A DNA stretch of 55,247 nucleotides. Origin: a virus. The position numbers and the translations under genes were made by a program. Under the pieces are notes generated by a model. That model worked only from the letters and a program-made list of their open reading frames with translations. It did no database searches and was not told the DNA's origin. Where the stretch lies: IMG/VR virus record IMGVR_UViG_3300024346_000082, positions 1 through 55,247 of that record, one strand, 5' to 3'. Within the stretch, counting starts at the first letter, position 1. Every line of letters begins with the position of its first letter. Positions 1-55,247 of this stretch are shown one piece after another.

Positions 1-1
1 C

Positions 2-58
2 CCATATTCCGTTCAAACAGATAAAGGAATGGAAGATATTAGTTGGTTATTAGGATAA
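2..58 (+). CDS. 3' end of an upstream gene (partial)
   Basis: Frame 2 is open from the window edge to a TAA at 56-58 and ends in the residues MEDISWLLG. An acidic tail of this kind, directly before a late promoter and the portal gene, would fit the C-terminus of a large terminase or another late gene. Only 18 codons are visible, so the identity is a guess and the reading frame itself is supported only by its plausible ending. Confidence 0.35.
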   Translation, partial: PYSVQTDKGMEDISWLLG

Positions 59-65
59 TTTTACA

Positions 66-74
66 ATATTTATA
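66..74 (+). promoter_or_regulatory. Putative late promoter element ATATTTATA (portal)
   Basis: ATATTTATA lies 17 nt before the portal ATG. The same nonamer recurs upstream of most virion gene blocks in this window, which is the reason for calling it a promoter element. It matches neither E. coli -10 nor sense-strand T4 late sequences. Confidence 0.5.
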
Positions 75-91
75 TATAAACAAAAAACAAA

Positions 92-1993
92 ATGGCAGAT
101 ACTAGTTTATTTACCCGATTACAAAGATTATTTTCTACAGATGTCATTATTAGAAATCAAGGTGGCAATGAATTAAAAGTAATGGACGTTGATTCAATCC
201 AACGTTCCGGAGATGTAGCAACAAATTCCTTACAGGATAGATATAATCGTTTATACTCCCCAGCTTCCACATCTTTACTAGGATCTCAAATTGGTATAAA
301 TTGGCAGTACTTACGTACTATGGTTTATTCAGACTATGATAATATGGACTATGATGCTATTGTTGCTTCTGCTCTTGATATTATTTCTGATGAATCTACC
401 CTTAAAAATGATATGGGAGAAGTACTTCATATTAAAAGTAATAACGAAGATATACAACAAGTCCTTTATAACTTATTTTATGATGTATTAAATATTGAAT
501 TTAATTTATGGTCTTGGATTCGCCAAATGTGTAAATATGGTGACTTTTTCCTTAAAATGGAAATTGCTGAAAAATATGGTGTTTATAATGTTATTCCCTA
601 CACAGCATATCATATTGAAAGACAAGAAAACTACGATAAAGAACATCCAAATGCTGTAAGATTTAGATATTCACCTGAAGGTATTTATGCAGGTGGTTCA
701 GGTTATTATGGTACTCCTTCTTTAGGCCAATTTCAAGACAATCAACCAGGTATTTATTTTGACAATTATGAAATGGCTCATTTTAGATTATTAACAGATG
801 TTAATTATCTTCCTTATGGTCGTTCATATTTGGAACCAGCTCGTCGTATTTTTAAACAATACGTGTTAATGGAAGATGCTATGTTAATTCATAGAATTTC
901 ACGTAGCCCTGATCGTCGTATATTTTATATTAATGTTGGTTCGATTCCTCCAAATGAAGTAGAAAATTTCATGCAGAAAACAATTTCAACAATGAAACGT
1001 ACTCCATTAATGGATTCTCAAACAGGTGAATATAATTTAAAATATAATCAACAAAATCTATTAGAAGATTTTTATATCCCCGTTCGTGGTAATGATTCAT
1101 CTACTAAAATTGAAACCACACCAGGTTTACAATATGATGGTATTCAAGATGTTACTTATTTACGTGATAAATTATTTGCTGCCCTTAAAGTACCTAAAGC
1201 GTTTATGGGTTATGATAAGGATTTAAGTGGTAAAGCTACATTAGCGGCTGAAGATATTCGTTTTGCTCGCACAATTGACCGTATACAACGCATTACCTTA
1301 TCAGAATTATATAAGATCGCATTAGTTCACTTATATTCGCAAGGATACACAGGTGAAGAATTAACAAATTTTGAATTAGATTTAACAGGTCCATCAATTA
1401 TTTACGACCAAGAAAAAATTGCGTTACTAACTCAAAAGGTTGAATTAGCCCAAAAAATCATGGAAAGTAAATTACTTCCTACAGATTGGATTTATGATAA
1501 TGTCTTCCATTTCAGCCAAGATGAATTTGATGAATATAGAGATTTACTAGCTGAAGATCAAAAACGCACTTTTAGATATAAACAATTAGAAGAAGAAGGT
1601 AATGACCCAAAAGTAACAGGTAAATCATATGGAACACCACACGATTTAGCTTCATTGTATGGTAAAGGTAGAATGTTTGACCAACCAGAAAATGTACCTG
1701 TAGGATATGGAGATGATTTAGAAATGGGACGTCCTGAAGAAAAATCAACAACTCGCAATACACAAGATGATAATTTTGGTAAAGATAGATTAGGTGCTAA
1801 AGGAATGAAAAACGATGATAATGAGTCGGATTCTATCCGTCCTCAATATAAAGGAGGTTCTCCATTATCTTTAGAAGCAAAACAAGTGTATCTTAAAAAC
1901 AGAGCTTTAATTGAAGGTTTAGTAAAAAAGGTCACACTTGAAACACCAAAACCCAAAGAATCACTATTAGATGAAAATCAAATAAGAGAATAA
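92..1993 (+). CDS. 20: Portal protein (T4 gp20-like)
   Basis: Predicted portal vertex protein that forms the dodecameric ring through which DNA is packaged and to which the neck attaches. It has 633 residues, somewhat longer than T4 gp20 (524). The region around residues 80-180 is typical of T4-type portals (DYDNMDYDAIVASALDIISDE, then an NLWSWIRQMCKYGDFFLK-type segment), and residues 330-420 carry the conserved stretch on LRDKLFAALKVPKAFMG. The C-terminal 120 residues are charged and low in complexity and may face the capsid interior. The start is the ATG at 92 after the A-rich leader aaacaaaaaacaaa, with no Shine-Dalgarno sequence. It begins the head module, and the order portal, core proteins, protease, scaffold, capsid is that of T4. 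Family assignment is from recognition of conserved segments, not a search. Confidence 0.9.
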   Translation: MADTSLFTRLQRLFSTDVIIRNQGGNELKVMDVDSIQRSGDVATNSLQDRYNRLYSPASTSLLGSQIGINWQYLRTMVYSDYDNMDYDAIVASALDIISDESTLKNDMGEVLHIKSNNEDIQQVLYNLFYDVLNIEFNLWSWIRQMCKYGDFFLKMEIAEKYGVYNVIPYTAYHIERQENYDKEHPNAVRFRYSPEGIYAGGSGYYGTPSLGQFQDNQPGIYFDNYEMAHFRLLTDVNYLPYGRSYLEPARRIFKQYVLMEDAMLIHRISRSPDRRIFYINVGSIPPNEVENFMQKTISTMKRTPLMDSQTGEYNLKYNQQNLLEDFYIPVRGNDSSTKIETTPGLQYDGIQDVTYLRDKLFAALKVPKAFMGYDKDLSGKATLAAEDIRFARTIDRIQRITLSELYKIALVHLYSQGYTGEELTNFELDLTGPSIIYDQEKIALLTQKVELAQKIMESKLLPTDWIYDNVFHFSQDEFDEYRDLLAEDQKRTFRYKQLEEEGNDPKVTGKSYGTPHDLASLYGKGRMFDQPENVPVGYGDDLEMGRPEEKSTTRNTQDDNFGKDRLGAKGMKNDDNESDSIRPQYKGGSPLSLEAKQVYLKNRALIEGLVKKVTLETPKPKESLLDENQIRE

Positions 1994-2003
1994 AAATCTT
2001 TAT

Positions 2004-2012
2004 ATATTTATA
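2004..2012 (+). promoter_or_regulatory. Putative late promoter element ATATTTATA
   Basis: An exact copy of the recurrent nonamer, in the 35-nt gap between the portal stop and the next start, 16 nt before the ATG at 2029. This is nearly the same spacing as for the portal gene. Confidence 0.5.
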
Positions 2013-2028
2013 ACAAAACCTTTGGGGA

Positions 2029-2886
2029 ATGAACATTAAACATTCTAAGTATAAAAATACAGGAATTCTTTTCGAACTTTTGGTAAGACAAATTACTGCA
2101 GACACTCTGTCAGGAAAAGATTCAAAAGCTACACATATATTAAAAAAATATTTTGTAAGAACTGAGTTAGGTAGAGAATACAAATTGTATGAAACTTTAT
2201 CTAAGTATAAAAATTTAACTGAAGGTAAAGCCGAAGTTGTAATTAATTCAATTATTGAATCATCTAAGAACCTTAATAGAGGAACTTTAAAAAGACAAAA
2301 ATATAATTTAATTAAAGAAATTTCCGAACATTATAATTTAGAAGAGTTTTTTAAAACAAATCTTCCAAGTTATAAATCACACGCTGCTTTATATACGTTA
2401 GTTGAAATTTATAATAGCGAAAATTTATCTAATCCTAGTCAAATCATTGAAAACAAAATTTCTCTTTTAGAAAGTTTAACAACACGTGCTGTTGATAAAC
2501 AAAAAGTAGAAGAGGATTTAATGATTGAATTCCAATCATATGATAAGGACTTACGTATTTTAACCTATAAAGTACTATTAGAAAAATTTAATGGTAAATA
2601 TGAATCATTAAATAATAACCAAAAATCAGTACTTAAAGAATTTATCAATTCAGTTGATTCAACTCCTAAATTAAAAACATTTTATAACACTAAAATTCAG
2701 GAAATTAAAGACGAATTAACTAAAATGACTAAAAAAGTTACTGATAAAGTTGTAAAAATTAAATTAAATGAAGTTAACAATATGTTATTACCTTTAGGCA
2801 AAACGGCTAATGTGGGGAATGATGATTTAGTTAACTTGTTACAATATTATGCACTTTTAGAAGAACTTGTAAAAACAAATGGGTAA
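2029..2886 (+). CDS. Uncharacterised head-module protein, 285 aa
   Basis: Function not recognised. The protein is lysine- and glutamate-rich, mostly helical in appearance, with no membrane segment or signal peptide. The N-terminus (KNTGILFELLVRQITADTL) looks like a conserved signature of a protein that follows the portal in environmental T4-like phages, which would make it a head-assembly or core component. In T4 the equivalent position holds the small core proteins gp67 and gp68, but no similarity to them is evident. It overlaps the next gene by 8 nt, so the two are probably translationally coupled. The start at 2029 has a run of four G directly against the ATG (tttgggga), too close to act as a normal ribosome-binding site. 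Confidence 0.75.
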   Translation: MNIKHSKYKNTGILFELLVRQITADTLSGKDSKATHILKKYFVRTELGREYKLYETLSKYKNLTEGKAEVVINSIIESSKNLNRGTLKRQKYNLIKEISEHYNLEEFFKTNLPSYKSHAALYTLVEIYNSENLSNPSQIIENKISLLESLTTRAVDKQKVEEDLMIEFQSYDKDLRILTYKVLLEKFNGKYESLNNNQKSVLKEFINSVDSTPKLKTFYNTKIQEIKDELTKMTKKVTDKVVKIKLNEVNNMLLPLGKTANVGNDDLVNLLQYYALLEELVKTNG

Positions 2887-3820
2887 TTTTAAATATAAAT
2901 TAAAAGAAGCAGATGGTGCTATCCTCAAACCAAATGAGGTAGACTCAGCATTGATTAAACGTATCGAAGCTAGGTATGGCCCCATGGATATGAAAAATGA
3001 TTTCTTTTCTAAAGATTTAAAAACATATTTTAAAAATAAAGGCATTGATAAAGAAACAGGTGGCTCAACAAGTGATGTAATCAAATTAGCTAGTTTTTCA
3101 GAAACATTAGAAAAAATGAATGATGCTGTTATATCACTTCAAGCATTACTGGGCACAGAAGATGGAAGAAATGATCCGTTCATAAGAGATATTGCTGATG
3201 ATTTAAAAAAAACATTTAATGCCTATAGAACTCATTTAAGAAAAAATTATCCTGATCAATATGAACAGGTTAAAGGAATGCTTGGAGAATTATCTTCAAT
3301 TGGCTCCGACTCAGGATTTATATCAGGTGGAGAGGGTGAAAATCATAATGGTCCATCTCCTCGAAAATCTACATACGGAGCTTATACGCAAGCAGGATTT
3401 AAAAAAGTAAGTGAAGGTCCCGGAGCAACATTTGGTCCTGGTCCTGCTGCAGGTCCTGAAGGTGTTACAAAAAACAAATATATAACTGATTTTAAATATA
3501 AATTAGTTAACAAAAAAAAACTAAATAAAGCTGCAAAAGGTATTATTGTTAAACCACTTCGAGAAGCAAATACTGATGTTGAAGATTATTTACAAGGATT
3601 AAATATTACTGATCCTGATAAAAAAAAATTCATCTCAAGCCGTTTATTAGGTTTTGATGAATTAGAAAGAAAATTAAATGAATTAATTCCATTGTTACAA
3701 CAAGCAAAACATAAAACAATGGATTATTATAGATCTAATCCTGAATCATTTTCTGTAGTATATGGAACTGATTTAGCAAATGATTACGTAAACGACTTAA
3801 TAGAACTATTTAAAGATTAA
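2879..3820 (+). CDS. Uncharacterised head-module protein with duplicated FKYKL motif, 313 aa
   Basis: Function not recognised. Three parts are visible: a charged N-terminal domain (about 1-135), a Gly/Pro-rich linker (about 135-198, including FGPGPAAGPEG), and a C-terminal charged domain. The sequence NFKYKL at residues 3-8 reappears as DFKYKL at 204-209, each at the start of a Lys-rich segment, suggesting an ancient duplication or two copies of a binding peptide. An L-R-E site at 227-229 resembles the L/I-x-E pattern cut by T4-type prohead proteases, so an internal core protein is possible. It overlaps the previous gene by 8 nt and is 5 nt from the next. Confidence 0.75.
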   Translation: MGNFKYKLKEADGAILKPNEVDSALIKRIEARYGPMDMKNDFFSKDLKTYFKNKGIDKETGGSTSDVIKLASFSETLEKMNDAVISLQALLGTEDGRNDPFIRDIADDLKKTFNAYRTHLRKNYPDQYEQVKGMLGELSSIGSDSGFISGGEGENHNGPSPRKSTYGAYTQAGFKKVSEGPGATFGPGPAAGPEGVTKNKYITDFKYKLVNKKKLNKAAKGIIVKPLREANTDVEDYLQGLNITDPDKKKFISSRLLGFDELERKLNELIPLLQQAKHKTMDYYRSNPESFSVVYGTDLANDYVNDLIELFKD

Positions 3821-3825
3821 AAAAC

Positions 3826-4107
3826 ATGGCAAATATACCCGTAAATTTTGGTGGAGTAATTTTAACAGCAGGAAGTTCAGTTACTGGATCTTTTGCTGGT
3901 ATAACCTCTTTAGGAACAGGCTCATCAGTGGCAATAACAGGATCCACTATCTTAGCATTCAAATATGGTAATTCATACGCAACCAATGGTTCCGTATTAG
4001 AAGCAACCGGTCCTTCATTCACAATTCCTGCAGGAGTAACAATTCCCTTAGGAATAACTTCTTGTAGTTTAGCTGCTGGTAGTGCACCTGTACTTTTATA
4101 CACATAA
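3826..4107 (+). CDS. Small Gly/Ser/Thr-rich hypothetical protein, 93 aa
   Basis: Function not recognised. The protein has almost no charged residues, many Gly, Ser, Thr, Ala and Val, and alternating hydrophobic/small residues that suggest an all-beta virion protein such as a decoration or spike element. The start ATG follows the A-rich leader ttaaaaac 5 nt after the previous stop, and its own stop codon overlaps the next putative promoter element. A different small protein of similar character is found at 11407-11829. That it is a virion protein is inferred from position and composition only. Confidence 0.65.
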   Translation: MANIPVNFGGVILTAGSSVTGSFAGITSLGTGSSVAITGSTILAFKYGNSYATNGSVLEATGPSFTIPAGVTIPLGITSCSLAAGSAPVLLYT

Positions 4108-4115
4108 TATTTATA
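4107..4115 (+). promoter_or_regulatory. Putative late promoter element ATATTTATA
   Basis: An exact copy of the nonamer, beginning on the last base of the preceding stop codon and only 6 nt before the ATG at 4122. If it is a -10-type element here, the transcript would be leaderless or start inside the gene, so this copy is the least certain. Confidence 0.35.
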
Positions 4116-4121
4116 ATAAAA

Positions 4122-5051
4122 ATGAAAACTTTACAACAAGAATATCAACTCATCAAAGAAGGAAAAGGTAATAAAGATCATTTTCTTAAAGTAGCTAGAA
4201 ATATGTTCCCTGAATATATTACTCATGGTAATGACTTTACTTCAGCTGTATCTATTTTAAAAAGCAAAAGTCTTTTAAGTGAAGCTGTAGGTGGTGTTGT
4301 TACTCAACCTACTACTCAACCTAACTGGTTTAAAATTTTTAATGAAAAATTAGAAGAAGCAGTAGGTGTTAAAAATCAAAAAGAATATGGTGATCAAAAT
4401 ACATTTGAAAAATCTGCACCTGAAGTAGCTAAAGATTTAGCTAACCAGTTTGATAATAATAATCCTGATAATATTGACAACGTTTATGGTCAGTCATTTT
4501 TAATGGGTTTTTATACTGAAATGCAGGATGAAAAAAATAAAGATAAAAGTGTATATGAATTAAAACAAATCGTGTTAAAAAACATGGTTAAAGATATTAC
4601 TTATTATAATACTCAAGCTTCATTTGGTATTAAAGGAATTGGATACACTAAAGATTTTGTTGGAGGTGGAGATCCTGTAGCACCTAAAGGTAAATACAAA
4701 TCATCAGGATATGGTGATATGCCTAAAGCTGTTAAAGAAGGTTTAAACGAAGCAAAACGTCCTTCAATTAATGACCATATTAAAGAAGTAGAAAAATCAT
4801 CACAAGCAATTGCTTTAGAAGCTAAATTAACTGCTATTGATGAAGCTATTGAAAAACGTAAAGCAAAATTAGCATTAGCTGAATCAGAAGAATTAGCAGA
4901 AATGATTGATCAATCAATGGTTAAAACTCTTAATAAAGAAATTAAAGAACTTGAAAAACATAAAGCTAAAACTCAAAAAATCTATGAAAAGATGACAGGT
5001 AAAGCTAAAGAAGAAGTGATTGATGAAGATAACGACATAATGAATTACTAA
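4122..5051 (+). CDS. Putative prohead core protein, 309 aa
   Basis: Function not firmly known. The N-terminus (MKTLQQEYQLIKEGKGNKDHF, then a segment on NMFPEYITHGNDF) looks like a family found just before the prohead protease in environmental T4-like phages. The C-terminal third (about 220-300) is rich in Ala, Glu and Lys with heptad-like spacing, so a coiled coil is likely, which suits an internal core or scaffold-associated role. The protein ends in an acidic tail. The gene is separated from the protease by one nucleotide, so co-expression with the protease is expected. Confidence 0.7.
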   Translation: MKTLQQEYQLIKEGKGNKDHFLKVARNMFPEYITHGNDFTSAVSILKSKSLLSEAVGGVVTQPTTQPNWFKIFNEKLEEAVGVKNQKEYGDQNTFEKSAPEVAKDLANQFDNNNPDNIDNVYGQSFLMGFYTEMQDEKNKDKSVYELKQIVLKNMVKDITYYNTQASFGIKGIGYTKDFVGGGDPVAPKGKYKSSGYGDMPKAVKEGLNEAKRPSINDHIKEVEKSSQAIALEAKLTAIDEAIEKRKAKLALAESEELAEMIDQSMVKTLNKEIKELEKHKAKTQKIYEKMTGKAKEEVIDEDNDIMNY

Positions 5052-5052
5052 T

Positions 5053-5661
5053 ATGAAACAAGTATTAATTGAAACTATTCCGTTTTTAGTAACACCTAGA
5101 AGTTTAACCGAAGGTTTAAAAGCCCCTTCAGGTAATCCTCTAGTTCAAGGAATACTTGCTACTGCCGAAATAAAAAACGGTAATGGAAGATACTACCCAA
5201 AAGAATTATGGGAACGTGAAATTGACAAATACATGGATGTTGTTAAAGAAAATCGAGCAACAGGTGAATTAGATCACCCTGAATCCACAATTATTAATTT
5301 AAAAAACGTATCACATATTATTCGTGAAATTTATTGGGTTGGTGATAAAGTAATGGGTACATTAGAAATTCTACCAACAATATCAGGTAATATTTTAAAA
5401 GCCCTTATTGAAAATAACGTTATGGTAGGTGTATCATCTCGCGGCATGGGTTCTTTAAAAGAAATGAATGAAGGTACTTTAGAAGTACAAGATGATTTTG
5501 AATTACTATGTTGGGATTTTGTTTCAACTCCTTCTAACCCAGGTTCATATATGCAACTAGTAAAAGAAGGTAAAGAAAATCTTCCCGAAAATAAATTTGC
5601 AAAAGTAAATTCTCTATTAACTGAGATACTTTGCGCTAATGGGACTTGTCCCATTTTTTAA
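5053..5661 (+). CDS. 21: Prohead core protease (T4 gp21-like, peptidase S77)
   Basis: Maturation protease that cleaves scaffold, core and capsid propeptides inside the prohead. The 202-residue protein is close to T4 gp21 (212). The predicted catalytic His is H75 in GELDHPES, and the predicted nucleophile is S128 or S129 in GVSSRGMGS, matching the two hallmark motifs of T4-type prohead proteases. The segment NGNGRYYP near residue 45 is also typical. It lies directly before the scaffold and capsid genes, as in T4. The last seven codons are embedded in a perfect terminator-like hairpin (5638-5659), which is unusual. Confidence 0.9.
   Translation: MKQVLIETIPFLVTPRSLTEGLKAPSGNPLVQGILATAEIKNGNGRYYPKELWEREIDKYMDVVKENRATGELDHPESTIINLKNVSHIIREIYWVGDKVMGTLEILPTISGNILKALIENNVMVGVSSRGMGSLKEMNEGTLEVQDDFELLCWDFVSTPSNPGSYMQLVKEGKENLPENKFAKVNSLLTEILCANGTCPIF
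5638..5659 (+). terminator. Rho-independent terminator overlapping the end of gp21
   Basis: A 7-bp stem AATGGGA/TCCCATT with a CTTG loop is followed by TTTT. The whole hairpin lies inside the 3' end of the protease ORF, so the terminal codons are also RNA structure. It may attenuate transcription between protease and scaffold. Confidence 0.6.
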
Positions 5662-5689
5662 GATGCCTGCTACCTTAGGCAAATTCCCC

Positions 5690-5710
5690 TCTAAAGATAG
5701 GCTCTTTAGA
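5690..5710 (+). other. Intergenic hairpin (7-bp stem)
   Basis: TCTAAAG and CTTTAGA form a perfect 7-bp inverted repeat with a 7-nt loop, between two terminator-like hairpins. It has no T-run of its own. Confidence 0.45.
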
Positions 5711-5713
5711 TCG

Positions 5714-5747
5714 ACCCCTGCAGAAATGTAGGGGTTTCTTTTTTTTT
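5714..5747 (+). terminator. Strong rho-independent terminator
   Basis: A 9-bp stem, ACCCCTGCA with TGTAGGGGT (one G-U pair), is closed by a GAAA tetraloop and followed by ttcttttttttt. This is the main terminator of the head-core operon before the scaffold gene. Confidence 0.85.
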
Positions 5748-5896
5748 ATGCAACTGGCGATTTTAAAGAATCTTGATATATGTATCGATGTAATATGCGA
5801 TCTTCTTATATCGCATCACGAAAATAAATTTTATTACACTTCGACAATCGTCAACAATAAGTGTATTTCCAACAAACAAATTTGAGGACAAACAGT
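5748..5896 (+). promoter_or_regulatory. Structured leader upstream of scaffold and capsid genes
   Basis: The 149 nt between the terminator and the scaffold ATG must hold the promoter for the two most highly expressed head genes. There is no copy of ATATTTATA. Visible elements are ATATGTAT at 5778-5785, a hairpin with stem ATGCGAT/ATCGCAT (5795-5816), and a second inverted repeat ACACTT (5836-5841) with AAGTGT (5859-5864) enclosing GAC/GTC. A GAGG at 5884-5887, 9 nt before the ATG, is the clearest Shine-Dalgarno-like sequence in the window. The promoter is therefore probably of another class, possibly with a stabilising 5' RNA structure. Confidence 0.45.
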
Positions 5897-7096
5897 ATGA
5901 ACAACAGAGACTTGCTAAAAGAAGCAATCGCTGATGCAAAAGCCGTTAAAGAAACTGCTATTGCAAACGCAAAAGCTGCTCTTGAAGAAGCATTCACCCC
6001 ATATCTAAAAGAAAAGTTAGCTGCAAAGCTTTCCGAAATGGATGAAATGGATGAAGCTGAAGACAAGAAAGTAGCTGAAATGAAACATGAGAAGGAAATG
6101 AAAGAAAATTTCGACATGGATGAATCTACAGAAATGGATGAAGCTAATGACAAAAAAGGGTACGAAGGCCAAATGGGCATGAAAAAATTAGGTACTAAAA
6201 AAATGTCTGAAGCTGATGACATGTATGAAGCAGATGAAATGGACGAAATGGATCTTGATGAACTTCTTAGAGAATTAGATGACATGGAAGAAGGTGAAGA
6301 CTTAATGGAAGGTGAAGACACCCTAATTAACGATCCTAAGTATCCTGCTGACAACAATGCCAAAGGTAATGTTGCAGAAGAGGAAGAAGGATATGAAGAC
6401 GAAGATGCTGATGGTATCGAGGATTCAGAAGATGAGGAAGTTGATCTTGAAAATATGTCTGAAGATGATCTTAAATCATTCATCGAATCAGTAATCGCTG
6501 ATATGGTAGCTTCTGGGGAACTAGAAGGTGAAATGGAAGGCGAAGAAGGTGAAGAAGAAGGCGAAGAAGAAGAAAGTGAAGAAGAGGAAATTAATATCGA
6601 CGAATTAGTAGCCGAGTTAAAAGAAAGAAAAAAGTACGGTGGTAATAAAGGAGACGTTCCTGCTGCTAAACGTGGTGACAAAAAAGACACTGCTGAAGAA
6701 GAAGGCGTTGAAGATTACAAGAAAAAGCTAAAAGAAATGGAAGCTAAACTTGATGAAGCTTATTCTACTATCGAAACTATTAAAACTGACTTAAACGAGG
6801 TTAATTTGTTAAATGCTAAATTACTTTACACTAACAAAGTCTTTAGAGCTAAAAACTTAACCGAAAATCAAAAAGTAAAAGTATTGGAAGCCTTTGATAA
6901 AGCAACTACTACTAAAGAAGCAAAATTAGTATTTGAAACCCTATCAGGTGAAGTTAAAGAAAGAAAATCCTCTGTAACAGAATCTATGATTGGTGGTGCT
7001 TCTAAAGCAGCAGGTATTGCTCCAACAAAGAGTCCAATTCTTGAAGTAAATGACCAGTATGCCCGTTGGCAAACATTAGCTGGAATTAAAAAATAA
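5897..7096 (+). CDS. 22: Prohead scaffold protein (T4 gp22-like)
   Basis: Internal scaffold on which the capsid shell assembles, later degraded by gp21. The protein is 399 residues from ATG 5897, which I prefer over an in-frame GTG at 5861 because a GAGG lies 9 nt upstream and residues 1-40 then form a clean Ala/Glu/Lys helix. It is strongly acidic: residues about 100-235 are dominated by Glu and Asp (runs such as EGEEEGEEEESEEEE). A coiled-coil-like segment follows at about 245-300 (KKKLKEMEAKLDEAYSTI). The C-terminal 110 residues are better ordered and probably bind capsid protein. It is 31 nt upstream of the capsid gene, as in T4. Confidence 0.88.
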   Translation: MNNRDLLKEAIADAKAVKETAIANAKAALEEAFTPYLKEKLAAKLSEMDEMDEAEDKKVAEMKHEKEMKENFDMDESTEMDEANDKKGYEGQMGMKKLGTKKMSEADDMYEADEMDEMDLDELLRELDDMEEGEDLMEGEDTLINDPKYPADNNAKGNVAEEEEGYEDEDADGIEDSEDEEVDLENMSEDDLKSFIESVIADMVASGELEGEMEGEEGEEEGEEEESEEEEINIDELVAELKERKKYGGNKGDVPAAKRGDKKDTAEEEGVEDYKKKLKEMEAKLDEAYSTIETIKTDLNEVNLLNAKLLYTNKVFRAKNLTENQKVKVLEAFDKATTTKEAKLVFETLSGEVKERKSSVTESMIGGASKAAGIAPTKSPILEVNDQYARWQTLAGIKK

Positions 7097-7127
7097 TTTT
7101 AACAAATAAAAAAACAACTTAAAAACA

Positions 7128-8891
7128 ATGTCACAAGTACAACAATTACTCGAAAGCGCAGCTGGCTCTTGGAAGTCATTACAGAGCGACGCTGCTAAAT
7201 TAGCCGGAAAATGGGCTAAAACAGGCCTTTTAGAAGGTTTGGCAGAGTTTGATAAAAATAACATGTCAATCATGTTAGAAAATCAAGCAAAACAATTAGT
7301 AACTGAAAACAACACTATCTCTTCTAACTCATCATTCGTTTCTAACGGACAAGGTGAAAACTGGGCTGGTATTGCATTACCTTTAGTACGTAAAGTATTC
7401 GGTACAATCGTAGCTAAAGAATTCGTTTCAGTTCAACCAATGAACATGCCATCAGGACTAGTGTTCTTCTTAGATTTCCAATATGGTGATTCTAAGACTC
7501 CATTTACTGCTGGTACATCTTTGTATGGTAACAGAAACACAGCTTCTCAATTCCCATTCTCTACTCCTGCTCCTGTAGGTGGTTTATATGGTGGTCCAGA
7601 AGGTCGTTTCACTTACGCAACTAACCAATTTTCAGCATCAGCAAATGTTACAGGATCTGCAAATGGTGGAGCACTTCCATCCCCAATAGCTGCAGGTACA
7701 GGTTCAGCAATCGATGCTACATGGGCTCAATTACAATTTGATTCTGATTATTCAGCTTCTATTGTTCTTGGTGAAGTAATAGCATTAACATTAACTACAG
7801 CTTCTATCCTTACAGGATTTGATCAAGATGCAGTTCGTGGTTTCGTACCTTCAGGTAGTAAAGATGGTGGTGTATTTAACCCTAATAACTTGTTACAAGC
7901 TTTTACAACTTATAACTACACAGCTGGTACAATTACTTTCTTCTTTACGTCTTCTGCTACTTACACTGCCTTAAATACAGCTTCAGTTACTTATTTCTAT
8001 GAGAAAAATGGTAACGTAGATGGTATCCCAACTTATTCAGGTGGTAATAACTACAGTGGATCAGGTCGTGGTGATTTCGAAGCTTCAGGTTCTTTCTCAG
8101 TACCGAATGCTGCGTCATCTGCTCAAATCGTTATCCCTGAGATCAACGTAAGAATGCAATCACAAGCCATTACTGCTAAGACTAAAAAGTTGAAAGCTGT
8201 ATGGACTCCTGAATTTGCTCAAGATTTAGCTGCTTACCAAAACATCGATGCTGAAGCGGAATTAACAAACATCATGTCTGAGTACATTTCAATGGAAATT
8301 GATTTGGAAATTTTAGATATGTTGATTGAAGATGCTGCTGCTGCAACTGAGTACTGGTCAGCTATTAACAACACAGTTTATTCAAACGGTGCTTTTAGCG
8401 CAGCTTCAGGAACACAAGGTTTCTACAACACACAAGGTCAATGGTTCCAAACATTAGGTACTAAAATCCAAAAAGTATCTAATAAAATTCACCAGTTGAC
8501 TTTACGTGGAGGTGCTAACTTCTTAGTAACTTCTCCAACAATCGCTACTATCCTTGAGTCAATCCCAGGATTTGCTTCTACCAACAACGGTGAAGCTGAT
8601 CAAATGGAATATGCTTTCGGTGTACAGAAAATTGGAACAGTAAATGGTCGTTACAAAGTTTACAAAAACCCTTACATGACTGAAAACTTAATCCTTATGG
8701 GTTATAGAGGTTCTCAGTTCTTGGAAACAGGTGCTGTATTCGCTCCATACATTCCTTTAATCATGACTCCATTAGTGTACGATCCTGAAACATTTACACC
8801 ACGTAAAGGTTTATTGACTCGTTACGCTAAGAAAATGTTACGTCCTGAGTTTTATGGTAAGATTTATATCAATGGTTTAAATACCATTTAA
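7128..8891 (+). CDS. 23: Major capsid protein (T4 gp23-like)
   Basis: Main shell subunit, HK97 fold expected. It has 587 residues versus 521 in T4. The N-terminal 50-60 residues (MSQVQQLLESAAGSWKSL and on) form the propeptide removed by gp21; plausible sites are after E51 (IMLE) or E60 (LVTE), before the conserved segment GENWAGIALPLVRKVFG near residue 76. Residues about 140-310 are Gly/Ser/Thr-rich and look like an expanded surface insertion. The C-terminal part (EFAQDLAAYQNIDAEAELTN, then LTRYAKKMLRPEFYGKI near the end) is strongly gp23-like. Codons are the most G/C-shifted of the head genes (many aac, gct, ttc), as expected for high expression. A strong terminator follows. Confidence 0.95.
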   Translation: MSQVQQLLESAAGSWKSLQSDAAKLAGKWAKTGLLEGLAEFDKNNMSIMLENQAKQLVTENNTISSNSSFVSNGQGENWAGIALPLVRKVFGTIVAKEFVSVQPMNMPSGLVFFLDFQYGDSKTPFTAGTSLYGNRNTASQFPFSTPAPVGGLYGGPEGRFTYATNQFSASANVTGSANGGALPSPIAAGTGSAIDATWAQLQFDSDYSASIVLGEVIALTLTTASILTGFDQDAVRGFVPSGSKDGGVFNPNNLLQAFTTYNYTAGTITFFFTSSATYTALNTASVTYFYEKNGNVDGIPTYSGGNNYSGSGRGDFEASGSFSVPNAASSAQIVIPEINVRMQSQAITAKTKKLKAVWTPEFAQDLAAYQNIDAEAELTNIMSEYISMEIDLEILDMLIEDAAAATEYWSAINNTVYSNGAFSAASGTQGFYNTQGQWFQTLGTKIQKVSNKIHQLTLRGGANFLVTSPTIATILESIPGFASTNNGEADQMEYAFGVQKIGTVNGRYKVYKNPYMTENLILMGYRGSQFLETGAVFAPYIPLIMTPLVYDPETFTPRKGLLTRYAKKMLRPEFYGKIYINGLNTI

Positions 8892-8923
8892 TCTTAAGTA
8901 AAAAGGATTAATATTTGTAAAAG

Positions 8924-8951
8924 AAGCCCCGAGAAATCGGGGCTTTTTTTT
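8924..8951 (+). terminator. Strong rho-independent terminator after the capsid gene
   Basis: A perfect 9-bp stem AAGCCCCGA/TCGGGGCTT with a GAAA tetraloop, then TTTTTT. Same architecture as the terminator at 5714-5747. Confidence 0.92.
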
Positions 8952-9003
8952 ACTTATATAGGCCTATACCATATGTATACTAGAATAATAAATTAGTTAC
9001 AAT
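8952..9003 (+). promoter_or_regulatory. Probable promoter of the accessory (pentein-PSD-PhoH) operon
   Basis: The 52 nt between the capsid terminator and the next ATG must contain a promoter because the terminator closes the upstream unit. It lacks the ATATTTATA element but has ATATGTAT at 8971-8978, also seen at 5778 and 55167, which could mark a different promoter class. The exact element is uncertain. Confidence 0.35.
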
Positions 9004-9918
9004 ATGAAAGAAACACCAAGTCAGTTGCCTTTACAAAGTTATGTAATGAACTTTCCCTTCACTTTATCAACAAGTGATCCAAACAACATCTGGATGCAAG
9101 AATTAACAGATGATGAATTATCAATCAATAAACCTAAAGCTTACAAACAATTTATGGATTTGTATAACTTTATGGCAGGTCAATCATTAGTACACTTATT
9201 ACCATCAGAAGGTAATTTCCAAGATCAAGTGTATGTCGCTAATTTAGGTTTACAATTACCACACCTTAAAGACAAAAACACAATTTTATTATCTAATTAC
9301 TCTTCAGATCCTCGTAAAGGTGAAGAATTAGTAGGTGAAAAATTCTTTAAAATGATGGGTTATGATACTCACATTTCTCCATACAAATGGGAAGGTGAAG
9401 CTGATATTAAACATTTATATGATAATGTTTATGTAGGGGGTTATGGTATTCGTTCAAACATTAAAACATATGAATGGATGGAAGAAAATTTTGATATGAA
9501 CATTCTTAAAGTTGCTATGACTGATGAATATTTGTATCATTTAGATTGTTCTATATTCCCATTAAATGAGTATAAAACTTTAGTTTGCACAGAGTTATAT
9601 GATGAAGATGAACTTAAAATGTTAGAAACACATACTGAAATTATTGATGTAGATGTTGATAATGCTTTATGTGGAATGACAAACTCAGTAAGAATGGGTA
9701 ATATGGTTTTATGTGCTTCAAATATTGCTGAGCTTAAAAAATCTCATGAATATTATGAAGGTGAAAAACTTAAAATTGCATCTTTAGAAAAAATATGTTC
9801 AAATGAAGGAATGGAACCTGTTATATTTAACTTATCAGAATTCATGAAATCAGGAGCTATGCTTTCTTGTATGGTGATGCATTTAAATAGAGTAGATCAT
9901 TCTAAATCTCTTCTATAA
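9004..9918 (+). CDS. Pentein-fold amidinotransferase / dimethylarginine dimethylaminohydrolase-like enzyme
   Basis: Predicted guanidino-group-modifying enzyme (arginine deiminase / DDAH / amidinotransferase superfamily), which attacks guanidino carbons through a Cys thiolate. Visible signatures in order: GNFQDQVYVANLGL (70-83), the usual acidic substrate loop and beta strand; WEGEADIKHL (129-138) with E and D as in the E-G-x-x-D loop; H179-L-D181 in the His-x-Asp catalytic motif; and C289 in SGAMLSCMVMHL, the C-terminal nucleophile. All catalytic positions are present, so it should be active. The 304-residue length fits DDAH-type enzymes. Its ORF ends in TAATG, shared with the next gene, so the two are translationally coupled. 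The exact substrate cannot be told from sequence. It is not a virion gene by homology and is best viewed as an auxiliary metabolic gene. Confidence 0.78.
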   Translation: MKETPSQLPLQSYVMNFPFTLSTSDPNNIWMQELTDDELSINKPKAYKQFMDLYNFMAGQSLVHLLPSEGNFQDQVYVANLGLQLPHLKDKNTILLSNYSSDPRKGEELVGEKFFKMMGYDTHISPYKWEGEADIKHLYDNVYVGGYGIRSNIKTYEWMEENFDMNILKVAMTDEYLYHLDCSIFPLNEYKTLVCTELYDEDELKMLETHTEIIDVDVDNALCGMTNSVRMGNMVLCASNIAELKKSHEYYEGEKLKIASLEKICSNEGMEPVIFNLSEFMKSGAMLSCMVMHLNRVDHSKSLL

Positions 9919-10667
9919 TGGCCCAGACATTAACAGAATGGTTAAACGGAGAAGTTAAAGAATTATCTAAACTTTCTGTAGGTGAGTTATCTAATACTTT
10001 CTTTTTTAGAGACCCAATCCGTCCAACTTATATTGATAATGAACATTTTTACAGCCCAGCTGATGGAACTATTATTTATCAAAAAGTTGTACATCCTGAT
10101 GAAGCAGTTGTAGAAATTAAGGGTATGAATTATACTCTTAAAAATGTAATGGGTAATGATGAATATGATAAACCATCGTTAGTAATTGGCATATTTATGT
10201 CGTTTTACGACGTCCATATCAACAGAATACCCTATGGTGGCGTACTTACGTACGAATCATTAGAACCCATCGAATCTACAAACAAACCCATGCTAGCGGT
10301 TGAGAAGGATATCTTAAATAAGGTAATCAATCCAAATAATATGGAATATTTAAAGTACAATGAACGCATGTTTAACAAAGTGTATGTTCCTTCTCTTGAT
10401 TACACATACTATTTAATACAAATTGCAGATGAAGATGTAAATGTAATTGCTCCGTTTAAAAAGCAATTAGATCTATGTGCCCAGAACGAAAGATTTAGTT
10501 TAATTCGATGGGGGTCACAAGTAGATTTAGTTTTACCTTTAGACGAAAGATTTAATTTCGAGACTGTATTAGATGACACAATGCATGTTAATGCAGGACT
10601 TGATAAATTAGTAAAAATTAATTTCCAAGATAATGACTTCAAACCATCATACCGACGAGGTATTTAG
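9918..10667 (+). CDS. psd: Phosphatidylserine decarboxylase (pyruvoyl enzyme)
   Basis: Predicted to convert phosphatidylserine to phosphatidylethanolamine at the membrane. All family motifs are present in order: FFRDPIR (29-35), SPADG (46-50, catalytic Asp D49), IFMSFYDVHINRIPYGG (92-108, catalytic His H100), and G199-S200 in RWGSQVDLVLP, the site of self-cleavage that creates the pyruvoyl group on S200. The last 50 residues would form the small subunit. The 249 residues fit a short soluble type, since no N-terminal membrane helix is seen. The start ATG overlaps the stop of the pentein gene by one base, and the 3' end overlaps the next ORF by 35 nt. An archaetidylserine-type or other amino-phospholipid substrate is possible. 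Such a gene in a phage structural region is unexpected. Confidence 0.88.
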   Translation: MAQTLTEWLNGEVKELSKLSVGELSNTFFFRDPIRPTYIDNEHFYSPADGTIIYQKVVHPDEAVVEIKGMNYTLKNVMGNDEYDKPSLVIGIFMSFYDVHINRIPYGGVLTYESLEPIESTNKPMLAVEKDILNKVINPNNMEYLKYNERMFNKVYVPSLDYTYYLIQIADEDVNVIAPFKKQLDLCAQNERFSLIRWGSQVDLVLPLDERFNFETVLDDTMHVNAGLDKLVKINFQDNDFKPSYRRGI

Positions 10668-11367
10668 AGAAAAACGAATAGTGAAAAACCCAATAAATTT
10701 TAAAATTCCTTTAAACGAAGAGCAAAAAAACGCTAAAGATGAAATATTAAAAAATACATTAACAATTTTAGCTGGTAGAGCGGGTAGTGGTAAAACATTA
10801 CTAGCGGTTCAAGTTGCTTTAGACGGTCTTTTAAGACGACATTTTGCTAAAATTATTATTACACGCCCAACAGTATCTAAAGAAGAAATTGGTTTCTTAC
10901 CAGGTGACTTAAGAGAAAAAATGGACCCATGGATTCAACCAATTTATCAAAATATGTATGCTTTATATGATAAAGAAAAGGTTGAAAAATTAATTGCGGA
11001 TGGTGCTATTGAAATTGTACCTTTAGCATTTATGCGAGGTAGAACATTTTTAGATTCATGTATTATTGTTGATGAGGCACAAAACGTTACTCATGAACAA
11101 ATGGAAATGATTGCTACTCGTATTGGTTTACGTTCAAAAATGATTGTGTGTGGTGATGATCACCAAGTAGATTTAAAATCAAGACGCGATTCAGGTTTTA
11201 GATTTTTATATACAGCAGGACGTAAAATTAAAAATATGTGTTCAATTACTTTAATTAAAAACCATAGAGATCCAATAGTAGATGATTTAATTTCATTATA
11301 CGAAGAGGCAGCAGAAATTGGAATTATTACAAGTTCATCAGGAACAAGCGGAAAGTCAAAAAAATAG
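10633..11367 (+). CDS. phoH: PhoH-like P-loop ATPase
   Basis: PhoH-family ATPase, common in environmental T4-like phages; proposed roles in phosphate stress or RNA metabolism are not settled. Walker A is GRAGSGKT (48-55), Walker B is CIIVDEAQN (143-151), and the segment ITRPTVSKEEIGFLPGD (76-92) is the PhoH hallmark. It has 244 residues, a normal length for the PhoH core without an added PIN domain. The ATG at 10633 lies 35 nt inside the decarboxylase gene. A GTG at 10681, after that gene's stop, is an alternative start that would remove 16 non-conserved residues. The gene ends in TAG, one of three in the window. Confidence 0.9.
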   Translation: MTSNHHTDEVFREKRIVKNPINFKIPLNEEQKNAKDEILKNTLTILAGRAGSGKTLLAVQVALDGLLRRHFAKIIITRPTVSKEEIGFLPGDLREKMDPWIQPIYQNMYALYDKEKVEKLIADGAIEIVPLAFMRGRTFLDSCIIVDEAQNVTHEQMEMIATRIGLRSKMIVCGDDHQVDLKSRRDSGFRFLYTAGRKIKNMCSITLIKNHRDPIVDDLISLYEEAAEIGIITSSSGTSGKSKK

Positions 11368-11387
11368 GAATGAACCATAGCTTTTTA

Positions 11388-11396
11388 ATATTTATA
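11388..11396 (+). promoter_or_regulatory. Putative late promoter element ATATTTATA (neck operon)
   Basis: An exact nonamer copy in the 39-nt gap between phoH and the next gene, 10 nt before the ATG. It separates the accessory operon from the neck genes. Confidence 0.45.
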
Positions 11397-11406
11397 AATA
11401 AAAAGC

Positions 11407-11829
11407 ATGGCAACTTTTACTTCCCAAATATTTGAAATCTTAACATTAAACGGAGATAATGTAGGTTCTTCTGTCACTCAAACAATTAACAATGTTAATT
11501 ATGTTGATAATAGAATTTTAAGTGTACCTACAGGTTCAGTTACAACATTATTTTCACTGGATTCTGTACCTGGTGCTGGAACCTTTGTAACTAGTAGTAT
11601 ACAATATGTTAGAGTAACTAATAACTCTACCGTTACACCTGTTAAATTAATTGTATCTTCTTCAACAGAAGCTATGAGTTATTTAATTGCTACTGGTAGT
11701 TCATATATGATGTCTACAAGTAAAATGACTGGAAGCACAAGTGGCTTAGCTTTTAATGATATCCAATCAGTTAAAGTACAACCTTCAAGCAGTGCAGCAA
11801 GTATAGAATATTATATCGTAACAATTTAA
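11407..11829 (+). CDS. Small beta-rich hypothetical virion protein, 140 aa
   Basis: Function not recognised. It is rich in Ser, Thr, Val and Asn with few charges, alternating in a way that suggests a beta-sandwich. Phrases such as YVRVTNNSTVTPVKLIV and a terminal SIEYYIVTI strand are typical of small capsid- or tail-decorating proteins. It opens the block containing the neck genes, 9 nt before the next ORF, with the A-rich leader ataaataaaaagc. A role in the virion is inferred from context. Confidence 0.65.
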   Translation: MATFTSQIFEILTLNGDNVGSSVTQTINNVNYVDNRILSVPTGSVTTLFSLDSVPGAGTFVTSSIQYVRVTNNSTVTPVKLIVSSSTEAMSYLIATGSSYMMSTSKMTGSTSGLAFNDIQSVKVQPSSSAASIEYYIVTI

Positions 11830-11838
11830 TAAAACAAT

Positions 11839-13065
11839 ATGGCAAACATTCCAATTTGGCCTGGTTCATCATCATTTGCTCAAGTATCAGCATCTTATTA
11901 TGATTTAAACATATGGCCACCACCAACCCCTTTTGGGTTTTACGACAGTGATACTCAATTTAAAACTGATGCTAATAAAGTTGCTAACTTTTGTGCTTTA
12001 CGTTTAGGATATCCTATTGAAAATGTCGAATTACAAGATATTAATTTTTGGGCTGGATTTGAAGAAGCAACAACTATTTATGGAAATGAATTATATGCTT
12101 TCCAAACAAGGGATAATTATTTATCTCTAGAAGGAGCATCAACCTCTGTAGATGTAAATACAGATATAGTTACTCCTACATTCTCTAGTATTGTTAGATT
12201 GTCTCAACAATATGGAGAAGAAGCAGGAACAGGTGGTAATGTAACTTGGTTTAAAGGACAATTACCTCTTTCTGCTGGAGTTCAAAATTATGATTTAGCA
12301 GCTTGGGCTGAAGAAAATGGAATTATAGGTGGGGTTGAAATAAAAAATGTATTTTATCAACCACCTCCAGCAATTAGTCAATTATATTCTCCTACTTTAA
12401 TGACAGGACAAGGTGGTTTAGGAGGTGTTCCTGCTGCTGGTTTATATGGATTTGGACTTGGTTCTGCTACTTATTTGATGATGCCTACAAGTTTTACTAT
12501 GCAAAACATTCAAGCTATTGAAATGCAAAACACAGTAACACTTTCAAACTATTCATTTAATATTGTAAATAATATTCTTTCAGTATTCCCAATACCTGGA
12601 ACAGGAGCTTTTGACTTTGGAGTAGATGATGGGGGTGGATTAGGATATGGTCATTATTTAATATTTGATTTTATCAAAGTTCAAGATAGAATAGATGCAG
12701 CCTTTGCTAATGGAACTAACAAAATTTCAAACACATCAAATGTACCTTATGTAAATCCTGTTTATACACAAATCAATTCAATTGGTAGAGCTTGGATTTT
12801 TGAATATACTTTAGCTAGAGCTAAAGATGCTTTAGGACTAATAAGAAACAAATACTCAACAATACCAATCCCAGGCTCAGAAGTAACACTAAATGGAGAT
12901 AATTTAGTTTCATCTGCTGCTACAGAAAGAGAAGCATTAATTGTAAGATTAAGAGAATATTTTAATGAAACCTCACGTCAAGCATTACTTGAAAGAAGAC
13001 AAGCAGAATCAGTAGCTCGTGTTGCTGAAATCAGCCAAGTACCAATGACAATTTTTATAGGATAA
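11839..13065 (+). CDS. 13: Neck protein (T4 gp13-like, probable)
   Basis: Probable head-completion/neck protein sitting between portal and tail. Evidence is mainly position: it directly precedes a gp14-like gene and a gp15-like gene in T4 order. The segment FCALRLGYPIENVELQD (51-67) with a nearby NFWAGFEEATTIYGNEL is a likely conserved core, and the C-terminal helix (about 370-400, REYFNETSRQALLERRQAES) is polar. It has 408 residues, longer than T4 gp13 (309), with a Gly-rich insertion around 190-220. The leader is aaaacaat with no Shine-Dalgarno. Two nucleotides separate it from the next gene. Confidence 0.6.
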   Translation: MANIPIWPGSSSFAQVSASYYDLNIWPPPTPFGFYDSDTQFKTDANKVANFCALRLGYPIENVELQDINFWAGFEEATTIYGNELYAFQTRDNYLSLEGASTSVDVNTDIVTPTFSSIVRLSQQYGEEAGTGGNVTWFKGQLPLSAGVQNYDLAAWAEENGIIGGVEIKNVFYQPPPAISQLYSPTLMTGQGGLGGVPAAGLYGFGLGSATYLMMPTSFTMQNIQAIEMQNTVTLSNYSFNIVNNILSVFPIPGTGAFDFGVDDGGGLGYGHYLIFDFIKVQDRIDAAFANGTNKISNTSNVPYVNPVYTQINSIGRAWIFEYTLARAKDALGLIRNKYSTIPIPGSEVTLNGDNLVSSAATEREALIVRLREYFNETSRQALLERRQAESVARVAEISQVPMTIFIG

Positions 13066-13066
13066 C

Positions 13067-13657
13067 ATGGCATTATACGGTGGAGCAAGAGATGTAAGTA
13101 TGTTTCGAAGAGTCAATCGAGAGTTGATGGGAAATATTATATCTCAAGAAGTAATGTATTACAAATATAAAGTAGGATCTACAAATACTAACATGTATGG
13201 TGAAGCTTTTGAAGGTAGAAATTTTGCTGATCCTGTTATGTTATTTACTATTGCAGAGATTGGAGATACAACCTCTCCAGTAAGTGATTTAGGTGTTGAT
13301 TTTGATTGGCCTATGACTTTTAGGTTTTTAAGAGATGATTTAATAAGTAAGTTAAATGATGCAAATCAAGGACAAGGATTTGGAACATTTCAACAAAACC
13401 CAGTTGTTCAATATGGTGCTGAAATTCAACCTGAAGTAGGTGATATTATTCAATATCAAAATGGATATTGGGAAGTAGATAATACTAATATGACTAATTA
13501 TTATGTAGGTAAAGATCCTGCATTTCCTAATTATGATGCTGCAGGTAACAATCCATTAAATCCAGGATTAGAAAATTTTGGTTATAATGTAGATGTAGAA
13601 TGTGTATGTCACTATGTACCATCAGACAGAATAAATATAATTTTATCTAGAATGTAA
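13067..13657 (+). CDS. 14: Neck protein (T4 gp14-like, probable)
   Basis: Probable neck/head-completion protein that works with gp13 to join tail to head. The N-terminal half (MFRRVNRELMGNIISQEV, YYKYKVGSTNTNMYGEA) resembles the gp14 family of marine T4-like phages. The middle contains VGDIIQYQNGYWEVDN, a beta-hairpin usual in this family. It has 196 residues versus 256 in T4. It ends with TAATG, so the next gene's start overlaps its stop by one base, indicating coupled translation of neck components. Confidence 0.65.
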   Translation: MALYGGARDVSMFRRVNRELMGNIISQEVMYYKYKVGSTNTNMYGEAFEGRNFADPVMLFTIAEIGDTTSPVSDLGVDFDWPMTFRFLRDDLISKLNDANQGQGFGTFQQNPVVQYGAEIQPEVGDIIQYQNGYWEVDNTNMTNYYVGKDPAFPNYDAAGNNPLNPGLENFGYNVDVECVCHYVPSDRINIILSRM

Positions 13658-14613
13658 TGGCTACTAATAACAGATTAAATAAACCAACTCCAAAAACACA
13701 ACGAGAAATAAGCGTTGAACAGCATGTTTCAACGTATGTTCCCGCAGGTAATCCTAATTACGCCGACCCAAATGTCCCTGGTGTTAACCGCGCATTACAG
13801 ACGTCGTTTAGGGACGATAATACAAAACCTTTTAGCATTGGTATCAAAGATATTGATGAAGCTGTATTTTATTATTTTGAAAATGTTATCCAACCCTCAG
13901 TCATTCAAAATGGTGAACGTTTACCTGTTCCTATTATTTATGGTTCACAAGAAAAATGGAAATCATTTCAAAAAGATGGGTACTATAGAGATCAAAATGG
14001 AAGAATTCAAGCACCATTACTCATGTTTAAACGTGAATCAATGGATAAAGTTAGAAGTATTGGTAATAAATTAGATGCTAATAATCCTCACAATTATAGT
14101 GTTTCAACTAAAAAATACGATCCAAGAAACTCATACGATAATTTTAAAGTATTAAATAATAGAATTCCTGAAAAACAATTTTATGCAACTGTTATTCCGG
14201 ATTATGTTACTATAACTTACACGTGTGTAGTTTTTACATATTATGTAGAACAACTTAATAAAATAGTAGAAGCAATTAACTATGCTTCAGATGCATATTG
14301 GGGTGACCCTCAACGTTTTAAATTTAAGTCTATGATTGATTCATTTGGTTTCCAAACTGAATTAGTTGCTAATGATGAACGTTTAATAAGAAGTACATTT
14401 AACATTAAGTTAAATGGATATATAGTCCCTGAAATATTACAAAAAGATATAAATTCATTGAAAAAATTCTCAGATAAAACAAAAATTATATTTTCAATTG
14501 AGGCATCTTCTAATGATGCTCTTTATAATGGCCAAGATAATGGTAATGGATCTATTACTACACCTGAAACAATAAAATCTCTAGAAATTAAGAAAAAAAT
14601 TAACGCAATATAA
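13657..14613 (+). CDS. 15: Tail sheath stabiliser/terminator protein (T4 gp15-like, probable)
   Basis: Predicted protein that caps the tail tube and sheath and provides the neck docking surface. The stretch VPIIYGSQEKWKSFQKDGYY (92-111), followed by a segment on DQNGRIQAPLLMFKRES, is characteristic of this family in environmental T4-like phages. Later YATVIPDYVTITYTCVV forms a likely core strand pair. It has 318 residues (T4 gp15 272). It follows gp14 through a one-base TAATG overlap. The C-terminal 40 residues are low in complexity. Identity is from pattern recognition and gene order. Confidence 0.65.
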   Translation: MATNNRLNKPTPKTQREISVEQHVSTYVPAGNPNYADPNVPGVNRALQTSFRDDNTKPFSIGIKDIDEAVFYYFENVIQPSVIQNGERLPVPIIYGSQEKWKSFQKDGYYRDQNGRIQAPLLMFKRESMDKVRSIGNKLDANNPHNYSVSTKKYDPRNSYDNFKVLNNRIPEKQFYATVIPDYVTITYTCVVFTYYVEQLNKIVEAINYASDAYWGDPQRFKFKSMIDSFGFQTELVANDERLIRSTFNIKLNGYIVPEILQKDINSLKKFSDKTKIIFSIEASSNDALYNGQDNGNGSITTPETIKSLEIKKKINAI

Positions 14614-14622
14614 TTCTTTGCC

Positions 14623-14631
14623 ATATTTATA
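14623..14631 (+). promoter_or_regulatory. Putative late promoter element ATATTTATA (giant fibre)
   Basis: An exact nonamer in the 36-nt gap before the giant fibre gene, 18 nt before its ATG. Confidence 0.5.
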
Positions 14632-14649
14632 CCAGATAAATACTAAATA

Positions 14650-17600
14650 ATGGCTCAAGTAAGATTCCTAGACCAAGTTCCCGTAGGCGTATATAACGTA
14701 GATCCTAATAATACCGGTGGTGGTACTATTGATATTTACCAAAATGGTACATTAGTTAGTTCTAGTGTTCCTTTTTTAAACTTTTCCGGTTCAGTTGCAT
14801 TAACAACATTTGATACAACTGGTGTAACCGTATATGTTTCCGCATCAAGTGTAGGATTTCCTTTTTCAGGTTCAGCTGTAATTACTGGTTCGCTAGTAAT
14901 TTCCGGATCTTCACAACCTCTTATACTACAAACTTTACCAGTACAAGCTGGCCCATATGTAGTAACATATAATCCAACTACAGGATTAGTAGGATATGTA
15001 AATTCAAGTTCAGGTACAAGTGGTGTTAATGGTTCGAATGGAACAGCAGGTGTTGCTGGTACATCAGGCACATCAGGCACATCAGGCACAAATGGATTAT
15101 CAGGTTCAACAGGTTCATCAGGAACTAGTGGAGCTAATGGAACAAATGGTACAAACGGCACAAACGGAAATTCAGGTTCAACTGGTTCTTCAGGTACCTC
15201 AGGTGTTAATGGAACAAATGGTACCTCAGGCACAAACGGGAACTCAGGTTCAACAGGTTCATCAGGAACTAGTGGAGCTAATGGAACAAATGGTACAAAC
15301 GGCACAAACGGATTATCAGGTTCAACGGGTTTTTCAGGTACCTCAGGTGATAACGGTACAAACGGTACAAACGGTACAAACGGATTATCAGGTTCAACAG
15401 GTTCTTCAGGAACTAGTGGAGCTAATGGAATAAACGGTACTTCAGGTACAAACGGATTATCAGGTTCAACGGGTTCTTCAGGAACAAGTGGAATAAATGG
15501 TACTAATGGAACTTCAGGTGTTGCCGGTAATAGTGGATTAAGTCAAACTTCAGGTACATCAGGCACTTCAGGTACAAACGGCACATCAGGTGTTGCTGGT
15601 ACTAATGGAAATTCAGGAACAACAGGTACTTCAGGTACTTCAGGTAATAATGCAACTTCAGGTAATGCTGGAACTTCAGGTTCAAGTAATACAACAGGTA
15701 CTTCAGGTACTTCAGGTAATAATGCAACTTCAGGTAATGCTGGATCCTCAGGTGCTAGTGCTACAAGTGGTTCAACAGGTACTTCAGGAAGTAGTGGTGC
15801 TAATGGTAATGCTGGATCTTCAGCTCTTTCAGGTACATCAGGAACAAGCGGTTCTAATGGAACTTCAGGAGTTATTGGTACAAATGGACTTAGTCAAGAA
15901 GCAGGTACATCAGGAACAAGTGGTTCTAATGGAACTTCAGGTGTTGCAGGTGCATCAGGTTTAAGCCAAACATCAGGTACTGCTGGTTCATCAGGTACTA
16001 CTGGTTCATCAGGAAATGCTGGAAATAATGGTTCATCAGCTTTAAGTGGTACTTCAGGTACTTCAGGTTCAAACGGTACATCAGGTGCCGCAGGTAATAG
16101 CGGATTAAGTAATACAAGTGGAACAAGTGGTTCTACGGGAACAAATGGTTCAGCAGGTAATGCTGGAAATAGCGGAGGAAGTTCTACCTCAGGTACTTCA
16201 GGTTCAACAGGTACTTCAGGTTCAACAGGTAATGCAGGTTCAGGAGGAGCAAGCGCATTAAGTAGTACTTCAGGTTCTACAGGTTCAAGTGGTTCATCAG
16301 GTTCATCAGGAGCTGCAGGAAATAGTGGATTAAGTGCATTAAGTGGCACTAGTGGTTCAACTGGTTCAAACGGAACCTCCGGAAATATAGGTAATAATGG
16401 ATCCTCAGCATTAAGTGGAACAAGTGGTTCAACTGGTTCATCAGGTTCAAATGGTGTAGATGGAAATAGTGGGTTGAGTGCTACTTCAGGAACAAGTGGT
16501 TCAACAGGTACTAATGGTTCAAGTGGAAATGCAGGAGTAAGTGGAGCAAGTTCAACAGCAGGTTCAAGTGGTTCAACTGGAACAAATGGTTCAAGTGGTA
16601 ACGCAGGAAATAGTGGAGCTAGTGCTTTAAGTGGAACAAGTGGTTCTACAGGTTCATCAGGTTCATCAGGTTCAAATGGTGCTGCTGGAAACAGTGGTTT
16701 AAGTAATATAAGTGGCACTTCAGGTTCAACCGGATCTAATGGATCTAGTGGATTAAATGGTTCACAAGGTACTAGTGCAGAAAGTGGAACAAGCGGCTCT
16801 ACAGGTTCCTCAGGAACTTCAGGTTCATCAGGTGCTGCCGGTGTTTCAGCATTAAGTGCTACCTCAGGAACAACGGGTTCATCAGGAACAGTTGGTTCAG
16901 CAGGTGTAGCAGGATCATCAGCTCTTAGCGCTACTTCAGGAACATCAGGTTCAAATGGTTCCTCAGGTATTACAGGAACTAGTGGTTTAAGTGCAGAAAG
17001 TGGGACTTCAGGTTCAAGTGGATCTAATGGTTCAAGTGGTGTTATTGGTACAAATGGTTTAAGTACATTATCAGGAACAAGTGGTTCTACTGGTTCATCA
17101 GGAACAAGTGGTTCCACAGGTGTTGCTGGAGGTAGTGGTTTAAGCAACACTTCAGGTACTACAGGATCTTCAGGAACTTCAGGTTCAGCAGGTATTGCAG
17201 GTGTTTCAGCATTAAGTAGTACATCAGGATCTACAGGTTCAAATGGTACTTCAGGTATTGAAGGTACATCAGGTTTAAGTGCATTAAGTGGTACATCAGG
17301 TTCAACAGGATCTAATGGTACTTCAGGAAATATAGGTAGTAATGGAACAAGTGCTCTTAGTAGTACTAGCGGTTCAACTGGTTCAAACGGATCTAGTGGC
17401 TTAGCAGGTTCACAAGGTACTAGCGCATTAAGTGGAACTAGTGGTTCTGCAGGTTCAAATGGATCTACAGGTATAGCAGGAACAAATGGATTAAGTGCAG
17501 AAAGCGGAACAAGTGGTTCAACTGGTTCTTCAGGAACTTCAGGTTCAGCAGGTTTTGCAGGTCAATCAGGTTTAAGTTCAACTTCAGGTACTTCAGGTTC

Positions 17601-20600
17601 AACAGGTACAAATGGTTCAACTGGAAATGCAGGAACAAGCGGAGCAAGTAATACAGCAGGTTCTAGTGGTTCTACTGGTTCAAACGGATCAAGTGGAAAT
17701 GCTGGAAACTCCGGTGCAAGTGCCTTATCAGGTACTAGTGGTTCTACAGGTTCAAATGGCACCTCAGGTTCAGCAGGTATTGCTGGAAATAGTGGTTTAA
17801 GTGCAACAGCTGGTACAAGCGGTTCAACAGGATCTAATGGTTCAACTGGAGTCGCAGGTACATCAGGTGATAGTAATACAAGTGGTACAGCGGGTTCAAC
17901 TGGAACTTCAGGTTCAAGTGGAAACGCTGGAAATAGCGGAGCAAGTGCATTAAGTGGAACAAGTGGTTCTACAGGTTCAAATGGTACAAACGGTGCTGCT
18001 GGAAATAGTGGTATTTCAAATATAAGTGGAACTTCAGGTTCTACAGGTTCAAATGGTTCTTCAGGTATAGCAGGTTCATCAGGAGCAAGTGAATTAAGCG
18101 GTACCTCAGGCAGTTCAGGTACAAACGGTACTTCAGGTAATGCTGGAAATAATGGAGCTTCAGCACTTTCAGGTACTTCAGGTTCAACTGGTTCATCCGG
18201 ATCTAATGGTTCAGCAGGTGCAGCCGGTAACAGTGGTTTAAGTGCTACAGCAGGTACTTCAGGTTCTACAGGTTCAAATGGGTCATCAGGAATAGCAGGT
18301 TCTTCAGGAGCTTCAGCATTAAGTGGAACATCAGGTTCAACTGGTACTAACGGTTCTTCAGGTGCTGCTGGTTCAAATGGAACAAGTGCTTTAAGTGGAA
18401 CTTCAGGTTCAACTGGTTCTAGTGGCACTTCAGGTTCAGCAGGTGCTGCTGGAAATAGCGGTTTAAGCGCTACATCAGGCACTTCAGGTTCAACGGGTAC
18501 AAATGGTTCAACAGGTAACGCTGGAAGCAATGGGGCAAGTGCATCATCAGGTACTTCAGGTTCTACAGGAACTAATGGTTCTACAGGAGCAGCAGGTACT
18601 TCAGGTGCAAGTCAAACTTCAGGAACAGCTGGCTCTTCAGGAAATAGTGGAACCTCAGGTTCAACAGGAACTTCAGGTTCAGCAGGTGCTGCTGGTGACT
18701 CAGGATTAAGTCAAACATCAGGTACTTCAGGATCATCAGGTTCTGTAGGTACCTCAGGAAATATAGGAACATCAGGCCTTAGCAGAACTTCAGGTACAAG
18801 TGGTTCAACAGGTACAAACGGTACTTCAGGAGATGGGGACACAGGAACTAGTGGTTTAAGCAGAAGTTCAGGATCAAGCGGTTCAACAGGTACTAATGGT
18901 TCTTCAGGTAATGCTGGAAACAGTGGTGCTAGCGCATTAAGTGGTACTAGTGGTTCTACAGGTTCAAGTGGTTCAAATGGTTCTGCAGGTGCTGCAGGTA
19001 ATAGCGGATTAAGTGCATTAAGTGGCACATCAGGTTCTTCAGGAACAAATGGTTCAACAGGTAATGCTGGTACAAATGGTGCTAGCCAATTATCAGGTAC
19101 CTCAGGTTCTTCAGGAACAAATGGTTCAACAGGTGCTGCAGGTACTTCAGGTGCTAGTACAACCTCAGGAACCGCAGGTTCATCAGGAACTTCAGGTTCA
19201 ACAGGTACAAACGGTACTTCAGGTAATGCTGGAAATAGTGGCTCAAGTGCATTATCAGGTACTTCAGGATCTTCAGGTTCAAATGGTTCAAACGGGGCTG
19301 CTGGAAATAACGGAGCAAGTGCATTAAGTGGCACAAGTGGTTCAACTGGTTCAAGTGGTACTTCAGGTTCAGTAGGTGCAGCAGGTAACAGTGGGGCTTC
19401 AGCATTAAGTGGAACTTCAGGTTCATCTGGATCTAATGGTTCAAATGGCGCTACAGGAATTGCAGGTACAAGTGGCGCTTCATCTACTTCAGGCACAGCA
19501 GGAAGTTCAGGAACAAGTGGTTCAACAGGTACTAACGGTACTTCAGGTGCCTCAGGTAATAGTGGTTTAAGTACTACTTCAGGAACATCCGGTTCAAGTG
19601 GTACTAATGGTTCAACAGGTAATGCTGGAACATCAGGAGCAAGTAACGCATCAGGTTCAAGCGGTTCTACAGGTTCAAATGGATCAAGTGGAAATGCAGG
19701 TAATAATGGTGCTTCAAATATAAGTGGAACTTCAGGTTCTTCAGGTTCAGCAGGTACAACAGGTGCTGCTGGAACTAACGGTTTAAGTCAATTATCGGGA
19801 ACTTCCGGTTCATCAGGAACTAACGGTTCAACAGGTATTGCAGGTACATCAGGTGCTAGTGTTACATCAGGTACTGCTGGTTCATCAGGAACAAGTGGTT
19901 CAACTGGTACAAATGGTTCATCAGGAATTGCAGGTAATTCAGGTGCAAGTGCTACAAGTGGAACAAGTGGTTCAACAGGTTCAAATGGATCTAGTGGAGC
20001 AGTTGGTTCAAGTGGAGTCTCAGCCCTTTCAGGAACTTCAGGTTCTACTGGTTCTAATGGTACTTCAGGTAATACTGGTACCTCAGGATCAAGTGCCTTA
20101 AGTGGTACTTCAGGTTCAACAGGTTCAAGTGGAACTAGTGGTTCAGCAGGTGCGGCTGGAAATAGCGGATTAAGCTCTACCTCAGGTACAACAGGTTCTT
20201 CAGGAACATCAGGTTCCGCAGGAGCCGCAGGAAATAGTGGATTAAGTCAAACATCAGGAACAAGTGGTTCTACAGGTTCAAATGGATCCTCAGGAGTTGC
20301 AGGTACCTCAGGAGCAAGTGCTTTAAGTGGCACTAGTGGTTCAACTGGTACAAATGGTTCATCAGGTATAGCAGGTTCACAAGGTGCTTCAGCACTTTCA
20401 GGAACTTCAGGTTCAACAGGTTCTTCAGGAACATCAGGTTCAGCAGGAGTAGCCGGAGCTTCAGCTATTAGCGCAACTTCAGGCACAACTGGTAGTTCAG
20501 GAACAACAGGATCTGCGGGTGCATCAGGTCAAAGCGGATCATCCTCAACTTCAGGAACATCAGGTTCAACAGGAACTACAGGTTCTTCAGGTATAGCAGG

Positions 20601-23600
20601 ATCTAGTGGAAATAGCTCACTTTCAGGTTCATCAGGATCAACAGGTTCAAATGGATCTTCAGGTGTAGCAGGTACATCAGGTTTAAGTGCTTTAAGTGGT
20701 ACCTCAGGTTCAACAGGTTCTTCAGGAACCTCAGGTTCTGCAGGCGCATCTGGAAATAGTGGATTAAGTGCTACAAGTGGTACTTCAGGATCAACAGGTT
20801 CAAATGGATCTTCAGGTGCAGCAGGTACTTCAGGAGCAAGTGCTTTAAGTGGAACAAGTGGTTCTACAGGTTCTTCAGGAACCTCAGGTTCAGCAGGAAT
20901 AGCTGGAGCTTCAGCATTAAGCAGTACTTCAGGTTCAACGGGTTCATCAGGTTCTTCAGGTTCAAATGGTGTCGCAGGTAATAGCGGATTAAGTAATACA
21001 AGTGGTACAAGTGGTTCAACTGGAACTTCAGGTTCAGCAGGAGCGGCAGGTGCAAGTGCATTAAGTGCTACATCAGGTACTAGTGGTTCATCAGGAACCG
21101 TAGGTTCATCAGGAAATGCAGGCACATCAGGTGCTTCAAATACATCAGGTTCAGCAGGAACTTCAGGTTCAACAGGAACTAGTGGTTCTGCAGGAGCTGC
21201 AGGTAACTCAGGTTTATCAAATACAAGTGGTACTTCAGGTTCAACCGGTACAAATGGTTCAGCGGGTAATGCTGGAAATAGCGGTTTAAGCAACACAAGT
21301 GGAACAAGTGGCTCTACAGGAACTAATGGTTCTAGTGGTAATGCAGGTACATCAGGTATAAGTGCATTAAGTGGTACTAGTGGTTCTACTGGTTCAAACG
21401 GATCAAGTGGAAATGCTGGAAACTCAGGTGCAAGTGCATTAAGTGGAACAAGTGGTTCTACAGGTTCAAATGGTACTTCAGGTTCAGCAGGAATTGCTGG
21501 ATTAAGTGCTTTAAGTGCTACTAGTGGAACAAGTGGCTCATCAGGAACAGTAGGTTCCTCAGGAAATGCAGGAACTAATGGTTTAAGTCAAGCCTCTGGT
21601 ACTTCAGGTTCTTCAGGTTCAGCAGGTACATCAGGTGCTGTTGGAACTAATGGTTTAAGTCAATTATCAGGAACTTCCGGTTCATCAGGAACTAATGGTA
21701 GTACAGGAGCTGCAGGTACTTCAGGTGCTTCAACAACATCAGGAACAGCAGGATCAAGCGGTACTAGTGGTTCAACTGGTACTAATGGTACCTCAGGAAA
21801 TGCTGGAAATAGTGGAGCAAGTGCAACTTCCGGAACAAGCGGTTCAACAGGAACCTCAGGTTCAGCAGGAGCCGCAGGAAACAGTGGTTTAAGCCAAACC
21901 TCAGGAACTAGCGGTTCTACAGGTTCAAATGGTTCAAGTGGTAATGCAGGTAACTCAGGAGCTTCAGCATTAAGCGGAACTTCAGGTTCAACTGGTTCAT
22001 CAGGTTCTTCAGGTTCATCAGGTGCTGCTGGATTAAGTGGTGCAAGTGCTACAAGCGGTACAGCAGGAAGTTCAGGAACCTCAGGTTCAACAGGAACTTC
22101 AGGTTCAGCAGGTAATGCTGGAAACAGTGGTTTAAGCTTTACCTCAGGAACTTCAGGTTCAACTGGTTCAAATGGTTCAAATGGTAACGCTGGAAATAGT
22201 GGAGCAAGTGCTTTAAGCGGTACTTCAGGTTCAACAGGTTCATCAGGAACTAGTGGCTCAGCAGGTGCTGCTGGAAATAGCGGATTAAGTCAAACATCAG
22301 GTACCTCAGGATCTACTGGAACAAACGGTTCTTCAGGTAACGCAGGTAACTCAGGTGCTTCAGCATTAAGTGGTACTAGTGGTTCATCAGGTTCAAATGG
22401 TTCAAATGGAGTATCAGGAAACGCAGGTACTTCAGGTGCAAGTGCAACAAGTGGTACTGCAGGTTCAAGTGGAACTAGTGGTTCAACCGGAACTTCAGGT
22501 TCAGCGGGTGTTGCTGGTAATTCAGGATTAAGTCAAACATCAGGTACATCAGGTTCAACTGGAACAAACGGTTCAACAGGAAATGCTGGTACATCAGGTG
22601 CTAGTGCATTATCAGGAACAAGTGGTTCTACAGGTTCAAGTGGTAGTTCAGGTTCAAACGGAGTAGCTGGTAACTCAGGAGCTTCAGCTTTAAGTGGAAC
22701 ATCAGGTTCATCAGGATCTAATGGTTCAGCAGGTGCAGCAGGAAATAGCGGATTAAGCGCAACAAGTGGAACAAGTGGTTCTACTGGTACTAACGGTTCG
22801 ACAGGTAACGCAGGAAATAGTGGAGCTAGTGCTTTAAGTGGAACAAGTGGTTCATCAGGATCTAATGGTTCAAATGGTGCTACAGGAAATGCAGGTACAA
22901 GTGGAGCAAGTGCTACAAGCGGTACTTCAGGTTCAACAGGAACCAATGGTTCAGCAGGAGTAGCAGGAAACAGTGGATTAAGTCAAACATCAGGTACAGC
23001 AGGTTCATCAGGAACTTCAGGTACTTCAGGAAATAATGGAACTAGTGGTTTAAGCAGCACTTCAGGTTCGGCTGGTTCTTCAGGTTCAAACGGTTCTTCA
23101 GGAGCTGATGGAACTTCAGGTCTTAGTAGAACAAGTGGTACTAGTGGTTCTACTGGTACTAACGGTTCATCAGGTAATGCTGGAAATTCAGGAGCAAGTG
23201 CTTTATCAGGTACTTCAGGTTCAACTGGTTCAAGCGGTACTTCAGGTTCAGCAGGTGTTGCTGGAAATAGTGGTTTAAGCGCAACAAGTGGAACAAGTGG
23301 TTCTACAGGAACTTCAGGTTCATCAGGTGCTGCAGGGTTAAGTGGTGCTAGTGCAACTTCAGGTACTAGTGGTTCTACAGGATCTAATGGTTCATCAGGA
23401 GCTGCCGGTACATCAGGTGCAAGTTCAACCTCAGGTACTGCTGGTTCTTCAGGAACAAGTGGTTCTACAGGAACAAGCGGTTCATCAGGGGCATCAGGAG
23501 TTGCAGGTACTTCAGGTGCAAGTGCAACTTCAGGTACATCAGGTAGTGCAGGTACAGGAGGTTCATCAGGTATTAGTGGTGCATCAGGAATATCCGCTGT

Positions 23601-26600
23601 TAGTGGCACATCAGGGTCATCAGGTTCAAATGGTTCTTCAGGTAATACTGGATCAAATGGAGCAAGTGCATTATCAGGAACAAGTGGTTCAACAGGTTCT
23701 AACGGATCAAGTGGAAACACAGGTAACTCAGGTGCTTCAGCACTTTCAGGAACAAGTGGTTCTACTGGTTCTTCAGGAACTAATGGTTCTGCAGGTGTAG
23801 CCGGTGTTTCAGCATTAAGTGCTACATCAGGTACAACAGGTTCATCAGGAACAAATGGTTCAACAGGAGTAGCAGGTGCTTCAGCATTAAGCGCTACTTC
23901 AGGAACTTCAGGTTCAACAGGAACAAATGGTTCTTCAGGTAACGCAGGTAATTCAGGAGCTAGTGCATTATCCGGAACTTCAGGTTCATCAGGATCAACG
24001 GGTTCAAATGGAGCAGCAGGTGCTAGTGGCACTTCAAACATAAGTGGCACTTCAGGAACTACAGGATCTAACGGATCAAACGGTAACGCAGGTGTCGCTG
24101 GAAATAGCGGTTTAAGTGCAACTTCTGGAACTACAGGTTCCTCAGGAACTACAGGTTCTGCAGGTATAGCAGGTAATAGTGGAGCAAGTGCATTAAGTGG
24201 AACTTCAGGTTCATCAGGATCAGCAGGTTCAAATGGAGCTGCTGGTGCAAACGGAACTTCAAATATAAGCGGTACTTCAGGTTCAACAGGAACAAATGGT
24301 TCTTCAGGTAACGCAGGTAATTCAGGGGCAAGCGCATTAAGTGGTACTTCAGGATCAACAGGTTCTTCAGGAACTAACGGTTCAGCAGGTGTTACTGGAA
24401 ATTCAGGTGCAAGTGCTGCAAGTGGAACATCAGGTTCATCAGGATCTAATGGTTCCAATGGTGCTACAGGAGCTAATGGCACCTCAGGTGCAAGTGCTAC
24501 TTCAGGAACTTCAGGTTCAACAGGAACAAATGGTTCAAGTGGTAACGCAGGAAATAGTGGAGCAAGTGCTTTAAGCGGTACCTCAGGATCAACTGGTTCA
24601 AATGGTTCAAATGGTGCTGCAGGTGCTAATGGAACTTCAAATATAAGTGGAACTAGCGGAACTACTGGTTCCGCAGGTTCATCAGGTAATGCTGGAGCCG
24701 CTGGAAACTCAGGTTTAAGCTCAACAAGTGGTACTTCAGGTTCAACGGGTACTAACGGTTCATCAGGAGCAGCAGGCAACTCAGGTTTAAGTGCTATAAG
24801 TGGTACAAGTGGAACTACAGGTTCAAATGGTTCAAATGGAGCCGCAGGTGCTAATGGAACTTCAAACGTAAGTGGTACAAGTGGTTCAACTGGTTCAGCA
24901 GGTTCAAATGGAAATGCTGGAATAGCAGGAAATAGTGGATTAAGTGCAACTTCAGGTACTAGTGGTTCTACAGGAACTAACGGTTCATCAGGAAATGCTG
25001 GAAACAGTGGAGCTTCTGCATTAAGTGGAACTTCAGGTACAACTGGTTCTTCAGGAACTAACGGTTCAGCAGGTGTAGCAGGTAATAGCGGATTAAGTGC
25101 TTTATCAGGTACCTCAGGTACATCAGGATCTAACGGTTCAAACGGGGCTGCAGGTAACTCAGGTGCATCAGCTTTAAGCGGCACTTCAGGTTCAACTGGT
25201 TCTTCAGGAACAAATGGTTCGAATGGAATATCAGGTAATAGTGGAGCAAGTGCTGCAAGTGGCACTTCAGGTTCAAGTGGTTCAAACGGTTCAAATGGAG
25301 CTACAGGAGCTAATGGCACCTCAGGTGCAAGTGCTACTTCAGGAACTTCAGGTTCAACAGGAACAAATGGTTCAACGGGTGCTGCTGGAAACAGTGGTTT
25401 AAGTCAAACTTCAGGAACAAGTGGTTCAACTGGTTCGAATGGTACTTCAGGTGCAATAGGTACTTCAGGTGCAAGTCAAACATCAGGAACTGCAGGAAGT
25501 TCAGGTACTTCAGGTTCAACAGGTACTAATGGTACATCAGGTGCTGCTGGTAACTCAGGATTAAGCCAAACATCAGGAACTAGCGGTTCTACAGGAACTA
25601 ATGGTTCAAATGGTAACGCAGGAAATAGTGGAGCTTCTGCATTAAGTGGTACTTCAGGTTCTACAGGTTCAAATGGTAGTAATGGTGCTGCTGGAAACAG
25701 TGGTACTTCAAATATAAGCGGAACTTCAGGTTCTACAGGATCAACAGGTTCAAATGGAGCTGCTGGTGCTAGTGGAACTTCAAATGTAAGTGGCACAAGT
25801 GGCACTACAGGATCTAATGGATCAAATGGTAATGCAGGTGTTGCTGGAAATAGCGGATTAAGTGCTACCTCAGGTACATCAGGTTCAACTGGTTCATCAG
25901 GTACAACGGGAGCGGCAGCAACATCAGGTCAAAGTACACAATCAGCAGTAAGTGGTTCAAGCGGTTCTTCAGGAACTAGCGGTTCTGCTGGTGCCGCAGG
26001 AAATAATGGAGCTAGCGCAGCAAGTGGTACTTCAGGTTCTTCAGGTACAACGGGTTCAAACGGAGCAGCAGGTGCTAATGGTACTTCAAACATAAGTGGA
26101 ACTTCAGGTACTACAGGTTCTAATGGTTCATCCGGAAACGCAGGTGCTGCAGGTAATAGTGGTTTAAGCGCTACTTCAGGAACAAGTGGTTCTACCGGAA
26201 CTAATGGTTCAGCAGGTAATGCAGGTAATAGCGGTGCTTCCTCAGTAAGCGGAACATCAGGAACAACTGGTTCAAATGGTAGTTCTGGAGGAGCTGCAGT
26301 AGCAGGTGTTAGCACAATTAGCGCAACATCCGGTTCTTCAGGTTCAAACGGTACAAACGGTGCTGCTGGAAATAGTGGTACATCAAATATAAGTGGTACT
26401 AGTGGAACTACAGGTTCAAATGGTACTTCAGGAAACGCAGGAGCTGCAGGTAATAGCGGATTAAGTGCCACCTCAGGAACTTCAGGTTCAACAGGAACAA
26501 ATGGTTCAAGTGGTAACGCAGGAAATAGTGGAGCAAGTGCTGTAAGTGGTACTAGTGGAACATCAGGTTCAAATGGTTCAAACGGAGCAGCAGGTGCTAA

Positions 26601-28635
26601 TGGTACTTCAAACGTAAGTGGTACAAGTGGAACTACAGGTTCAAACGGTACTTCAGGAAACGCAGGTGCTGCAGGAAATAGCGGATTAAGTGCCACTTCA
26701 GGTACATCAGGTTCAACAGGTTCAAATGGATCTAATGGTGCTGCAGGTAACAGTGGAAACAGTGCATTATCCGGTACATCAGGTTCAACAGGTACTTCAG
26801 GATCCTCAGGTAATAATGGTGCCGCCGGAAATAGTGGAAACAGCGCAGCATCAGGTACAACTGGTTCCTCAGGAACAAATGGTAGTAATGGTGCTACTGG
26901 TAACTCAGGTAACTCAGGTAACTCAGGAGTATCAGGAACAACAGGTTCAAACGGAACTTCAGGTAATAATGGCGCTTCAGGCAACTCGGGTAACTCAGGT
27001 ACTAATGGAACCTCAGGTTCAAATGGTAACTCGGGTAACTCAGGAAACTCAGGTACTAACGGAACAACAGGTTCAAACGGAACTTCAGGTAATAATGGTA
27101 ATGCAGGAAACAGTGGTTTAAGTGGATTATCAGGTACAACAGGTTCAAACGGATCTTCAGGTAATAATGGAGGCGCAGGTGCTTCAGGAGTAAGTGCAGC
27201 ATCCGGTACTTCAGGTTCAACAGGTTCAAACGGATCTTCAGGTAACAACGGTGCAGCGGGAAACAGTGGAAACAGCGCATTATCAGGTACAACTGGTTCA
27301 TCAGGAACAAATGGTAGTAATGGTGTTGCAGGTAACAGTGGAAATAGCGCATTATCAGGAACAACAGGTTCAAACGGAACTTCAGGCAACAATGGTAATA
27401 ACGGTGCCTCAGGAAACTCAGGAAATTCAGGAACTAATGGAACCACAGGTTCAAATGGTACTTCAGGAGCAGCAGGGAATTCAGGAAACTCAGGATTATC
27501 AGGTACAAACGGAACCACAGGTTCAAACGGTAATAATGGTGCTGCAGGAAACTCAGGAAATAGTGGTTTAAGTGGAACTTCAGGTTCAAACGGTACTTCA
27601 GGAGCAGCAGGAAATTCAGGAAACTCAGGATTATCAGGTACAAACGGAACCTCAGGTTCAAATGGTAATAACGGAGGAGCAGGAGCAAGTGGAATAAGTG
27701 GTGCTTCAGGAACTTCAGGTTCAAATGGTTCAAGTGGTAACAATGGAAACGCAGGTGCTTCAGGTAACTCAGGACTATCAGGAACAAATGGAACTACAGG
27801 TTCAAACGGTACTTCAGGAGCTGCAGGTAACTCAGGAAACTCAGGATTATCAGGAACAAATGGTACAAGTGGTTCAGCTGGTAATAATGGAGGTGCAGGT
27901 CCTAGTGGAGTAAGTGGTGCTTCAGGAACTTCAGGTTCAAACGGATCTTCAGGTAATAATGGTAACGCAGGTGCTTCAGGAGTAAGTGCAGTATCAGGAA
28001 CTACTGGAACTTCAGGTTCAAATGGAAACTCAGGTAACAATGGTGCTAGTGGAGCTAATGGTACTTCAGGAGTAAATGGTTCAAATGGTACTACTGGAGC
28101 TTCGGGTACAAGTGGTCAATCAATCAATGGTACATCAGGTATTAGTGGTGGTGTATTTACTAACCAACCTGATTACTTAGTACGCACAACAAGTACAACA
28201 ACAGTACAAAGTGTATCGTTCTTATATGCTGATATGACAAACAGCAGATTAGGTGTTGGTACAACTTCTCCATCATATCCTCTACACGTAAGCGGTAACG
28301 TAAGTGGTGTATCTATATACGCATCAAATGATATTCAAGCATTCTCTGATAGAAGAGTAAAAGGTGATATACAAATAATAGAAGATGCTATCAATAAAAT
28401 TAACCAAATAAATGGTGTAACATTTACAAGATTAGATGATAAAGAAAATTATAAAGGTAGACATGCAGGTGTAATTGCACAAGAAGTAGAATTAATTCTC
28501 CCAGAAGTAGTTAATACAGATGCTATAACAGGAATGAAATCAGTAGCATATGGTAACTTAAATGCTTTATTAATTGAAGCAATTAAAGAATTAAGTAAAA
28601 AAGTCAAAGATTTAGAAGATAAATTAAATAAATAA
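14650..28635 (+). CDS. Giant collagen-like fibre protein with S74 intramolecular chaperone, 4,661 aa
   Basis: Predicted virion fibre or adhesin. N-terminal domain 1-121 is beta-rich (VRFLDQVPVGVYNVD; FPFSGSAVITGSLVISGS) and probably attaches to the virion or trimerises. Residues 122-4499 are Gly-X-Y triplets almost without Pro, Lys, Arg or aromatic residues; Gly, Ser, Thr, Asn and Ala dominate. From residue 299 on, one triplet in roughly every seven to ten lacks Gly (ALS, ATS, QTS, NIS and similar), giving a super-repeat of about 24-30 residues. The C-terminus (4500-4661) has a short beta domain, then an S74 endosialidase-type chaperone with S4566-D4567 and K4571 in SDRRVK, the self-cleavage site of that family, and a terminal coiled coil (KELSKKVKDLEDKLNK). 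Cleavage would release about 95 residues after trimer folding. There are no frameshifts or stops over 13,986 nt. It covers a quarter of the window. Confidence 0.93.
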   Translation: MAQVRFLDQVPVGVYNVDPNNTGGGTIDIYQNGTLVSSSVPFLNFSGSVALTTFDTTGVTVYVSASSVGFPFSGSAVITGSLVISGSSQPLILQTLPVQAGPYVVTYNPTTGLVGYVNSSSGTSGVNGSNGTAGVAGTSGTSGTSGTNGLSGSTGSSGTSGANGTNGTNGTNGNSGSTGSSGTSGVNGTNGTSGTNGNSGSTGSSGTSGANGTNGTNGTNGLSGSTGFSGTSGDNGTNGTNGTNGLSGSTGSSGTSGANGINGTSGTNGLSGSTGSSGTSGINGTNGTSGVAGNSGLSQTSGTSGTSGTNGTSGVAGTNGNSGTTGTSGTSGNNATSGNAGTSGSSNTTGTSGTSGNNATSGNAGSSGASATSGSTGTSGSSGANGNAGSSALSGTSGTSGSNGTSGVIGTNGLSQEAGTSGTSGSNGTSGVAGASGLSQTSGTAGSSGTTGSSGNAGNNGSSALSGTSGTSGSNGTSGAAGNSGLSNTSGTSGSTGTNGSAGNAGNSGGSSTSGTSGSTGTSGSTGNAGSGGASALSSTSGSTGSSGSSGSSGAAGNSGLSALSGTSGSTGSNGTSGNIGNNGSSALSGTSGSTGSSGSNGVDGNSGLSATSGTSGSTGTNGSSGNAGVSGASSTAGSSGSTGTNGSSGNAGNSGASALSGTSGSTGSSGSSGSNGAAGNSGLSNISGTSGSTGSNGSSGLNGSQGTSAESGTSGSTGSSGTSGSSGAAGVSALSATSGTTGSSGTVGSAGVAGSSALSATSGTSGSNGSSGITGTSGLSAESGTSGSSGSNGSSGVIGTNGLSTLSGTSGSTGSSGTSGSTGVAGGSGLSNTSGTTGSSGTSGSAGIAGVSALSSTSGSTGSNGTSGIEGTSGLSALSGTSGSTGSNGTSGNIGSNGTSALSSTSGSTGSNGSSGLAGSQGTSALSGTSGSAGSNGSTGIAGTNGLSAESGTSGSTGSSGTSGSAGFAGQSGLSSTSGTSGSTGTNGSTGNAGTSGASNTAGSSGSTGSNGSSGNAGNSGASALSGTSGSTGSNGTSGSAGIAGNSGLSATAGTSGSTGSNGSTGVAGTSGDSNTSGTAGSTGTSGSSGNAGNSGASALSGTSGSTGSNGTNGAAGNSGISNISGTSGSTGSNGSSGIAGSSGASELSGTSGSSGTNGTSGNAGNNGASALSGTSGSTGSSGSNGSAGAAGNSGLSATAGTSGSTGSNGSSGIAGSSGASALSGTSGSTGTNGSSGAAGSNGTSALSGTSGSTGSSGTSGSAGAAGNSGLSATSGTSGSTGTNGSTGNAGSNGASASSGTSGSTGTNGSTGAAGTSGASQTSGTAGSSGNSGTSGSTGTSGSAGAAGDSGLSQTSGTSGSSGSVGTSGNIGTSGLSRTSGTSGSTGTNGTSGDGDTGTSGLSRSSGSSGSTGTNGSSGNAGNSGASALSGTSGSTGSSGSNGSAGAAGNSGLSALSGTSGSSGTNGSTGNAGTNGASQLSGTSGSSGTNGSTGAAGTSGASTTSGTAGSSGTSGSTGTNGTSGNAGNSGSSALSGTSGSSGSNGSNGAAGNNGASALSGTSGSTGSSGTSGSVGAAGNSGASALSGTSGSSGSNGSNGATGIAGTSGASSTSGTAGSSGTSGSTGTNGTSGASGNSGLSTTSGTSGSSGTNGSTGNAGTSGASNASGSSGSTGSNGSSGNAGNNGASNISGTSGSSGSAGTTGAAGTNGLSQLSGTSGSSGTNGSTGIAGTSGASVTSGTAGSSGTSGSTGTNGSSGIAGNSGASATSGTSGSTGSNGSSGAVGSSGVSALSGTSGSTGSNGTSGNTGTSGSSALSGTSGSTGSSGTSGSAGAAGNSGLSSTSGTTGSSGTSGSAGAAGNSGLSQTSGTSGSTGSNGSSGVAGTSGASALSGTSGSTGTNGSSGIAGSQGASALSGTSGSTGSSGTSGSAGVAGASAISATSGTTGSSGTTGSAGASGQSGSSSTSGTSGSTGTTGSSGIAGSSGNSSLSGSSGSTGSNGSSGVAGTSGLSALSGTSGSTGSSGTSGSAGASGNSGLSATSGTSGSTGSNGSSGAAGTSGASALSGTSGSTGSSGTSGSAGIAGASALSSTSGSTGSSGSSGSNGVAGNSGLSNTSGTSGSTGTSGSAGAAGASALSATSGTSGSSGTVGSSGNAGTSGASNTSGSAGTSGSTGTSGSAGAAGNSGLSNTSGTSGSTGTNGSAGNAGNSGLSNTSGTSGSTGTNGSSGNAGTSGISALSGTSGSTGSNGSSGNAGNSGASALSGTSGSTGSNGTSGSAGIAGLSALSATSGTSGSSGTVGSSGNAGTNGLSQASGTSGSSGSAGTSGAVGTNGLSQLSGTSGSSGTNGSTGAAGTSGASTTSGTAGSSGTSGSTGTNGTSGNAGNSGASATSGTSGSTGTSGSAGAAGNSGLSQTSGTSGSTGSNGSSGNAGNSGASALSGTSGSTGSSGSSGSSGAAGLSGASATSGTAGSSGTSGSTGTSGSAGNAGNSGLSFTSGTSGSTGSNGSNGNAGNSGASALSGTSGSTGSSGTSGSAGAAGNSGLSQTSGTSGSTGTNGSSGNAGNSGASALSGTSGSSGSNGSNGVSGNAGTSGASATSGTAGSSGTSGSTGTSGSAGVAGNSGLSQTSGTSGSTGTNGSTGNAGTSGASALSGTSGSTGSSGSSGSNGVAGNSGASALSGTSGSSGSNGSAGAAGNSGLSATSGTSGSTGTNGSTGNAGNSGASALSGTSGSSGSNGSNGATGNAGTSGASATSGTSGSTGTNGSAGVAGNSGLSQTSGTAGSSGTSGTSGNNGTSGLSSTSGSAGSSGSNGSSGADGTSGLSRTSGTSGSTGTNGSSGNAGNSGASALSGTSGSTGSSGTSGSAGVAGNSGLSATSGTSGSTGTSGSSGAAGLSGASATSGTSGSTGSNGSSGAAGTSGASSTSGTAGSSGTSGSTGTSGSSGASGVAGTSGASATSGTSGSAGTGGSSGISGASGISAVSGTSGSSGSNGSSGNTGSNGASALSGTSGSTGSNGSSGNTGNSGASALSGTSGSTGSSGTNGSAGVAGVSALSATSGTTGSSGTNGSTGVAGASALSATSGTSGSTGTNGSSGNAGNSGASALSGTSGSSGSTGSNGAAGASGTSNISGTSGTTGSNGSNGNAGVAGNSGLSATSGTTGSSGTTGSAGIAGNSGASALSGTSGSSGSAGSNGAAGANGTSNISGTSGSTGTNGSSGNAGNSGASALSGTSGSTGSSGTNGSAGVTGNSGASAASGTSGSSGSNGSNGATGANGTSGASATSGTSGSTGTNGSSGNAGNSGASALSGTSGSTGSNGSNGAAGANGTSNISGTSGTTGSAGSSGNAGAAGNSGLSSTSGTSGSTGTNGSSGAAGNSGLSAISGTSGTTGSNGSNGAAGANGTSNVSGTSGSTGSAGSNGNAGIAGNSGLSATSGTSGSTGTNGSSGNAGNSGASALSGTSGTTGSSGTNGSAGVAGNSGLSALSGTSGTSGSNGSNGAAGNSGASALSGTSGSTGSSGTNGSNGISGNSGASAASGTSGSSGSNGSNGATGANGTSGASATSGTSGSTGTNGSTGAAGNSGLSQTSGTSGSTGSNGTSGAIGTSGASQTSGTAGSSGTSGSTGTNGTSGAAGNSGLSQTSGTSGSTGTNGSNGNAGNSGASALSGTSGSTGSNGSNGAAGNSGTSNISGTSGSTGSTGSNGAAGASGTSNVSGTSGTTGSNGSNGNAGVAGNSGLSATSGTSGSTGSSGTTGAAATSGQSTQSAVSGSSGSSGTSGSAGAAGNNGASAASGTSGSSGTTGSNGAAGANGTSNISGTSGTTGSNGSSGNAGAAGNSGLSATSGTSGSTGTNGSAGNAGNSGASSVSGTSGTTGSNGSSGGAAVAGVSTISATSGSSGSNGTNGAAGNSGTSNISGTSGTTGSNGTSGNAGAAGNSGLSATSGTSGSTGTNGSSGNAGNSGASAVSGTSGTSGSNGSNGAAGANGTSNVSGTSGTTGSNGTSGNAGAAGNSGLSATSGTSGSTGSNGSNGAAGNSGNSALSGTSGSTGTSGSSGNNGAAGNSGNSAASGTTGSSGTNGSNGATGNSGNSGNSGVSGTTGSNGTSGNNGASGNSGNSGTNGTSGSNGNSGNSGNSGTNGTTGSNGTSGNNGNAGNSGLSGLSGTTGSNGSSGNNGGAGASGVSAASGTSGSTGSNGSSGNNGAAGNSGNSALSGTTGSSGTNGSNGVAGNSGNSALSGTTGSNGTSGNNGNNGASGNSGNSGTNGTTGSNGTSGAAGNSGNSGLSGTNGTTGSNGNNGAAGNSGNSGLSGTSGSNGTSGAAGNSGNSGLSGTNGTSGSNGNNGGAGASGISGASGTSGSNGSSGNNGNAGASGNSGLSGTNGTTGSNGTSGAAGNSGNSGLSGTNGTSGSAGNNGGAGPSGVSGASGTSGSNGSSGNNGNAGASGVSAVSGTTGTSGSNGNSGNNGASGANGTSGVNGSNGTTGASGTSGQSINGTSGISGGVFTNQPDYLVRTTSTTTVQSVSFLYADMTNSRLGVGTTSPSYPLHVSGNVSGVSIYASNDIQAFSDRRVKGDIQIIEDAINKINQINGVTFTRLDDKENYKGRHAGVIAQEVELILPEVVNTDAITGMKSVAYGNLNALLIEAIKELSKKVKDLEDKLNK
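15013..28146 (+). repeat. 13.1-kb collagen-like coding repeat array
   Basis: About 4,378 codons of G-X-Y, with the DNA built from recurring hexamers and nonamers (tcaggt, ggttcaaca, ggaaatagtgga). Three zones: uninterrupted triplets with TNG and TSG runs (15013-15543); interrupted super-repeats with a Gly-less triplet closing each unit (15544 to about 26730); and an Asn-rich zone with NNG and NSG runs (about 26730-28146). Copies differ by many synonymous changes, so the array is old rather than a recent slippage expansion. Such DNA is prone to recombination and assembly error, so its exact length should be treated with care. Confidence 0.95.
28345..28635 (+). other. S74 intramolecular chaperone domain of the giant fibre
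   Basis: Codes for residues 4566-4661. It begins at the predicted scissile Ser-Asp with the Lys dyad partner five residues on, followed by the family segments INGVTFTRLDD, HAGVIAQEVE, LPEVV, and VAYGNLNALLIEAIKEL. In the known family the trimeric chaperone folds the fibre and then cuts itself off. Confidence 0.9.
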
Positions 28636-28637
28636 AA

Positions 28638-29336
28638 ATGGCAGTTCCAACTTCAAGTATAAATTTTAGTGATATATGGAGTGAAGCTAATGGTGCTTAT
28701 TCTACAGGTATCCTTAGCTTAAATACTATGAGTTTTTTTTCATATTTTACAGGTCTAAATGGTTCTGGTAATCAACCTGATAATAATTGGGGACAAGGTG
28801 AAGGATCAGGAGCAAATAGAATATATCTTACTACTGCAAAAACTACAAATATAAAAGTAAGTGATTTTTCAGGATTAAATTATTTTTATGATAGTAATTA
28901 TGATAGATTAATAACTGTTAATGGTGCCTATAGTGGTCCTTCTCCCATAATGCCCCCAGACCCACCAGATTGTTATGATTTTAATATTAGATTAACCCTT
29001 TACGATAGTTCATTAACATATATATATGCTGCTGGAGGATTCTCCCTAGCTCCATTTTTCCCTACTTTTGGAGCTGACATACAGCAAGATACTATTACCC
29101 CACTAATAAACACTTATTATTGGGTTTTAGACATCCAAACATCTCCTTCATACCCTGGTCTTGCAGGAGCTGTAACTGCAAATTTTTTTATTAATGGTAG
29201 TCCATTTTTTACAAGTGCAACGGTAAATAATGGAGGTAATACTTATGACTCAACAACTTATGGCACTGCAACAATAGCTCTTAATTCACCATTAGCAAAT
29301 AAAACAGGTTCACTTTGGGATGTTACTATGAGCTAA
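28638..29336 (+). CDS. Fibre-associated hypothetical protein, 232 aa
   Basis: Function not recognised. The N-terminus (SSINFSDIWSEANGAYSTG) resembles the short motif that opens many tail-fibre and minor tail proteins. The remainder is aromatic, Gly/Ser/Thr-rich and likely all beta, with a Pro-rich patch (MPPDPPDCYD) near residue 110. It lies 2 nt after the giant fibre stop and is presumably co-translated with it, so it may cap or bind the fibre. No catalytic motif is seen. Confidence 0.65.
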   Translation: MAVPTSSINFSDIWSEANGAYSTGILSLNTMSFFSYFTGLNGSGNQPDNNWGQGEGSGANRIYLTTAKTTNIKVSDFSGLNYFYDSNYDRLITVNGAYSGPSPIMPPDPPDCYDFNIRLTLYDSSLTYIYAAGGFSLAPFFPTFGADIQQDTITPLINTYYWVLDIQTSPSYPGLAGAVTANFFINGSPFFTSATVNNGGNTYDSTTYGTATIALNSPLANKTGSLWDVTMS

Positions 29337-29362
29337 GTTTGGAACTTTAAATTTTCTTTAGT

Positions 29363-29371
29363 ATATTTATT
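29363..29371 (+). promoter_or_regulatory. Putative late promoter element (variant ATATTTATT)
   Basis: Differs from the recurrent nonamer only in the last base. It sits in the 49-nt gap before the glycosyltransferase genes, 14 nt before the ATG, so these genes would be expressed late, with the fibre. Confidence 0.45.
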
Positions 29372-29385
29372 GGAAATAAGTTATT

Positions 29386-32043
29386 ATGAAAAAATTGTTA
29401 TATGTTGCACCGCATCTATCAACTGGCGGACTCCCTCAATATTTAACTAAAAAAATTGAATTACTTAAAGATGAATTTGAAATTTATCTTGTAGAATGGG
29501 TTGATTGTACTGGAGGTATTCTTGTAGTTACAAAAAATAAAATCCAAAACCTTATTGATCCGGATAAATTCTTTACATTAGAAGAAAATAAAATAGAACT
29601 GATTGATATTATTAATCAAGTCCAACCTGATATTATCCATTTGGAAGAAATTCCTGAGTTTTTTATGGATGAAGAAGTAGCCAAACAAATTTATAAACAA
29701 GATAGAAGTTATATCATTATAGAAACGTCACATGATTCTTCTTATAACACAGAAGATAAACGTTTCTTTCCTGATAAATTCATGTTTGTATCTCAATGGC
29801 AAATAAATCAATATAAAGATATTAACGTTCCTAGCGTATTAGTCGAATATCCTATTGAATATATAGAACGTCCTGACCGTGAAGAGGCATTGCGTAATCT
29901 ACAATTAGATCCCGCTAAAAAACACGTTTTACATGTTGGATTATATACATCTCGTAAAAATCAAGCTGAATTTTTTGAATATGCTAAACAATTTCCTGAT
30001 GTGGAATTTCATAGTTTAGGAAACCGAGCAGATAATTTTAAATGGTATTGGGAACCATTAGCTCAAAACACTCCCCCAAATTTAACATGGTGGAACGAAC
30101 GTACAGACGTTGATAAATTCTATCAGGCAATGGATTTATTCTTGTTTACCTCTCGTGGACATGATAATGATAAAGAAACAATGCCATTAGTTATTCGTGA
30201 GGCCATTTCAAATCAAATCCCTACATTAATATATAATCTCCCAGTTTATTTAAATTATTTTGATAAATTTAAAACTATTAATTATTTAAAGTTTGATGAT
30301 TTTAAAATTAATTGTAATAAAATTGCTGAAAAATTAGGTGTTAAAGAATCTAATTTAAATGAAGAAATTTTTATATTATCAACTTTCCCAATAAGTGATA
30401 CTATAGTTGAAACTACATTAAAAACAATTGATTCAATTCATGCTAGAGGAACAAAAGTATTAGTTACATCACATATTCCTGTTCCATTTGCTATAGAAGC
30501 AAAAGCAGATTATGTTGTTGTTGATAACAATAATATTTTAACTAAACATTCATATTATTGTAATTATTGGGCTGATCTTCCTGATCATAAAGTCCATATT
30601 AATTTAAGAGGAAATGATAATGATTTATATCATGGCCCTAGTGTTTATTCAAATTATGTAAACGGTGCTGCTTTAGCTAAAAATTTAGGATATAAAAAAT
30701 TATTCTTTATCAATTTTGATTACACTATTCAAAATACAAAACATATTAATGAAGTATCTGAAATATTAGATAATAAAAAAGCATACTTTGGTAAATATAG
30801 AGCATCAGAAGGTGATGCTTTACATACTTATTTTTATGCTTCCAACTCAGATTTCTTTTTAGATCATGTTCACCAAGTATTTAATACTGAAGATTATGAA
30901 CATTTACGTTTCCAATTAGGAAGTGAAAGTAATGGTTTAGAAAATATGTGGCATCATATATTTAAACGAAGTTCAGATCAAATTTATTTTGAAGATATTG
31001 AAATATTTAATCAAAAAAGTATAGAAACTTTTGATCATTCTGATTTTTCCCAAGTAGAATATTACACTGTACTATCTACTAATATTCCTAACACATTTGC
31101 TCCTTATATTAGAATTTCTAATAGTAAAGAATCAAGATTAATTCAAATTAAAGTACTTGATAAGGATAAAAACGAAGTATTCTTTGATGAATTAAACATA
31201 GAGGGTAAAACAGATTATTATAAAATCCTTCCATACGAAGAAGGAATGGAGGTAGTATTTACTATAAGTAATTACCATAAAATCCTAAAAATCACCACAA
31301 TCCAGGTAACAAATTTAGAATTTAATGGAAGTATTGAAGTAAAAAATCATTTACCTAAAATTAAATTAATGCATTTAGTTACTGAACCTGAAACTAATGA
31401 AAAAGAAATCCGTTCAATAGATAATATTAAAGATTTCTGTAAAAAAACAGGTATATTATACGAACAACGAGTTAATGAAATATGGAAAGGGCTTCCACCT
31501 AAAGAAACATGTGCACGTCCACACGAAATTCAAGAAGTACCTGGTTATTATAAATTAGCTCCTGGACATTATGGTTGTTATTTAGCTCATAAAAATGCTA
31601 TATGCGCTGAGGATAATACAGACTATGATTTTGTATTAATCGTAGAAGGCGATGTTATAGTAGATAGTGATTATCAAGAGTTATATGAATCTTTAATTCG
31701 ATTTAATAAATTATCATATCAAACAGATATGGATGTTATTGGATTTGGAAATCCATGGCAAGATAGAAATTTAAATGGACCTAAAATTGATGACATTTAT
31801 ACAAATGTAACCCCTTTTATCCCAGCACAATCATATTTAATTAATAATATTAAAACTAAAAAAATTAAAACATTATTAGAAACTATGACTTGGGATGCTA
31901 TTGATTTATGGATGTGTAATGTTGCTAAATTAAAAATAGGAACAGCCGAAAAAATTTATACAAAACATCTCCCAGGTTATAGTATTATAGAACAAACTGT
32001 TAAAGATGCTTCAACCGATAACCCTTTAATATTTACAACATAA
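29386..32043 (+). CDS. Multidomain glycosyltransferase (GT-B domain + GT25-like domain)
   Basis: Predicted to transfer two or more sugars. Residues 1-310 form a GT-B/GT4-like unit (VAPHLSTGGLPQYLTKKIELL near the start; HVLHVGLYTSRKNQAEFF, then KETMPLVIREAISNQIPTL). Residues about 320-470 are a second, unassigned alpha/beta domain (ILSTFPISDTIVETTLKTI; HSYYCNYWADLPDHKV). Residues about 545-655 look like a beta-sandwich linker. Residues 659-880 resemble GT25, the family containing LPS galactosyltransferases and procollagen galactosyltransferases: HYGCYLAHKNAI, then LIVEGDVIVD with E754-G-D756 where GT25 usually has E-D-D. It shares a TAATG junction with the next gene. Position beside a collagen-like fibre suggests the fibre as substrate; host surface polysaccharide is the alternative. 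Confidence 0.75.
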   Translation: MKKLLYVAPHLSTGGLPQYLTKKIELLKDEFEIYLVEWVDCTGGILVVTKNKIQNLIDPDKFFTLEENKIELIDIINQVQPDIIHLEEIPEFFMDEEVAKQIYKQDRSYIIIETSHDSSYNTEDKRFFPDKFMFVSQWQINQYKDINVPSVLVEYPIEYIERPDREEALRNLQLDPAKKHVLHVGLYTSRKNQAEFFEYAKQFPDVEFHSLGNRADNFKWYWEPLAQNTPPNLTWWNERTDVDKFYQAMDLFLFTSRGHDNDKETMPLVIREAISNQIPTLIYNLPVYLNYFDKFKTINYLKFDDFKINCNKIAEKLGVKESNLNEEIFILSTFPISDTIVETTLKTIDSIHARGTKVLVTSHIPVPFAIEAKADYVVVDNNNILTKHSYYCNYWADLPDHKVHINLRGNDNDLYHGPSVYSNYVNGAALAKNLGYKKLFFINFDYTIQNTKHINEVSEILDNKKAYFGKYRASEGDALHTYFYASNSDFFLDHVHQVFNTEDYEHLRFQLGSESNGLENMWHHIFKRSSDQIYFEDIEIFNQKSIETFDHSDFSQVEYYTVLSTNIPNTFAPYIRISNSKESRLIQIKVLDKDKNEVFFDELNIEGKTDYYKILPYEEGMEVVFTISNYHKILKITTIQVTNLEFNGSIEVKNHLPKIKLMHLVTEPETNEKEIRSIDNIKDFCKKTGILYEQRVNEIWKGLPPKETCARPHEIQEVPGYYKLAPGHYGCYLAHKNAICAEDNTDYDFVLIVEGDVIVDSDYQELYESLIRFNKLSYQTDMDVIGFGNPWQDRNLNGPKIDDIYTNVTPFIPAQSYLINNIKTKKIKTLLETMTWDAIDLWMCNVAKLKIGTAEKIYTKHLPGYSIIEQTVKDASTDNPLIFTT

Positions 32044-32993
32044 TGAAAATCTGTCAAGTCGATCCGGGTTGTGGTATTCCAATCCCACCTCCAGCATGGG
32101 GAGCTATTGAAAAAATTGTTTGGGAATTTACCCAAAATCTAAAAGAATTAGGACATGAAGTAGATATTAAAATGTCAGGTCAAATTAATCCTGGAGAATA
32201 TGATATAGTTCATTGTCACGTAGCTAATCTAGCAATTCAATTAGCAGAAAGAGGTATACCATATGTTTACCAATTACACGACCATCATGCTTTCTTTTAT
32301 GGTAAGGATTCTCATGTTTATAAAGAAAACCTCCAAGCAATTGAAGGTTCACTTATATCTTTAATGCCTGCTAGATTTTTAGTTGACTACTTTGAAAGTG
32401 ATAAATGTGTTTATTTCTCTCATGGTGTTAACACAAATGAATTATATCCAAAACAAAAAAATACTCCTGCTAATCCAAAACTATTAATGATAGCTAATAA
32501 TGGTTTAGGTGGAGATCCTACATTTGATAGAAAAGGTTTTGCTTTAGGGTTAGGGTTAGCAATGCTTAATAATTTAGAAATTACAATAGCAGGCCCTTCA
32601 GATAATAAAAGATTTTTTAATGGACACCTGTGGATGTTAGGTTACCCTAAACTAAACTTGGTTTTTGATACTCCTAATAGTAAATTATTGGAATTATATC
32701 ACACCCACGATATTTTTATACACCCAACTATTTTAGAAGCTGGACATCCTAATTTAACAATGATTGAAGCAGCAGCTGCTGGTTTACCTCTTATTGCTAA
32801 CTGGGAAATTGAAACAGATTTTCACGGTGCTTGGAGATCTCCACGTGATGTATTTGAAATGGATAGAGGTTTAAAAGATATATTAAGTAATTGGTCATTA
32901 TATAGAGATAAATTAGTAGTAACATCTCAAGAATTATCATGGTTTAACCGTTCTAAAGAATTAATTAAAGTATATGAAAGAAATATTGATTAA
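32043..32993 (+). CDS. Glycosyltransferase family 4-like
   Basis: GT-B-fold glycosyltransferase of 316 residues. The N-terminal domain has PPPAWGAIEKIVWEFTQNL (16-34), the usual Gly/Ala-rich acceptor-side loop, and VHCHVANLAIQL. The C-terminal domain carries E232-A-G-H-P-N-L-T-M-I-E242 followed by AAAAGLPLIA, a variant of the E-x7-E donor-binding motif with nine rather than seven residues between the glutamates. The nucleotide sugar is unknown. It starts on the last base of the preceding glycosyltransferase stop and its end overlaps the following gene by 20 nt, so the three act as one unit. The shortness (GT4 is often 350-400) suggests a trimmed phage form. Confidence 0.78.
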   Translation: MKICQVDPGCGIPIPPPAWGAIEKIVWEFTQNLKELGHEVDIKMSGQINPGEYDIVHCHVANLAIQLAERGIPYVYQLHDHHAFFYGKDSHVYKENLQAIEGSLISLMPARFLVDYFESDKCVYFSHGVNTNELYPKQKNTPANPKLLMIANNGLGGDPTFDRKGFALGLGLAMLNNLEITIAGPSDNKRFFNGHLWMLGYPKLNLVFDTPNSKLLELYHTHDIFIHPTILEAGHPNLTMIEAAAAGLPLIANWEIETDFHGAWRSPRDVFEMDRGLKDILSNWSLYRDKLVVTSQELSWFNRSKELIKVYERNID

Positions 32994-34173
32994 GGAGTAT
33001 AATAACACCCCCCAATTAAACATTCCAAATAAGGAAAATAATAATACATTTAAGTTTAATTTTTTAAAAGGAGCATTTTTAGAAATTATAGGTTCTAACT
33101 CTAAAACATATGTAGCTAAATTTTTTAATAAATCTAAAGATGAATTAGTATATGAAGCAGAGATTACTAACAATATGTGGACCAAACCAGGTATTGAATA
33201 TTTCATTAATTGGAGAATTGAAGTTTACGATAAAGAAAATGATGAATTAGTATTCGAACATGATTTTAATGCTAGAGAAAAAAGAGTTTATATTCATTTA
33301 GAGTCCTCAGCATTAGGTGATACCTTAGCTTGGTTTCCGTTTATAGATGAATTTAGAAAAGTTCATAAATGTCATGTAATATGTTCAACATTTCACAATG
33401 AATGGTTTGAAAAAGAATACCCTGAATTAGAATTTGTTACCCCAGGTACTGAAGTACATGATTTATATGCTATGTACAATATTGGTTGGTTTTATAATGA
33501 AGATAGAACTATAAATAATTTAAAAATCCCAATTGATTTTAAACAACATCCATTAGGAGAAACATCAACATCTGTATTAGGATTATCTTATGTAGAAACT
33601 AAACCAAAAATTAATGTTCCTAATAAGGGAAGACAAATTCATGGTAAATATGTTGTTATTGCACCTCACGCTTCAGCACATGCTAAATATTGGAATTACC
33701 CAGGCGGATGGCAAACAGTAATTGATTATTTAAATGCAAAAGGATATAAAGTAGTAATAATCACCCAAGAAAAATTAGGTGATAAATGGCATGATTCAAA
33801 ATTAGGAGGTAAATTAAAAGGAGTAATTAATAAAACAGGTAATTATCCGATTGAAGATAGAATGGTAGATATTAAACACGCTGATGCTTTTATAGGTGTT
33901 GGTAGTGGGTTATCTTGGTTAGCATGGTCTATAGGTACACCTGTAATACTAATCTCAGGATTTAGTTTACCATATAGTGAGTTTCTTGATTGTGAACGTA
34001 TATTTAACTATGATACTAATGTATGTAATGGATGTTTTAATAGAGAATGGTTAAATCCGGGTGATTGGGAATGGTGTCCTGATCATAAAGATACACCACG
34101 TCAATTTGAGTGTACAAAAACTATTAAACCTTCTCAAATAATTGAATCTCTTAACAAACTTCTTAATATTTAA
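32974..34173 (+). CDS. TibC/BAHT-like protein O-heptosyltransferase (GT9-type)
   Basis: Resembles bacterial autotransporter heptosyltransferases, which add heptose to Ser residues of repetitive surface adhesins. Residues 1-105 form the beta-rich N-terminal domain (ending NWRIEVYDKENDELVFEHDF). The core starts with VYIHLESSALGDTLAWFPF (109-127), then CSTFHNEWFEKEYPEL and a stretch on LYAMYNIGWFY. The donor side has APHASAHAKYWNYPGGW and GVGSGLSWLAW. Near the end four cysteines, C351, C354, C368 and C380, form a C-x2-C-x13-C-x11-C pattern like the metal finger of that family. Cytoplasmic enzyme; the sugar donor (ADP-heptose in the family) would have to come from the host. The N-terminal ATG lies inside the previous gene. 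LPS heptosyltransferase activity is the alternative. Confidence 0.75.
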   Translation: MKEILIKEYNNTPQLNIPNKENNNTFKFNFLKGAFLEIIGSNSKTYVAKFFNKSKDELVYEAEITNNMWTKPGIEYFINWRIEVYDKENDELVFEHDFNAREKRVYIHLESSALGDTLAWFPFIDEFRKVHKCHVICSTFHNEWFEKEYPELEFVTPGTEVHDLYAMYNIGWFYNEDRTINNLKIPIDFKQHPLGETSTSVLGLSYVETKPKINVPNKGRQIHGKYVVIAPHASAHAKYWNYPGGWQTVIDYLNAKGYKVVIITQEKLGDKWHDSKLGGKLKGVINKTGNYPIEDRMVDIKHADAFIGVGSGLSWLAWSIGTPVILISGFSLPYSEFLDCERIFNYDTNVCNGCFNREWLNPGDWEWCPDHKDTPRQFECTKTIKPSQIIESLNKLLNI

Positions 34174-34183
34174 TATAGAACGA

Positions 34184-34192
34184 ATATTTATA
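34184..34192 (+). promoter_or_regulatory. Putative late promoter element ATATTTATA
   Basis: An exact nonamer 8 nt before the ATG at 34201 of the small coiled-coil gene. The short leader makes this copy less certain. Confidence 0.4.
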
Positions 34193-34200
34193 TCGTGAAT

Positions 34201-34446
34201 ATGTTTTTAACCCCTGAAGAGTTACATTTATTAAATCAACTAAATAACCAACGAGAAAATTTAAAAAATCAACTTGGTAATTTAGAATATGAGTTACAAT
34301 GTTTAAAAAATAAAAAAAATAAATTAATCCAAGAATTACAAGTTTTAGAAGAAAATTGTTCTAAAATTGGAATTGAGTTACAAGAAAAATATGGTGAAGT
34401 CGCTTTAAATTTAAAAACAGGCGAATTTAAAAATATTCACGAATAA
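34201..34446 (+). CDS. Small coiled-coil protein, 81 aa
   Basis: Function not recognised. Residues 5-60 show heptad-spaced Leu/Ile/Asn with Glu/Lys flanks (LNQLNNQRENLKNQLGNLEYE), a clear coiled coil, followed by a short tail EKYGEVALNLKTGEF that looks like a beta hairpin. The ATG at 34201 is preferred over an in-frame GTG six bases upstream because no other gene here clearly uses GTG. It stands alone between two copies of the late promoter element, just before the sheath gene, so it may be a tail accessory or chaperone. That role is inference. Confidence 0.7.
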   Translation: MFLTPEELHLLNQLNNQRENLKNQLGNLEYELQCLKNKKNKLIQELQVLEENCSKIGIELQEKYGEVALNLKTGEFKNIHE

Positions 34447-34468
34447 ATGACTTTTAAAAATTTTTAAC

Positions 34469-34477
34469 ATATTTATA
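34469..34477 (+). promoter_or_regulatory. Putative late promoter element ATATTTATA (tail sheath)
   Basis: An exact nonamer in the 56-nt gap before the sheath gene, 25 nt before the ATG. Confidence 0.5.
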
Positions 34478-34502
34478 ACAGAATAAAAAACAACTCATTA
34501 AC

Positions 34503-36227
34503 ATGGCCGAATCATTAATATCCCCAGGAGTCCTCGCATCCGAAAATGATAACTCATTTGTTTCCCAAGGACCCATCAGAAATAGTGCTGCTATTCTTGG
34601 ACCTACAGTAATAGGACCTGTTGAAGTTCCAACTATTGTTACTTCATACAGTGATTATACTAATAAATTTGGTTCTACTTTCCTTAGCGCTAGTAACGTT
34701 TACTCATTTTTTACCTCAATTACAGCATATAATTATTTTGCTAACGGTGGTGAAACTTTATTAGTAACTAGAGTAGCTAGTGGTTCATACACATCTGCAA
34801 CATCATCCTTTATTTCAGGTAGTACAGCAGGAGCTATTGCAAGTGGTAGTGCCTTTACTTTAACTACTATCTCTCAAGGTACTATTATGAATAGTACTAG
34901 TTCTTTAGATGTTAGTGGATCATTAGCATCAGGTTCAAACTATAACCTTAGATGGCAAATTGCAAATTCAAATACAGCCTCAGGCACATTTGATTTATTT
35001 ATTAGACGAGGTAATGACAACACCAATAATGTTGTTATATTAGAAAACTGGACTAATTTATCATTAGATCCAACTCAACCAAACTTTATTTCTAAAGTAA
35101 TTGGGGATCAATACGATGTATATAACACATCTTCTCTTTCAGTACAAACTGTAGGTAATTACAAACGTAATTCAAAATATGTTTATGTATCTAGTATTGA
35201 TTCAGATTTCTTAATGCCTAACTATTTTGACAATAGTGGATATCCAACTACAGCATATGCTGCCTTTATGCCTGCTAGTAATAGTGGATCATTTGGTAGT
35301 GCTGTTGGTACATTAAAAGCAGGAGCTAATTTTTATGATACAATCAATACTTCTAATACTCAAGGATTAATAGCTCTTAATTATACAAATTCAATTAATT
35401 TAATGTCTAACCAAGATGCTTATAAATTTAATGTATTAGTAACTCCTGGTTTATATAATTCCGATACTAACTACGGTGCTCAAATGACTACTATTATCAA
35501 TAATACTCAAAATAGAGGTGATAATATTTTTATAGCAGATTTAGTACCTTATGGTTCAACCGTATCCTCAGCAACTACACAAGCAGGAAATAGAAATACT
35601 TCATATGCAGCTTCATATTGGCCTTGGGTTCAAATCGTTGAACCAGATTCAGGACAATTAGTATGGATCCCAGCATCAACAGTAATTCCTGGTGTATTTG
35701 CTTACAATGATACAGTATCTGAGCCATGGTTTGCACCAGCAGGTATTAATAGAGGTGGTTTAAATCTTGTAGTTAAAGCAGAAACTAAATTAACTCAAAC
35801 CCAACGCGATAATCTTTATATAGGAGCTGTAAACCCAATAGCTACATTCCCTGCAAACGGAGTAGTAGTATATGGTCAAAAAACATTACAGAAAAAAGCA
35901 TCAGCTTTAGATCGTGTAAATGTTCGTCGTTTGTTAATTGCTCTTAAAAATTTCATTTCAGAAGTAGCTCAAAACTTAGTATTCGAACAAAATACAATCG
36001 CTACAAGAAATTCATTTTTAGCATCCGTAAACCCATACTTGGAAACAGTACAACAAAAACAAGGTTTGTATGCTTTTAAAGTAATTATGGACGATAGTAA
36101 CAACCCAGCAGATGTAATCGATAGAAACCAAATGGTAGGTCAAATTTATATTCAACCAACCAAAACGGCCGAATTTATTTACTTGGATTTCAACATCTTA
36201 CCAACAGGTGCAACATTCCCTGGATAA
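34503..36227 (+). CDS. 18: Tail sheath protein (T4 gp18-like)
   Basis: Contractile sheath subunit. The N-terminus LISPGVLASENDNSFVSQGP is the classic opening of myovirus sheath proteins, followed by GPTVIGPVEVPTIVTSYSDY. Residues about 90-330 form the variable outer domain. The C-terminal part (NGVVVYGQKTLQKKASALDR; VNVRRLLIALKNFISEVAQ; QMVGQIYIQPTKTAEFIYLD) is the conserved inner domain that grips the tube. It has 574 residues versus 659 in T4. The leader is aaaaaacaactcattaac, no Shine-Dalgarno. The tube gene follows behind its own promoter element. Confidence 0.93.
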   Translation: MAESLISPGVLASENDNSFVSQGPIRNSAAILGPTVIGPVEVPTIVTSYSDYTNKFGSTFLSASNVYSFFTSITAYNYFANGGETLLVTRVASGSYTSATSSFISGSTAGAIASGSAFTLTTISQGTIMNSTSSLDVSGSLASGSNYNLRWQIANSNTASGTFDLFIRRGNDNTNNVVILENWTNLSLDPTQPNFISKVIGDQYDVYNTSSLSVQTVGNYKRNSKYVYVSSIDSDFLMPNYFDNSGYPTTAYAAFMPASNSGSFGSAVGTLKAGANFYDTINTSNTQGLIALNYTNSINLMSNQDAYKFNVLVTPGLYNSDTNYGAQMTTIINNTQNRGDNIFIADLVPYGSTVSSATTQAGNRNTSYAASYWPWVQIVEPDSGQLVWIPASTVIPGVFAYNDTVSEPWFAPAGINRGGLNLVVKAETKLTQTQRDNLYIGAVNPIATFPANGVVVYGQKTLQKKASALDRVNVRRLLIALKNFISEVAQNLVFEQNTIATRNSFLASVNPYLETVQQKQGLYAFKVIMDDSNNPADVIDRNQMVGQIYIQPTKTAEFIYLDFNILPTGATFPG

Positions 36228-36243
36228 GAAATTTAAAAATTAA

Positions 36244-36252
36244 ATATTTATA
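36244..36252 (+). promoter_or_regulatory. Putative late promoter element ATATTTATA (tail tube)
   Basis: An exact nonamer in the 48-nt gap between sheath and tube genes, 23 nt before the tube ATG, giving the abundant tube protein its own start. Confidence 0.5.
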
Positions 36253-36275
36253 ACAAAATTAAATAAATAAACAAA

Positions 36276-36764
36276 ATGGCAATATTAGATTCTAACGAAA
36301 TATTTTTCACCGCGTTTGAACCAAAACAGGCGAACCGATTCATCATGTATATTGATGGTATTCCTTCATACGAAATTAAAGGTGTAAGTGCTATTACGGT
36401 AAACTCAGGTACAGTTCAATTAAACCATATTAACGTTCAACGTTATGTTAAAGGTATGACTAAATGGGATCCTATTACATTTACATTGTTTGATCCTATT
36501 ACTCCCTCCGGAGCTCAAGCAGTAATGGAATGGGTACGTTTACACCACGAATCAGTAACAGGACGTGATGGTTATTCGGATATGTATAAGAAAGATTTAA
36601 CATTTAACGTATTAGGACCTGTAGGTGACATCGTATCAGAATGGATTTTAAAAGGATGTTTTATCACAAGTGCTAACTTCGGTGAATATAACTGGGACAC
36701 AGCAGACACAGCAGTAAATCTTACAATGGTAGTTCAACCTGATTATTGTGTATTGAATTTCTAA
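36276..36764 (+). CDS. 19: Tail tube protein (T4 gp19-like)
   Basis: Subunit of the inner tail tube. It has 162 residues, as in T4 gp19 (163). The FEPKQANRFIMYIDGIPSYE opening (12-31), the middle KGMTKWDPITFTLFDPI, and the C-terminal GCFITSANFGEYNWDTAD are characteristic. It is placed directly after the sheath gene and ends in a strong terminator, as expected for a highly expressed gene whose product is needed in larger amounts than the downstream chaperone. Confidence 0.93.
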   Translation: MAILDSNEIFFTAFEPKQANRFIMYIDGIPSYEIKGVSAITVNSGTVQLNHINVQRYVKGMTKWDPITFTLFDPITPSGAQAVMEWVRLHHESVTGRDGYSDMYKKDLTFNVLGPVGDIVSEWILKGCFITSANFGEYNWDTADTAVNLTMVVQPDYCVLNF

Positions 36765-36788
36765 TAAATTTTTAAAAATAATCTAAGA

Positions 36789-36821
36789 AAGCTCGCATTT
36801 TTTGCGAGCTTCCTTTTTTTT
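36789..36821 (+). terminator. Rho-independent terminator after the tail tube gene
   Basis: A perfect 9-bp stem AAGCTCGCA/TGCGAGCTT with a T5 loop, then cctttttttt. A late promoter element follows immediately (36825). Confidence 0.9.
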
Positions 36822-36824
36822 CAT

Positions 36825-36833
36825 ATATTTATA
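36825..36833 (+). promoter_or_regulatory. Putative late promoter element ATATTTATA (tail chaperone)
   Basis: An exact nonamer directly after the tube terminator and 31 nt before the next ATG. A promoter is needed here because the terminator closes the upstream transcript. Confidence 0.55.
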
Positions 36834-36864
36834 TACGACAACAAAGTTATACTAAATAAAAATT

Positions 36865-37611
36865 ATGGACAGCAAAATCAAATTTCCTACGGAAACAATC
36901 GAATTACCTTCAAAAGGTTTATTATACCCTGAAGGACATCCTCTATCAAGCGGTAAAGTTGAAATGAAATACATGACTGCTAAAGAAGAAGACATTCTTA
37001 CTAATCAAAATTATATCAAACAAGGTATTGTAATTGATAAATTACTTCAATCTTTATTGGTTACTAAATTTAATTATGAAGATTTATTTCTTGGAGATAA
37101 AAACGCTATATTAGTAGCAGCTCGCGTTTTAGGGTATGGTAAAGATTATTCTTTTACCTATAATAATGAAGAAATCACAGTTAATCTTGCAGAGCTTCCA
37201 TCGGTTGAATTAGATGAATCCTTAATTCTTGAAAAAGGAGTTAATTTATTTAAATATATTTTACCACATTCTCAAAATGAAATAACTTTTAAATTACTTA
37301 CAGGAAAAATGGAAAAAGATATTGATGCTGAAGTAAAAGGACTTAAACGTATTAATAAAAATAATTCTGCTGAACTTTCAACCCGTTTAAAACATCAAAT
37401 TTCTTCAGTAAACGAAGATGAAGATCAAAAAACAATTAGAGAGTTTATAGATAATTATCTTTTAGCAAAAGATGCTTCTGCTTTTAGAGTTTATCTTAAA
37501 TCAATTAACCCTGATGTAAAAATGACTTTTTTATACGAAGGTGAAAATAGCGAAGAGGAGGTAGCTATTCCTTTACAGGTCCAGTTTTTTTGGCCTGACG
37601 CAAGAGTATAG
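36865..37611 (+). CDS. 26: Tail assembly chaperone / baseplate protein (T4 gp26-like)
   Basis: Predicted tail-assembly chaperone related to T4 gp26, acting with the tape measure at the start of hub and tube assembly. It has 248 residues (gp26 208). The N-terminus ETIELPSKGLLYPEGHPL, then VEMKYMTAKEEDILTNQNYI and GIVIDKLLQSLLV, is the family signature. It occupies the place that G-type chaperones hold in many tailed phages: directly before the tape measure. The zero-frame product ends QVQFFWPDARV at a TAG. Seven T at 37585-37591 in the last codons precede a continuous +1 frame, indicating that part of the product is probably extended by frameshifting into the next ORF. Confidence 0.85.
   Translation: MDSKIKFPTETIELPSKGLLYPEGHPLSSGKVEMKYMTAKEEDILTNQNYIKQGIVIDKLLQSLLVTKFNYEDLFLGDKNAILVAARVLGYGKDYSFTYNNEEITVNLAELPSVELDESLILEKGVNLFKYILPHSQNEITFKLLTGKMEKDIDAEVKGLKRINKNNSAELSTRLKHQISSVNEDEDQKTIREFIDNYLLAKDASAFRVYLKSINPDVKMTFLYEGENSEEEVAIPLQVQFFWPDARV
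37585..37591 (+). promoter_or_regulatory. Candidate programmed frameshift site (T7 run)
   Basis: TTTTTTT read in zero frame as TTT TTT TGG, 18 nt before the chaperone TAG (37609-37611). The +1/-2 frame is open from 37565 through the downstream ORF to 37829, so a slip here gives one fused protein. Either a +1 or a -2 slip keeps Phe-tRNA paired on this run. Confidence 0.6.
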
Positions 37612-37618
37612 ACTTTCA

Positions 37619-37831
37619 TTGTTTAGAATAATCCATGAAATTTTATTTTATGGAAAGGGTGGATATGATTATGATACCGTTTATAACATGCCTGTATGGC
37701 TTAGAAATGCAACATATAATTTTATATCCGAATCCTTAGCTAAAGAAAGTGAAGCTAATAAAAACACAGGTAAGTCATCTAATCGCACAGCATTAGATTG
37801 GGTAAACCCAGATAAAAGTAAATTAAAATAA
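37619..37831 (+). CDS. Second ORF of the tail chaperone, probably expressed by frameshift
   Basis: The 70-residue reading from TTG 37619 is probably not a free gene: TTG would be a unique start, there is no ribosome-binding sequence, and no in-frame ATG occurs until residue 24. The frame is open upstream to 37565, and the added residues (GLTQEYRLS before LFRIIHEILFYGKGGYDYD) read like genuine protein. It contains YNMPVWLRNATYNFISES, a short motif I associate with small ORFs after gp26-like genes in environmental phages. The likely product is a gp26-like/second-ORF fusion, comparable to the G-T fusion of lambda. The C-terminal 25 residues are Lys/Ser/Asn-rich. A terminator and a late promoter separate it from the tape measure. 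Confidence 0.72.
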   Translation: MFRIIHEILFYGKGGYDYDTVYNMPVWLRNATYNFISESLAKESEANKNTGKSSNRTALDWVNPDKSKLK

Positions 37832-37838
37832 TTATTAT

Positions 37839-37864
37839 AAAGGCATCAAATTTTGGTGCCTTTT
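37839..37864 (+). terminator. Terminator-like hairpin before the tape measure gene
   Basis: An 11-bp stem, AAAGGCATCAA with TTGGTGCCTTT (one G-U pair), and a 3-nt loop, followed by a short T run that merges into the next promoter element. The weak T-tract suggests partial termination. Confidence 0.65.
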
Positions 37865-37865
37865 A

Positions 37866-37874
37866 ATATTTATA
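37866..37874 (+). promoter_or_regulatory. Putative late promoter element ATATTTATA (tape measure)
   Basis: An exact nonamer directly after the hairpin and 18 nt before the tape measure ATG. Confidence 0.5.
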
Positions 37875-37892
37875 ACATATATTTAACAGTTA

Positions 37893-40736
37893 ATGGCTAA
37901 AAAAGAGGAAATATCAAAAAAGAACATTGAAGAAAACAATGCTGCTCTCGCTGAACAATTAAGTTTAGTTGGAGCTTTAAATGATAAAATGTCCTTTTTA
38001 TATAAAACTTCAAAAGATAAATATACCACAGATAAATTATCAGTAGATTTAACAAAACAAGCTGTTTCACTTACACAAAATTTAGCATCAGAATATTCTT
38101 CATTAAAAGATGTAAGTAGAGATTTAGCAAAAAATGAAAAACTTCAAAACCAAGCAAGAAGACAACAACTCCAAATTGAAAAAGAAATTGGAGAAGAAGG
38201 AAAAAAGAAACTTCAATTTATTGCTAACCAAGAAAAAGGTTTAAATAAATCTAAAGAAATACTTAAGGGATTAAGAGATCAAGAAATTCAAGGAGTAAAA
38301 GGTGCTAAAGAAGCAGCTGATAAATTATCTCAACAAGTAATGACTCGCCAAAAGTCTTTATCAACTCAAAAAGCAAACTTGTCATCTGAAGAAAGACAAT
38401 ACATGTTGTTAAAAGATACTTCCAAAGTTTTATCAGAAAATCAAGTATATTTAGAAGAACAACAAAAACGCCAAGAAAATCTTAATAAGGGGATGGGTAC
38501 ATTTGGTCGAGCAATTACCGGAGTATCAGGGGCTTTATCAAAAATGGGTTTAGGTGAAGTTGGGAAAAACTTAGGTTTAGAAGCCGCAAGTGAAAAAGCA
38601 AAAGAATTATCATATGAATTAACGGATGGTGGTAAAAAAGCATTAGGTACTTTTGGTAAAATGAAAGTAGGAGTTGCGGCTTTTGGGGCTGCCCTAAAAT
38701 CAGCTTTAGGACCCATAGCTATTATATCAATGATAAAAAATGCTTATGAAAAAGGAGAAGAAGCAGCAAAAAGATTAAGTGAAGAAAATGTTCAAGTAGC
38801 TAGAACATTAGGTGTAGCTCAAGGCAAAGCAAATGAATTAGCTGGTGAAGCTAGAGCAGTTGGTGGAGCTATGGGTATTACAGGTGGTGCTGCTACCCAA
38901 TCAATGACTCAGATATATGGTTCCTTAAAAGGAACAGAAAAATTATCTCAAAGTACATTAAATACTTTTATGAGATTAAACGTATTTGCAGGAATGTCAG
39001 CTGAAAATTTAGCCGATATTCATAGATTATCTAAATTAACAGGTGAAGATGCTGGTAAAGTAGCAGATGCTATGGCTAGAACAGCACAAGAGACTATTAG
39101 AACTCAAAAAGTAAATGTTAGCACAAAAGAAGTTATGGAAGGTGTAGGTAAAATCTCTAATGTTATTAAACTCAACATGGGAGGTTCAGCCGAAGGATTA
39201 ACTAAAGCATTTATCCAATCTAAGAAATTAGGTATGGAATTAAATAATATTAGAGGTATTGCTGATTCTTTATTAAATATTGAAGATTCAATAGCAGCCG
39301 AAATGGAAGCTGAATTGCTTACTGGTCAAGAATTAAATCTTGAAGAAGCAAGAAAAAAAGCATTAGCAGGAGATTTAGTTGGGGTACTAGAAGAAGTAAA
39401 TAAACAAGGTATTGATGCTGCTAGATTTGAAAAAATGAATACTTTACAAAAAGAAGCTACTGCAAAAGCTTTAGGTATGAATGTTGATCAAATGGCAGAT
39501 ATGTTAGTTGGTCAAAAAGAAGCAGTTTCCGAAAACCAACAATTATTAGATTCACAAAAACAAGGTGTTGCAGCAATGCAATCCTCAGCCTCTGTAACTG
39601 AAAGATTAGCAGCTGCTGAAGAAGCAAGAGCAAACCAATTCGCAAAAATATTTGAATTAATTCATCCAATAGTAGAAGCATTTAAAGAATTAGGTCCATT
39701 AGTACTTGAATTTATTACCCCTATTGTTGAACATTTAGCTCCAATTATAAAAGAATTAGTAGAAACACTCCTCCCAGTAATAAAAGATATATTTAAAAGT
39801 TTAAGACCTGTTATTGATGCTATATTCACCGCATTAGATCCTATACTTGAAGTTGTAGTAGACATGGCTAAACAGTTTCTACCAATAATTGCTTCTATTT
39901 TTATACAATTAGGTCCTATTATTGCTGGTTTGATTAAAAGTATATCACCTATAGTATTAATGTTAGCAAATGCTGCTAAAGATTTATTACCTCTGATAGC
40001 TGATGCTTTTAAATCCATGGTTCCTATATTAATTAAATTAGTAGCAATGTTTGCAGATGTAGCCAAACAACTACTCCCAGTAATTGTTGAGTTAATTCAA
40101 ATGCTTCTCCCAATAGTAATGGATATTATTAAAGCGTTTATGCCTTTAGTAACTGAAATATTAAATCTAATTTTGCCTATTTTAAAACCAATTTTAGAGG
40201 TTATAATTGAATTAACTAAAATATTAGTCCCAATTTTAGTACAAGCATTTCAATCATTAATGCCTATTCTTCAACCAGTTTTAGAACTCTTTATGGGTGT
40301 TGCTAAAATTATTGGTGGAATTCTTAAAGGAGATTTTTCAGCAGTAGCAGATGGGTTAAAAAACATAGCAAATGGACTTATAAATCTAGTTTTAGGTGTA
40401 TTCTCATACATGTTAAATGTACCTGTTAGAGCAATAAATGCAATGTTAGATTTTGTTCCTGGATTTGGTGGTAATACAATCCCTTTAGTTGAATTCCCTA
40501 AAGTTAAATTAGCAGAAGGTGGTATTGTTACAAAACCAACAAATGCCTTAATTGGTGAAGCAGGTCCTGAAGCCGTAGTTCCTCTTAATAGTAATAAATC
40601 TATGAATATTAATACTCAAGCTTTAGAAGCTAAAATAGATAGACTTATTGCAGCAGTTGAAAGAGGTGGAGTAGTAACTTTAGATGGACAAAAAGTAGGC
40701 CAAGCATTAGCACTTGGTAACTTTAAACAACAATAA
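37893..40736 (+). CDS. Tail tape measure protein
   Basis: Sets tail length and is ejected with the DNA. It has 947 residues. Residues 1-210 form charged coiled coils. About 210-290 are Gly/Ala-rich with a hydrophobic stretch (GVAAFGAALKSALGPIAIISM). About 290-580 is a helical domain (KLSQSTLNTFMRLNVFAGMS; LLTGQELNLEEARKKAL). About 590-830 are amphipathic-to-hydrophobic helical repeats of roughly 20-25 residues built on L-P-I/V cores (LLPVIVELIQMLLPIV and kin). The C-terminus has LAEGGIVTKPTNALIGEAGP, the hallmark G-E-A-G-P-E-A-V-V-P-L motif of tape measures. Tail length from 947 residues at about 0.15 nm each would be near 140 nm (inference). Confidence 0.9.
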   Translation: MAKKEEISKKNIEENNAALAEQLSLVGALNDKMSFLYKTSKDKYTTDKLSVDLTKQAVSLTQNLASEYSSLKDVSRDLAKNEKLQNQARRQQLQIEKEIGEEGKKKLQFIANQEKGLNKSKEILKGLRDQEIQGVKGAKEAADKLSQQVMTRQKSLSTQKANLSSEERQYMLLKDTSKVLSENQVYLEEQQKRQENLNKGMGTFGRAITGVSGALSKMGLGEVGKNLGLEAASEKAKELSYELTDGGKKALGTFGKMKVGVAAFGAALKSALGPIAIISMIKNAYEKGEEAAKRLSEENVQVARTLGVAQGKANELAGEARAVGGAMGITGGAATQSMTQIYGSLKGTEKLSQSTLNTFMRLNVFAGMSAENLADIHRLSKLTGEDAGKVADAMARTAQETIRTQKVNVSTKEVMEGVGKISNVIKLNMGGSAEGLTKAFIQSKKLGMELNNIRGIADSLLNIEDSIAAEMEAELLTGQELNLEEARKKALAGDLVGVLEEVNKQGIDAARFEKMNTLQKEATAKALGMNVDQMADMLVGQKEAVSENQQLLDSQKQGVAAMQSSASVTERLAAAEEARANQFAKIFELIHPIVEAFKELGPLVLEFITPIVEHLAPIIKELVETLLPVIKDIFKSLRPVIDAIFTALDPILEVVVDMAKQFLPIIASIFIQLGPIIAGLIKSISPIVLMLANAAKDLLPLIADAFKSMVPILIKLVAMFADVAKQLLPVIVELIQMLLPIVMDIIKAFMPLVTEILNLILPILKPILEVIIELTKILVPILVQAFQSLMPILQPVLELFMGVAKIIGGILKGDFSAVADGLKNIANGLINLVLGVFSYMLNVPVRAINAMLDFVPGFGGNTIPLVEFPKVKLAEGGIVTKPTNALIGEAGPEAVVPLNSNKSMNINTQALEAKIDRLIAAVERGGVVTLDGQKVGQALALGNFKQQ

Positions 40737-40749
40737 TTTTTATTTTTCA

Positions 40750-40758
40750 ATATTTATA
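40750..40758 (+). promoter_or_regulatory. Putative late promoter element ATATTTATA
   Basis: An exact nonamer 9 nt after the tape measure stop region and 14 nt before a small ORF at 40773, heading the baseplate genes. Confidence 0.5.
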
Positions 40759-40772
40759 AACAAAAAAAAACC

Positions 40773-40940
40773 ATGACAATTTTAGATTTATTAAAGGCAA
40801 GCGCGTTGAGTTTATTTGGACAAACCCCAAAAATTGAAAATCAACAAAAATCAAGATTAGAAAAAGATTTTAAAACTAAATCTAAATTAGATTTAGATGG
40901 ACAAACTCCACCTAAATATATTGATAATCAACCTAAGTAA
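40773..40940 (+). CDS. Small hypothetical protein, 55 aa
   Basis: Function not recognised. ATG 40773 follows the A-rich leader aaacaaaaaaaaacc and a late promoter element, and the frame runs to TAA 40938-40940, 6 nt before the next gene. It starts with a short hydrophobic helix (TILDLLKASALSLFG) and then contains the tetrapeptide GQTP twice (16-19 and 43-46), separated by a Lys/Asp-rich segment. Codon use and leader match neighbouring genes, so I regard it as real, perhaps a baseplate minor protein. Confidence 0.65.
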   Translation: MTILDLLKASALSLFGQTPKIENQQKSRLEKDFKTKSKLDLDGQTPPKYIDNQPK

Positions 40941-40946
40941 TTATTA

Positions 40947-42314
40947 ATGGGTTTAGTAACACTCCTTACCGATCCTGCTTCCTTTAAGTATTATGCTAAT
41001 GGAGATCTCTATAAGCATGATAGCGGAAAAGGAAATGCTTATGATCTTAGAGCAGTACCTTATCGAGCAGGAACTCCTGGTGATGCAGGTATTTCCGGTA
41101 ATGGATCGAATCCTAAACCTTTAGTAACTACTCCTCTTCCCTCATTAGATAGTTCTCAATCTTCTAAAACTTTTATTGACAGTTTATATAGAGGTCAAGG
41201 AGTTTTAACTAAATCTACTTTTCAAGATACTGAACGAATAAGTAAATTTTTAATTAGTGAACAAGGTTTACAATTTCTTGCTAAAGAACAAGCATTACTA
41301 ATTACCCAAAATATTAGACAATATGGTAATAATGTTTCAAAATGGCAATTTATTAATCCTGCTTCATATGTTGCAAATACAGCATTAGCAGCCACAGGAA
41401 TCCATTTAAGAAATACTTTTACATTTGGATTAAATCCTACTTTTAATCGTGTAGGCACTTATGGTGAAGCAGCAACTTTTAAAAATAAAAGAGAATTAAG
41501 TATTAAAAAATCTCAACGAGTAGATAAAATTACTGTAAGTCCTTTATACCAAAGTAAAGATGGTCCAAAGGGAGAATATCTAACAGATACCGTACCCGTT
41601 TATTTTGTTAAAATAAATAATGATGGCTCAGGTCTTAACACATATATTCATTTTAGAGCTTACATAAGCGGTTTATCTGACAGCTATACAGCAGATTGGA
41701 AAAACACAAAATATATGGGTAGAGGAGAAGATTTTTATTCATATAATGGATTTGGTAGAGAAATAAGTTTTGGTCTTAAAGTTCCTGTTCTTTCTAGTTT
41801 GGAACAGTCATCTGTTTATAGTAAATTAAATTACTTAGCATCATTAATGGCCCCAGACTATACAGAAGCAGGTTTTATGAGAGGTAATTTATTTAAACTT
41901 ACTATTGGAGATTACATTACTAATCTCCCAGGTATAATTAAAGGAGTAACATTTGCACAAGATGATGAGGCAGGATGGGAAGTTCCTTATAATGACCAAG
42001 GTGTTAGAGTTAATCCTCTTCCATCCTTTTCAGCAACATCTACTAGTCCTAACCCAACCACAGGCCCAGTATTTGATAAAGATGGTAATCAAATATATAA
42101 CGGATACGCTATGCCTAAGTTAATTGATCTTGGTAGTATTAACTTTACTCCTATCCATAATTTTATTCCTCAAACAGTTAGCGAGAAATATGTTACTTCA
42201 GGAAATGGAAATGATGTTAATGCTCCTTTTATAACATTTGGTAAAAAATCACCTTTTAGTAATAATGCTGGAGGATATAAAAATGTTCAAAATTCTTCTC
42301 AAACTAATGTATAA
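40947..42314 (+). CDS. Baseplate/tail tube junction protein (T4 gp48/gp54-like, probable)
   Basis: Probable tube-initiator or cap on the baseplate hub. It has 455 residues. The C-terminal half has a segment on KYMGRGEDFYSYNGFGREIS (about 255-275), then LNYLASLMAPDYT and GFMRGNLFKLTIGDYI, a series I associate with a tube-like baseplate protein in environmental T4-like phages; the beta-rich character fits the tube fold shared by gp48, gp54 and gp19. The N-terminal 150 residues are polar and unassigned. It is one base overlapped (TAATG) with the following LysM gene. Assignment to gp48 or gp54 cannot be separated here. Confidence 0.6.
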   Translation: MGLVTLLTDPASFKYYANGDLYKHDSGKGNAYDLRAVPYRAGTPGDAGISGNGSNPKPLVTTPLPSLDSSQSSKTFIDSLYRGQGVLTKSTFQDTERISKFLISEQGLQFLAKEQALLITQNIRQYGNNVSKWQFINPASYVANTALAATGIHLRNTFTFGLNPTFNRVGTYGEAATFKNKRELSIKKSQRVDKITVSPLYQSKDGPKGEYLTDTVPVYFVKINNDGSGLNTYIHFRAYISGLSDSYTADWKNTKYMGRGEDFYSYNGFGREISFGLKVPVLSSLEQSSVYSKLNYLASLMAPDYTEAGFMRGNLFKLTIGDYITNLPGIIKGVTFAQDDEAGWEVPYNDQGVRVNPLPSFSATSTSPNPTTGPVFDKDGNQIYNGYAMPKLIDLGSINFTPIHNFIPQTVSEKYVTSGNGNDVNAPFITFGKKSPFSNNAGGYKNVQNSSQTNV

Positions 42315-42634
42315 TGAGTAGATATAATAATACACCATTAATCCCATTTTCAGAAGCAGAAGGAAATAAAATTTTCCCTATTCAACGAAGTACTAGATAT
42401 CCTGAATTACCAAAAGATATTAATGATATTTATGTTATTACTACTGAAGGGGATAGATTAGATTTATTAGCTCAACAATTTTACGGTGATATAAATTTAT
42501 GGTGGATTATTTCATCAGGAAATCCTGATATAATGCCACAAAATTCCCTATTTATCCCTGTTGGAGAAGAAATAAGAATTCCTTATAATGTATCACTTGC
42601 AAAAACCCTTTTTAATACAATAAATAGAATATAA
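42314..42634 (+). CDS. LysM-domain baseplate protein (T4 gp53 or gpX-like)
   Basis: A 106-residue protein with one LysM-like domain at about 38-95: IYVITTEGDRLDLLAQQFYG, WWIISSGNPD, and LFIPVGEEIRIP. In contractile tails, LysM domains occur in gp53 and in small tail proteins of the gpX type, where they bind the tube or hub rather than peptidoglycan. Its start overlaps the stop of the tube-junction gene, and its stop is 1 nt from the hub gene, so the three are likely made together as baseplate parts. Which T4 gene it replaces is uncertain. Confidence 0.75.
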   Translation: MSRYNNTPLIPFSEAEGNKIFPIQRSTRYPELPKDINDIYVITTEGDRLDLLAQQFYGDINLWWIISSGNPDIMPQNSLFIPVGEEIRIPYNVSLAKTLFNTINRI

Positions 42635-42635
42635 T

Positions 42636-45572
42636 ATGGCAAAAAATGGAAACATCACCGGCCAAGTTTTTGATGAAGAAGTTATTAATCAAATAGAAAC
42701 TCGACAAAATTTTCTTGGAACTAGATATAAAACAGATTCTCATTTAGTATATGGGAATAATAGCAATGCATTTTTAAGATTAGCATCATCAATCAGTATA
42801 GGAACAACTCCAACCTTTATAGAAATTCAAGTTTCCGGAAGTACAATCCAAGATACTGCAACACAAGAAAAAGTAACAAATGATTTATTATCTGCTGGAA
42901 AAAACCAACTTAAAGAACGAAAAATTAATGAAAATCTTACTGGAAATAAATTAGCCCAATCTTGCATTTTGTTTGGTGGTACAGTAGGTGTTAATAATTC
43001 TTTAAGTCCCGCTATTAAATTTGGAGTTTATGGAGATAATAGTGGACAAGAAAATGATCCTATAGGAACTATAGCAGCCTATGGTTGGGGAGGTATTTCT
43101 TCAAAAGGGTTTGTTCCTATGCCTTCAATTATCTCAGCAGATGTAAGTTTTTATAATAGAGGAGCACTAGCAAAAGCATCAGTAAAAATTAAAGTTTATT
43201 CCGTAGAACAATTACAAATTTTTGATATTCTTTATTTTAGAATTGGTTATTCAATGCTTTTAGAATGGGGTCACAATATTTGGTTAGATTCTAAAAATTC
43301 CCCAAGTCCACCCGATCCTAATAATCCAACAATCACTCCTTTAAGAGAAAGAAAAGAATTTGCAACTGAACCTTTTAAATTATTTTTTAAAGATGGTACT
43401 ACACAACAAGACATAATTAAAGCAATTAAAAAACAAAGAATTGATGAATGCTATAATTATGATGCTATGTTAGGTAAAGTAACTAATTTTACTTGGAAAT
43501 TTAATGATGATGGTTCTTATGATATTGATTTAAATTTAATAGGTTTAGGAGATATTATTGAAACTCTTAAAGTTAATACAACTAATGCTGCTAATTTAAA
43601 AAAAGATCCAACTCCAACACAAGTTAGAACTAAGAAAAAATCAGCAATTGATTCTCAAAAAACAAAAATTGCAGATAAGAAAACCAAAGCCCCTTTAGCG
43701 GCTGAGGCAGTTAATAAAGGATTTGAAGATGCACTTGTTTCTTATAATTCATCTAAACTTGCTCAAAAAATAAGTCAAAACTATTCTACTGCTTTTACAA
43801 CAGCAAAAAACACAAATGATACATCAGTACCTTTATTTGAAAATTCAACTTTAATTAATGCTTCAATTTTAGCCCAATTTAATAACCTTAACACTAATTC
43901 CGATCTTAAAGGACTTGCTAATACTGCTCAACAAGCAATCCCTGAAATAGAAGCATTTATAACAGAAGCTGGTCCTGGCCCCGAAGGTAATGCTGCACTT
44001 GTAGCTAAACTAACACCTATTATTCCATCCCTTAGAACTTTAATAAAATCATTAAATAATTTATCTATTTTAAAAGGAAATTCAGCAAAAGCTGAAGATA
44101 CTGCTAAAGCAAGTCAAGCTGAAGCTGATGCTGAACTTAAAGCATTAGAAGGCGCCTTGCAATCTGTAGCTAAAGAAGAAGAAATTGCTCAATTATCCCC
44201 GGAAACCTCAGTAGAATCAAAAAACAAAACAGCTTTAAATTTACAGTTATATAATTGGAGACAAGAAGCTAGTAAAGGATTAGATAAAGATAATCTTTTA
44301 AAACTAACATTTGTTGCCAATTCTTCAAATCCCACCTCTACAGGAGCTTCAACCTTAAATTTAAATTTTTATTATGTAAGATTAGGTTATTTATTAAAAT
44401 GGATTCAAGAAAATCTTCTTTATTATGATCCTACTAAAAAAGCAGGTGATGATGCTGGAATGGATAATAAAAAATTAGGAAACCCTATTTTTACAATTGA
44501 TTTTAGTTCTGAATATAATTTTTGTTTAAGATTCCCATCCCAATTCTCTTCAGACCCTAGAGTATGTGTTATTCCAAGTAAATACAAAGATGAAAATACT
44601 TCATGGGATATTCTTACTAAAGAAATTCCCGGATATTTTGTTAACAATAATGATTATGCGGGTAAATTAATGAATATATTTGTTAATATTGATTATATAG
44701 CAGGATGTTTAGATAAAAACACAGATGTTAATGGTAAAACTAACTTACTTAAATTTTTAACAACTATGTTAGATGGAGTTAATGATGTTTTAGGTAATGT
44801 AAATAAATTAGAACCTGTATTTGATTCTGAAAATAATACTTTAAAAATTATTGAAGGTAGTAGTTTAGATAATGTTGAAAATTTAATTTTAGAAGCTGAA
44901 AGAAAAAATAATAAAATGGGTGTATTCCAAGTATATGGAATAGGAACAAATGATATACCTAAAGGTAGTTTTATAACTAATGTTGATTTTCAAGTTCAAT
45001 TACCTCCCAATATGGCATCAATGGCTACAATTTCCGCTCAAGCAGGTGGAAATGTTGTAGGTGAAAATGCAACAGGTTTATCTAAACTAAATGTTGGATT
45101 TACAGATCGATTAATGACTATAAAATTAGATAAAAGTAGTATTGAAGGTGCCGAAGCTGGTAAATTAGATCCAAAAGCATTATTTAAAACTAACATCCAA
45201 TATGTAGGAAAAGCAGTTAATAGTCTTTACCAAAGTAGAAAATTTGCTACGGATACAGTAGATAATGTTCGCTCAGCAAATAGAGATATATCATTATATT
45301 TAACAGGTAATGATGCTATAGAAGGTAAAGCATCTTCTCCATTTTTTATCCCCTTTAATCTTTCATTAAACATGAAAGGATTATCAGGAATGAAAAACTA
45401 TGAACGGTTTTCAATCACAGAAGAAATTCTACCATATAGTTATAGATCCGGAGACCAAGGAGGTGTAATTAACTTTTTAATTAAAGGTATATCTCATACT
45501 ATAGGTAATAATGAATGGACTACAAAAATTGAAAGTCTTACAGTCAGTTCAAATAGAAAAGTTAAAACATAA
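42636..45572 (+). CDS. Baseplate hub protein (T4 gp27-like, enlarged; probable)
   Basis: Probable central hub of the baseplate. The N-terminal part (SADVSFYNRGALAKASVKIK; FDILYFRIGYSMLLEWGHNIW) and the last 100 residues (FFIPFNLSLNMKGLSGMKNY; LIKGISHTIGNNEWTTKIESL) look like the hub fold shared with gp27 and late-control proteins, the last motif being typical. It has 978 residues versus 391 in T4. The increase comes partly from a Lys/Ala/Glu-rich, helix-forming insertion at about 325-545 (KSAIDSQKTKIADKKTKAP; ADAELKALEGALQSVAKEEE). No lysozyme domain is seen. It shares a TAATG junction with the next gene. Confidence 0.65.
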   Translation: MAKNGNITGQVFDEEVINQIETRQNFLGTRYKTDSHLVYGNNSNAFLRLASSISIGTTPTFIEIQVSGSTIQDTATQEKVTNDLLSAGKNQLKERKINENLTGNKLAQSCILFGGTVGVNNSLSPAIKFGVYGDNSGQENDPIGTIAAYGWGGISSKGFVPMPSIISADVSFYNRGALAKASVKIKVYSVEQLQIFDILYFRIGYSMLLEWGHNIWLDSKNSPSPPDPNNPTITPLRERKEFATEPFKLFFKDGTTQQDIIKAIKKQRIDECYNYDAMLGKVTNFTWKFNDDGSYDIDLNLIGLGDIIETLKVNTTNAANLKKDPTPTQVRTKKKSAIDSQKTKIADKKTKAPLAAEAVNKGFEDALVSYNSSKLAQKISQNYSTAFTTAKNTNDTSVPLFENSTLINASILAQFNNLNTNSDLKGLANTAQQAIPEIEAFITEAGPGPEGNAALVAKLTPIIPSLRTLIKSLNNLSILKGNSAKAEDTAKASQAEADAELKALEGALQSVAKEEEIAQLSPETSVESKNKTALNLQLYNWRQEASKGLDKDNLLKLTFVANSSNPTSTGASTLNLNFYYVRLGYLLKWIQENLLYYDPTKKAGDDAGMDNKKLGNPIFTIDFSSEYNFCLRFPSQFSSDPRVCVIPSKYKDENTSWDILTKEIPGYFVNNNDYAGKLMNIFVNIDYIAGCLDKNTDVNGKTNLLKFLTTMLDGVNDVLGNVNKLEPVFDSENNTLKIIEGSSLDNVENLILEAERKNNKMGVFQVYGIGTNDIPKGSFITNVDFQVQLPPNMASMATISAQAGGNVVGENATGLSKLNVGFTDRLMTIKLDKSSIEGAEAGKLDPKALFKTNIQYVGKAVNSLYQSRKFATDTVDNVRSANRDISLYLTGNDAIEGKASSPFFIPFNLSLNMKGLSGMKNYERFSITEEILPYSYRSGDQGGVINFLIKGISHTIGNNEWTTKIESLTVSSNRKVKT

Positions 45573-46285
45573 TGCCGTATTATCCAAAATCAAAAATCCA
45601 AACCAATTTATTTTCCAATGGAGAATTAATTCGTTCATCTGATTTTACTTCATATGTTGGTCCTTATTATAAATTATCAACTGGAGATAGATTTGTTGGT
45701 CAAAACCCTCAAGCATTAAGATATCCTGAATTATTAATAGATCTAAAAGATTTCCAACAATCATCAGATCTACTTCGTACTAAACAAGCACCTAACTTTA
45801 GTACTTTAACAGAATTAGGAAACTATACCCAAAACTTAAAAGAACAATATGTTTCTCGAAAAGTTCCTACCCCATATTATCCACAACCATCCCAACAAGA
45901 TTATCAAGTAGGATATTTTACAAGATATTTTGCTAAACAAGCAAACGATACAACCTTTATAGAAACCGATCAATCTACATTTGAAAATTTAGCACAACAT
46001 AATAGTGAATATTTGTGGGAACTATACAATGTAATTTCTTTGCCTTGGCAAATTAATGGAAATGTAGAAAATGTATTTAAAACTAACAGAAACATAGTTA
46101 GATTAGAAGAAAAAAATGGTTTTAAGGGATTATCTAAATTTTTAAACGAAAATTACATCAAATTCTATCAAGGTACTGATAAAAATAAAGATTTAAGTTC
46201 ATTAATGAATGATAAAGACCCAAAACATAATACCCCAGATAATCATATGAATTCCACCCAACGCAAGTTTGGAGATATGAAGTAA
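45572..46285 (+). CDS. Baseplate-associated hypothetical protein, 237 aa
   Basis: Function not recognised. It is rich in Tyr, Gln, Asn and Pro. The segment VGYFTRYFAKQANDTTFIET (113-132), then YLWELYNVISLPWQING, seems to be a conserved core in environmental T4-like phages next to hub genes. The C-terminal 35 residues are polar and probably disordered. Its ATG overlaps the hub stop, and it is the last gene of the late tail block. A wedge or hub accessory role is inferred from position. Confidence 0.65.
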   Translation: MPYYPKSKIQTNLFSNGELIRSSDFTSYVGPYYKLSTGDRFVGQNPQALRYPELLIDLKDFQQSSDLLRTKQAPNFSTLTELGNYTQNLKEQYVSRKVPTPYYPQPSQQDYQVGYFTRYFAKQANDTTFIETDQSTFENLAQHNSEYLWELYNVISLPWQINGNVENVFKTNRNIVRLEEKNGFKGLSKFLNENYIKFYQGTDKNKDLSSLMNDKDPKHNTPDNHMNSTQRKFGDMK

Positions 46286-46317
46286 CCATTGTATATTACA
46301 TACAAAATAGGTTATAA
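46286..46317 (+). promoter_or_regulatory. Probable promoter region of the replication operon
   Basis: The 32 nt between tail and replication modules lacks the ATATTTATA late element and contains ttgtatattacatacaa, an interrupted inverted repeat (TTGTA/TACAA). A switch from late to early or middle expression is expected here, so this is the likeliest place for a different promoter. The exact element is uncertain. Confidence 0.3.
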
Positions 46318-47598
46318 ATGTTTTGGTTAATCGAAACTCAACAACAGGTTGAGCATCTTATAAATAAAAAATACAAAGAAGCATTTGTGGAGATAATTCC
46401 ACATCACGATAAAATACATTCTGCTTTAAATAATGTATCTTTAGTGTATTTTAGACCGTCTAATGAATCAAAAGGTTTTATGTTATGTATTGACCATAGT
46501 GAGACATTAAATGTAAGTACAACATTAGTAAACGCGTTATTAACGTCAATTGAGTGTCTATGGGTGCGTGACAAGAAGAATGCGCTATATTACTTTCAAA
46601 TTAAGGGCCTGCGCGATATAAACATACTCATTCCTCCGTATATACAAGATCAAACACCAACCCACACATATTTTTATAACAAGTATCCGGACAATCTAAA
46701 AATAAATAAAATAATTCCGGTAGTTAAGCATTATGAAGTATGTGAAAATATTTATAATAAGGTAAAACCACATTTTACACAGGATTTACCTACGTACTTT
46801 GACTTTTATAATAATAAATCAACAATCGCATTCTTTGGAATCGAAAAAAATGGAATAAACATAGATGAAACAGTTTTTAATGAATATTTTAGCCAAATCA
46901 ATCCTCACTACTCAATCAGTGATGGTAAAGTCTACACCAGTTATAACTTATTTACAACTACACGTAGACCAAGTAACACTTTTAATGGCCTTAATTTTGC
47001 CGCATTAAACAAAGATAATGGTTCAAGGAGAAGCTTTATACCGAGTCATGGGTTTGTGGAATACGATATTAGTGCATATCATCCTCATCTCGCTAGTCGT
47101 TTGGTTGCCTATGATTTTGGCGATGTGGATGTCCACCAAGCATTCGCGGACCTATATGGGACGAGCTATAAAGAAGCCAAAGAACTCACGTTTAAGCAAC
47201 TATACGGAGGCGTATTTAAAGAGTATGAGCACCTTGAATTTTTTCAACAAGTAAAGAAATTTATTGATAACAACTGGAATGAGTTTAATAACTCGGGACA
47301 AGTTTCTGTGCCAATTTCAGGTTATTGCTTTAAAAAGAGCGAGTTGGAAAATATGAATCCACAAAAGTTGTTTAATTATATATTACAAAATTTGGAAACT
47401 TCAATGAATGTTTGTATATTAACGGAGTTAAATAAATTGTTAAGAGGTAAAAACACTAAATTGGTATTATATACTTATGACAGTTTTTTACTAGATTATG
47501 ACGAAAGTGAAAATTTATTAAATGACATAGAAAACATTTTTAAAAATAAAAAATTACAAATAAAGGTTAAGCATGGAAGCAGTTACGATTTTGAATAA
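46318..47598 (+). CDS. Short family A DNA polymerase (PolA-like)
   Basis: Predicted DNA polymerase of only 426 residues. Family A landmarks in order: a TGR-type template loop at TTTRRPSNTFNGLNFAALNK (213-232); motif A VEYDISAYHPHLASRL (247-262) with catalytic D250; motif B AKELTFKQLYGG (287-298) with K288, F292 and Y296 at PolA spacing; motif C TYDSFLLD (386-393) with D388. The arginine normally four residues before K288 is missing, and motif C reads Y-D-S instead of H-D-E. The N-terminal 160 residues show no clear 3'-5' exonuclease D-x-E motif and no 5' nuclease. T4 itself uses a family B polymerase, so this is either a replacement or an accessory polymerase. It heads the replication operon and overlaps the next gene by 26 nt. 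Confidence 0.8.
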   Translation: MFWLIETQQQVEHLINKKYKEAFVEIIPHHDKIHSALNNVSLVYFRPSNESKGFMLCIDHSETLNVSTTLVNALLTSIECLWVRDKKNALYYFQIKGLRDINILIPPYIQDQTPTHTYFYNKYPDNLKINKIIPVVKHYEVCENIYNKVKPHFTQDLPTYFDFYNNKSTIAFFGIEKNGINIDETVFNEYFSQINPHYSISDGKVYTSYNLFTTTRRPSNTFNGLNFAALNKDNGSRRSFIPSHGFVEYDISAYHPHLASRLVAYDFGDVDVHQAFADLYGTSYKEAKELTFKQLYGGVFKEYEHLEFFQQVKKFIDNNWNEFNNSGQVSVPISGYCFKKSELENMNPQKLFNYILQNLETSMNVCILTELNKLLRGKNTKLVLYTYDSFLLDYDESENLLNDIENIFKNKKLQIKVKHGSSYDFE

Positions 47599-48031
47599 TC
47601 ATCATAATATTTATTGGGAGAAAACTCAATTAAATTATAAAGATTTGAACAATAAGTTATTTTGTACGTTCGTTACAGAAGATGTACTAGAAGAAATGGT
47701 TTCTAGTATTTCAGATACATACACTATAATGTATAATAAAATGTTTGTCCTTTTTGTTAAAAGCACAAATGAATATGTTATTACATACAATGTAGATCAA
47801 GGAAATATTAATAATATTCCCGTGAATACTATTCTAGTACATAGGAAAAAAGAAACCAACACCTTATATACAATTAACGCCCTAAATGATTTAATTAAAA
47901 AATTAAATGGTGGAGTGGTTGATGTTGCCTTTAGAGTAAATTGGCAACACTATCAAAATTGTATTCTCCTAACCCAAAATGGAGACTTAAAACAATTGAA
48001 TACAAAAGTTTACAAGATTGTAGAACTATAA
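47573..48031 (+). CDS. Hypothetical protein overlapping the polymerase gene, 152 aa
   Basis: Function not recognised. It starts 26 nt inside the polymerase gene, so translation is likely coupled and the product could be a polymerase partner. The sequence is rich in Asn, Val, Ile and Thr with predicted alternating strands (MYNKMFVLFVKSTNEYVITY) and no metal-binding or P-loop motif. The 57-nt gap after it contains gtatattcacgttataaatataaa, which may be a promoter for the SSB gene. Confidence 0.65.
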   Translation: MEAVTILNNHHNIYWEKTQLNYKDLNNKLFCTFVTEDVLEEMVSSISDTYTIMYNKMFVLFVKSTNEYVITYNVDQGNINNIPVNTILVHRKKETNTLYTINALNDLIKKLNGGVVDVAFRVNWQHYQNCILLTQNGDLKQLNTKVYKIVEL

Positions 48032-48088
48032 TTTGGTATCTCACTAAATTGTTAGTATATTCACGTTATAAATATAAAATGATTAGTT

Positions 48089-48922
48089 ATGGATTTAAAT
48101 GAAATGAAAAACAGACTGTCTGCAATGCAGTCAAAATCCGCTGGTAAAGGCGGTGGAGAGAAAAAATCCGTTTTTTGGAAACCATCTGTAGGTAAACAAA
48201 TTGTTCGAGTTGTACCATCTAAGTACAATAAGAAGAATCCGTTTACTGAAATGTATTTCCATTACGGTATTGGTAAAAACACTATGGTGTCTCCAATCAA
48301 CTGGGGTGAGAAAGATCCTATTGTAGAATTCGCAAAACAATTGCGTAGCACAAGTGACAAAGAAAACTGGCGCTTGGCTAAAAAACTTGATCCTAAAATG
48401 CGTATTTTCGTTCCCGTAGTAGTACGTGGCGAAGAAGCAGAAGGTGTTAAGTTATGGCAGTTCGGTAAAGAGTTGTACATGGATTTCTTGAACCTTGCTG
48501 ATAATGAGGACGTAGGAGATTTTACAGATGTAATGATCGGTCGAGACATTACGTTAACAACAGTAGGTCCTGAAGTAACAGGTACAAACTACAACAAGAC
48601 TACTATTATGCCTAAAGTTAGAGAGACAGCATTGGCAGCTGATAAAGCTGAAATTGAAGCGTTGTTGGAAAACCAACCTAACCCAATGGAAGTCTTTAAA
48701 AAGCATTCATTCGACGATATGAAGCAAGCACTTCAAGAACATTTAACTCCTGAAGAAGAGTATGAAGAAGGTGCTATCATCGATGATGAAAAAGAAGAAG
48801 AAGTAGCTCCACAATCAACTGGAAAAACTTATTCTATCAAAACCCCAGCAGCTGCTAAAGTAAGCAAAGCAGATAAGTTTGATTCATTATTTGATGAAGA
48901 AGACGACGACTTACCCTTTTAA
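48089..48922 (+). CDS. 32: Single-stranded DNA-binding protein (T4 gp32-like)
   Basis: Binds ssDNA during replication and recombination and loads UvsX and helicase. It has 277 residues (T4 gp32 301). The N-terminus is a basic, Lys/Gly-rich segment for cooperativity, followed by VFWKPSVGKQIVRVVPSKYN and a core including FGKELYMDFLNL. The C-terminus is a classic acidic partner-binding tail ending FDEEDDDLPF. The zinc-binding Cys/His cluster of T4 gp32 is absent: the corresponding region (MYFHYGIGKNTMVSPINWGE) has no Cys, and the whole protein has none. It is followed 13 nt later by uvsX. Confidence 0.85.
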   Translation: MDLNEMKNRLSAMQSKSAGKGGGEKKSVFWKPSVGKQIVRVVPSKYNKKNPFTEMYFHYGIGKNTMVSPINWGEKDPIVEFAKQLRSTSDKENWRLAKKLDPKMRIFVPVVVRGEEAEGVKLWQFGKELYMDFLNLADNEDVGDFTDVMIGRDITLTTVGPEVTGTNYNKTTIMPKVRETALAADKAEIEALLENQPNPMEVFKKHSFDDMKQALQEHLTPEEEYEEGAIIDDEKEEEVAPQSTGKTYSIKTPAAAKVSKADKFDSLFDEEDDDLPF

Positions 48923-48935
48923 TTAAAAAAATATT

Positions 48936-50018
48936 ATGGCTAAAAGTAAAAAAAGCGAATCGCTTACGGCTGCTCTATCCTCTGAACTTAGATCAAATTT
49001 CGATTTGACTAAGTTTAAAGAGAAGAAAATGCTTAATTCAAATGTAAAATTTAAAGAGCAAAGATGGATCCCTCTTAGTCCTGCATTTCAGGACGTAACA
49101 TCCGTACCCGGCATTCCTATGGGCCATATTATACTTCTTAGAGGTCATAGTGATACAGGTAAGACAACTGCAATGATTGAAGCAGCAGTGTCTGCTCAAA
49201 AAATGAAAGTTTTACCTGTGTTCATTATTACCGAAATGAAGTGGAATTGGGAGCATGCTACCCAAATGGGGTTACAAGTAAACGAAATTGTAGATGAAAC
49301 AACAGGTGAAGTCCTAAATTACGAAGGTAATTTTATTTACGTTGACCGTGAAACATTACACACTATTGAAGATGTAGCTGCTTTTATTCTTGATTTATTA
49401 GATGAACAGAAAAAAGGCAATTTACCTTACGATTTGTTGTTCTTATGGGACTCAATCGGTTCGGTTCCTTGTGAATTATCCGTTCGTTCAAATAAAAATA
49501 ATAATGAATGGAATGCAGGTGCAATGAGCACACAATTTGGTAATAATGTTAACCAAAAAATGACATTATCACGTAAAGAGTCTTCACCTTACACTAATAC
49601 ATTAGTATGTGTAAATAAAGTTTGGACAGCAAAAGCCGAAGTACCAATGGGTCAACCAAAGTTAATGAACAAAGGTGGATTTGCAATGTGGTTTGATGCT
49701 ACATTTGTAGTAACATTTGGTAATATTTCAAATGCTGGTACATCTAAAATCAAAGCGATTAAAGATGGTAAGCAAGTTGAATTTGCTAAACGAACCAACA
49801 TCCAGATTGATAAAAATCACATCAATGGTGTTCAATCAAGAGGAAAAATCATTATGACTCCACACGGATTCATTAACGATACTGATAAGGAACTTAAAAC
49901 ATATAAAGATGCACACGCATCTGAATGGATGAAAATACTTGGAAGTATGGATTTTGATATTTTTGAAGAAAATGATTCATTTGAATCACAAAATATCTTC
50001 ACACAAGAACCGGATTAA
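48936..50018 (+). CDS. uvsX: UvsX recombinase (RecA family)
   Basis: ATP-dependent strand-exchange protein for recombination-dependent replication and repair. Walker A is GHSDTGKT (70-77), Walker B is DLLFLWDS (166-173), and the catalytic Glu lies in FIITEMKWNWEHA (about 97-109). It has 360 residues versus 391 in T4. The N-terminal segment with RWIPLSPAFQDVTSVPGIPM is typical of phage UvsX. The C-terminus is acidic. The stop is separated from the following 5' nuclease ATG by one nucleotide. Confidence 0.92.
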   Translation: MAKSKKSESLTAALSSELRSNFDLTKFKEKKMLNSNVKFKEQRWIPLSPAFQDVTSVPGIPMGHIILLRGHSDTGKTTAMIEAAVSAQKMKVLPVFIITEMKWNWEHATQMGLQVNEIVDETTGEVLNYEGNFIYVDRETLHTIEDVAAFILDLLDEQKKGNLPYDLLFLWDSIGSVPCELSVRSNKNNNEWNAGAMSTQFGNNVNQKMTLSRKESSPYTNTLVCVNKVWTAKAEVPMGQPKLMNKGGFAMWFDATFVVTFGNISNAGTSKIKAIKDGKQVEFAKRTNIQIDKNHINGVQSRGKIIMTPHGFINDTDKELKTYKDAHASEWMKILGSMDFDIFEENDSFESQNIFTQEPD

Positions 50019-50019
50019 T

Positions 50020-51057
50020 ATGAAGAAAAATGAACTATTTAAACTTCTTGACAGTGTAGTTGAGGAGAATGACAGTGTATCAGCTAACAAGTATGATAGA
50101 GTACTTTTAATTGATGGATTAAATCTCTTTTTTAGGAACTTTGCGATGATGAATATTGTAAATTCCCAAGGAGCACATGTTGGTGGTTTAGGTGGTTTTA
50201 TGCGTTCATTAGGATCCTTAATTAATCAAATACAACCTACTTCAGTATTTGTAGTATTCGATGGAATTGGTTCTTCCACAAATAGGAAGAACCTACTCCC
50301 CGAGTATAAATCAGGTCGTAACTTAACCCGAATTACAAATTGGGAAGTATTTGAAAACCTAGAAGATGAAGATGATGCTAAGATCAACCAAATTGTTCGA
50401 ATTGCTCATTATCTAAAATGTTTACCTGTTAAAACGGTTGCTATTGATAAAGCAGAAGCAGATGATATTATAGCGTATTATAGTGATATTTTACCAAAAA
50501 CATATAATTCCAAATGTTTCATTGTATCATCGGATAAAGACTTTATACAACTGATTAACGACAATGTTATTGTGTATCGTCCGATAGAAAGAGAATATTA
50601 TACTAAAGACACAGTTAAAGAAAAATTTGGTGTATTAGCAGATAACTTTATCCTATACAAAATGTTACTGGGTGACAACTCAGATAAAATAGCAGGTATA
50701 AAAGGTTTAGGTGCTAAGGGATTATTGAAAAAATTTCCTGAACTATCTACTGATATACTAACCTTAGATGACATTTTCCAAATTGCAGAAGAAAAACATA
50801 AGGAACATGTTATTTATGCTCGTATCGCTTTTGAAAGAGATAGATTAGAGCAAAATTATAAAATTATGAACCTTAAAAAACCTTTATTAGACGATAATGA
50901 TAAAGAATTTTTAAGAGAATTTTCCGAAGAAGATAATTTAGCTTTGAATAGTGAAACGTTTTTACGATTTTACCACGATGATGGTTTAGGCCATTTAATC
51001 AAGAATGTAGAGTTTTGGATTAAAGACACTTTTAAAGTATTAAGCAGTTTTAAATAA
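50020..51057 (+). CDS. rnh: 5'-3' exonuclease / flap endonuclease (T4 RNase H-like)
   Basis: Removes RNA primers and flaps from lagging-strand fragments. The 345-residue form from ATG 50020, one base after the uvsX stop, is preferred; the longer frame back to 49939 overlaps uvsX and adds unlikely residues. All FEN metal ligands are visible: D32 in LLIDGLNLFFRNF, D81 in VVFDG, E146/D148/D149 in AEADDI, D172 and D174 in SSDKDF, D219 and D222 in LLGDNSDKIAGIKGLGAKG (helix-hairpin-helix). T4 RNase H has 305 residues. It lies between uvsX and the helicase gene, consistent with replication-fork work. Confidence 0.9.
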   Translation: MKKNELFKLLDSVVEENDSVSANKYDRVLLIDGLNLFFRNFAMMNIVNSQGAHVGGLGGFMRSLGSLINQIQPTSVFVVFDGIGSSTNRKNLLPEYKSGRNLTRITNWEVFENLEDEDDAKINQIVRIAHYLKCLPVKTVAIDKAEADDIIAYYSDILPKTYNSKCFIVSSDKDFIQLINDNVIVYRPIEREYYTKDTVKEKFGVLADNFILYKMLLGDNSDKIAGIKGLGAKGLLKKFPELSTDILTLDDIFQIAEEKHKEHVIYARIAFERDRLEQNYKIMNLKKPLLDDNDKEFLREFSEEDNLALNSETFLRFYHDDGLGHLIKNVEFWIKDTFKVLSSFK

Positions 51058-51065
51058 GAAGTTAT

Positions 51066-52439
51066 ATGACATTAAGCAATTTATCCCAATATGGGATCAG
51101 TTTTCAAATCAAAGTACTATCCTCACTATTAACACATAAGGAATTCTTATTGAATATCCATGATGTTCTTAGTGAAGAGTATTTTGATAACCAAGCACAC
51201 AAATGGGTTATTAAAGAAATCCTAAAATATTATCAAAAATACCATACTTGTCCTTCAATGGATGTGTTGAAAGTAGAATTGAAGAAAATTGATAACGAGG
51301 TACTTCAAGTAGCCGTTAAAGAGCAACTTCGTGAAGCTTATAAATCATCAGATGAAGATTTAAAGTATGTTGAAGAAGAATTTTCTAATTTTTGTAAAAA
51401 TCAACAATTAAAAACAGCGTTGTTAAGCAGCGTTAATTTCCTTAATGCCGGAGATTATGATACTATCCGTTCACTAATTGATAACGCATTAAAATCGGGT
51501 CAAGACAAAAATGTTGGACATGAGTATAATAAGGAAGTTGAATCTCGTTATAGAGAAGATCATAGAGTTGTAGTACCTTGCCCTTGGGATGCATTTAGTA
51601 ATTTATTACAAGGTGGTTTAGGTAATGGTGATTTTGGATTAATATTTGGTAATCCTGGGGGTGGTAAATCTTGGACATTAATTGCTTTAGGTGGTTATGC
51701 TGTTAAAATGGGTTACAATGTATTACATTATACATTAGAATTAGGTGAAGATTATGTAGGTCGTCGTTATGATGCTTATTTTACTAATATTCCCGTAAAT
51801 AAAATTTCTGAACAAAAATATAGATCTAAAGTAGAAGAAGTAATTGCTGATTTACAAGGACAATTAATTATTAAAGAATATTCCCCAGGTAAAGCATCAA
51901 TTTCTACTATTGAATCACACATTAAAAAATGTATTGATCAAGATTTTAAACCAGATTTGATTATTATTGATTATGTAGATCTTCTTCGTTCAAAAAGAAC
52001 AAACCGTGAGCGTAAAGATGAGATAGATGATATTTATATTAGCACTAAAGCACTTGCTAAAGACTTACAATTACCAGTTTGGTCTGTATCTCAAGTAAAT
52101 CGCGCAGGTGCAAAAGACGATATTATTGAAGGAGATAAAGCAGCAGGATCATACGATAAAATGATGGTTACTGATGTTGCTATATCCTTATCAAGAAAAC
52201 GTCAAGATAAAGTTAACGGAACAGGAAGATTTCACATTATGAAAAACAGATATGGTATGGATGGAATGAGCTTTAATGTTAAAGCAGATACATCAACAGG
52301 CCATTTTGAAGTTTCTGAACGTATGGAGGATGATGAGGAAGAAACAACTTCCCAAAAATCAAATTTCCAATCCTTTAATACAATTGATACCATGGACAAA
52401 AAAGAACTTAGAAACAAATTTTTCGAACTCAATTCCTAA
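51066..52439 (+). CDS. 41: Replicative DNA helicase (T4 gp41/DnaB-like)
   Basis: Hexameric 5'-3' fork helicase. It has 457 residues (T4 gp41 475). An N-terminal helical domain (1-150) resembles DnaB-N. Walker A is GNPGGGKS (195-202), Walker B is DLIIIDYVDLL with D302, and the downstream SQVNRAG motif matches DnaB motif H4/sensor. An arginine-finger region is expected near the C-terminal RFHIMKNRYGMDG. No primase domain is present. The acidic, Ser-rich C-terminal tail may bind partners. The gene is 8 nt after the 5' nuclease gene and 8 nt before nrdB. Confidence 0.92.
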   Translation: MTLSNLSQYGISFQIKVLSSLLTHKEFLLNIHDVLSEEYFDNQAHKWVIKEILKYYQKYHTCPSMDVLKVELKKIDNEVLQVAVKEQLREAYKSSDEDLKYVEEEFSNFCKNQQLKTALLSSVNFLNAGDYDTIRSLIDNALKSGQDKNVGHEYNKEVESRYREDHRVVVPCPWDAFSNLLQGGLGNGDFGLIFGNPGGGKSWTLIALGGYAVKMGYNVLHYTLELGEDYVGRRYDAYFTNIPVNKISEQKYRSKVEEVIADLQGQLIIKEYSPGKASISTIESHIKKCIDQDFKPDLIIIDYVDLLRSKRTNRERKDEIDDIYISTKALAKDLQLPVWSVSQVNRAGAKDDIIEGDKAAGSYDKMMVTDVAISLSRKRQDKVNGTGRFHIMKNRYGMDGMSFNVKADTSTGHFEVSERMEDDEEETTSQKSNFQSFNTIDTMDKKELRNKFFELNS

Positions 52440-52447
52440 TTAAAATT

Positions 52448-53425
52448 ATGACAAATATTACAAAACCCCGGTTAGTATACAAACCATTTGAGTACCAAGA
52501 AGCAGCTGATTACTGGCTTAAACAACAACAAGCACACTGGTTACACACAGAAGTACCAATGATGTCTGATTTAACAGATTGGAATTCAAATTTAAATAAA
52601 ACTGAAAAAAATATTATTGGTTCTATTTTAAAAGGATTTGCACAAACTGAAACTGTTGTAAATGATTATTGGTCAGGATTAGTAACAAAATGGTTCCGTA
52701 AACCTGAAATTATTATGATGGCTACTACATTTGGTGCCTTTGAAACAATTCATGCTGAAGCTTATTCATTATTAAACGAAACATTAGGTCTTGATAACTT
52801 TGATGAATTCCTAGAAGATGAAGCTACAATGGCCAAAATCCAGAATTTAATGAATGTAAGAGATAGTTTTCAAGGTGAAACAGATTGGCACGAAGTAGCT
52901 AAATCATTAGCAATTTTCTCAGCATTTACAGAAGGTGTCAATTTATTCTCTTCATTTGCAGTATTATTAAGCTTTAAAATGCGTAATAAACTTAAAGGTG
53001 TTGGTCAAATTGTTGAATGGTCTATTCGTGATGAGTCTCTCCACTCCGAAGCTGGATGTTGGTTATTTAGAACATTAGTTCAAGAAAATCCTAAACTCAA
53101 AACTCAAGAACTTGAAGCAGCTATTAATGAAGCAGCATTACTTTCTCTTAAACTTGAGCTTGATTTTGTTAATAAGATTTATGAGCTTGGTGATTTAGAA
53201 GGTTGTTCACAATATGATTTAGAGCACTTTATTAAAAATAGAGTAAATACTAAATTAGGAGATTTAGGATACAAACCAATTATTTCAAATATAGATTTAA
53301 AAGCAGTAGAAAGAATGAAATGGTTTGATCACTTATCAGCAGGTAAACAACATACTGATTTCTTTGCAAATCGTGTAACTAATTATTCAAAAGGTCATAT
53401 AACTTGGGACGAATCAATTTTTTAA
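52448..53425 (+). CDS. nrdB: Ribonucleotide reductase small subunit (class Ia NrdB)
   Basis: Houses the di-iron centre and tyrosyl radical used by NrdA. Ligands fall at the expected spacing: E68, E99, H102, then E162 in FTEGVNLF, and E196 and H199 in RDESLHSEAG. The radical Tyr is Y106 in ETIHAEAY. The first ligand is Glu rather than the Asp of E. coli, a known variation. It has 325 residues (T4 NrdB 388). The order nrdB then nrdA is the reverse of T4. It supplies dNTPs together with the replication genes just upstream. Confidence 0.93.
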   Translation: MTNITKPRLVYKPFEYQEAADYWLKQQQAHWLHTEVPMMSDLTDWNSNLNKTEKNIIGSILKGFAQTETVVNDYWSGLVTKWFRKPEIIMMATTFGAFETIHAEAYSLLNETLGLDNFDEFLEDEATMAKIQNLMNVRDSFQGETDWHEVAKSLAIFSAFTEGVNLFSSFAVLLSFKMRNKLKGVGQIVEWSIRDESLHSEAGCWLFRTLVQENPKLKTQELEAAINEAALLSLKLELDFVNKIYELGDLEGCSQYDLEHFIKNRVNTKLGDLGYKPIISNIDLKAVERMKWFDHLSAGKQHTDFFANRVTNYSKGHITWDESIF

Positions 53426-53431
53426 TAAACA

Positions 53432-55144
53432 ATGGACAATAATTTATCAGTAGACTATACGCAGTGGGAACGTGGAAAAGATTATCCCGAATATTTTGAT
53501 GAAGTAGCATTATCAACTATTTCTAAAGGTTACTTACTACCAGGTGAAACACCTAGAAAAGCATACCGAAGAGTAGCACACGCTGTAGCGATGCGTTTAA
53601 ATCGCCCTGACTTAGAAAATAAATTCTTTAAATACATTTGGAATGGATGGATTGGACTTGCTAGCCCAGTACTCTCGAACACGGGGACAGACAGAGGATT
53701 ACCGATTAGTTGCTTTGGCATCGATACTCCAGATTCAATCAGAGGTATTGGCCTTACGAACGCAGAACTTATGCGACTTACCTCTTACGGAGGTGGAGTT
53801 GGAATCTCCCTCTCAAGAATTAGAGGTAGAGGATCAAACATTACAGGAAACGGACAATCCGAAGGAGTAGTTCCTTGGGCTAAAATTTATGACTCAACTA
53901 TTATTGCAACAAACCAAGGTTCAGTACGTAGAGGAGCAGCATCCGTAAATTTAGATATTAATCATGTTGATATTAAAGAATTTTTACAAATCCGTAGACC
54001 CAAAGGCGATCCTAATAGACAATGTCTTAACCTACATCAATGTGTAGTTGTTGATGATGCGTTTATGAAGCGTTTAAATGACCGTGATAGTGAAGCTATG
54101 TCGCTGTGGTTAGAAATTCTTAAATCGCGTGTAGAGACAGGAGAACCATATGTTATGTTTAAGGATAATATTAACAAAGATAATCCATTAGCTTATCGTA
54201 TGAATAATCTTGACGTCAGTATGACTAATATTTGTACTGAAATCACATTACATACAGATGAAGAGCATTCATTTATTTGTTGTTTAAGTTCATTAAATTT
54301 AGCTAAGTATGATGAATGGAAAAACACAGATGTAATTGAAACAGCAGTTTATTTCTTAGATGGTGTAATGGAAGAATTTATCGTTAAAACAAATGGTAAA
54401 GATTCTATGATTCGTTCACATAGACATGCTAAAAAAGGTCGTGCATTAGGATTAGGTGTAATGGGTTGGCACACATTCTTACAACAAAAGAATTTACCAT
54501 TTAACTCAATTGCCTCTACTGCTTGGACACATACTATCTTCAGTGATATTAAAGTTAAAGCTGAAGCAGCTTCACGTCAATTAGCTGCTGAATATGGAGA
54601 ACCACTTTGGTGTAAAAATACAGGTATGAGAAATACTCACTTATTAGCTATTGCTCCAACAGTATCAAATTCTCGTATCAATGCTTGCTCAGCAGGTATT
54701 GAACCCCAACCAGCAAATGTTTATGTATTTAATGGTGCTAAAGGAACGTTTATTGTTAAAAATCCTGAATTAGAAAAATTATTAAAATCAAAAGATAAAA
54801 ATAGTAGTAAGGTTTGGGATCAAATCTTAGCAGATAATGGCTCAGTACAAAATTTATCTAATGATGTCTTAGCTGAAGATGAAAAATCAGTATTCCTAAC
54901 ATTCCCAGAAATAAACCAATTAGCTTTAGTACAACAAGCAGCTGCACGTCAACGTTATATTGACCAAACACAATCCTTAAACTTAGCATTTGACCCAACT
55001 GATTCCCCAAGGTGGATTAATCAGGTACATATGGAAGCTTGGAAATTAGGAATTAAAACATTATATTATCTACGAACAGATTCAGTTATTAAAGGTGACT
55101 TAGGTTCACGTACAGCTGACGATTGCCAAGCCTGTGATGGATAA
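53432..55144 (+). CDS. nrdA: Ribonucleotide reductase large subunit (class Ia NrdA, no ATP cone)
   Basis: Catalytic subunit that reduces ribonucleotides. Active-site residues are all present: C94 in ISCFG, N266-x-C268-x-E270 in TNICTEI, a Cys pair at 283-284, radical-transfer Y545-Y546 in TLYYLRT, and C-terminal thiol pair C565/C568. It has 570 residues against about 750 in T4 and E. coli. The shortfall is mainly at the N-terminus, where the ATP-cone overall-activity domain is missing, so dATP feedback through that site is not expected. It is 6 nt after nrdB. The ORF is complete, ending at TAA 55142-55144. Confidence 0.93.
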   Translation: MDNNLSVDYTQWERGKDYPEYFDEVALSTISKGYLLPGETPRKAYRRVAHAVAMRLNRPDLENKFFKYIWNGWIGLASPVLSNTGTDRGLPISCFGIDTPDSIRGIGLTNAELMRLTSYGGGVGISLSRIRGRGSNITGNGQSEGVVPWAKIYDSTIIATNQGSVRRGAASVNLDINHVDIKEFLQIRRPKGDPNRQCLNLHQCVVVDDAFMKRLNDRDSEAMSLWLEILKSRVETGEPYVMFKDNINKDNPLAYRMNNLDVSMTNICTEITLHTDEEHSFICCLSSLNLAKYDEWKNTDVIETAVYFLDGVMEEFIVKTNGKDSMIRSHRHAKKGRALGLGVMGWHTFLQQKNLPFNSIASTAWTHTIFSDIKVKAEAASRQLAAEYGEPLWCKNTGMRNTHLLAIAPTVSNSRINACSAGIEPQPANVYVFNGAKGTFIVKNPELEKLLKSKDKNSSKVWDQILADNGSVQNLSNDVLAEDEKSVFLTFPEINQLALVQQAAARQRYIDQTQSLNLAFDPTDSPRWINQVHMEAWKLGIKTLYYLRTDSVIKGDLGSRTADDCQACDG

Positions 55145-55185
55145 GCATGTCTTGAATATTTTTCATATATGTATAATTAAAACAT

Positions 55186-55247
55186 ATGGTAGGAATATAT
55201 AAGATTACAAACCCTAAAGGACAAACCTATATTGGTTTATCTAAAGA
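55186..55247 (+). CDS. GIY-YIG endonuclease, 5' fragment (runs off the window)
   Basis: ATG 55186 opens a frame to the window end that reads VGIYKITNPKGQTYIGLSK, containing the G-I-Y and Y-I-G signatures at normal spacing (residues 3-5 and 15-17). It is probably a Seg-type homing endonuclease or a related free-standing nuclease. The 41-nt gap before it holds catatatgtataattaaaacat (ATATGTAT at 55167-55174), which could be its promoter. Phage homing endonucleases are often placed next to nrd genes. Catalytic residues further on are outside the window. Confidence 0.8.
   Translation, partial: MVGIYKITNPKGQTYIGLSK

What the first reader, a model, noticed from the sequence alone, without database searches (positions are those of the whole stretch)
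28638..34173. Glycosylation cassette beside the collagen-like fibre: a possible phage fibre-glycosylation system
Seen: directly after the fibre operon are three overlapping genes for a GT-B/GT25-like multidomain enzyme, a GT4 enzyme and a TibC/BAHT-like protein O-heptosyltransferase. Known: GT25 includes procollagen galactosyltransferases, and BAHT enzymes glycosylate Ser in repetitive autotransporter adhesins. Inference: the cassette decorates the Ser/Thr-rich Gly-X-Y array. The repeats have essentially no Lys, so hydroxylysine chemistry is excluded and Ser/Thr O-glycosylation is the natural prediction.
Basis: partly seen in the sequence, partly recalled or inferred. Interest (0 to 1): 0.88.

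Follow-up and report, generated by a model that had tools for sequence, protein, structure and literature searches.

The report
Phage sugar cassette tied to collagen-like fibre
A group of viruses of bacteria carries, beside a giant collagen-like tail fibre, enzymes that attach sugars to proteins; the two are kept or lost together, which suggests that these viruses chemically finish their own collagen, as animals do but by a different chemistry.

Summary
Right after a 4,661-aa fibre (Gly-X-Y array of about 4,380 aa, 44% Ser+Thr, 1 Pro, 0 Lys, S74 tip), one strand carries three overlapping glycosyltransferase genes. They encode an 885-aa GT4 + GT-A + GT25-like enzyme, a GT4-like enzyme and a TibC-type (BAHT) protein O-heptosyltransferase. 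The last scores 333 bits against a cut-off of 200, with catalytic Asp, donor-site Lys and four iron-finger Cys all conserved. The first 0.7 kb of the interval is another, unknown gene.

Among 77 distinct relatives of this T4-like lineage, the BAHT cassette and a collagen-like array are present together in 36, absent together in 37, and discordant in 4 (Fisher 3e-17; tree-based test 3e-7). All 30 proline-free arrays sit with a BAHT. Proline-containing arrays instead bring a 2OG-Fe(II) (prolyl-4-hydroxylase-like) gene: 7 of 9, against 0 of 30 proline-free ones. The canonical BAHT acceptor repeat is absent from all 10 records searched. An isolated Microcystis phage and a 735-kb megaphage carry the same pairing in other gene layouts.

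Best reading: a fibre-maturation cassette that O-glycosylates Ser/Thr of the phage collagen. Glycosylation itself, its sites and the sugar remain unproven.

The parts
14650..28635 (+). giant fibre gene, 4,661 aa: N-terminal domain, Gly-X-Y array, S74 tip (presumed substrate)
14986..28140 (+). collagen-like Gly-X-Y array, Ser/Thr/Asn/Ala-rich, 1 Pro, 0 Lys; Gly replaced mostly every 24 or 27 residues (ALS, ATS, QTS and similar)
28345..28512 (+). S74 intramolecular chaperone domain at the fibre's C-terminus
   Evidence: PF13884 62.7 bits
28638..29336 (+). 232-aa protein of unknown function that follows S74-tipped fibres in a subset of relatives; not a glycosyltransferase
   Evidence: no family; distribution; C-terminal half beta-rich, low confidence, no fold hit
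29386..32043 (+). 885-aa multidomain glycosyltransferase: N-terminal GT4/GT-B, middle GT-A-like domain, beta-sandwich, C-terminal GT25-like GT-A domain
   Evidence: PF00534; PF01755 sub-threshold; model and PDB fold matches COLGALT1/LH3
31552..31872 (+). GT25-like segment with conserved E-G-D motif
32043..32993 (+). 316-aa GT4-like glycosyltransferase
32974..34173 (+). 399-aa BAHT (TibC/AAH-type protein O-heptosyltransferase)
   Evidence: TIGR04414 333 bits; TibC PDB E 6e-60; A1 alignment
34024..34113 (+). iron-finger motif C-x2-C-x13-C-x11-C (C351, C354, C368, C380), invariant in the family
   Evidence: TibC Cys339/342/358/370 in PMC4358343
34503..36227 (+). tail sheath gene used as the anchor for the comparative tests (not part of the cassette)
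   Evidence: phrog_23 237 bits

Best explanation
The three genes are a late fibre-maturation cassette of a T4-like phage. A TibC/AAH-type (BAHT) enzyme puts a first sugar, by homology a heptose from host ADP-heptose, on Ser/Thr of the phage's own collagen-like fibre in the host cytoplasm. The GT4-like and GT4/GT25-like enzymes extend or diversify the glycan, or add further sites. In the proline-free arrays the sugar coat probably replaces what (hydroxy)proline does elsewhere: it stiffens, solubilises and protease-protects a Gly-X-Y rod with almost no imino acids. Sister phages with proline-containing arrays add a prolyl-hydroxylase-like enzyme to the same cassette. Shown: gene identities, conserved catalytic and iron-finger residues, and co-gain/co-loss with the array. 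Inferred: the acceptor, the linkage, the donor sugar, the order of the enzymes and the physical role.
For: Curated-family and structure matches of the BAHT with active-site and Cys conservation. Conserved gene order array - GT885 - GT316 - BAHT in dozens of contigs. 36/37 BAHT+ versus 3/40 BAHT- loci have an array; Fisher 3e-17; 70 clusters sampled by sheath alone give 29/1/3/37, p 3e-15; Pagel-type test p 3e-7. Independent pairs: 5 of 5 differing pairs concordant, before the corrections. Two apparent exceptions (L129, L150) conformed when the rest of their contigs was read. Same pairing in other layouts: Microcystis phage Mel-JY01 (FkbM-BAHT fusion) and megaphage LR756501 (GT316-BAHT fusion). 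The canonical autotransporter acceptor repeat TIGR04415 is absent from 10 records including the window. Array-less BAHT- relatives can also have Ser/Thr-rich fibres (L123, L152), so the array, not Ser/Thr content, is what tracks the cassette. Precedent for a glycosyltransferase beside a collagen-like protein acting on its Thr/Ser: C. difficile SgtA/BclA3 (PMC7157674).
Against: No mass spectrometry. Adjacency lets fibre and cassette travel as one block, so part of the co-occurrence is linkage. One BAHT+ locus (L084) has only a short sub-threshold Gly-X-Y stretch. Known BAHTs recognise a beta-helix acceptor, not a collagen helix (PMC4358343). No clear ADP-heptose synthesis genes were found in the long relatives, so the donor must come from the host or be another sugar. 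The fold model is of modest confidence (pTM 0.45, TM 0.13-0.16 against COLGALT1/LH3).
Confidence: 0.74

Rival explanations
1. The cassette modifies the host surface (O-antigen/LPS) to block superinfection; it merely sits in the variable fibre region, as proposed for glycosyltransferases in pelagimyophage fibre regions.
For: Phage glycosyltransferases near fibres are commonly read this way (PMC7029224); the GT4 and GT25 families include LPS enzymes.
Against: The key enzyme belongs to a protein-specific family, and presence tracks the collagen-like type of fibre, not fibres in general. It lies among late structural genes.
Confidence: 0.1
2. The cassette glycosylates another virion protein (232-aa neighbour, N-terminal fibre domain, S74 tip, capsid), not the array.
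For: Virion-protein glycosylation exists in mycobacteriophages (cited in PMC12619734). BAHTs prefer beta-structured acceptors (PMC4358343), and the N-terminal fibre domain and 232-aa protein are not collagen-like.
Against: The 232-aa gene and the S74 tip are missing in many cassette-bearing loci, and capsid genes are shared with cassette-free relatives; only the array co-varies with the cassette.
Confidence: 0.1
3. Pure linkage: fibre and glycosyltransferases are unrelated functionally but move as one block during fibre-module exchange.
For: Genes are adjacent; module exchange is common; independent contrasts on the tree are few (5-7).
Against: The pairing recurs with different gene fusions and layouts (Mel-JY01, LR756501, L129), and the enzyme set changes with array chemistry (P4H only with proline arrays).
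Confidence: 0.06

Closest known systems
BAHT family (TibC, AAH; TIGR04414), autotransporter O-heptosyltransferases
   Same: Full-length homology, catalytic Asp, donor-binding Lys, four iron-finger Cys, gene next to a long repetitive surface protein
   Different: No autotransporter and no strand-loop-strand acceptor repeat; the neighbour is a collagen-like phage fibre; accompanied by two further glycosyltransferases
C. difficile SgtA / BclA3 (collagen-like exosporium protein with adjacent glycosyltransferase)
   Same: Glycosyltransferase gene adjacent to a collagen-like surface protein, O-glycosylation of Thr/Ser in the collagen region shown there
   Different: SgtA is an O-GlcNAc transferase on spores; here a BAHT with GT4/GT25-like partners in a phage
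Mimivirus L230 and animal COLGALT1/LH3 collagen glycosylation (GT25 and PLOD)
   Same: Virus-encoded modification of its own collagen in mimivirus; fold similarity of the 885-aa enzyme to COLGALT1/LH3
   Different: Those act on hydroxylysine; the array here has no Lys and the cassette no lysyl hydroxylase
Virion glycosylation of mycobacteriophages (capsid and tail tube)
   Same: Phage-encoded glycosyltransferases proposed to decorate the virion
   Different: Different substrates and no collagen-like fibre reported in the source read (PMC12619734)
PBCV-1-type viral prolyl 4-hydroxylase
   Same: Viral 2OG-Fe(II) enzyme suited to collagen-like proline; found here in sister loci with proline-containing arrays
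   Different: Absent from the window; proline-free array

Membership tests
BAHT / TIGR04414 (32974-34173) | Whole-protein match above curated cut-off | tested here: met
   333.4 vs 200 bits, residues 17-395; all 10 aligned phage members match
BAHT / TIGR04414 (32974-34173) | Catalytic Asp and donor-site Lys (TibC D110, K230) | tested here: met
   D116 and K238 align with them and are invariant in 10 phage members
BAHT / TIGR04414 (32974-34173) | Iron finger of four Cys | tested here: met
   C351, C354, C368, C380 invariant; TibC Cys339/342/358/370
BAHT / TIGR04414 (32974-34173) | Acceptor is an autotransporter passenger with strand-loop-strand repeats (TIGR04415) | tested here: not met
   No TIGR04415 match in the window or 9 other records: homologous enzyme, different presumed acceptor
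BAHT / TIGR04414 (32974-34173) | Heptose transfer from ADP-heptose; dodecamer | not testable with these tools
   Needs biochemistry; no over-threshold heptose synthesis gene in long relatives
GT25 / PF01755 (C-terminal part of 29386-32043) | Pfam gathering score | tested here: not met
   19.5 vs 24 bits; all 11 members match sub-threshold, best E 3e-5; fold-level match to COLGALT1/LH3. Called GT25-like only
GT4 / PF00534 (N-terminal part of 29386-32043) | Pfam gathering score | tested here: met
   35.9 vs 26.4 bits
GT4 (32043-32993) | Pfam gathering score | tested here: not met
   24.1 vs 26.4 bits; several GT4 models and phage glycosyltransferase PHROGs agree below cut-off
Collagen-like protein / PF01391 (fibre) | Gly-X-Y repeat matches above cut-off | tested here: met
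   111 matches over cut-off, some only with their neighbours in the frame
Collagen-like protein / PF01391 (fibre) | Forms a triple helix | not testable with these tools
   Almost no Pro (1 in the array); needs circular dichroism or structure

The most novel reading that the evidence does not exclude
Bacteriophages run a modular collagen-finishing toolkit with two interchangeable chemistries: proline-free Ser/Thr collagen fibres are stabilised by BAHT-initiated O-glycosylation, while proline-containing ones additionally recruit a prolyl 4-hydroxylase. BAHT enzymes thus have a second acceptor class, the collagen helix, and some of the puzzling viral prolyl-hydroxylase 'auxiliary' genes are fibre-maturation enzymes.
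Probability: 0.5. Interest if true: 0.88.

Novelty: new variant of a known kind. Interest (0 to 1): 0.8.

Why it matters
It gives a testable substrate for a large family of phage glycosyltransferases usually filed as host-surface modifiers. It suggests that the TibC/AAH family acts beyond autotransporters. It offers an answer to a question called cryptic in the literature, namely how viruses use prolyl 4-hydroxylase (PMC9301287): in this family the gene sits beside proline-containing phage collagens (17 of 22 close-homologue loci). It would also be a natural example of collagen made without proline, with sugars as the possible stabiliser, comparable to the galactosylated threonine of Riftia collagen (PMC10141479), and a source of long glycosylated collagen-like materials.

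Tried and rejected
(1) Strict array detection (20 triplets) missed proline-containing arrays and made L035, L038, L044 and L050 look array-free or nearly so; relaxed to 10 Gly in 12 triplets and rerun.
(2) Two apparent exceptions were artefacts of the 10-kb flank. L129 was scored as lacking both but carries both; L150 was scored BAHT+ without array but has an array at its contig edge.
(3) Host origin: the genome-collection scan for the BAHT returned one relative, itself a phage contig binned with Winogradskyella, so no bacterial donor was identified.
(4) Heptose-donor genes: only sub-threshold rfaE-like hits; not pursued.
(5) Fold of the 232-aa protein: low confidence, no significant match.
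(6) Sequence-profile search of PDB with the GT25-like domain: nothing meaningful.
(7) Extending the P4H link to isolated cyano- and pelagiphages failed: no arrays within 12 kb of their distant 2OG oxygenases in S-SM1, S-RSM4 and HTVC008M, so the claim is limited to close homologues.
(8) A megaphage BAHT query found only 3 contigs.
(9) Hydroxylysine-type glycosylation rejected: no Lys in the array.

Full report
WHAT IS THERE. The window is a 55.2-kb fragment of a T4-like myovirus (portal gp20, protease gp21, capsid gp23, sheath, tube). Its fibre gene 14650-28635 encodes 4,661 aa. The collagen-like array spans residues 116-4497. X is Ser 33%, Thr 30%, Asn 14%, Ala 12%; Y is Ser 53%, Asn 17%, Ala 16%, Thr 13%. 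There is one Pro and no Lys, and the Gly is replaced mostly every 24 or 27 residues. An S74 domain closes it. Then come an unknown 232-aa ORF and three overlapping glycosyltransferase genes, followed by the sheath.

IDENTITIES. The 399-aa protein is a BAHT by every sequence test available: TIGR04414 333 bits (cut-off 200), TibC structure at E 6e-60, and conserved equivalents of D110, K230 and the four iron-finger cysteines, invariant over 10 phage members (residue roles from PMC4358343). The 885-aa protein has a GT4 domain, a middle GT-A-like domain, a beta-sandwich and a C-terminal GT-A domain. The C-terminal domain matches GT25 below threshold in the window and in all 11 members tested at E 0.1 or better. 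Among the top PDB fold matches of the whole model are human COLGALT1 (E 4e-8) and LH3. TM-scores are low for this multidomain model (pTM 0.45), so this is fold-level support only. The 316-aa protein is GT4-like below cut-off.

CO-OCCURRENCE. 241 viral stretches encode relatives of the BAHT. To test the pairing without selecting on it, I anchored on the tail sheath with three different sheath queries plus the BAHT and S74 sets, collapsed near-identical contigs, and scored the cassette and any Gly-X-Y array. After reading further into three contigs, 77 clusters gave: both 36, neither 37, BAHT only 1, array only 3; Fisher 2.9e-17. The 70 clusters reachable by sheath alone gave 29 both, 37 neither, 1 BAHT only, 3 array only (p 3e-15). 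A discrete-trait correlation test on the sheath tree gave LR 35.7, p 3e-7. This is a simple home-made Pagel-type likelihood, so its p-value is approximate. Independent pairs on supported branches were 5 of 5 concordant, before the corrections. No TIGR04414 gene was found anywhere in the records of 33 of the BAHT- clusters; most of these are fragments, so absence is provisional.

CHEMISTRY OF THE ARRAY. Every proline-free array (30 of 30) is with a BAHT. Proline-containing arrays (at least 3% Pro) bring a PF13640 2OG-Fe(II) oxygenase in 7 of 9 cases, proline-free ones in 0 of 30 (Fisher 2e-6; tree test 7e-7). A separate search with that oxygenase found 22 distinct close-homologue loci, many outside the sheath lineage, of which 17 have a proline-containing array within about 10 kb; in 33 cassette-free control loci the number is 2. 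Thus the enzyme set follows the residues on offer.

BEYOND ONE LAYOUT. The isolated Microcystis phage Mel-JY01 has an array ORF (52% Ser+Thr, 2.5% Pro) shortly before a 1,234-aa FkbM-BAHT fusion. The 735-kb megaphage LR756501 has a GT885-like gene and a GT316-BAHT fusion near a Gly-X-Y array on the other strand. In L129 the array and cassette lie about 17 kb away from the sheath. These reduce the weight of simple hitch-hiking. The Flavobacterium phages 'immuto', the nearest isolates by sheath (53%), have neither.

MECHANISM. BAHTs act in the cytoplasm on proteins before export (general knowledge of the family). Phage fibres are also made there, so no transport is needed. The canonical strand-loop-strand acceptor repeat is absent from ten records. 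I therefore infer that the Gly-X-Y chain is the acceptor, the BAHT starts the glycan and the other two extend it. By analogy with C. difficile SgtA/BclA3 (PMC7157674) and with Riftia collagen, where galactosylated threonine seems to contribute to thermal stability (PMC10141479), the sugar probably stabilises or shields a proline-free rod. The donor is unproven.

PRIOR ART. Phage glycosyltransferases near fibres have been read as host-surface modifiers (PMC7029224). Virion glycosylation is known in mycobacteriophages (cited in PMC12619734). Mimivirus glycosylates hydroxylysine of its collagen (PMC4691112). Viral prolyl 4-hydroxylase use is called cryptic (PMC9301287). I found no paper in the open library describing a BAHT or a P4H cassette tied to phage collagen; subscription journals were not searchable.

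LIMITS. All evidence is comparative. Many records are contig fragments; array thresholds are mine; few independent evolutionary contrasts exist; linkage contributes. The core identities and the association are robust, the acceptor is likely, and the sugar and role are conjecture.

Noticed in passing
L044:4453-5040, L050:5821-6411, loci L240-L276: A prolyl-4-hydroxylase-like 2OG-Fe(II) oxygenase sits beside proline-containing phage collagen arrays in several phage lineages (17 of 22 close-homologue loci), and not beside proline-free arrays of the sheath lineage.
   Followed up: yes
L231 (PP395634.1, 1-3049): In the isolated Microcystis phage Mel-JY01 most of the collagen-like fibre ORF is not annotated; two hypothetical CDSs are placed on the opposite strand over it and only its 3' end is called a hypothetical protein. 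The frame appears to continue across the record ends.
   Followed up: partly
window 67, 2005, 4108, 11389, 14624, 34185, 34470, 36245, 36826, 37867 (+): The 8-mer TATTTATA occurs 13 times on the + strand, 10 of them within 45 nt upstream of a gene start (these upstream windows are 3% of the sequence), mostly structural genes: a candidate late promoter. GT885 has only a variant (TATTTATT) and GT316 and BAHT have none, consistent with one transcript.
   Followed up: partly
window 9918-10667: A phosphatidylserine decarboxylase-like gene (PF02666, 85.9 bits) lies among the head genes of this phage.
   Followed up: no
L044:2571-3806 and 3812-4447; L240-L243: Proline-array cassettes also carry a GT2-methyltransferase fusion and a DUF6445 protein between fibre and P4H.
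   Followed up: partly
L144:915-3188, L230:62-2371, L313:4510-6891: Larger (about 760-790 aa) proteins with a divergent BAHT domain just before the sheath in sister lineages; L313 has a 1,251-aa proline-free array just upstream.
   Followed up: partly
window gene starts: Gene starts are preceded by A-rich leaders with no obvious Shine-Dalgarno; together with the Flavobacterium phage as nearest isolate this hints at a Bacteroidota host.
   Followed up: no

Follow-up and report, generated by a model that had tools for sequence, protein, structure and literature searches.

A thumb-truncated family A DNA polymerase (divPolA1) in the T4-like replication operon of uncultured phages: a putative auxiliary to the main replicase

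The polymerase divPolA1 was described by Yutin et al. 2024 (PMC11348598) in 14 phages, including Flavobacterium phage immuto. As characterized in the text of that paper, divPolA1 combines a conserved palm with a truncated thumb and an exonuclease inactivated by replacement of all three catalytic aspartates, and the genomes that encode it also carry a regular family A, B or C polymerase and conserved replication genes downstream. In the literature searched, the name occurs only in this paper and its preprint. The divPolA2 of barbaviruses, described in the same text, is likewise an extra PolA found beside a PolB replicase and devoid of proofreading or a normal thumb; however, its unrelated N-terminal domain and variable gene neighborhood set it apart by the paper's own description.

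The DNA analyzed here (the window) is the whole of a 55,247-base public virus record. On the plus strand, at 46318–47598, it contains a single ORF with an ATG start and a 426-aa product. Judged by its sequence, this protein belongs to the already described divPolA1 group: it is related to the immuto protein, retains the palm catalytic residues, has a truncated thumb and is followed by replication genes. The divPolA1 of immuto (gene 1) shares with it the catalytic palm, the truncated thumb, an apparently inactivated exonuclease domain and the downstream replication genes, whereas the window copy sits in a clade whose regular polymerase is of family B. As far as the text of PMC11348598 shows, what our analysis adds is the abundance of the group, an invariant histidine at the sugar gate (of which that text makes no mention), a near-universal gene order over hundreds of loci and the persistence of divPolA1 through an apparent swap of the main replicase.

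Single-sequence searches of Pfam (including PF00476), the PDB, NCBIfam and PHROGs with the window protein returned no convincing match. By tblastn, relatives were found in phage immuto (annotated as "DNA polymerase family A"), Microcystis phage Mel-JY01 and the uncultured 484-kb phage LR756508. Immuto gene 1 (MW353175) aligned with 36.8% identity over 99% of the query (E = 4e-80), or ~37–38% over the whole length. This member passes the curated cut-off of PF00476 (DNA_pol_A) with 42.7 bits, and 24 of 115 members match the family at E < 0.01. HHalign comparison of the divPolA1 profile with that of full-length phage PolA gave a probability of 99.3% (E = 2e-19, 414 columns); the alignment starts in the exonuclease domain and backs the register of motifs A, B and C. 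Structural modeling, named as a check in a preliminary description of this DNA, yielded a confident Klenow-type fold: the AlphaFold model has a mean pLDDT of 94.3, and its alignment with Pol I large fragments scores Z ~26, with ~390–400 residues aligned and an rmsd of 3.5–4 Å, the top matches being the Klenow, Bst, Mycobacterium and apicoplast polymerases. The alignment, profile and fold comparisons together show that the polymerase is a complete but shrunken Klenow fold.

Relatives of the protein are encoded on at least 575 contigs or stretches found in one search of a metagenomic collection, and divPolA1 is thus common in uncultured phages; a scan of the collection with the LR756508 protein as query returned zero relatives. 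Among close relatives dN/dS is ~0.14–0.26, indicating purifying selection, in a set of equal-length sequences compared unaligned that leaves out one relative, L037, which is apparently shifted. This selection and the conservation across hundreds of contigs rule out a chance ORF at 46318–47598. Few bacterial-genome contigs contain divPolA1, and half of these lie within Flavobacteriales MAGs; therefore, Bacteroidota are plausible hosts.

For residue-level comparison we aligned 115 dereplicated sequences that are 25–86% identical to the window protein. The Pol I large fragments (Klenow, Bst) and the window protein share a fold with an exonuclease-like domain, palm and fingers, the aspartates of motifs A and C, and the Lys, Phe, Tyr and Gly of motif B. 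Unlike these fragments, the window protein is ~150 residues shorter, its thumb is nearly absent, the proofreading DxE is missing, and the 5' nuclease is encoded by a separate gene; in its active site the sugar-gate Glu is replaced by His, the Arg before motif B by Tyr, and HDE by YDS. The preliminary description called the enzyme exonuclease-less, which is true of the catalytic residues and not of the fold. Residues ~1–150 (46318–46767, plus strand) form a degenerate 3'-5' exonuclease domain, as judged from the HHalign register against the full-length PolA of immuto, column counts and the model. In this domain the exo I DxE is absent, position 27 being I, F, L or V in 115/115 sequences and position 29 mostly Y or S, while the exo II Asp is aligned by profile, in an uncertain register, to D85 (D in 78, N in 35 and G in 2 of the 115). 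The loss of the thumb is more drastic than that of the exonuclease. A stump of ~residues 151–209 (46768–46944, plus strand) is what is left of it: profile alignment shows that almost the whole thumb of full-length phage PolAs is missing, and the span from E176 to Y209, where those enzymes have a large insertion, is 15–33 residues long in all 115 members.

The polymerase motifs A, B and C, as the preliminary description had noted, are all located in the 426-residue protein. Motif A (residues 250–257; 47065–47088, plus strand) reads D250-I-S-A-Y-H255, where D250 is invariant and H255 replaces the sugar-gate Glu (E. coli E710). Motif B, on the O-helix (residues 284–297; 47167–47208, plus strand), contains K288-E-L-T-F292-K-Q-L-Y296-G297; the Arg that should precede its Lys (E. 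coli R754) is indeed missing, position 284 being Tyr here and in 113 of the 115 sequences. Motif C (Y385-T-Y387-D388-S389; 47470–47484, plus strand) carries the reported Y-D-S as Y387-D388-S389, and column counts show that its Asp is invariant and that E883 is replaced by Ser (63 sequences) or Ala (52 sequences). Among the residues outside the exonuclease domain, R217, N226, R237, D250, H255, K288, F292, Y296, G297, K350, N353, Q357, Y387 and D388 are invariant in 115/115 sequences.

The presence of both catalytic aspartates (D250 and D388) and of the nucleotide-binding Lys, Phe and Tyr of motif B in every sequence argues for activity. The departures can be compared with Thermus phage Tt72 PolA, an active enzyme in which the E883 position is naturally Ser, as in the window protein, and which, unlike that protein, is full-length, proofreads strongly and keeps the sugar-gate Glu (PMC9324360). 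Activity falls to 76% in the Tt72 S616A variant, to 35% in E389A, the E710 equivalent, and to ~4% when either Asp is mutated (PMC9324360). Because S616A and E389A remain active, the E883 and E710 departures of divPolA1 would, by analogy, each be compatible with catalysis. Absence of both R754 and the thumb falls outside the Tt72 experiment, and a polymerase that lacks R754 and has other residues at E710 and E883 could be less active or inactive. Changes at all three of these positions and the near absence of a thumb would also be expected of a catalytically dead pseudo-polymerase that acts as a scaffold for replication proteins, as would an exonuclease domain that retains invariant but non-catalytic residues (H34, H60, K87 and D100). 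Such a scaffold is nevertheless quite improbable, given that the metal-binding Asp pair and the motif B residues are invariant across 115 diverse sequences and that a PolA with measured activity has the same change at E883 and still works when the E710 side chain is removed (PMC9324360).

The histidine at the sugar gate raises the question of whether divPolA1 uses or tolerates ribonucleotides, as an enzyme that makes or extends RNA primers. H255 is present in 115/115 sequences at the position where PolA DNA polymerases carry Glu, and motif C, YD[SA], recalls the HDS motif of T7-type RNA polymerases. The sugar-gate Glu is described as the residue that blocks ribonucleotides (PMC9324360). However, the bulk of His may be enough to exclude a 2'-OH, the fold is that of DNA polymerases I, and a DnaG-like primase is already encoded in 12/12 genomes tested. 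The primase disfavors a priming role and weakens the case that divPolA1 is needed as a primase, and we regard ribonucleotide use as very unlikely.

The genes downstream of the polymerase, all on the plus strand, bear out the T4-like replication operon proposed in the preliminary description. The ORF listing and the loci of relatives place next a 152-aa protein (47573–48031), whose ORF shares 26 nt with the polymerase gene and adjoins it in nearly every relative. Pfam and PHROG matches then identify a gp32-like single-stranded DNA-binding protein (SSB; 48089–48922; PF08804, E = 1.4e-11; phrog_1192), a UvsX/RecA-like recombinase (48936–50018; phrog_97, E = 4e-16), a FEN-like 5'-3' exonuclease, the domain that is fused to Pol I in bacteria (50020–51057, with the start set at the ATG following the UvsX stop; PF02739, E = 3e-35), a DnaB/gp41-like replicative helicase (51066–52439; phrog_19, E = 4e-82), and the small (NrdB; 52448–53425; PF00268, E = 2e-62) and large (NrdA; 53432–55144; PF02867, E = 3e-104) subunits of ribonucleotide reductase. 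The family B replicase of T4, gp43, shares the context of a T4-like replication operon but belongs to another polymerase family, and in the relatives of the window PolB is found elsewhere.

Across three clades the genes almost always run in the order polymerase, 152-aa protein, SSB, UvsX, 5' nuclease, helicase. The 152-aa gene occurs at every IMG/VR locus with enough sequence on its flanks; SSB, UvsX and the 5' nuclease occur at every such locus in the window and immuto clades and at most of those in the Mel clade (65/69, 51/59 and 33/46, respectively). This gene order ties divPolA1 to replication and not to a particular gap-filling step. The near-invariable company of UvsX and SSB would suit a specialized recombination or translesion polymerase that extends UvsX D-loops or bypasses lesions and has little part in Okazaki fragment processing, and loss of proofreading and thumb would suit error-tolerant synthesis. 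Yet the operon equally holds the 5' nuclease and helicase, and the invariant O-helix residues are ordinary PolA ones. We therefore consider this specialization unlikely.

The core of the 152-aa protein is strongly conserved (TILVHRKKxTNTLYTINALNxLI), and it has weak similarity to DUF5866 (E = 0.011). Among 50,697 phage records, those with a match to it are exactly the records that hold divPolA1. As evidence for a dedicated divPolA1 partner this co-occurrence proves little, because the gene upstream of the polymerase and the SSB gene likewise track the same phage lineage. That a His-gated divPolA1 accepts ribonucleotides, in primer extension or in mixed RNA/DNA gap filling, with its thumb supplied by this adjacent protein, has in our estimate a slimmer chance than ribonucleotide use as such.

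The preliminary description had offered, as one of two options, that a minimal PolA replaced the replicase. A divPolA1 that had supplanted the family B replicase and now copied the entire genome would fit the location of its gene in the replication operon and our failure to find a PolB in the 55-kb window. But the window is shorter than the genomes of its relatives and hence a genome fragment, so its own lack of PolB says nothing. In the 23 large relatives searched, PolB is encoded in 12, full-length PolA in 10 and neither in 1, a fragment. The 20 large IMG/VR records comprise 10 with PolB, 9 with a full-length PolA of ~780 aa and one 114-kb record with neither; immuto has a separate 777-aa PolA with an exonuclease domain, and Mel-JY01 and LR756508 have PolB. 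The nearest large relative (locus L079), 83% identical, encodes an 868-aa PolB. Because large relatives hold PolB or full-length PolA, we reject replacement of the replicase by divPolA1, the chance of which is vanishingly small. A family C polymerase as a hidden replicase was likewise rejected, being found among 12 genomes tested only in LR756508, which has PolB too. This 484-kb phage (LR756508.1; locus L006, record W03) thus combines divPolA1, PolB (matched by two open frames) and a match to family C, three polymerase families in all.

The clade to which the window belongs has PolB as its main replicase, the immuto clade a full-length PolA. In a tree that was rooted at the midpoint and has some long branches, the members whose replicase is PolA group in a single clade (support 100/99), its sister is the PolB clade of the window, and other PolB lineages lie outside. 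This topology suggests a swap of the main replicase between families A and B, during which divPolA1 kept its place in the operon.

The other option of the preliminary description, a dedicated auxiliary polymerase for repair or the lagging strand, is compatible with the evidence, the role itself being one that we infer. We propose, with a probability of about 0.6, that divPolA1 is a second, auxiliary family A polymerase beside the main replicase: an active, low-processivity, non-proofreading enzyme that would have the 5' nuclease, SSB and recombinase as partners in gap filling. The presence of a main replicase in 22/23 large relatives favors the auxiliary role. Without a thumb, the presumably active enzyme would grip DNA weakly and add few nucleotides per binding event, that is, act distributively. 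It would fill short gaps on SSB-coated templates, which would arise chiefly on the lagging strand as the 5' nuclease removes RNA primers, and it may also act at recombination (D-loop) intermediates made by UvsX. So arranged, divPolA1 and the 5' nuclease would amount to a Pol I split over two genes. T4 is not known to use a second polymerase in maturing its lagging strand. An ATP-dependent ligase was not found in 11/12 relatives' genomes tested and, with its presence in only 1/12, was set aside as a general partner; the last Okazaki step would thus need the host's ligase or one of another type.

The remainder of the window contains a T4-like structural module (portal, major head protein, tail sheath and baseplate hub; 92–8891 and 34503–37611), upstream of the replication operon and on the same plus strand. 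A 4661-aa ORF (14650–28635, plus strand) probably encodes a giant collagen-like tail-fibre protein: it has 66 stretches of collagen triple helix and ends in an S74 endosialidase-type chaperone domain. Long antisense ORFs at 22983–25319 and 25929–28040 seem to arise only from its repeats. An 885-aa protein (29386–32043, plus strand), whose gene is flanked by those for tail fibre and tail sheath, has a group 1 glycosyltransferase domain. The genome of immuto (L001) has an annotated 7-deazaguanine DNA-modification set (FolE, QueD, QueE, QueC, QueF-like and DpdA) at 18607–37015.

Known from 14 genomes, divPolA1 is common in uncultured phages and under purifying selection, and it appears to have remained in one operon as its phages changed between a family A and a family B main replicase. 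Cut to roughly a palm, fingers and a degenerate exonuclease domain, and with an invariant His at its sugar gate, this polymerase allows direct tests of how much of a PolA activity requires and of what a second polymerase contributes to a phage replisome.
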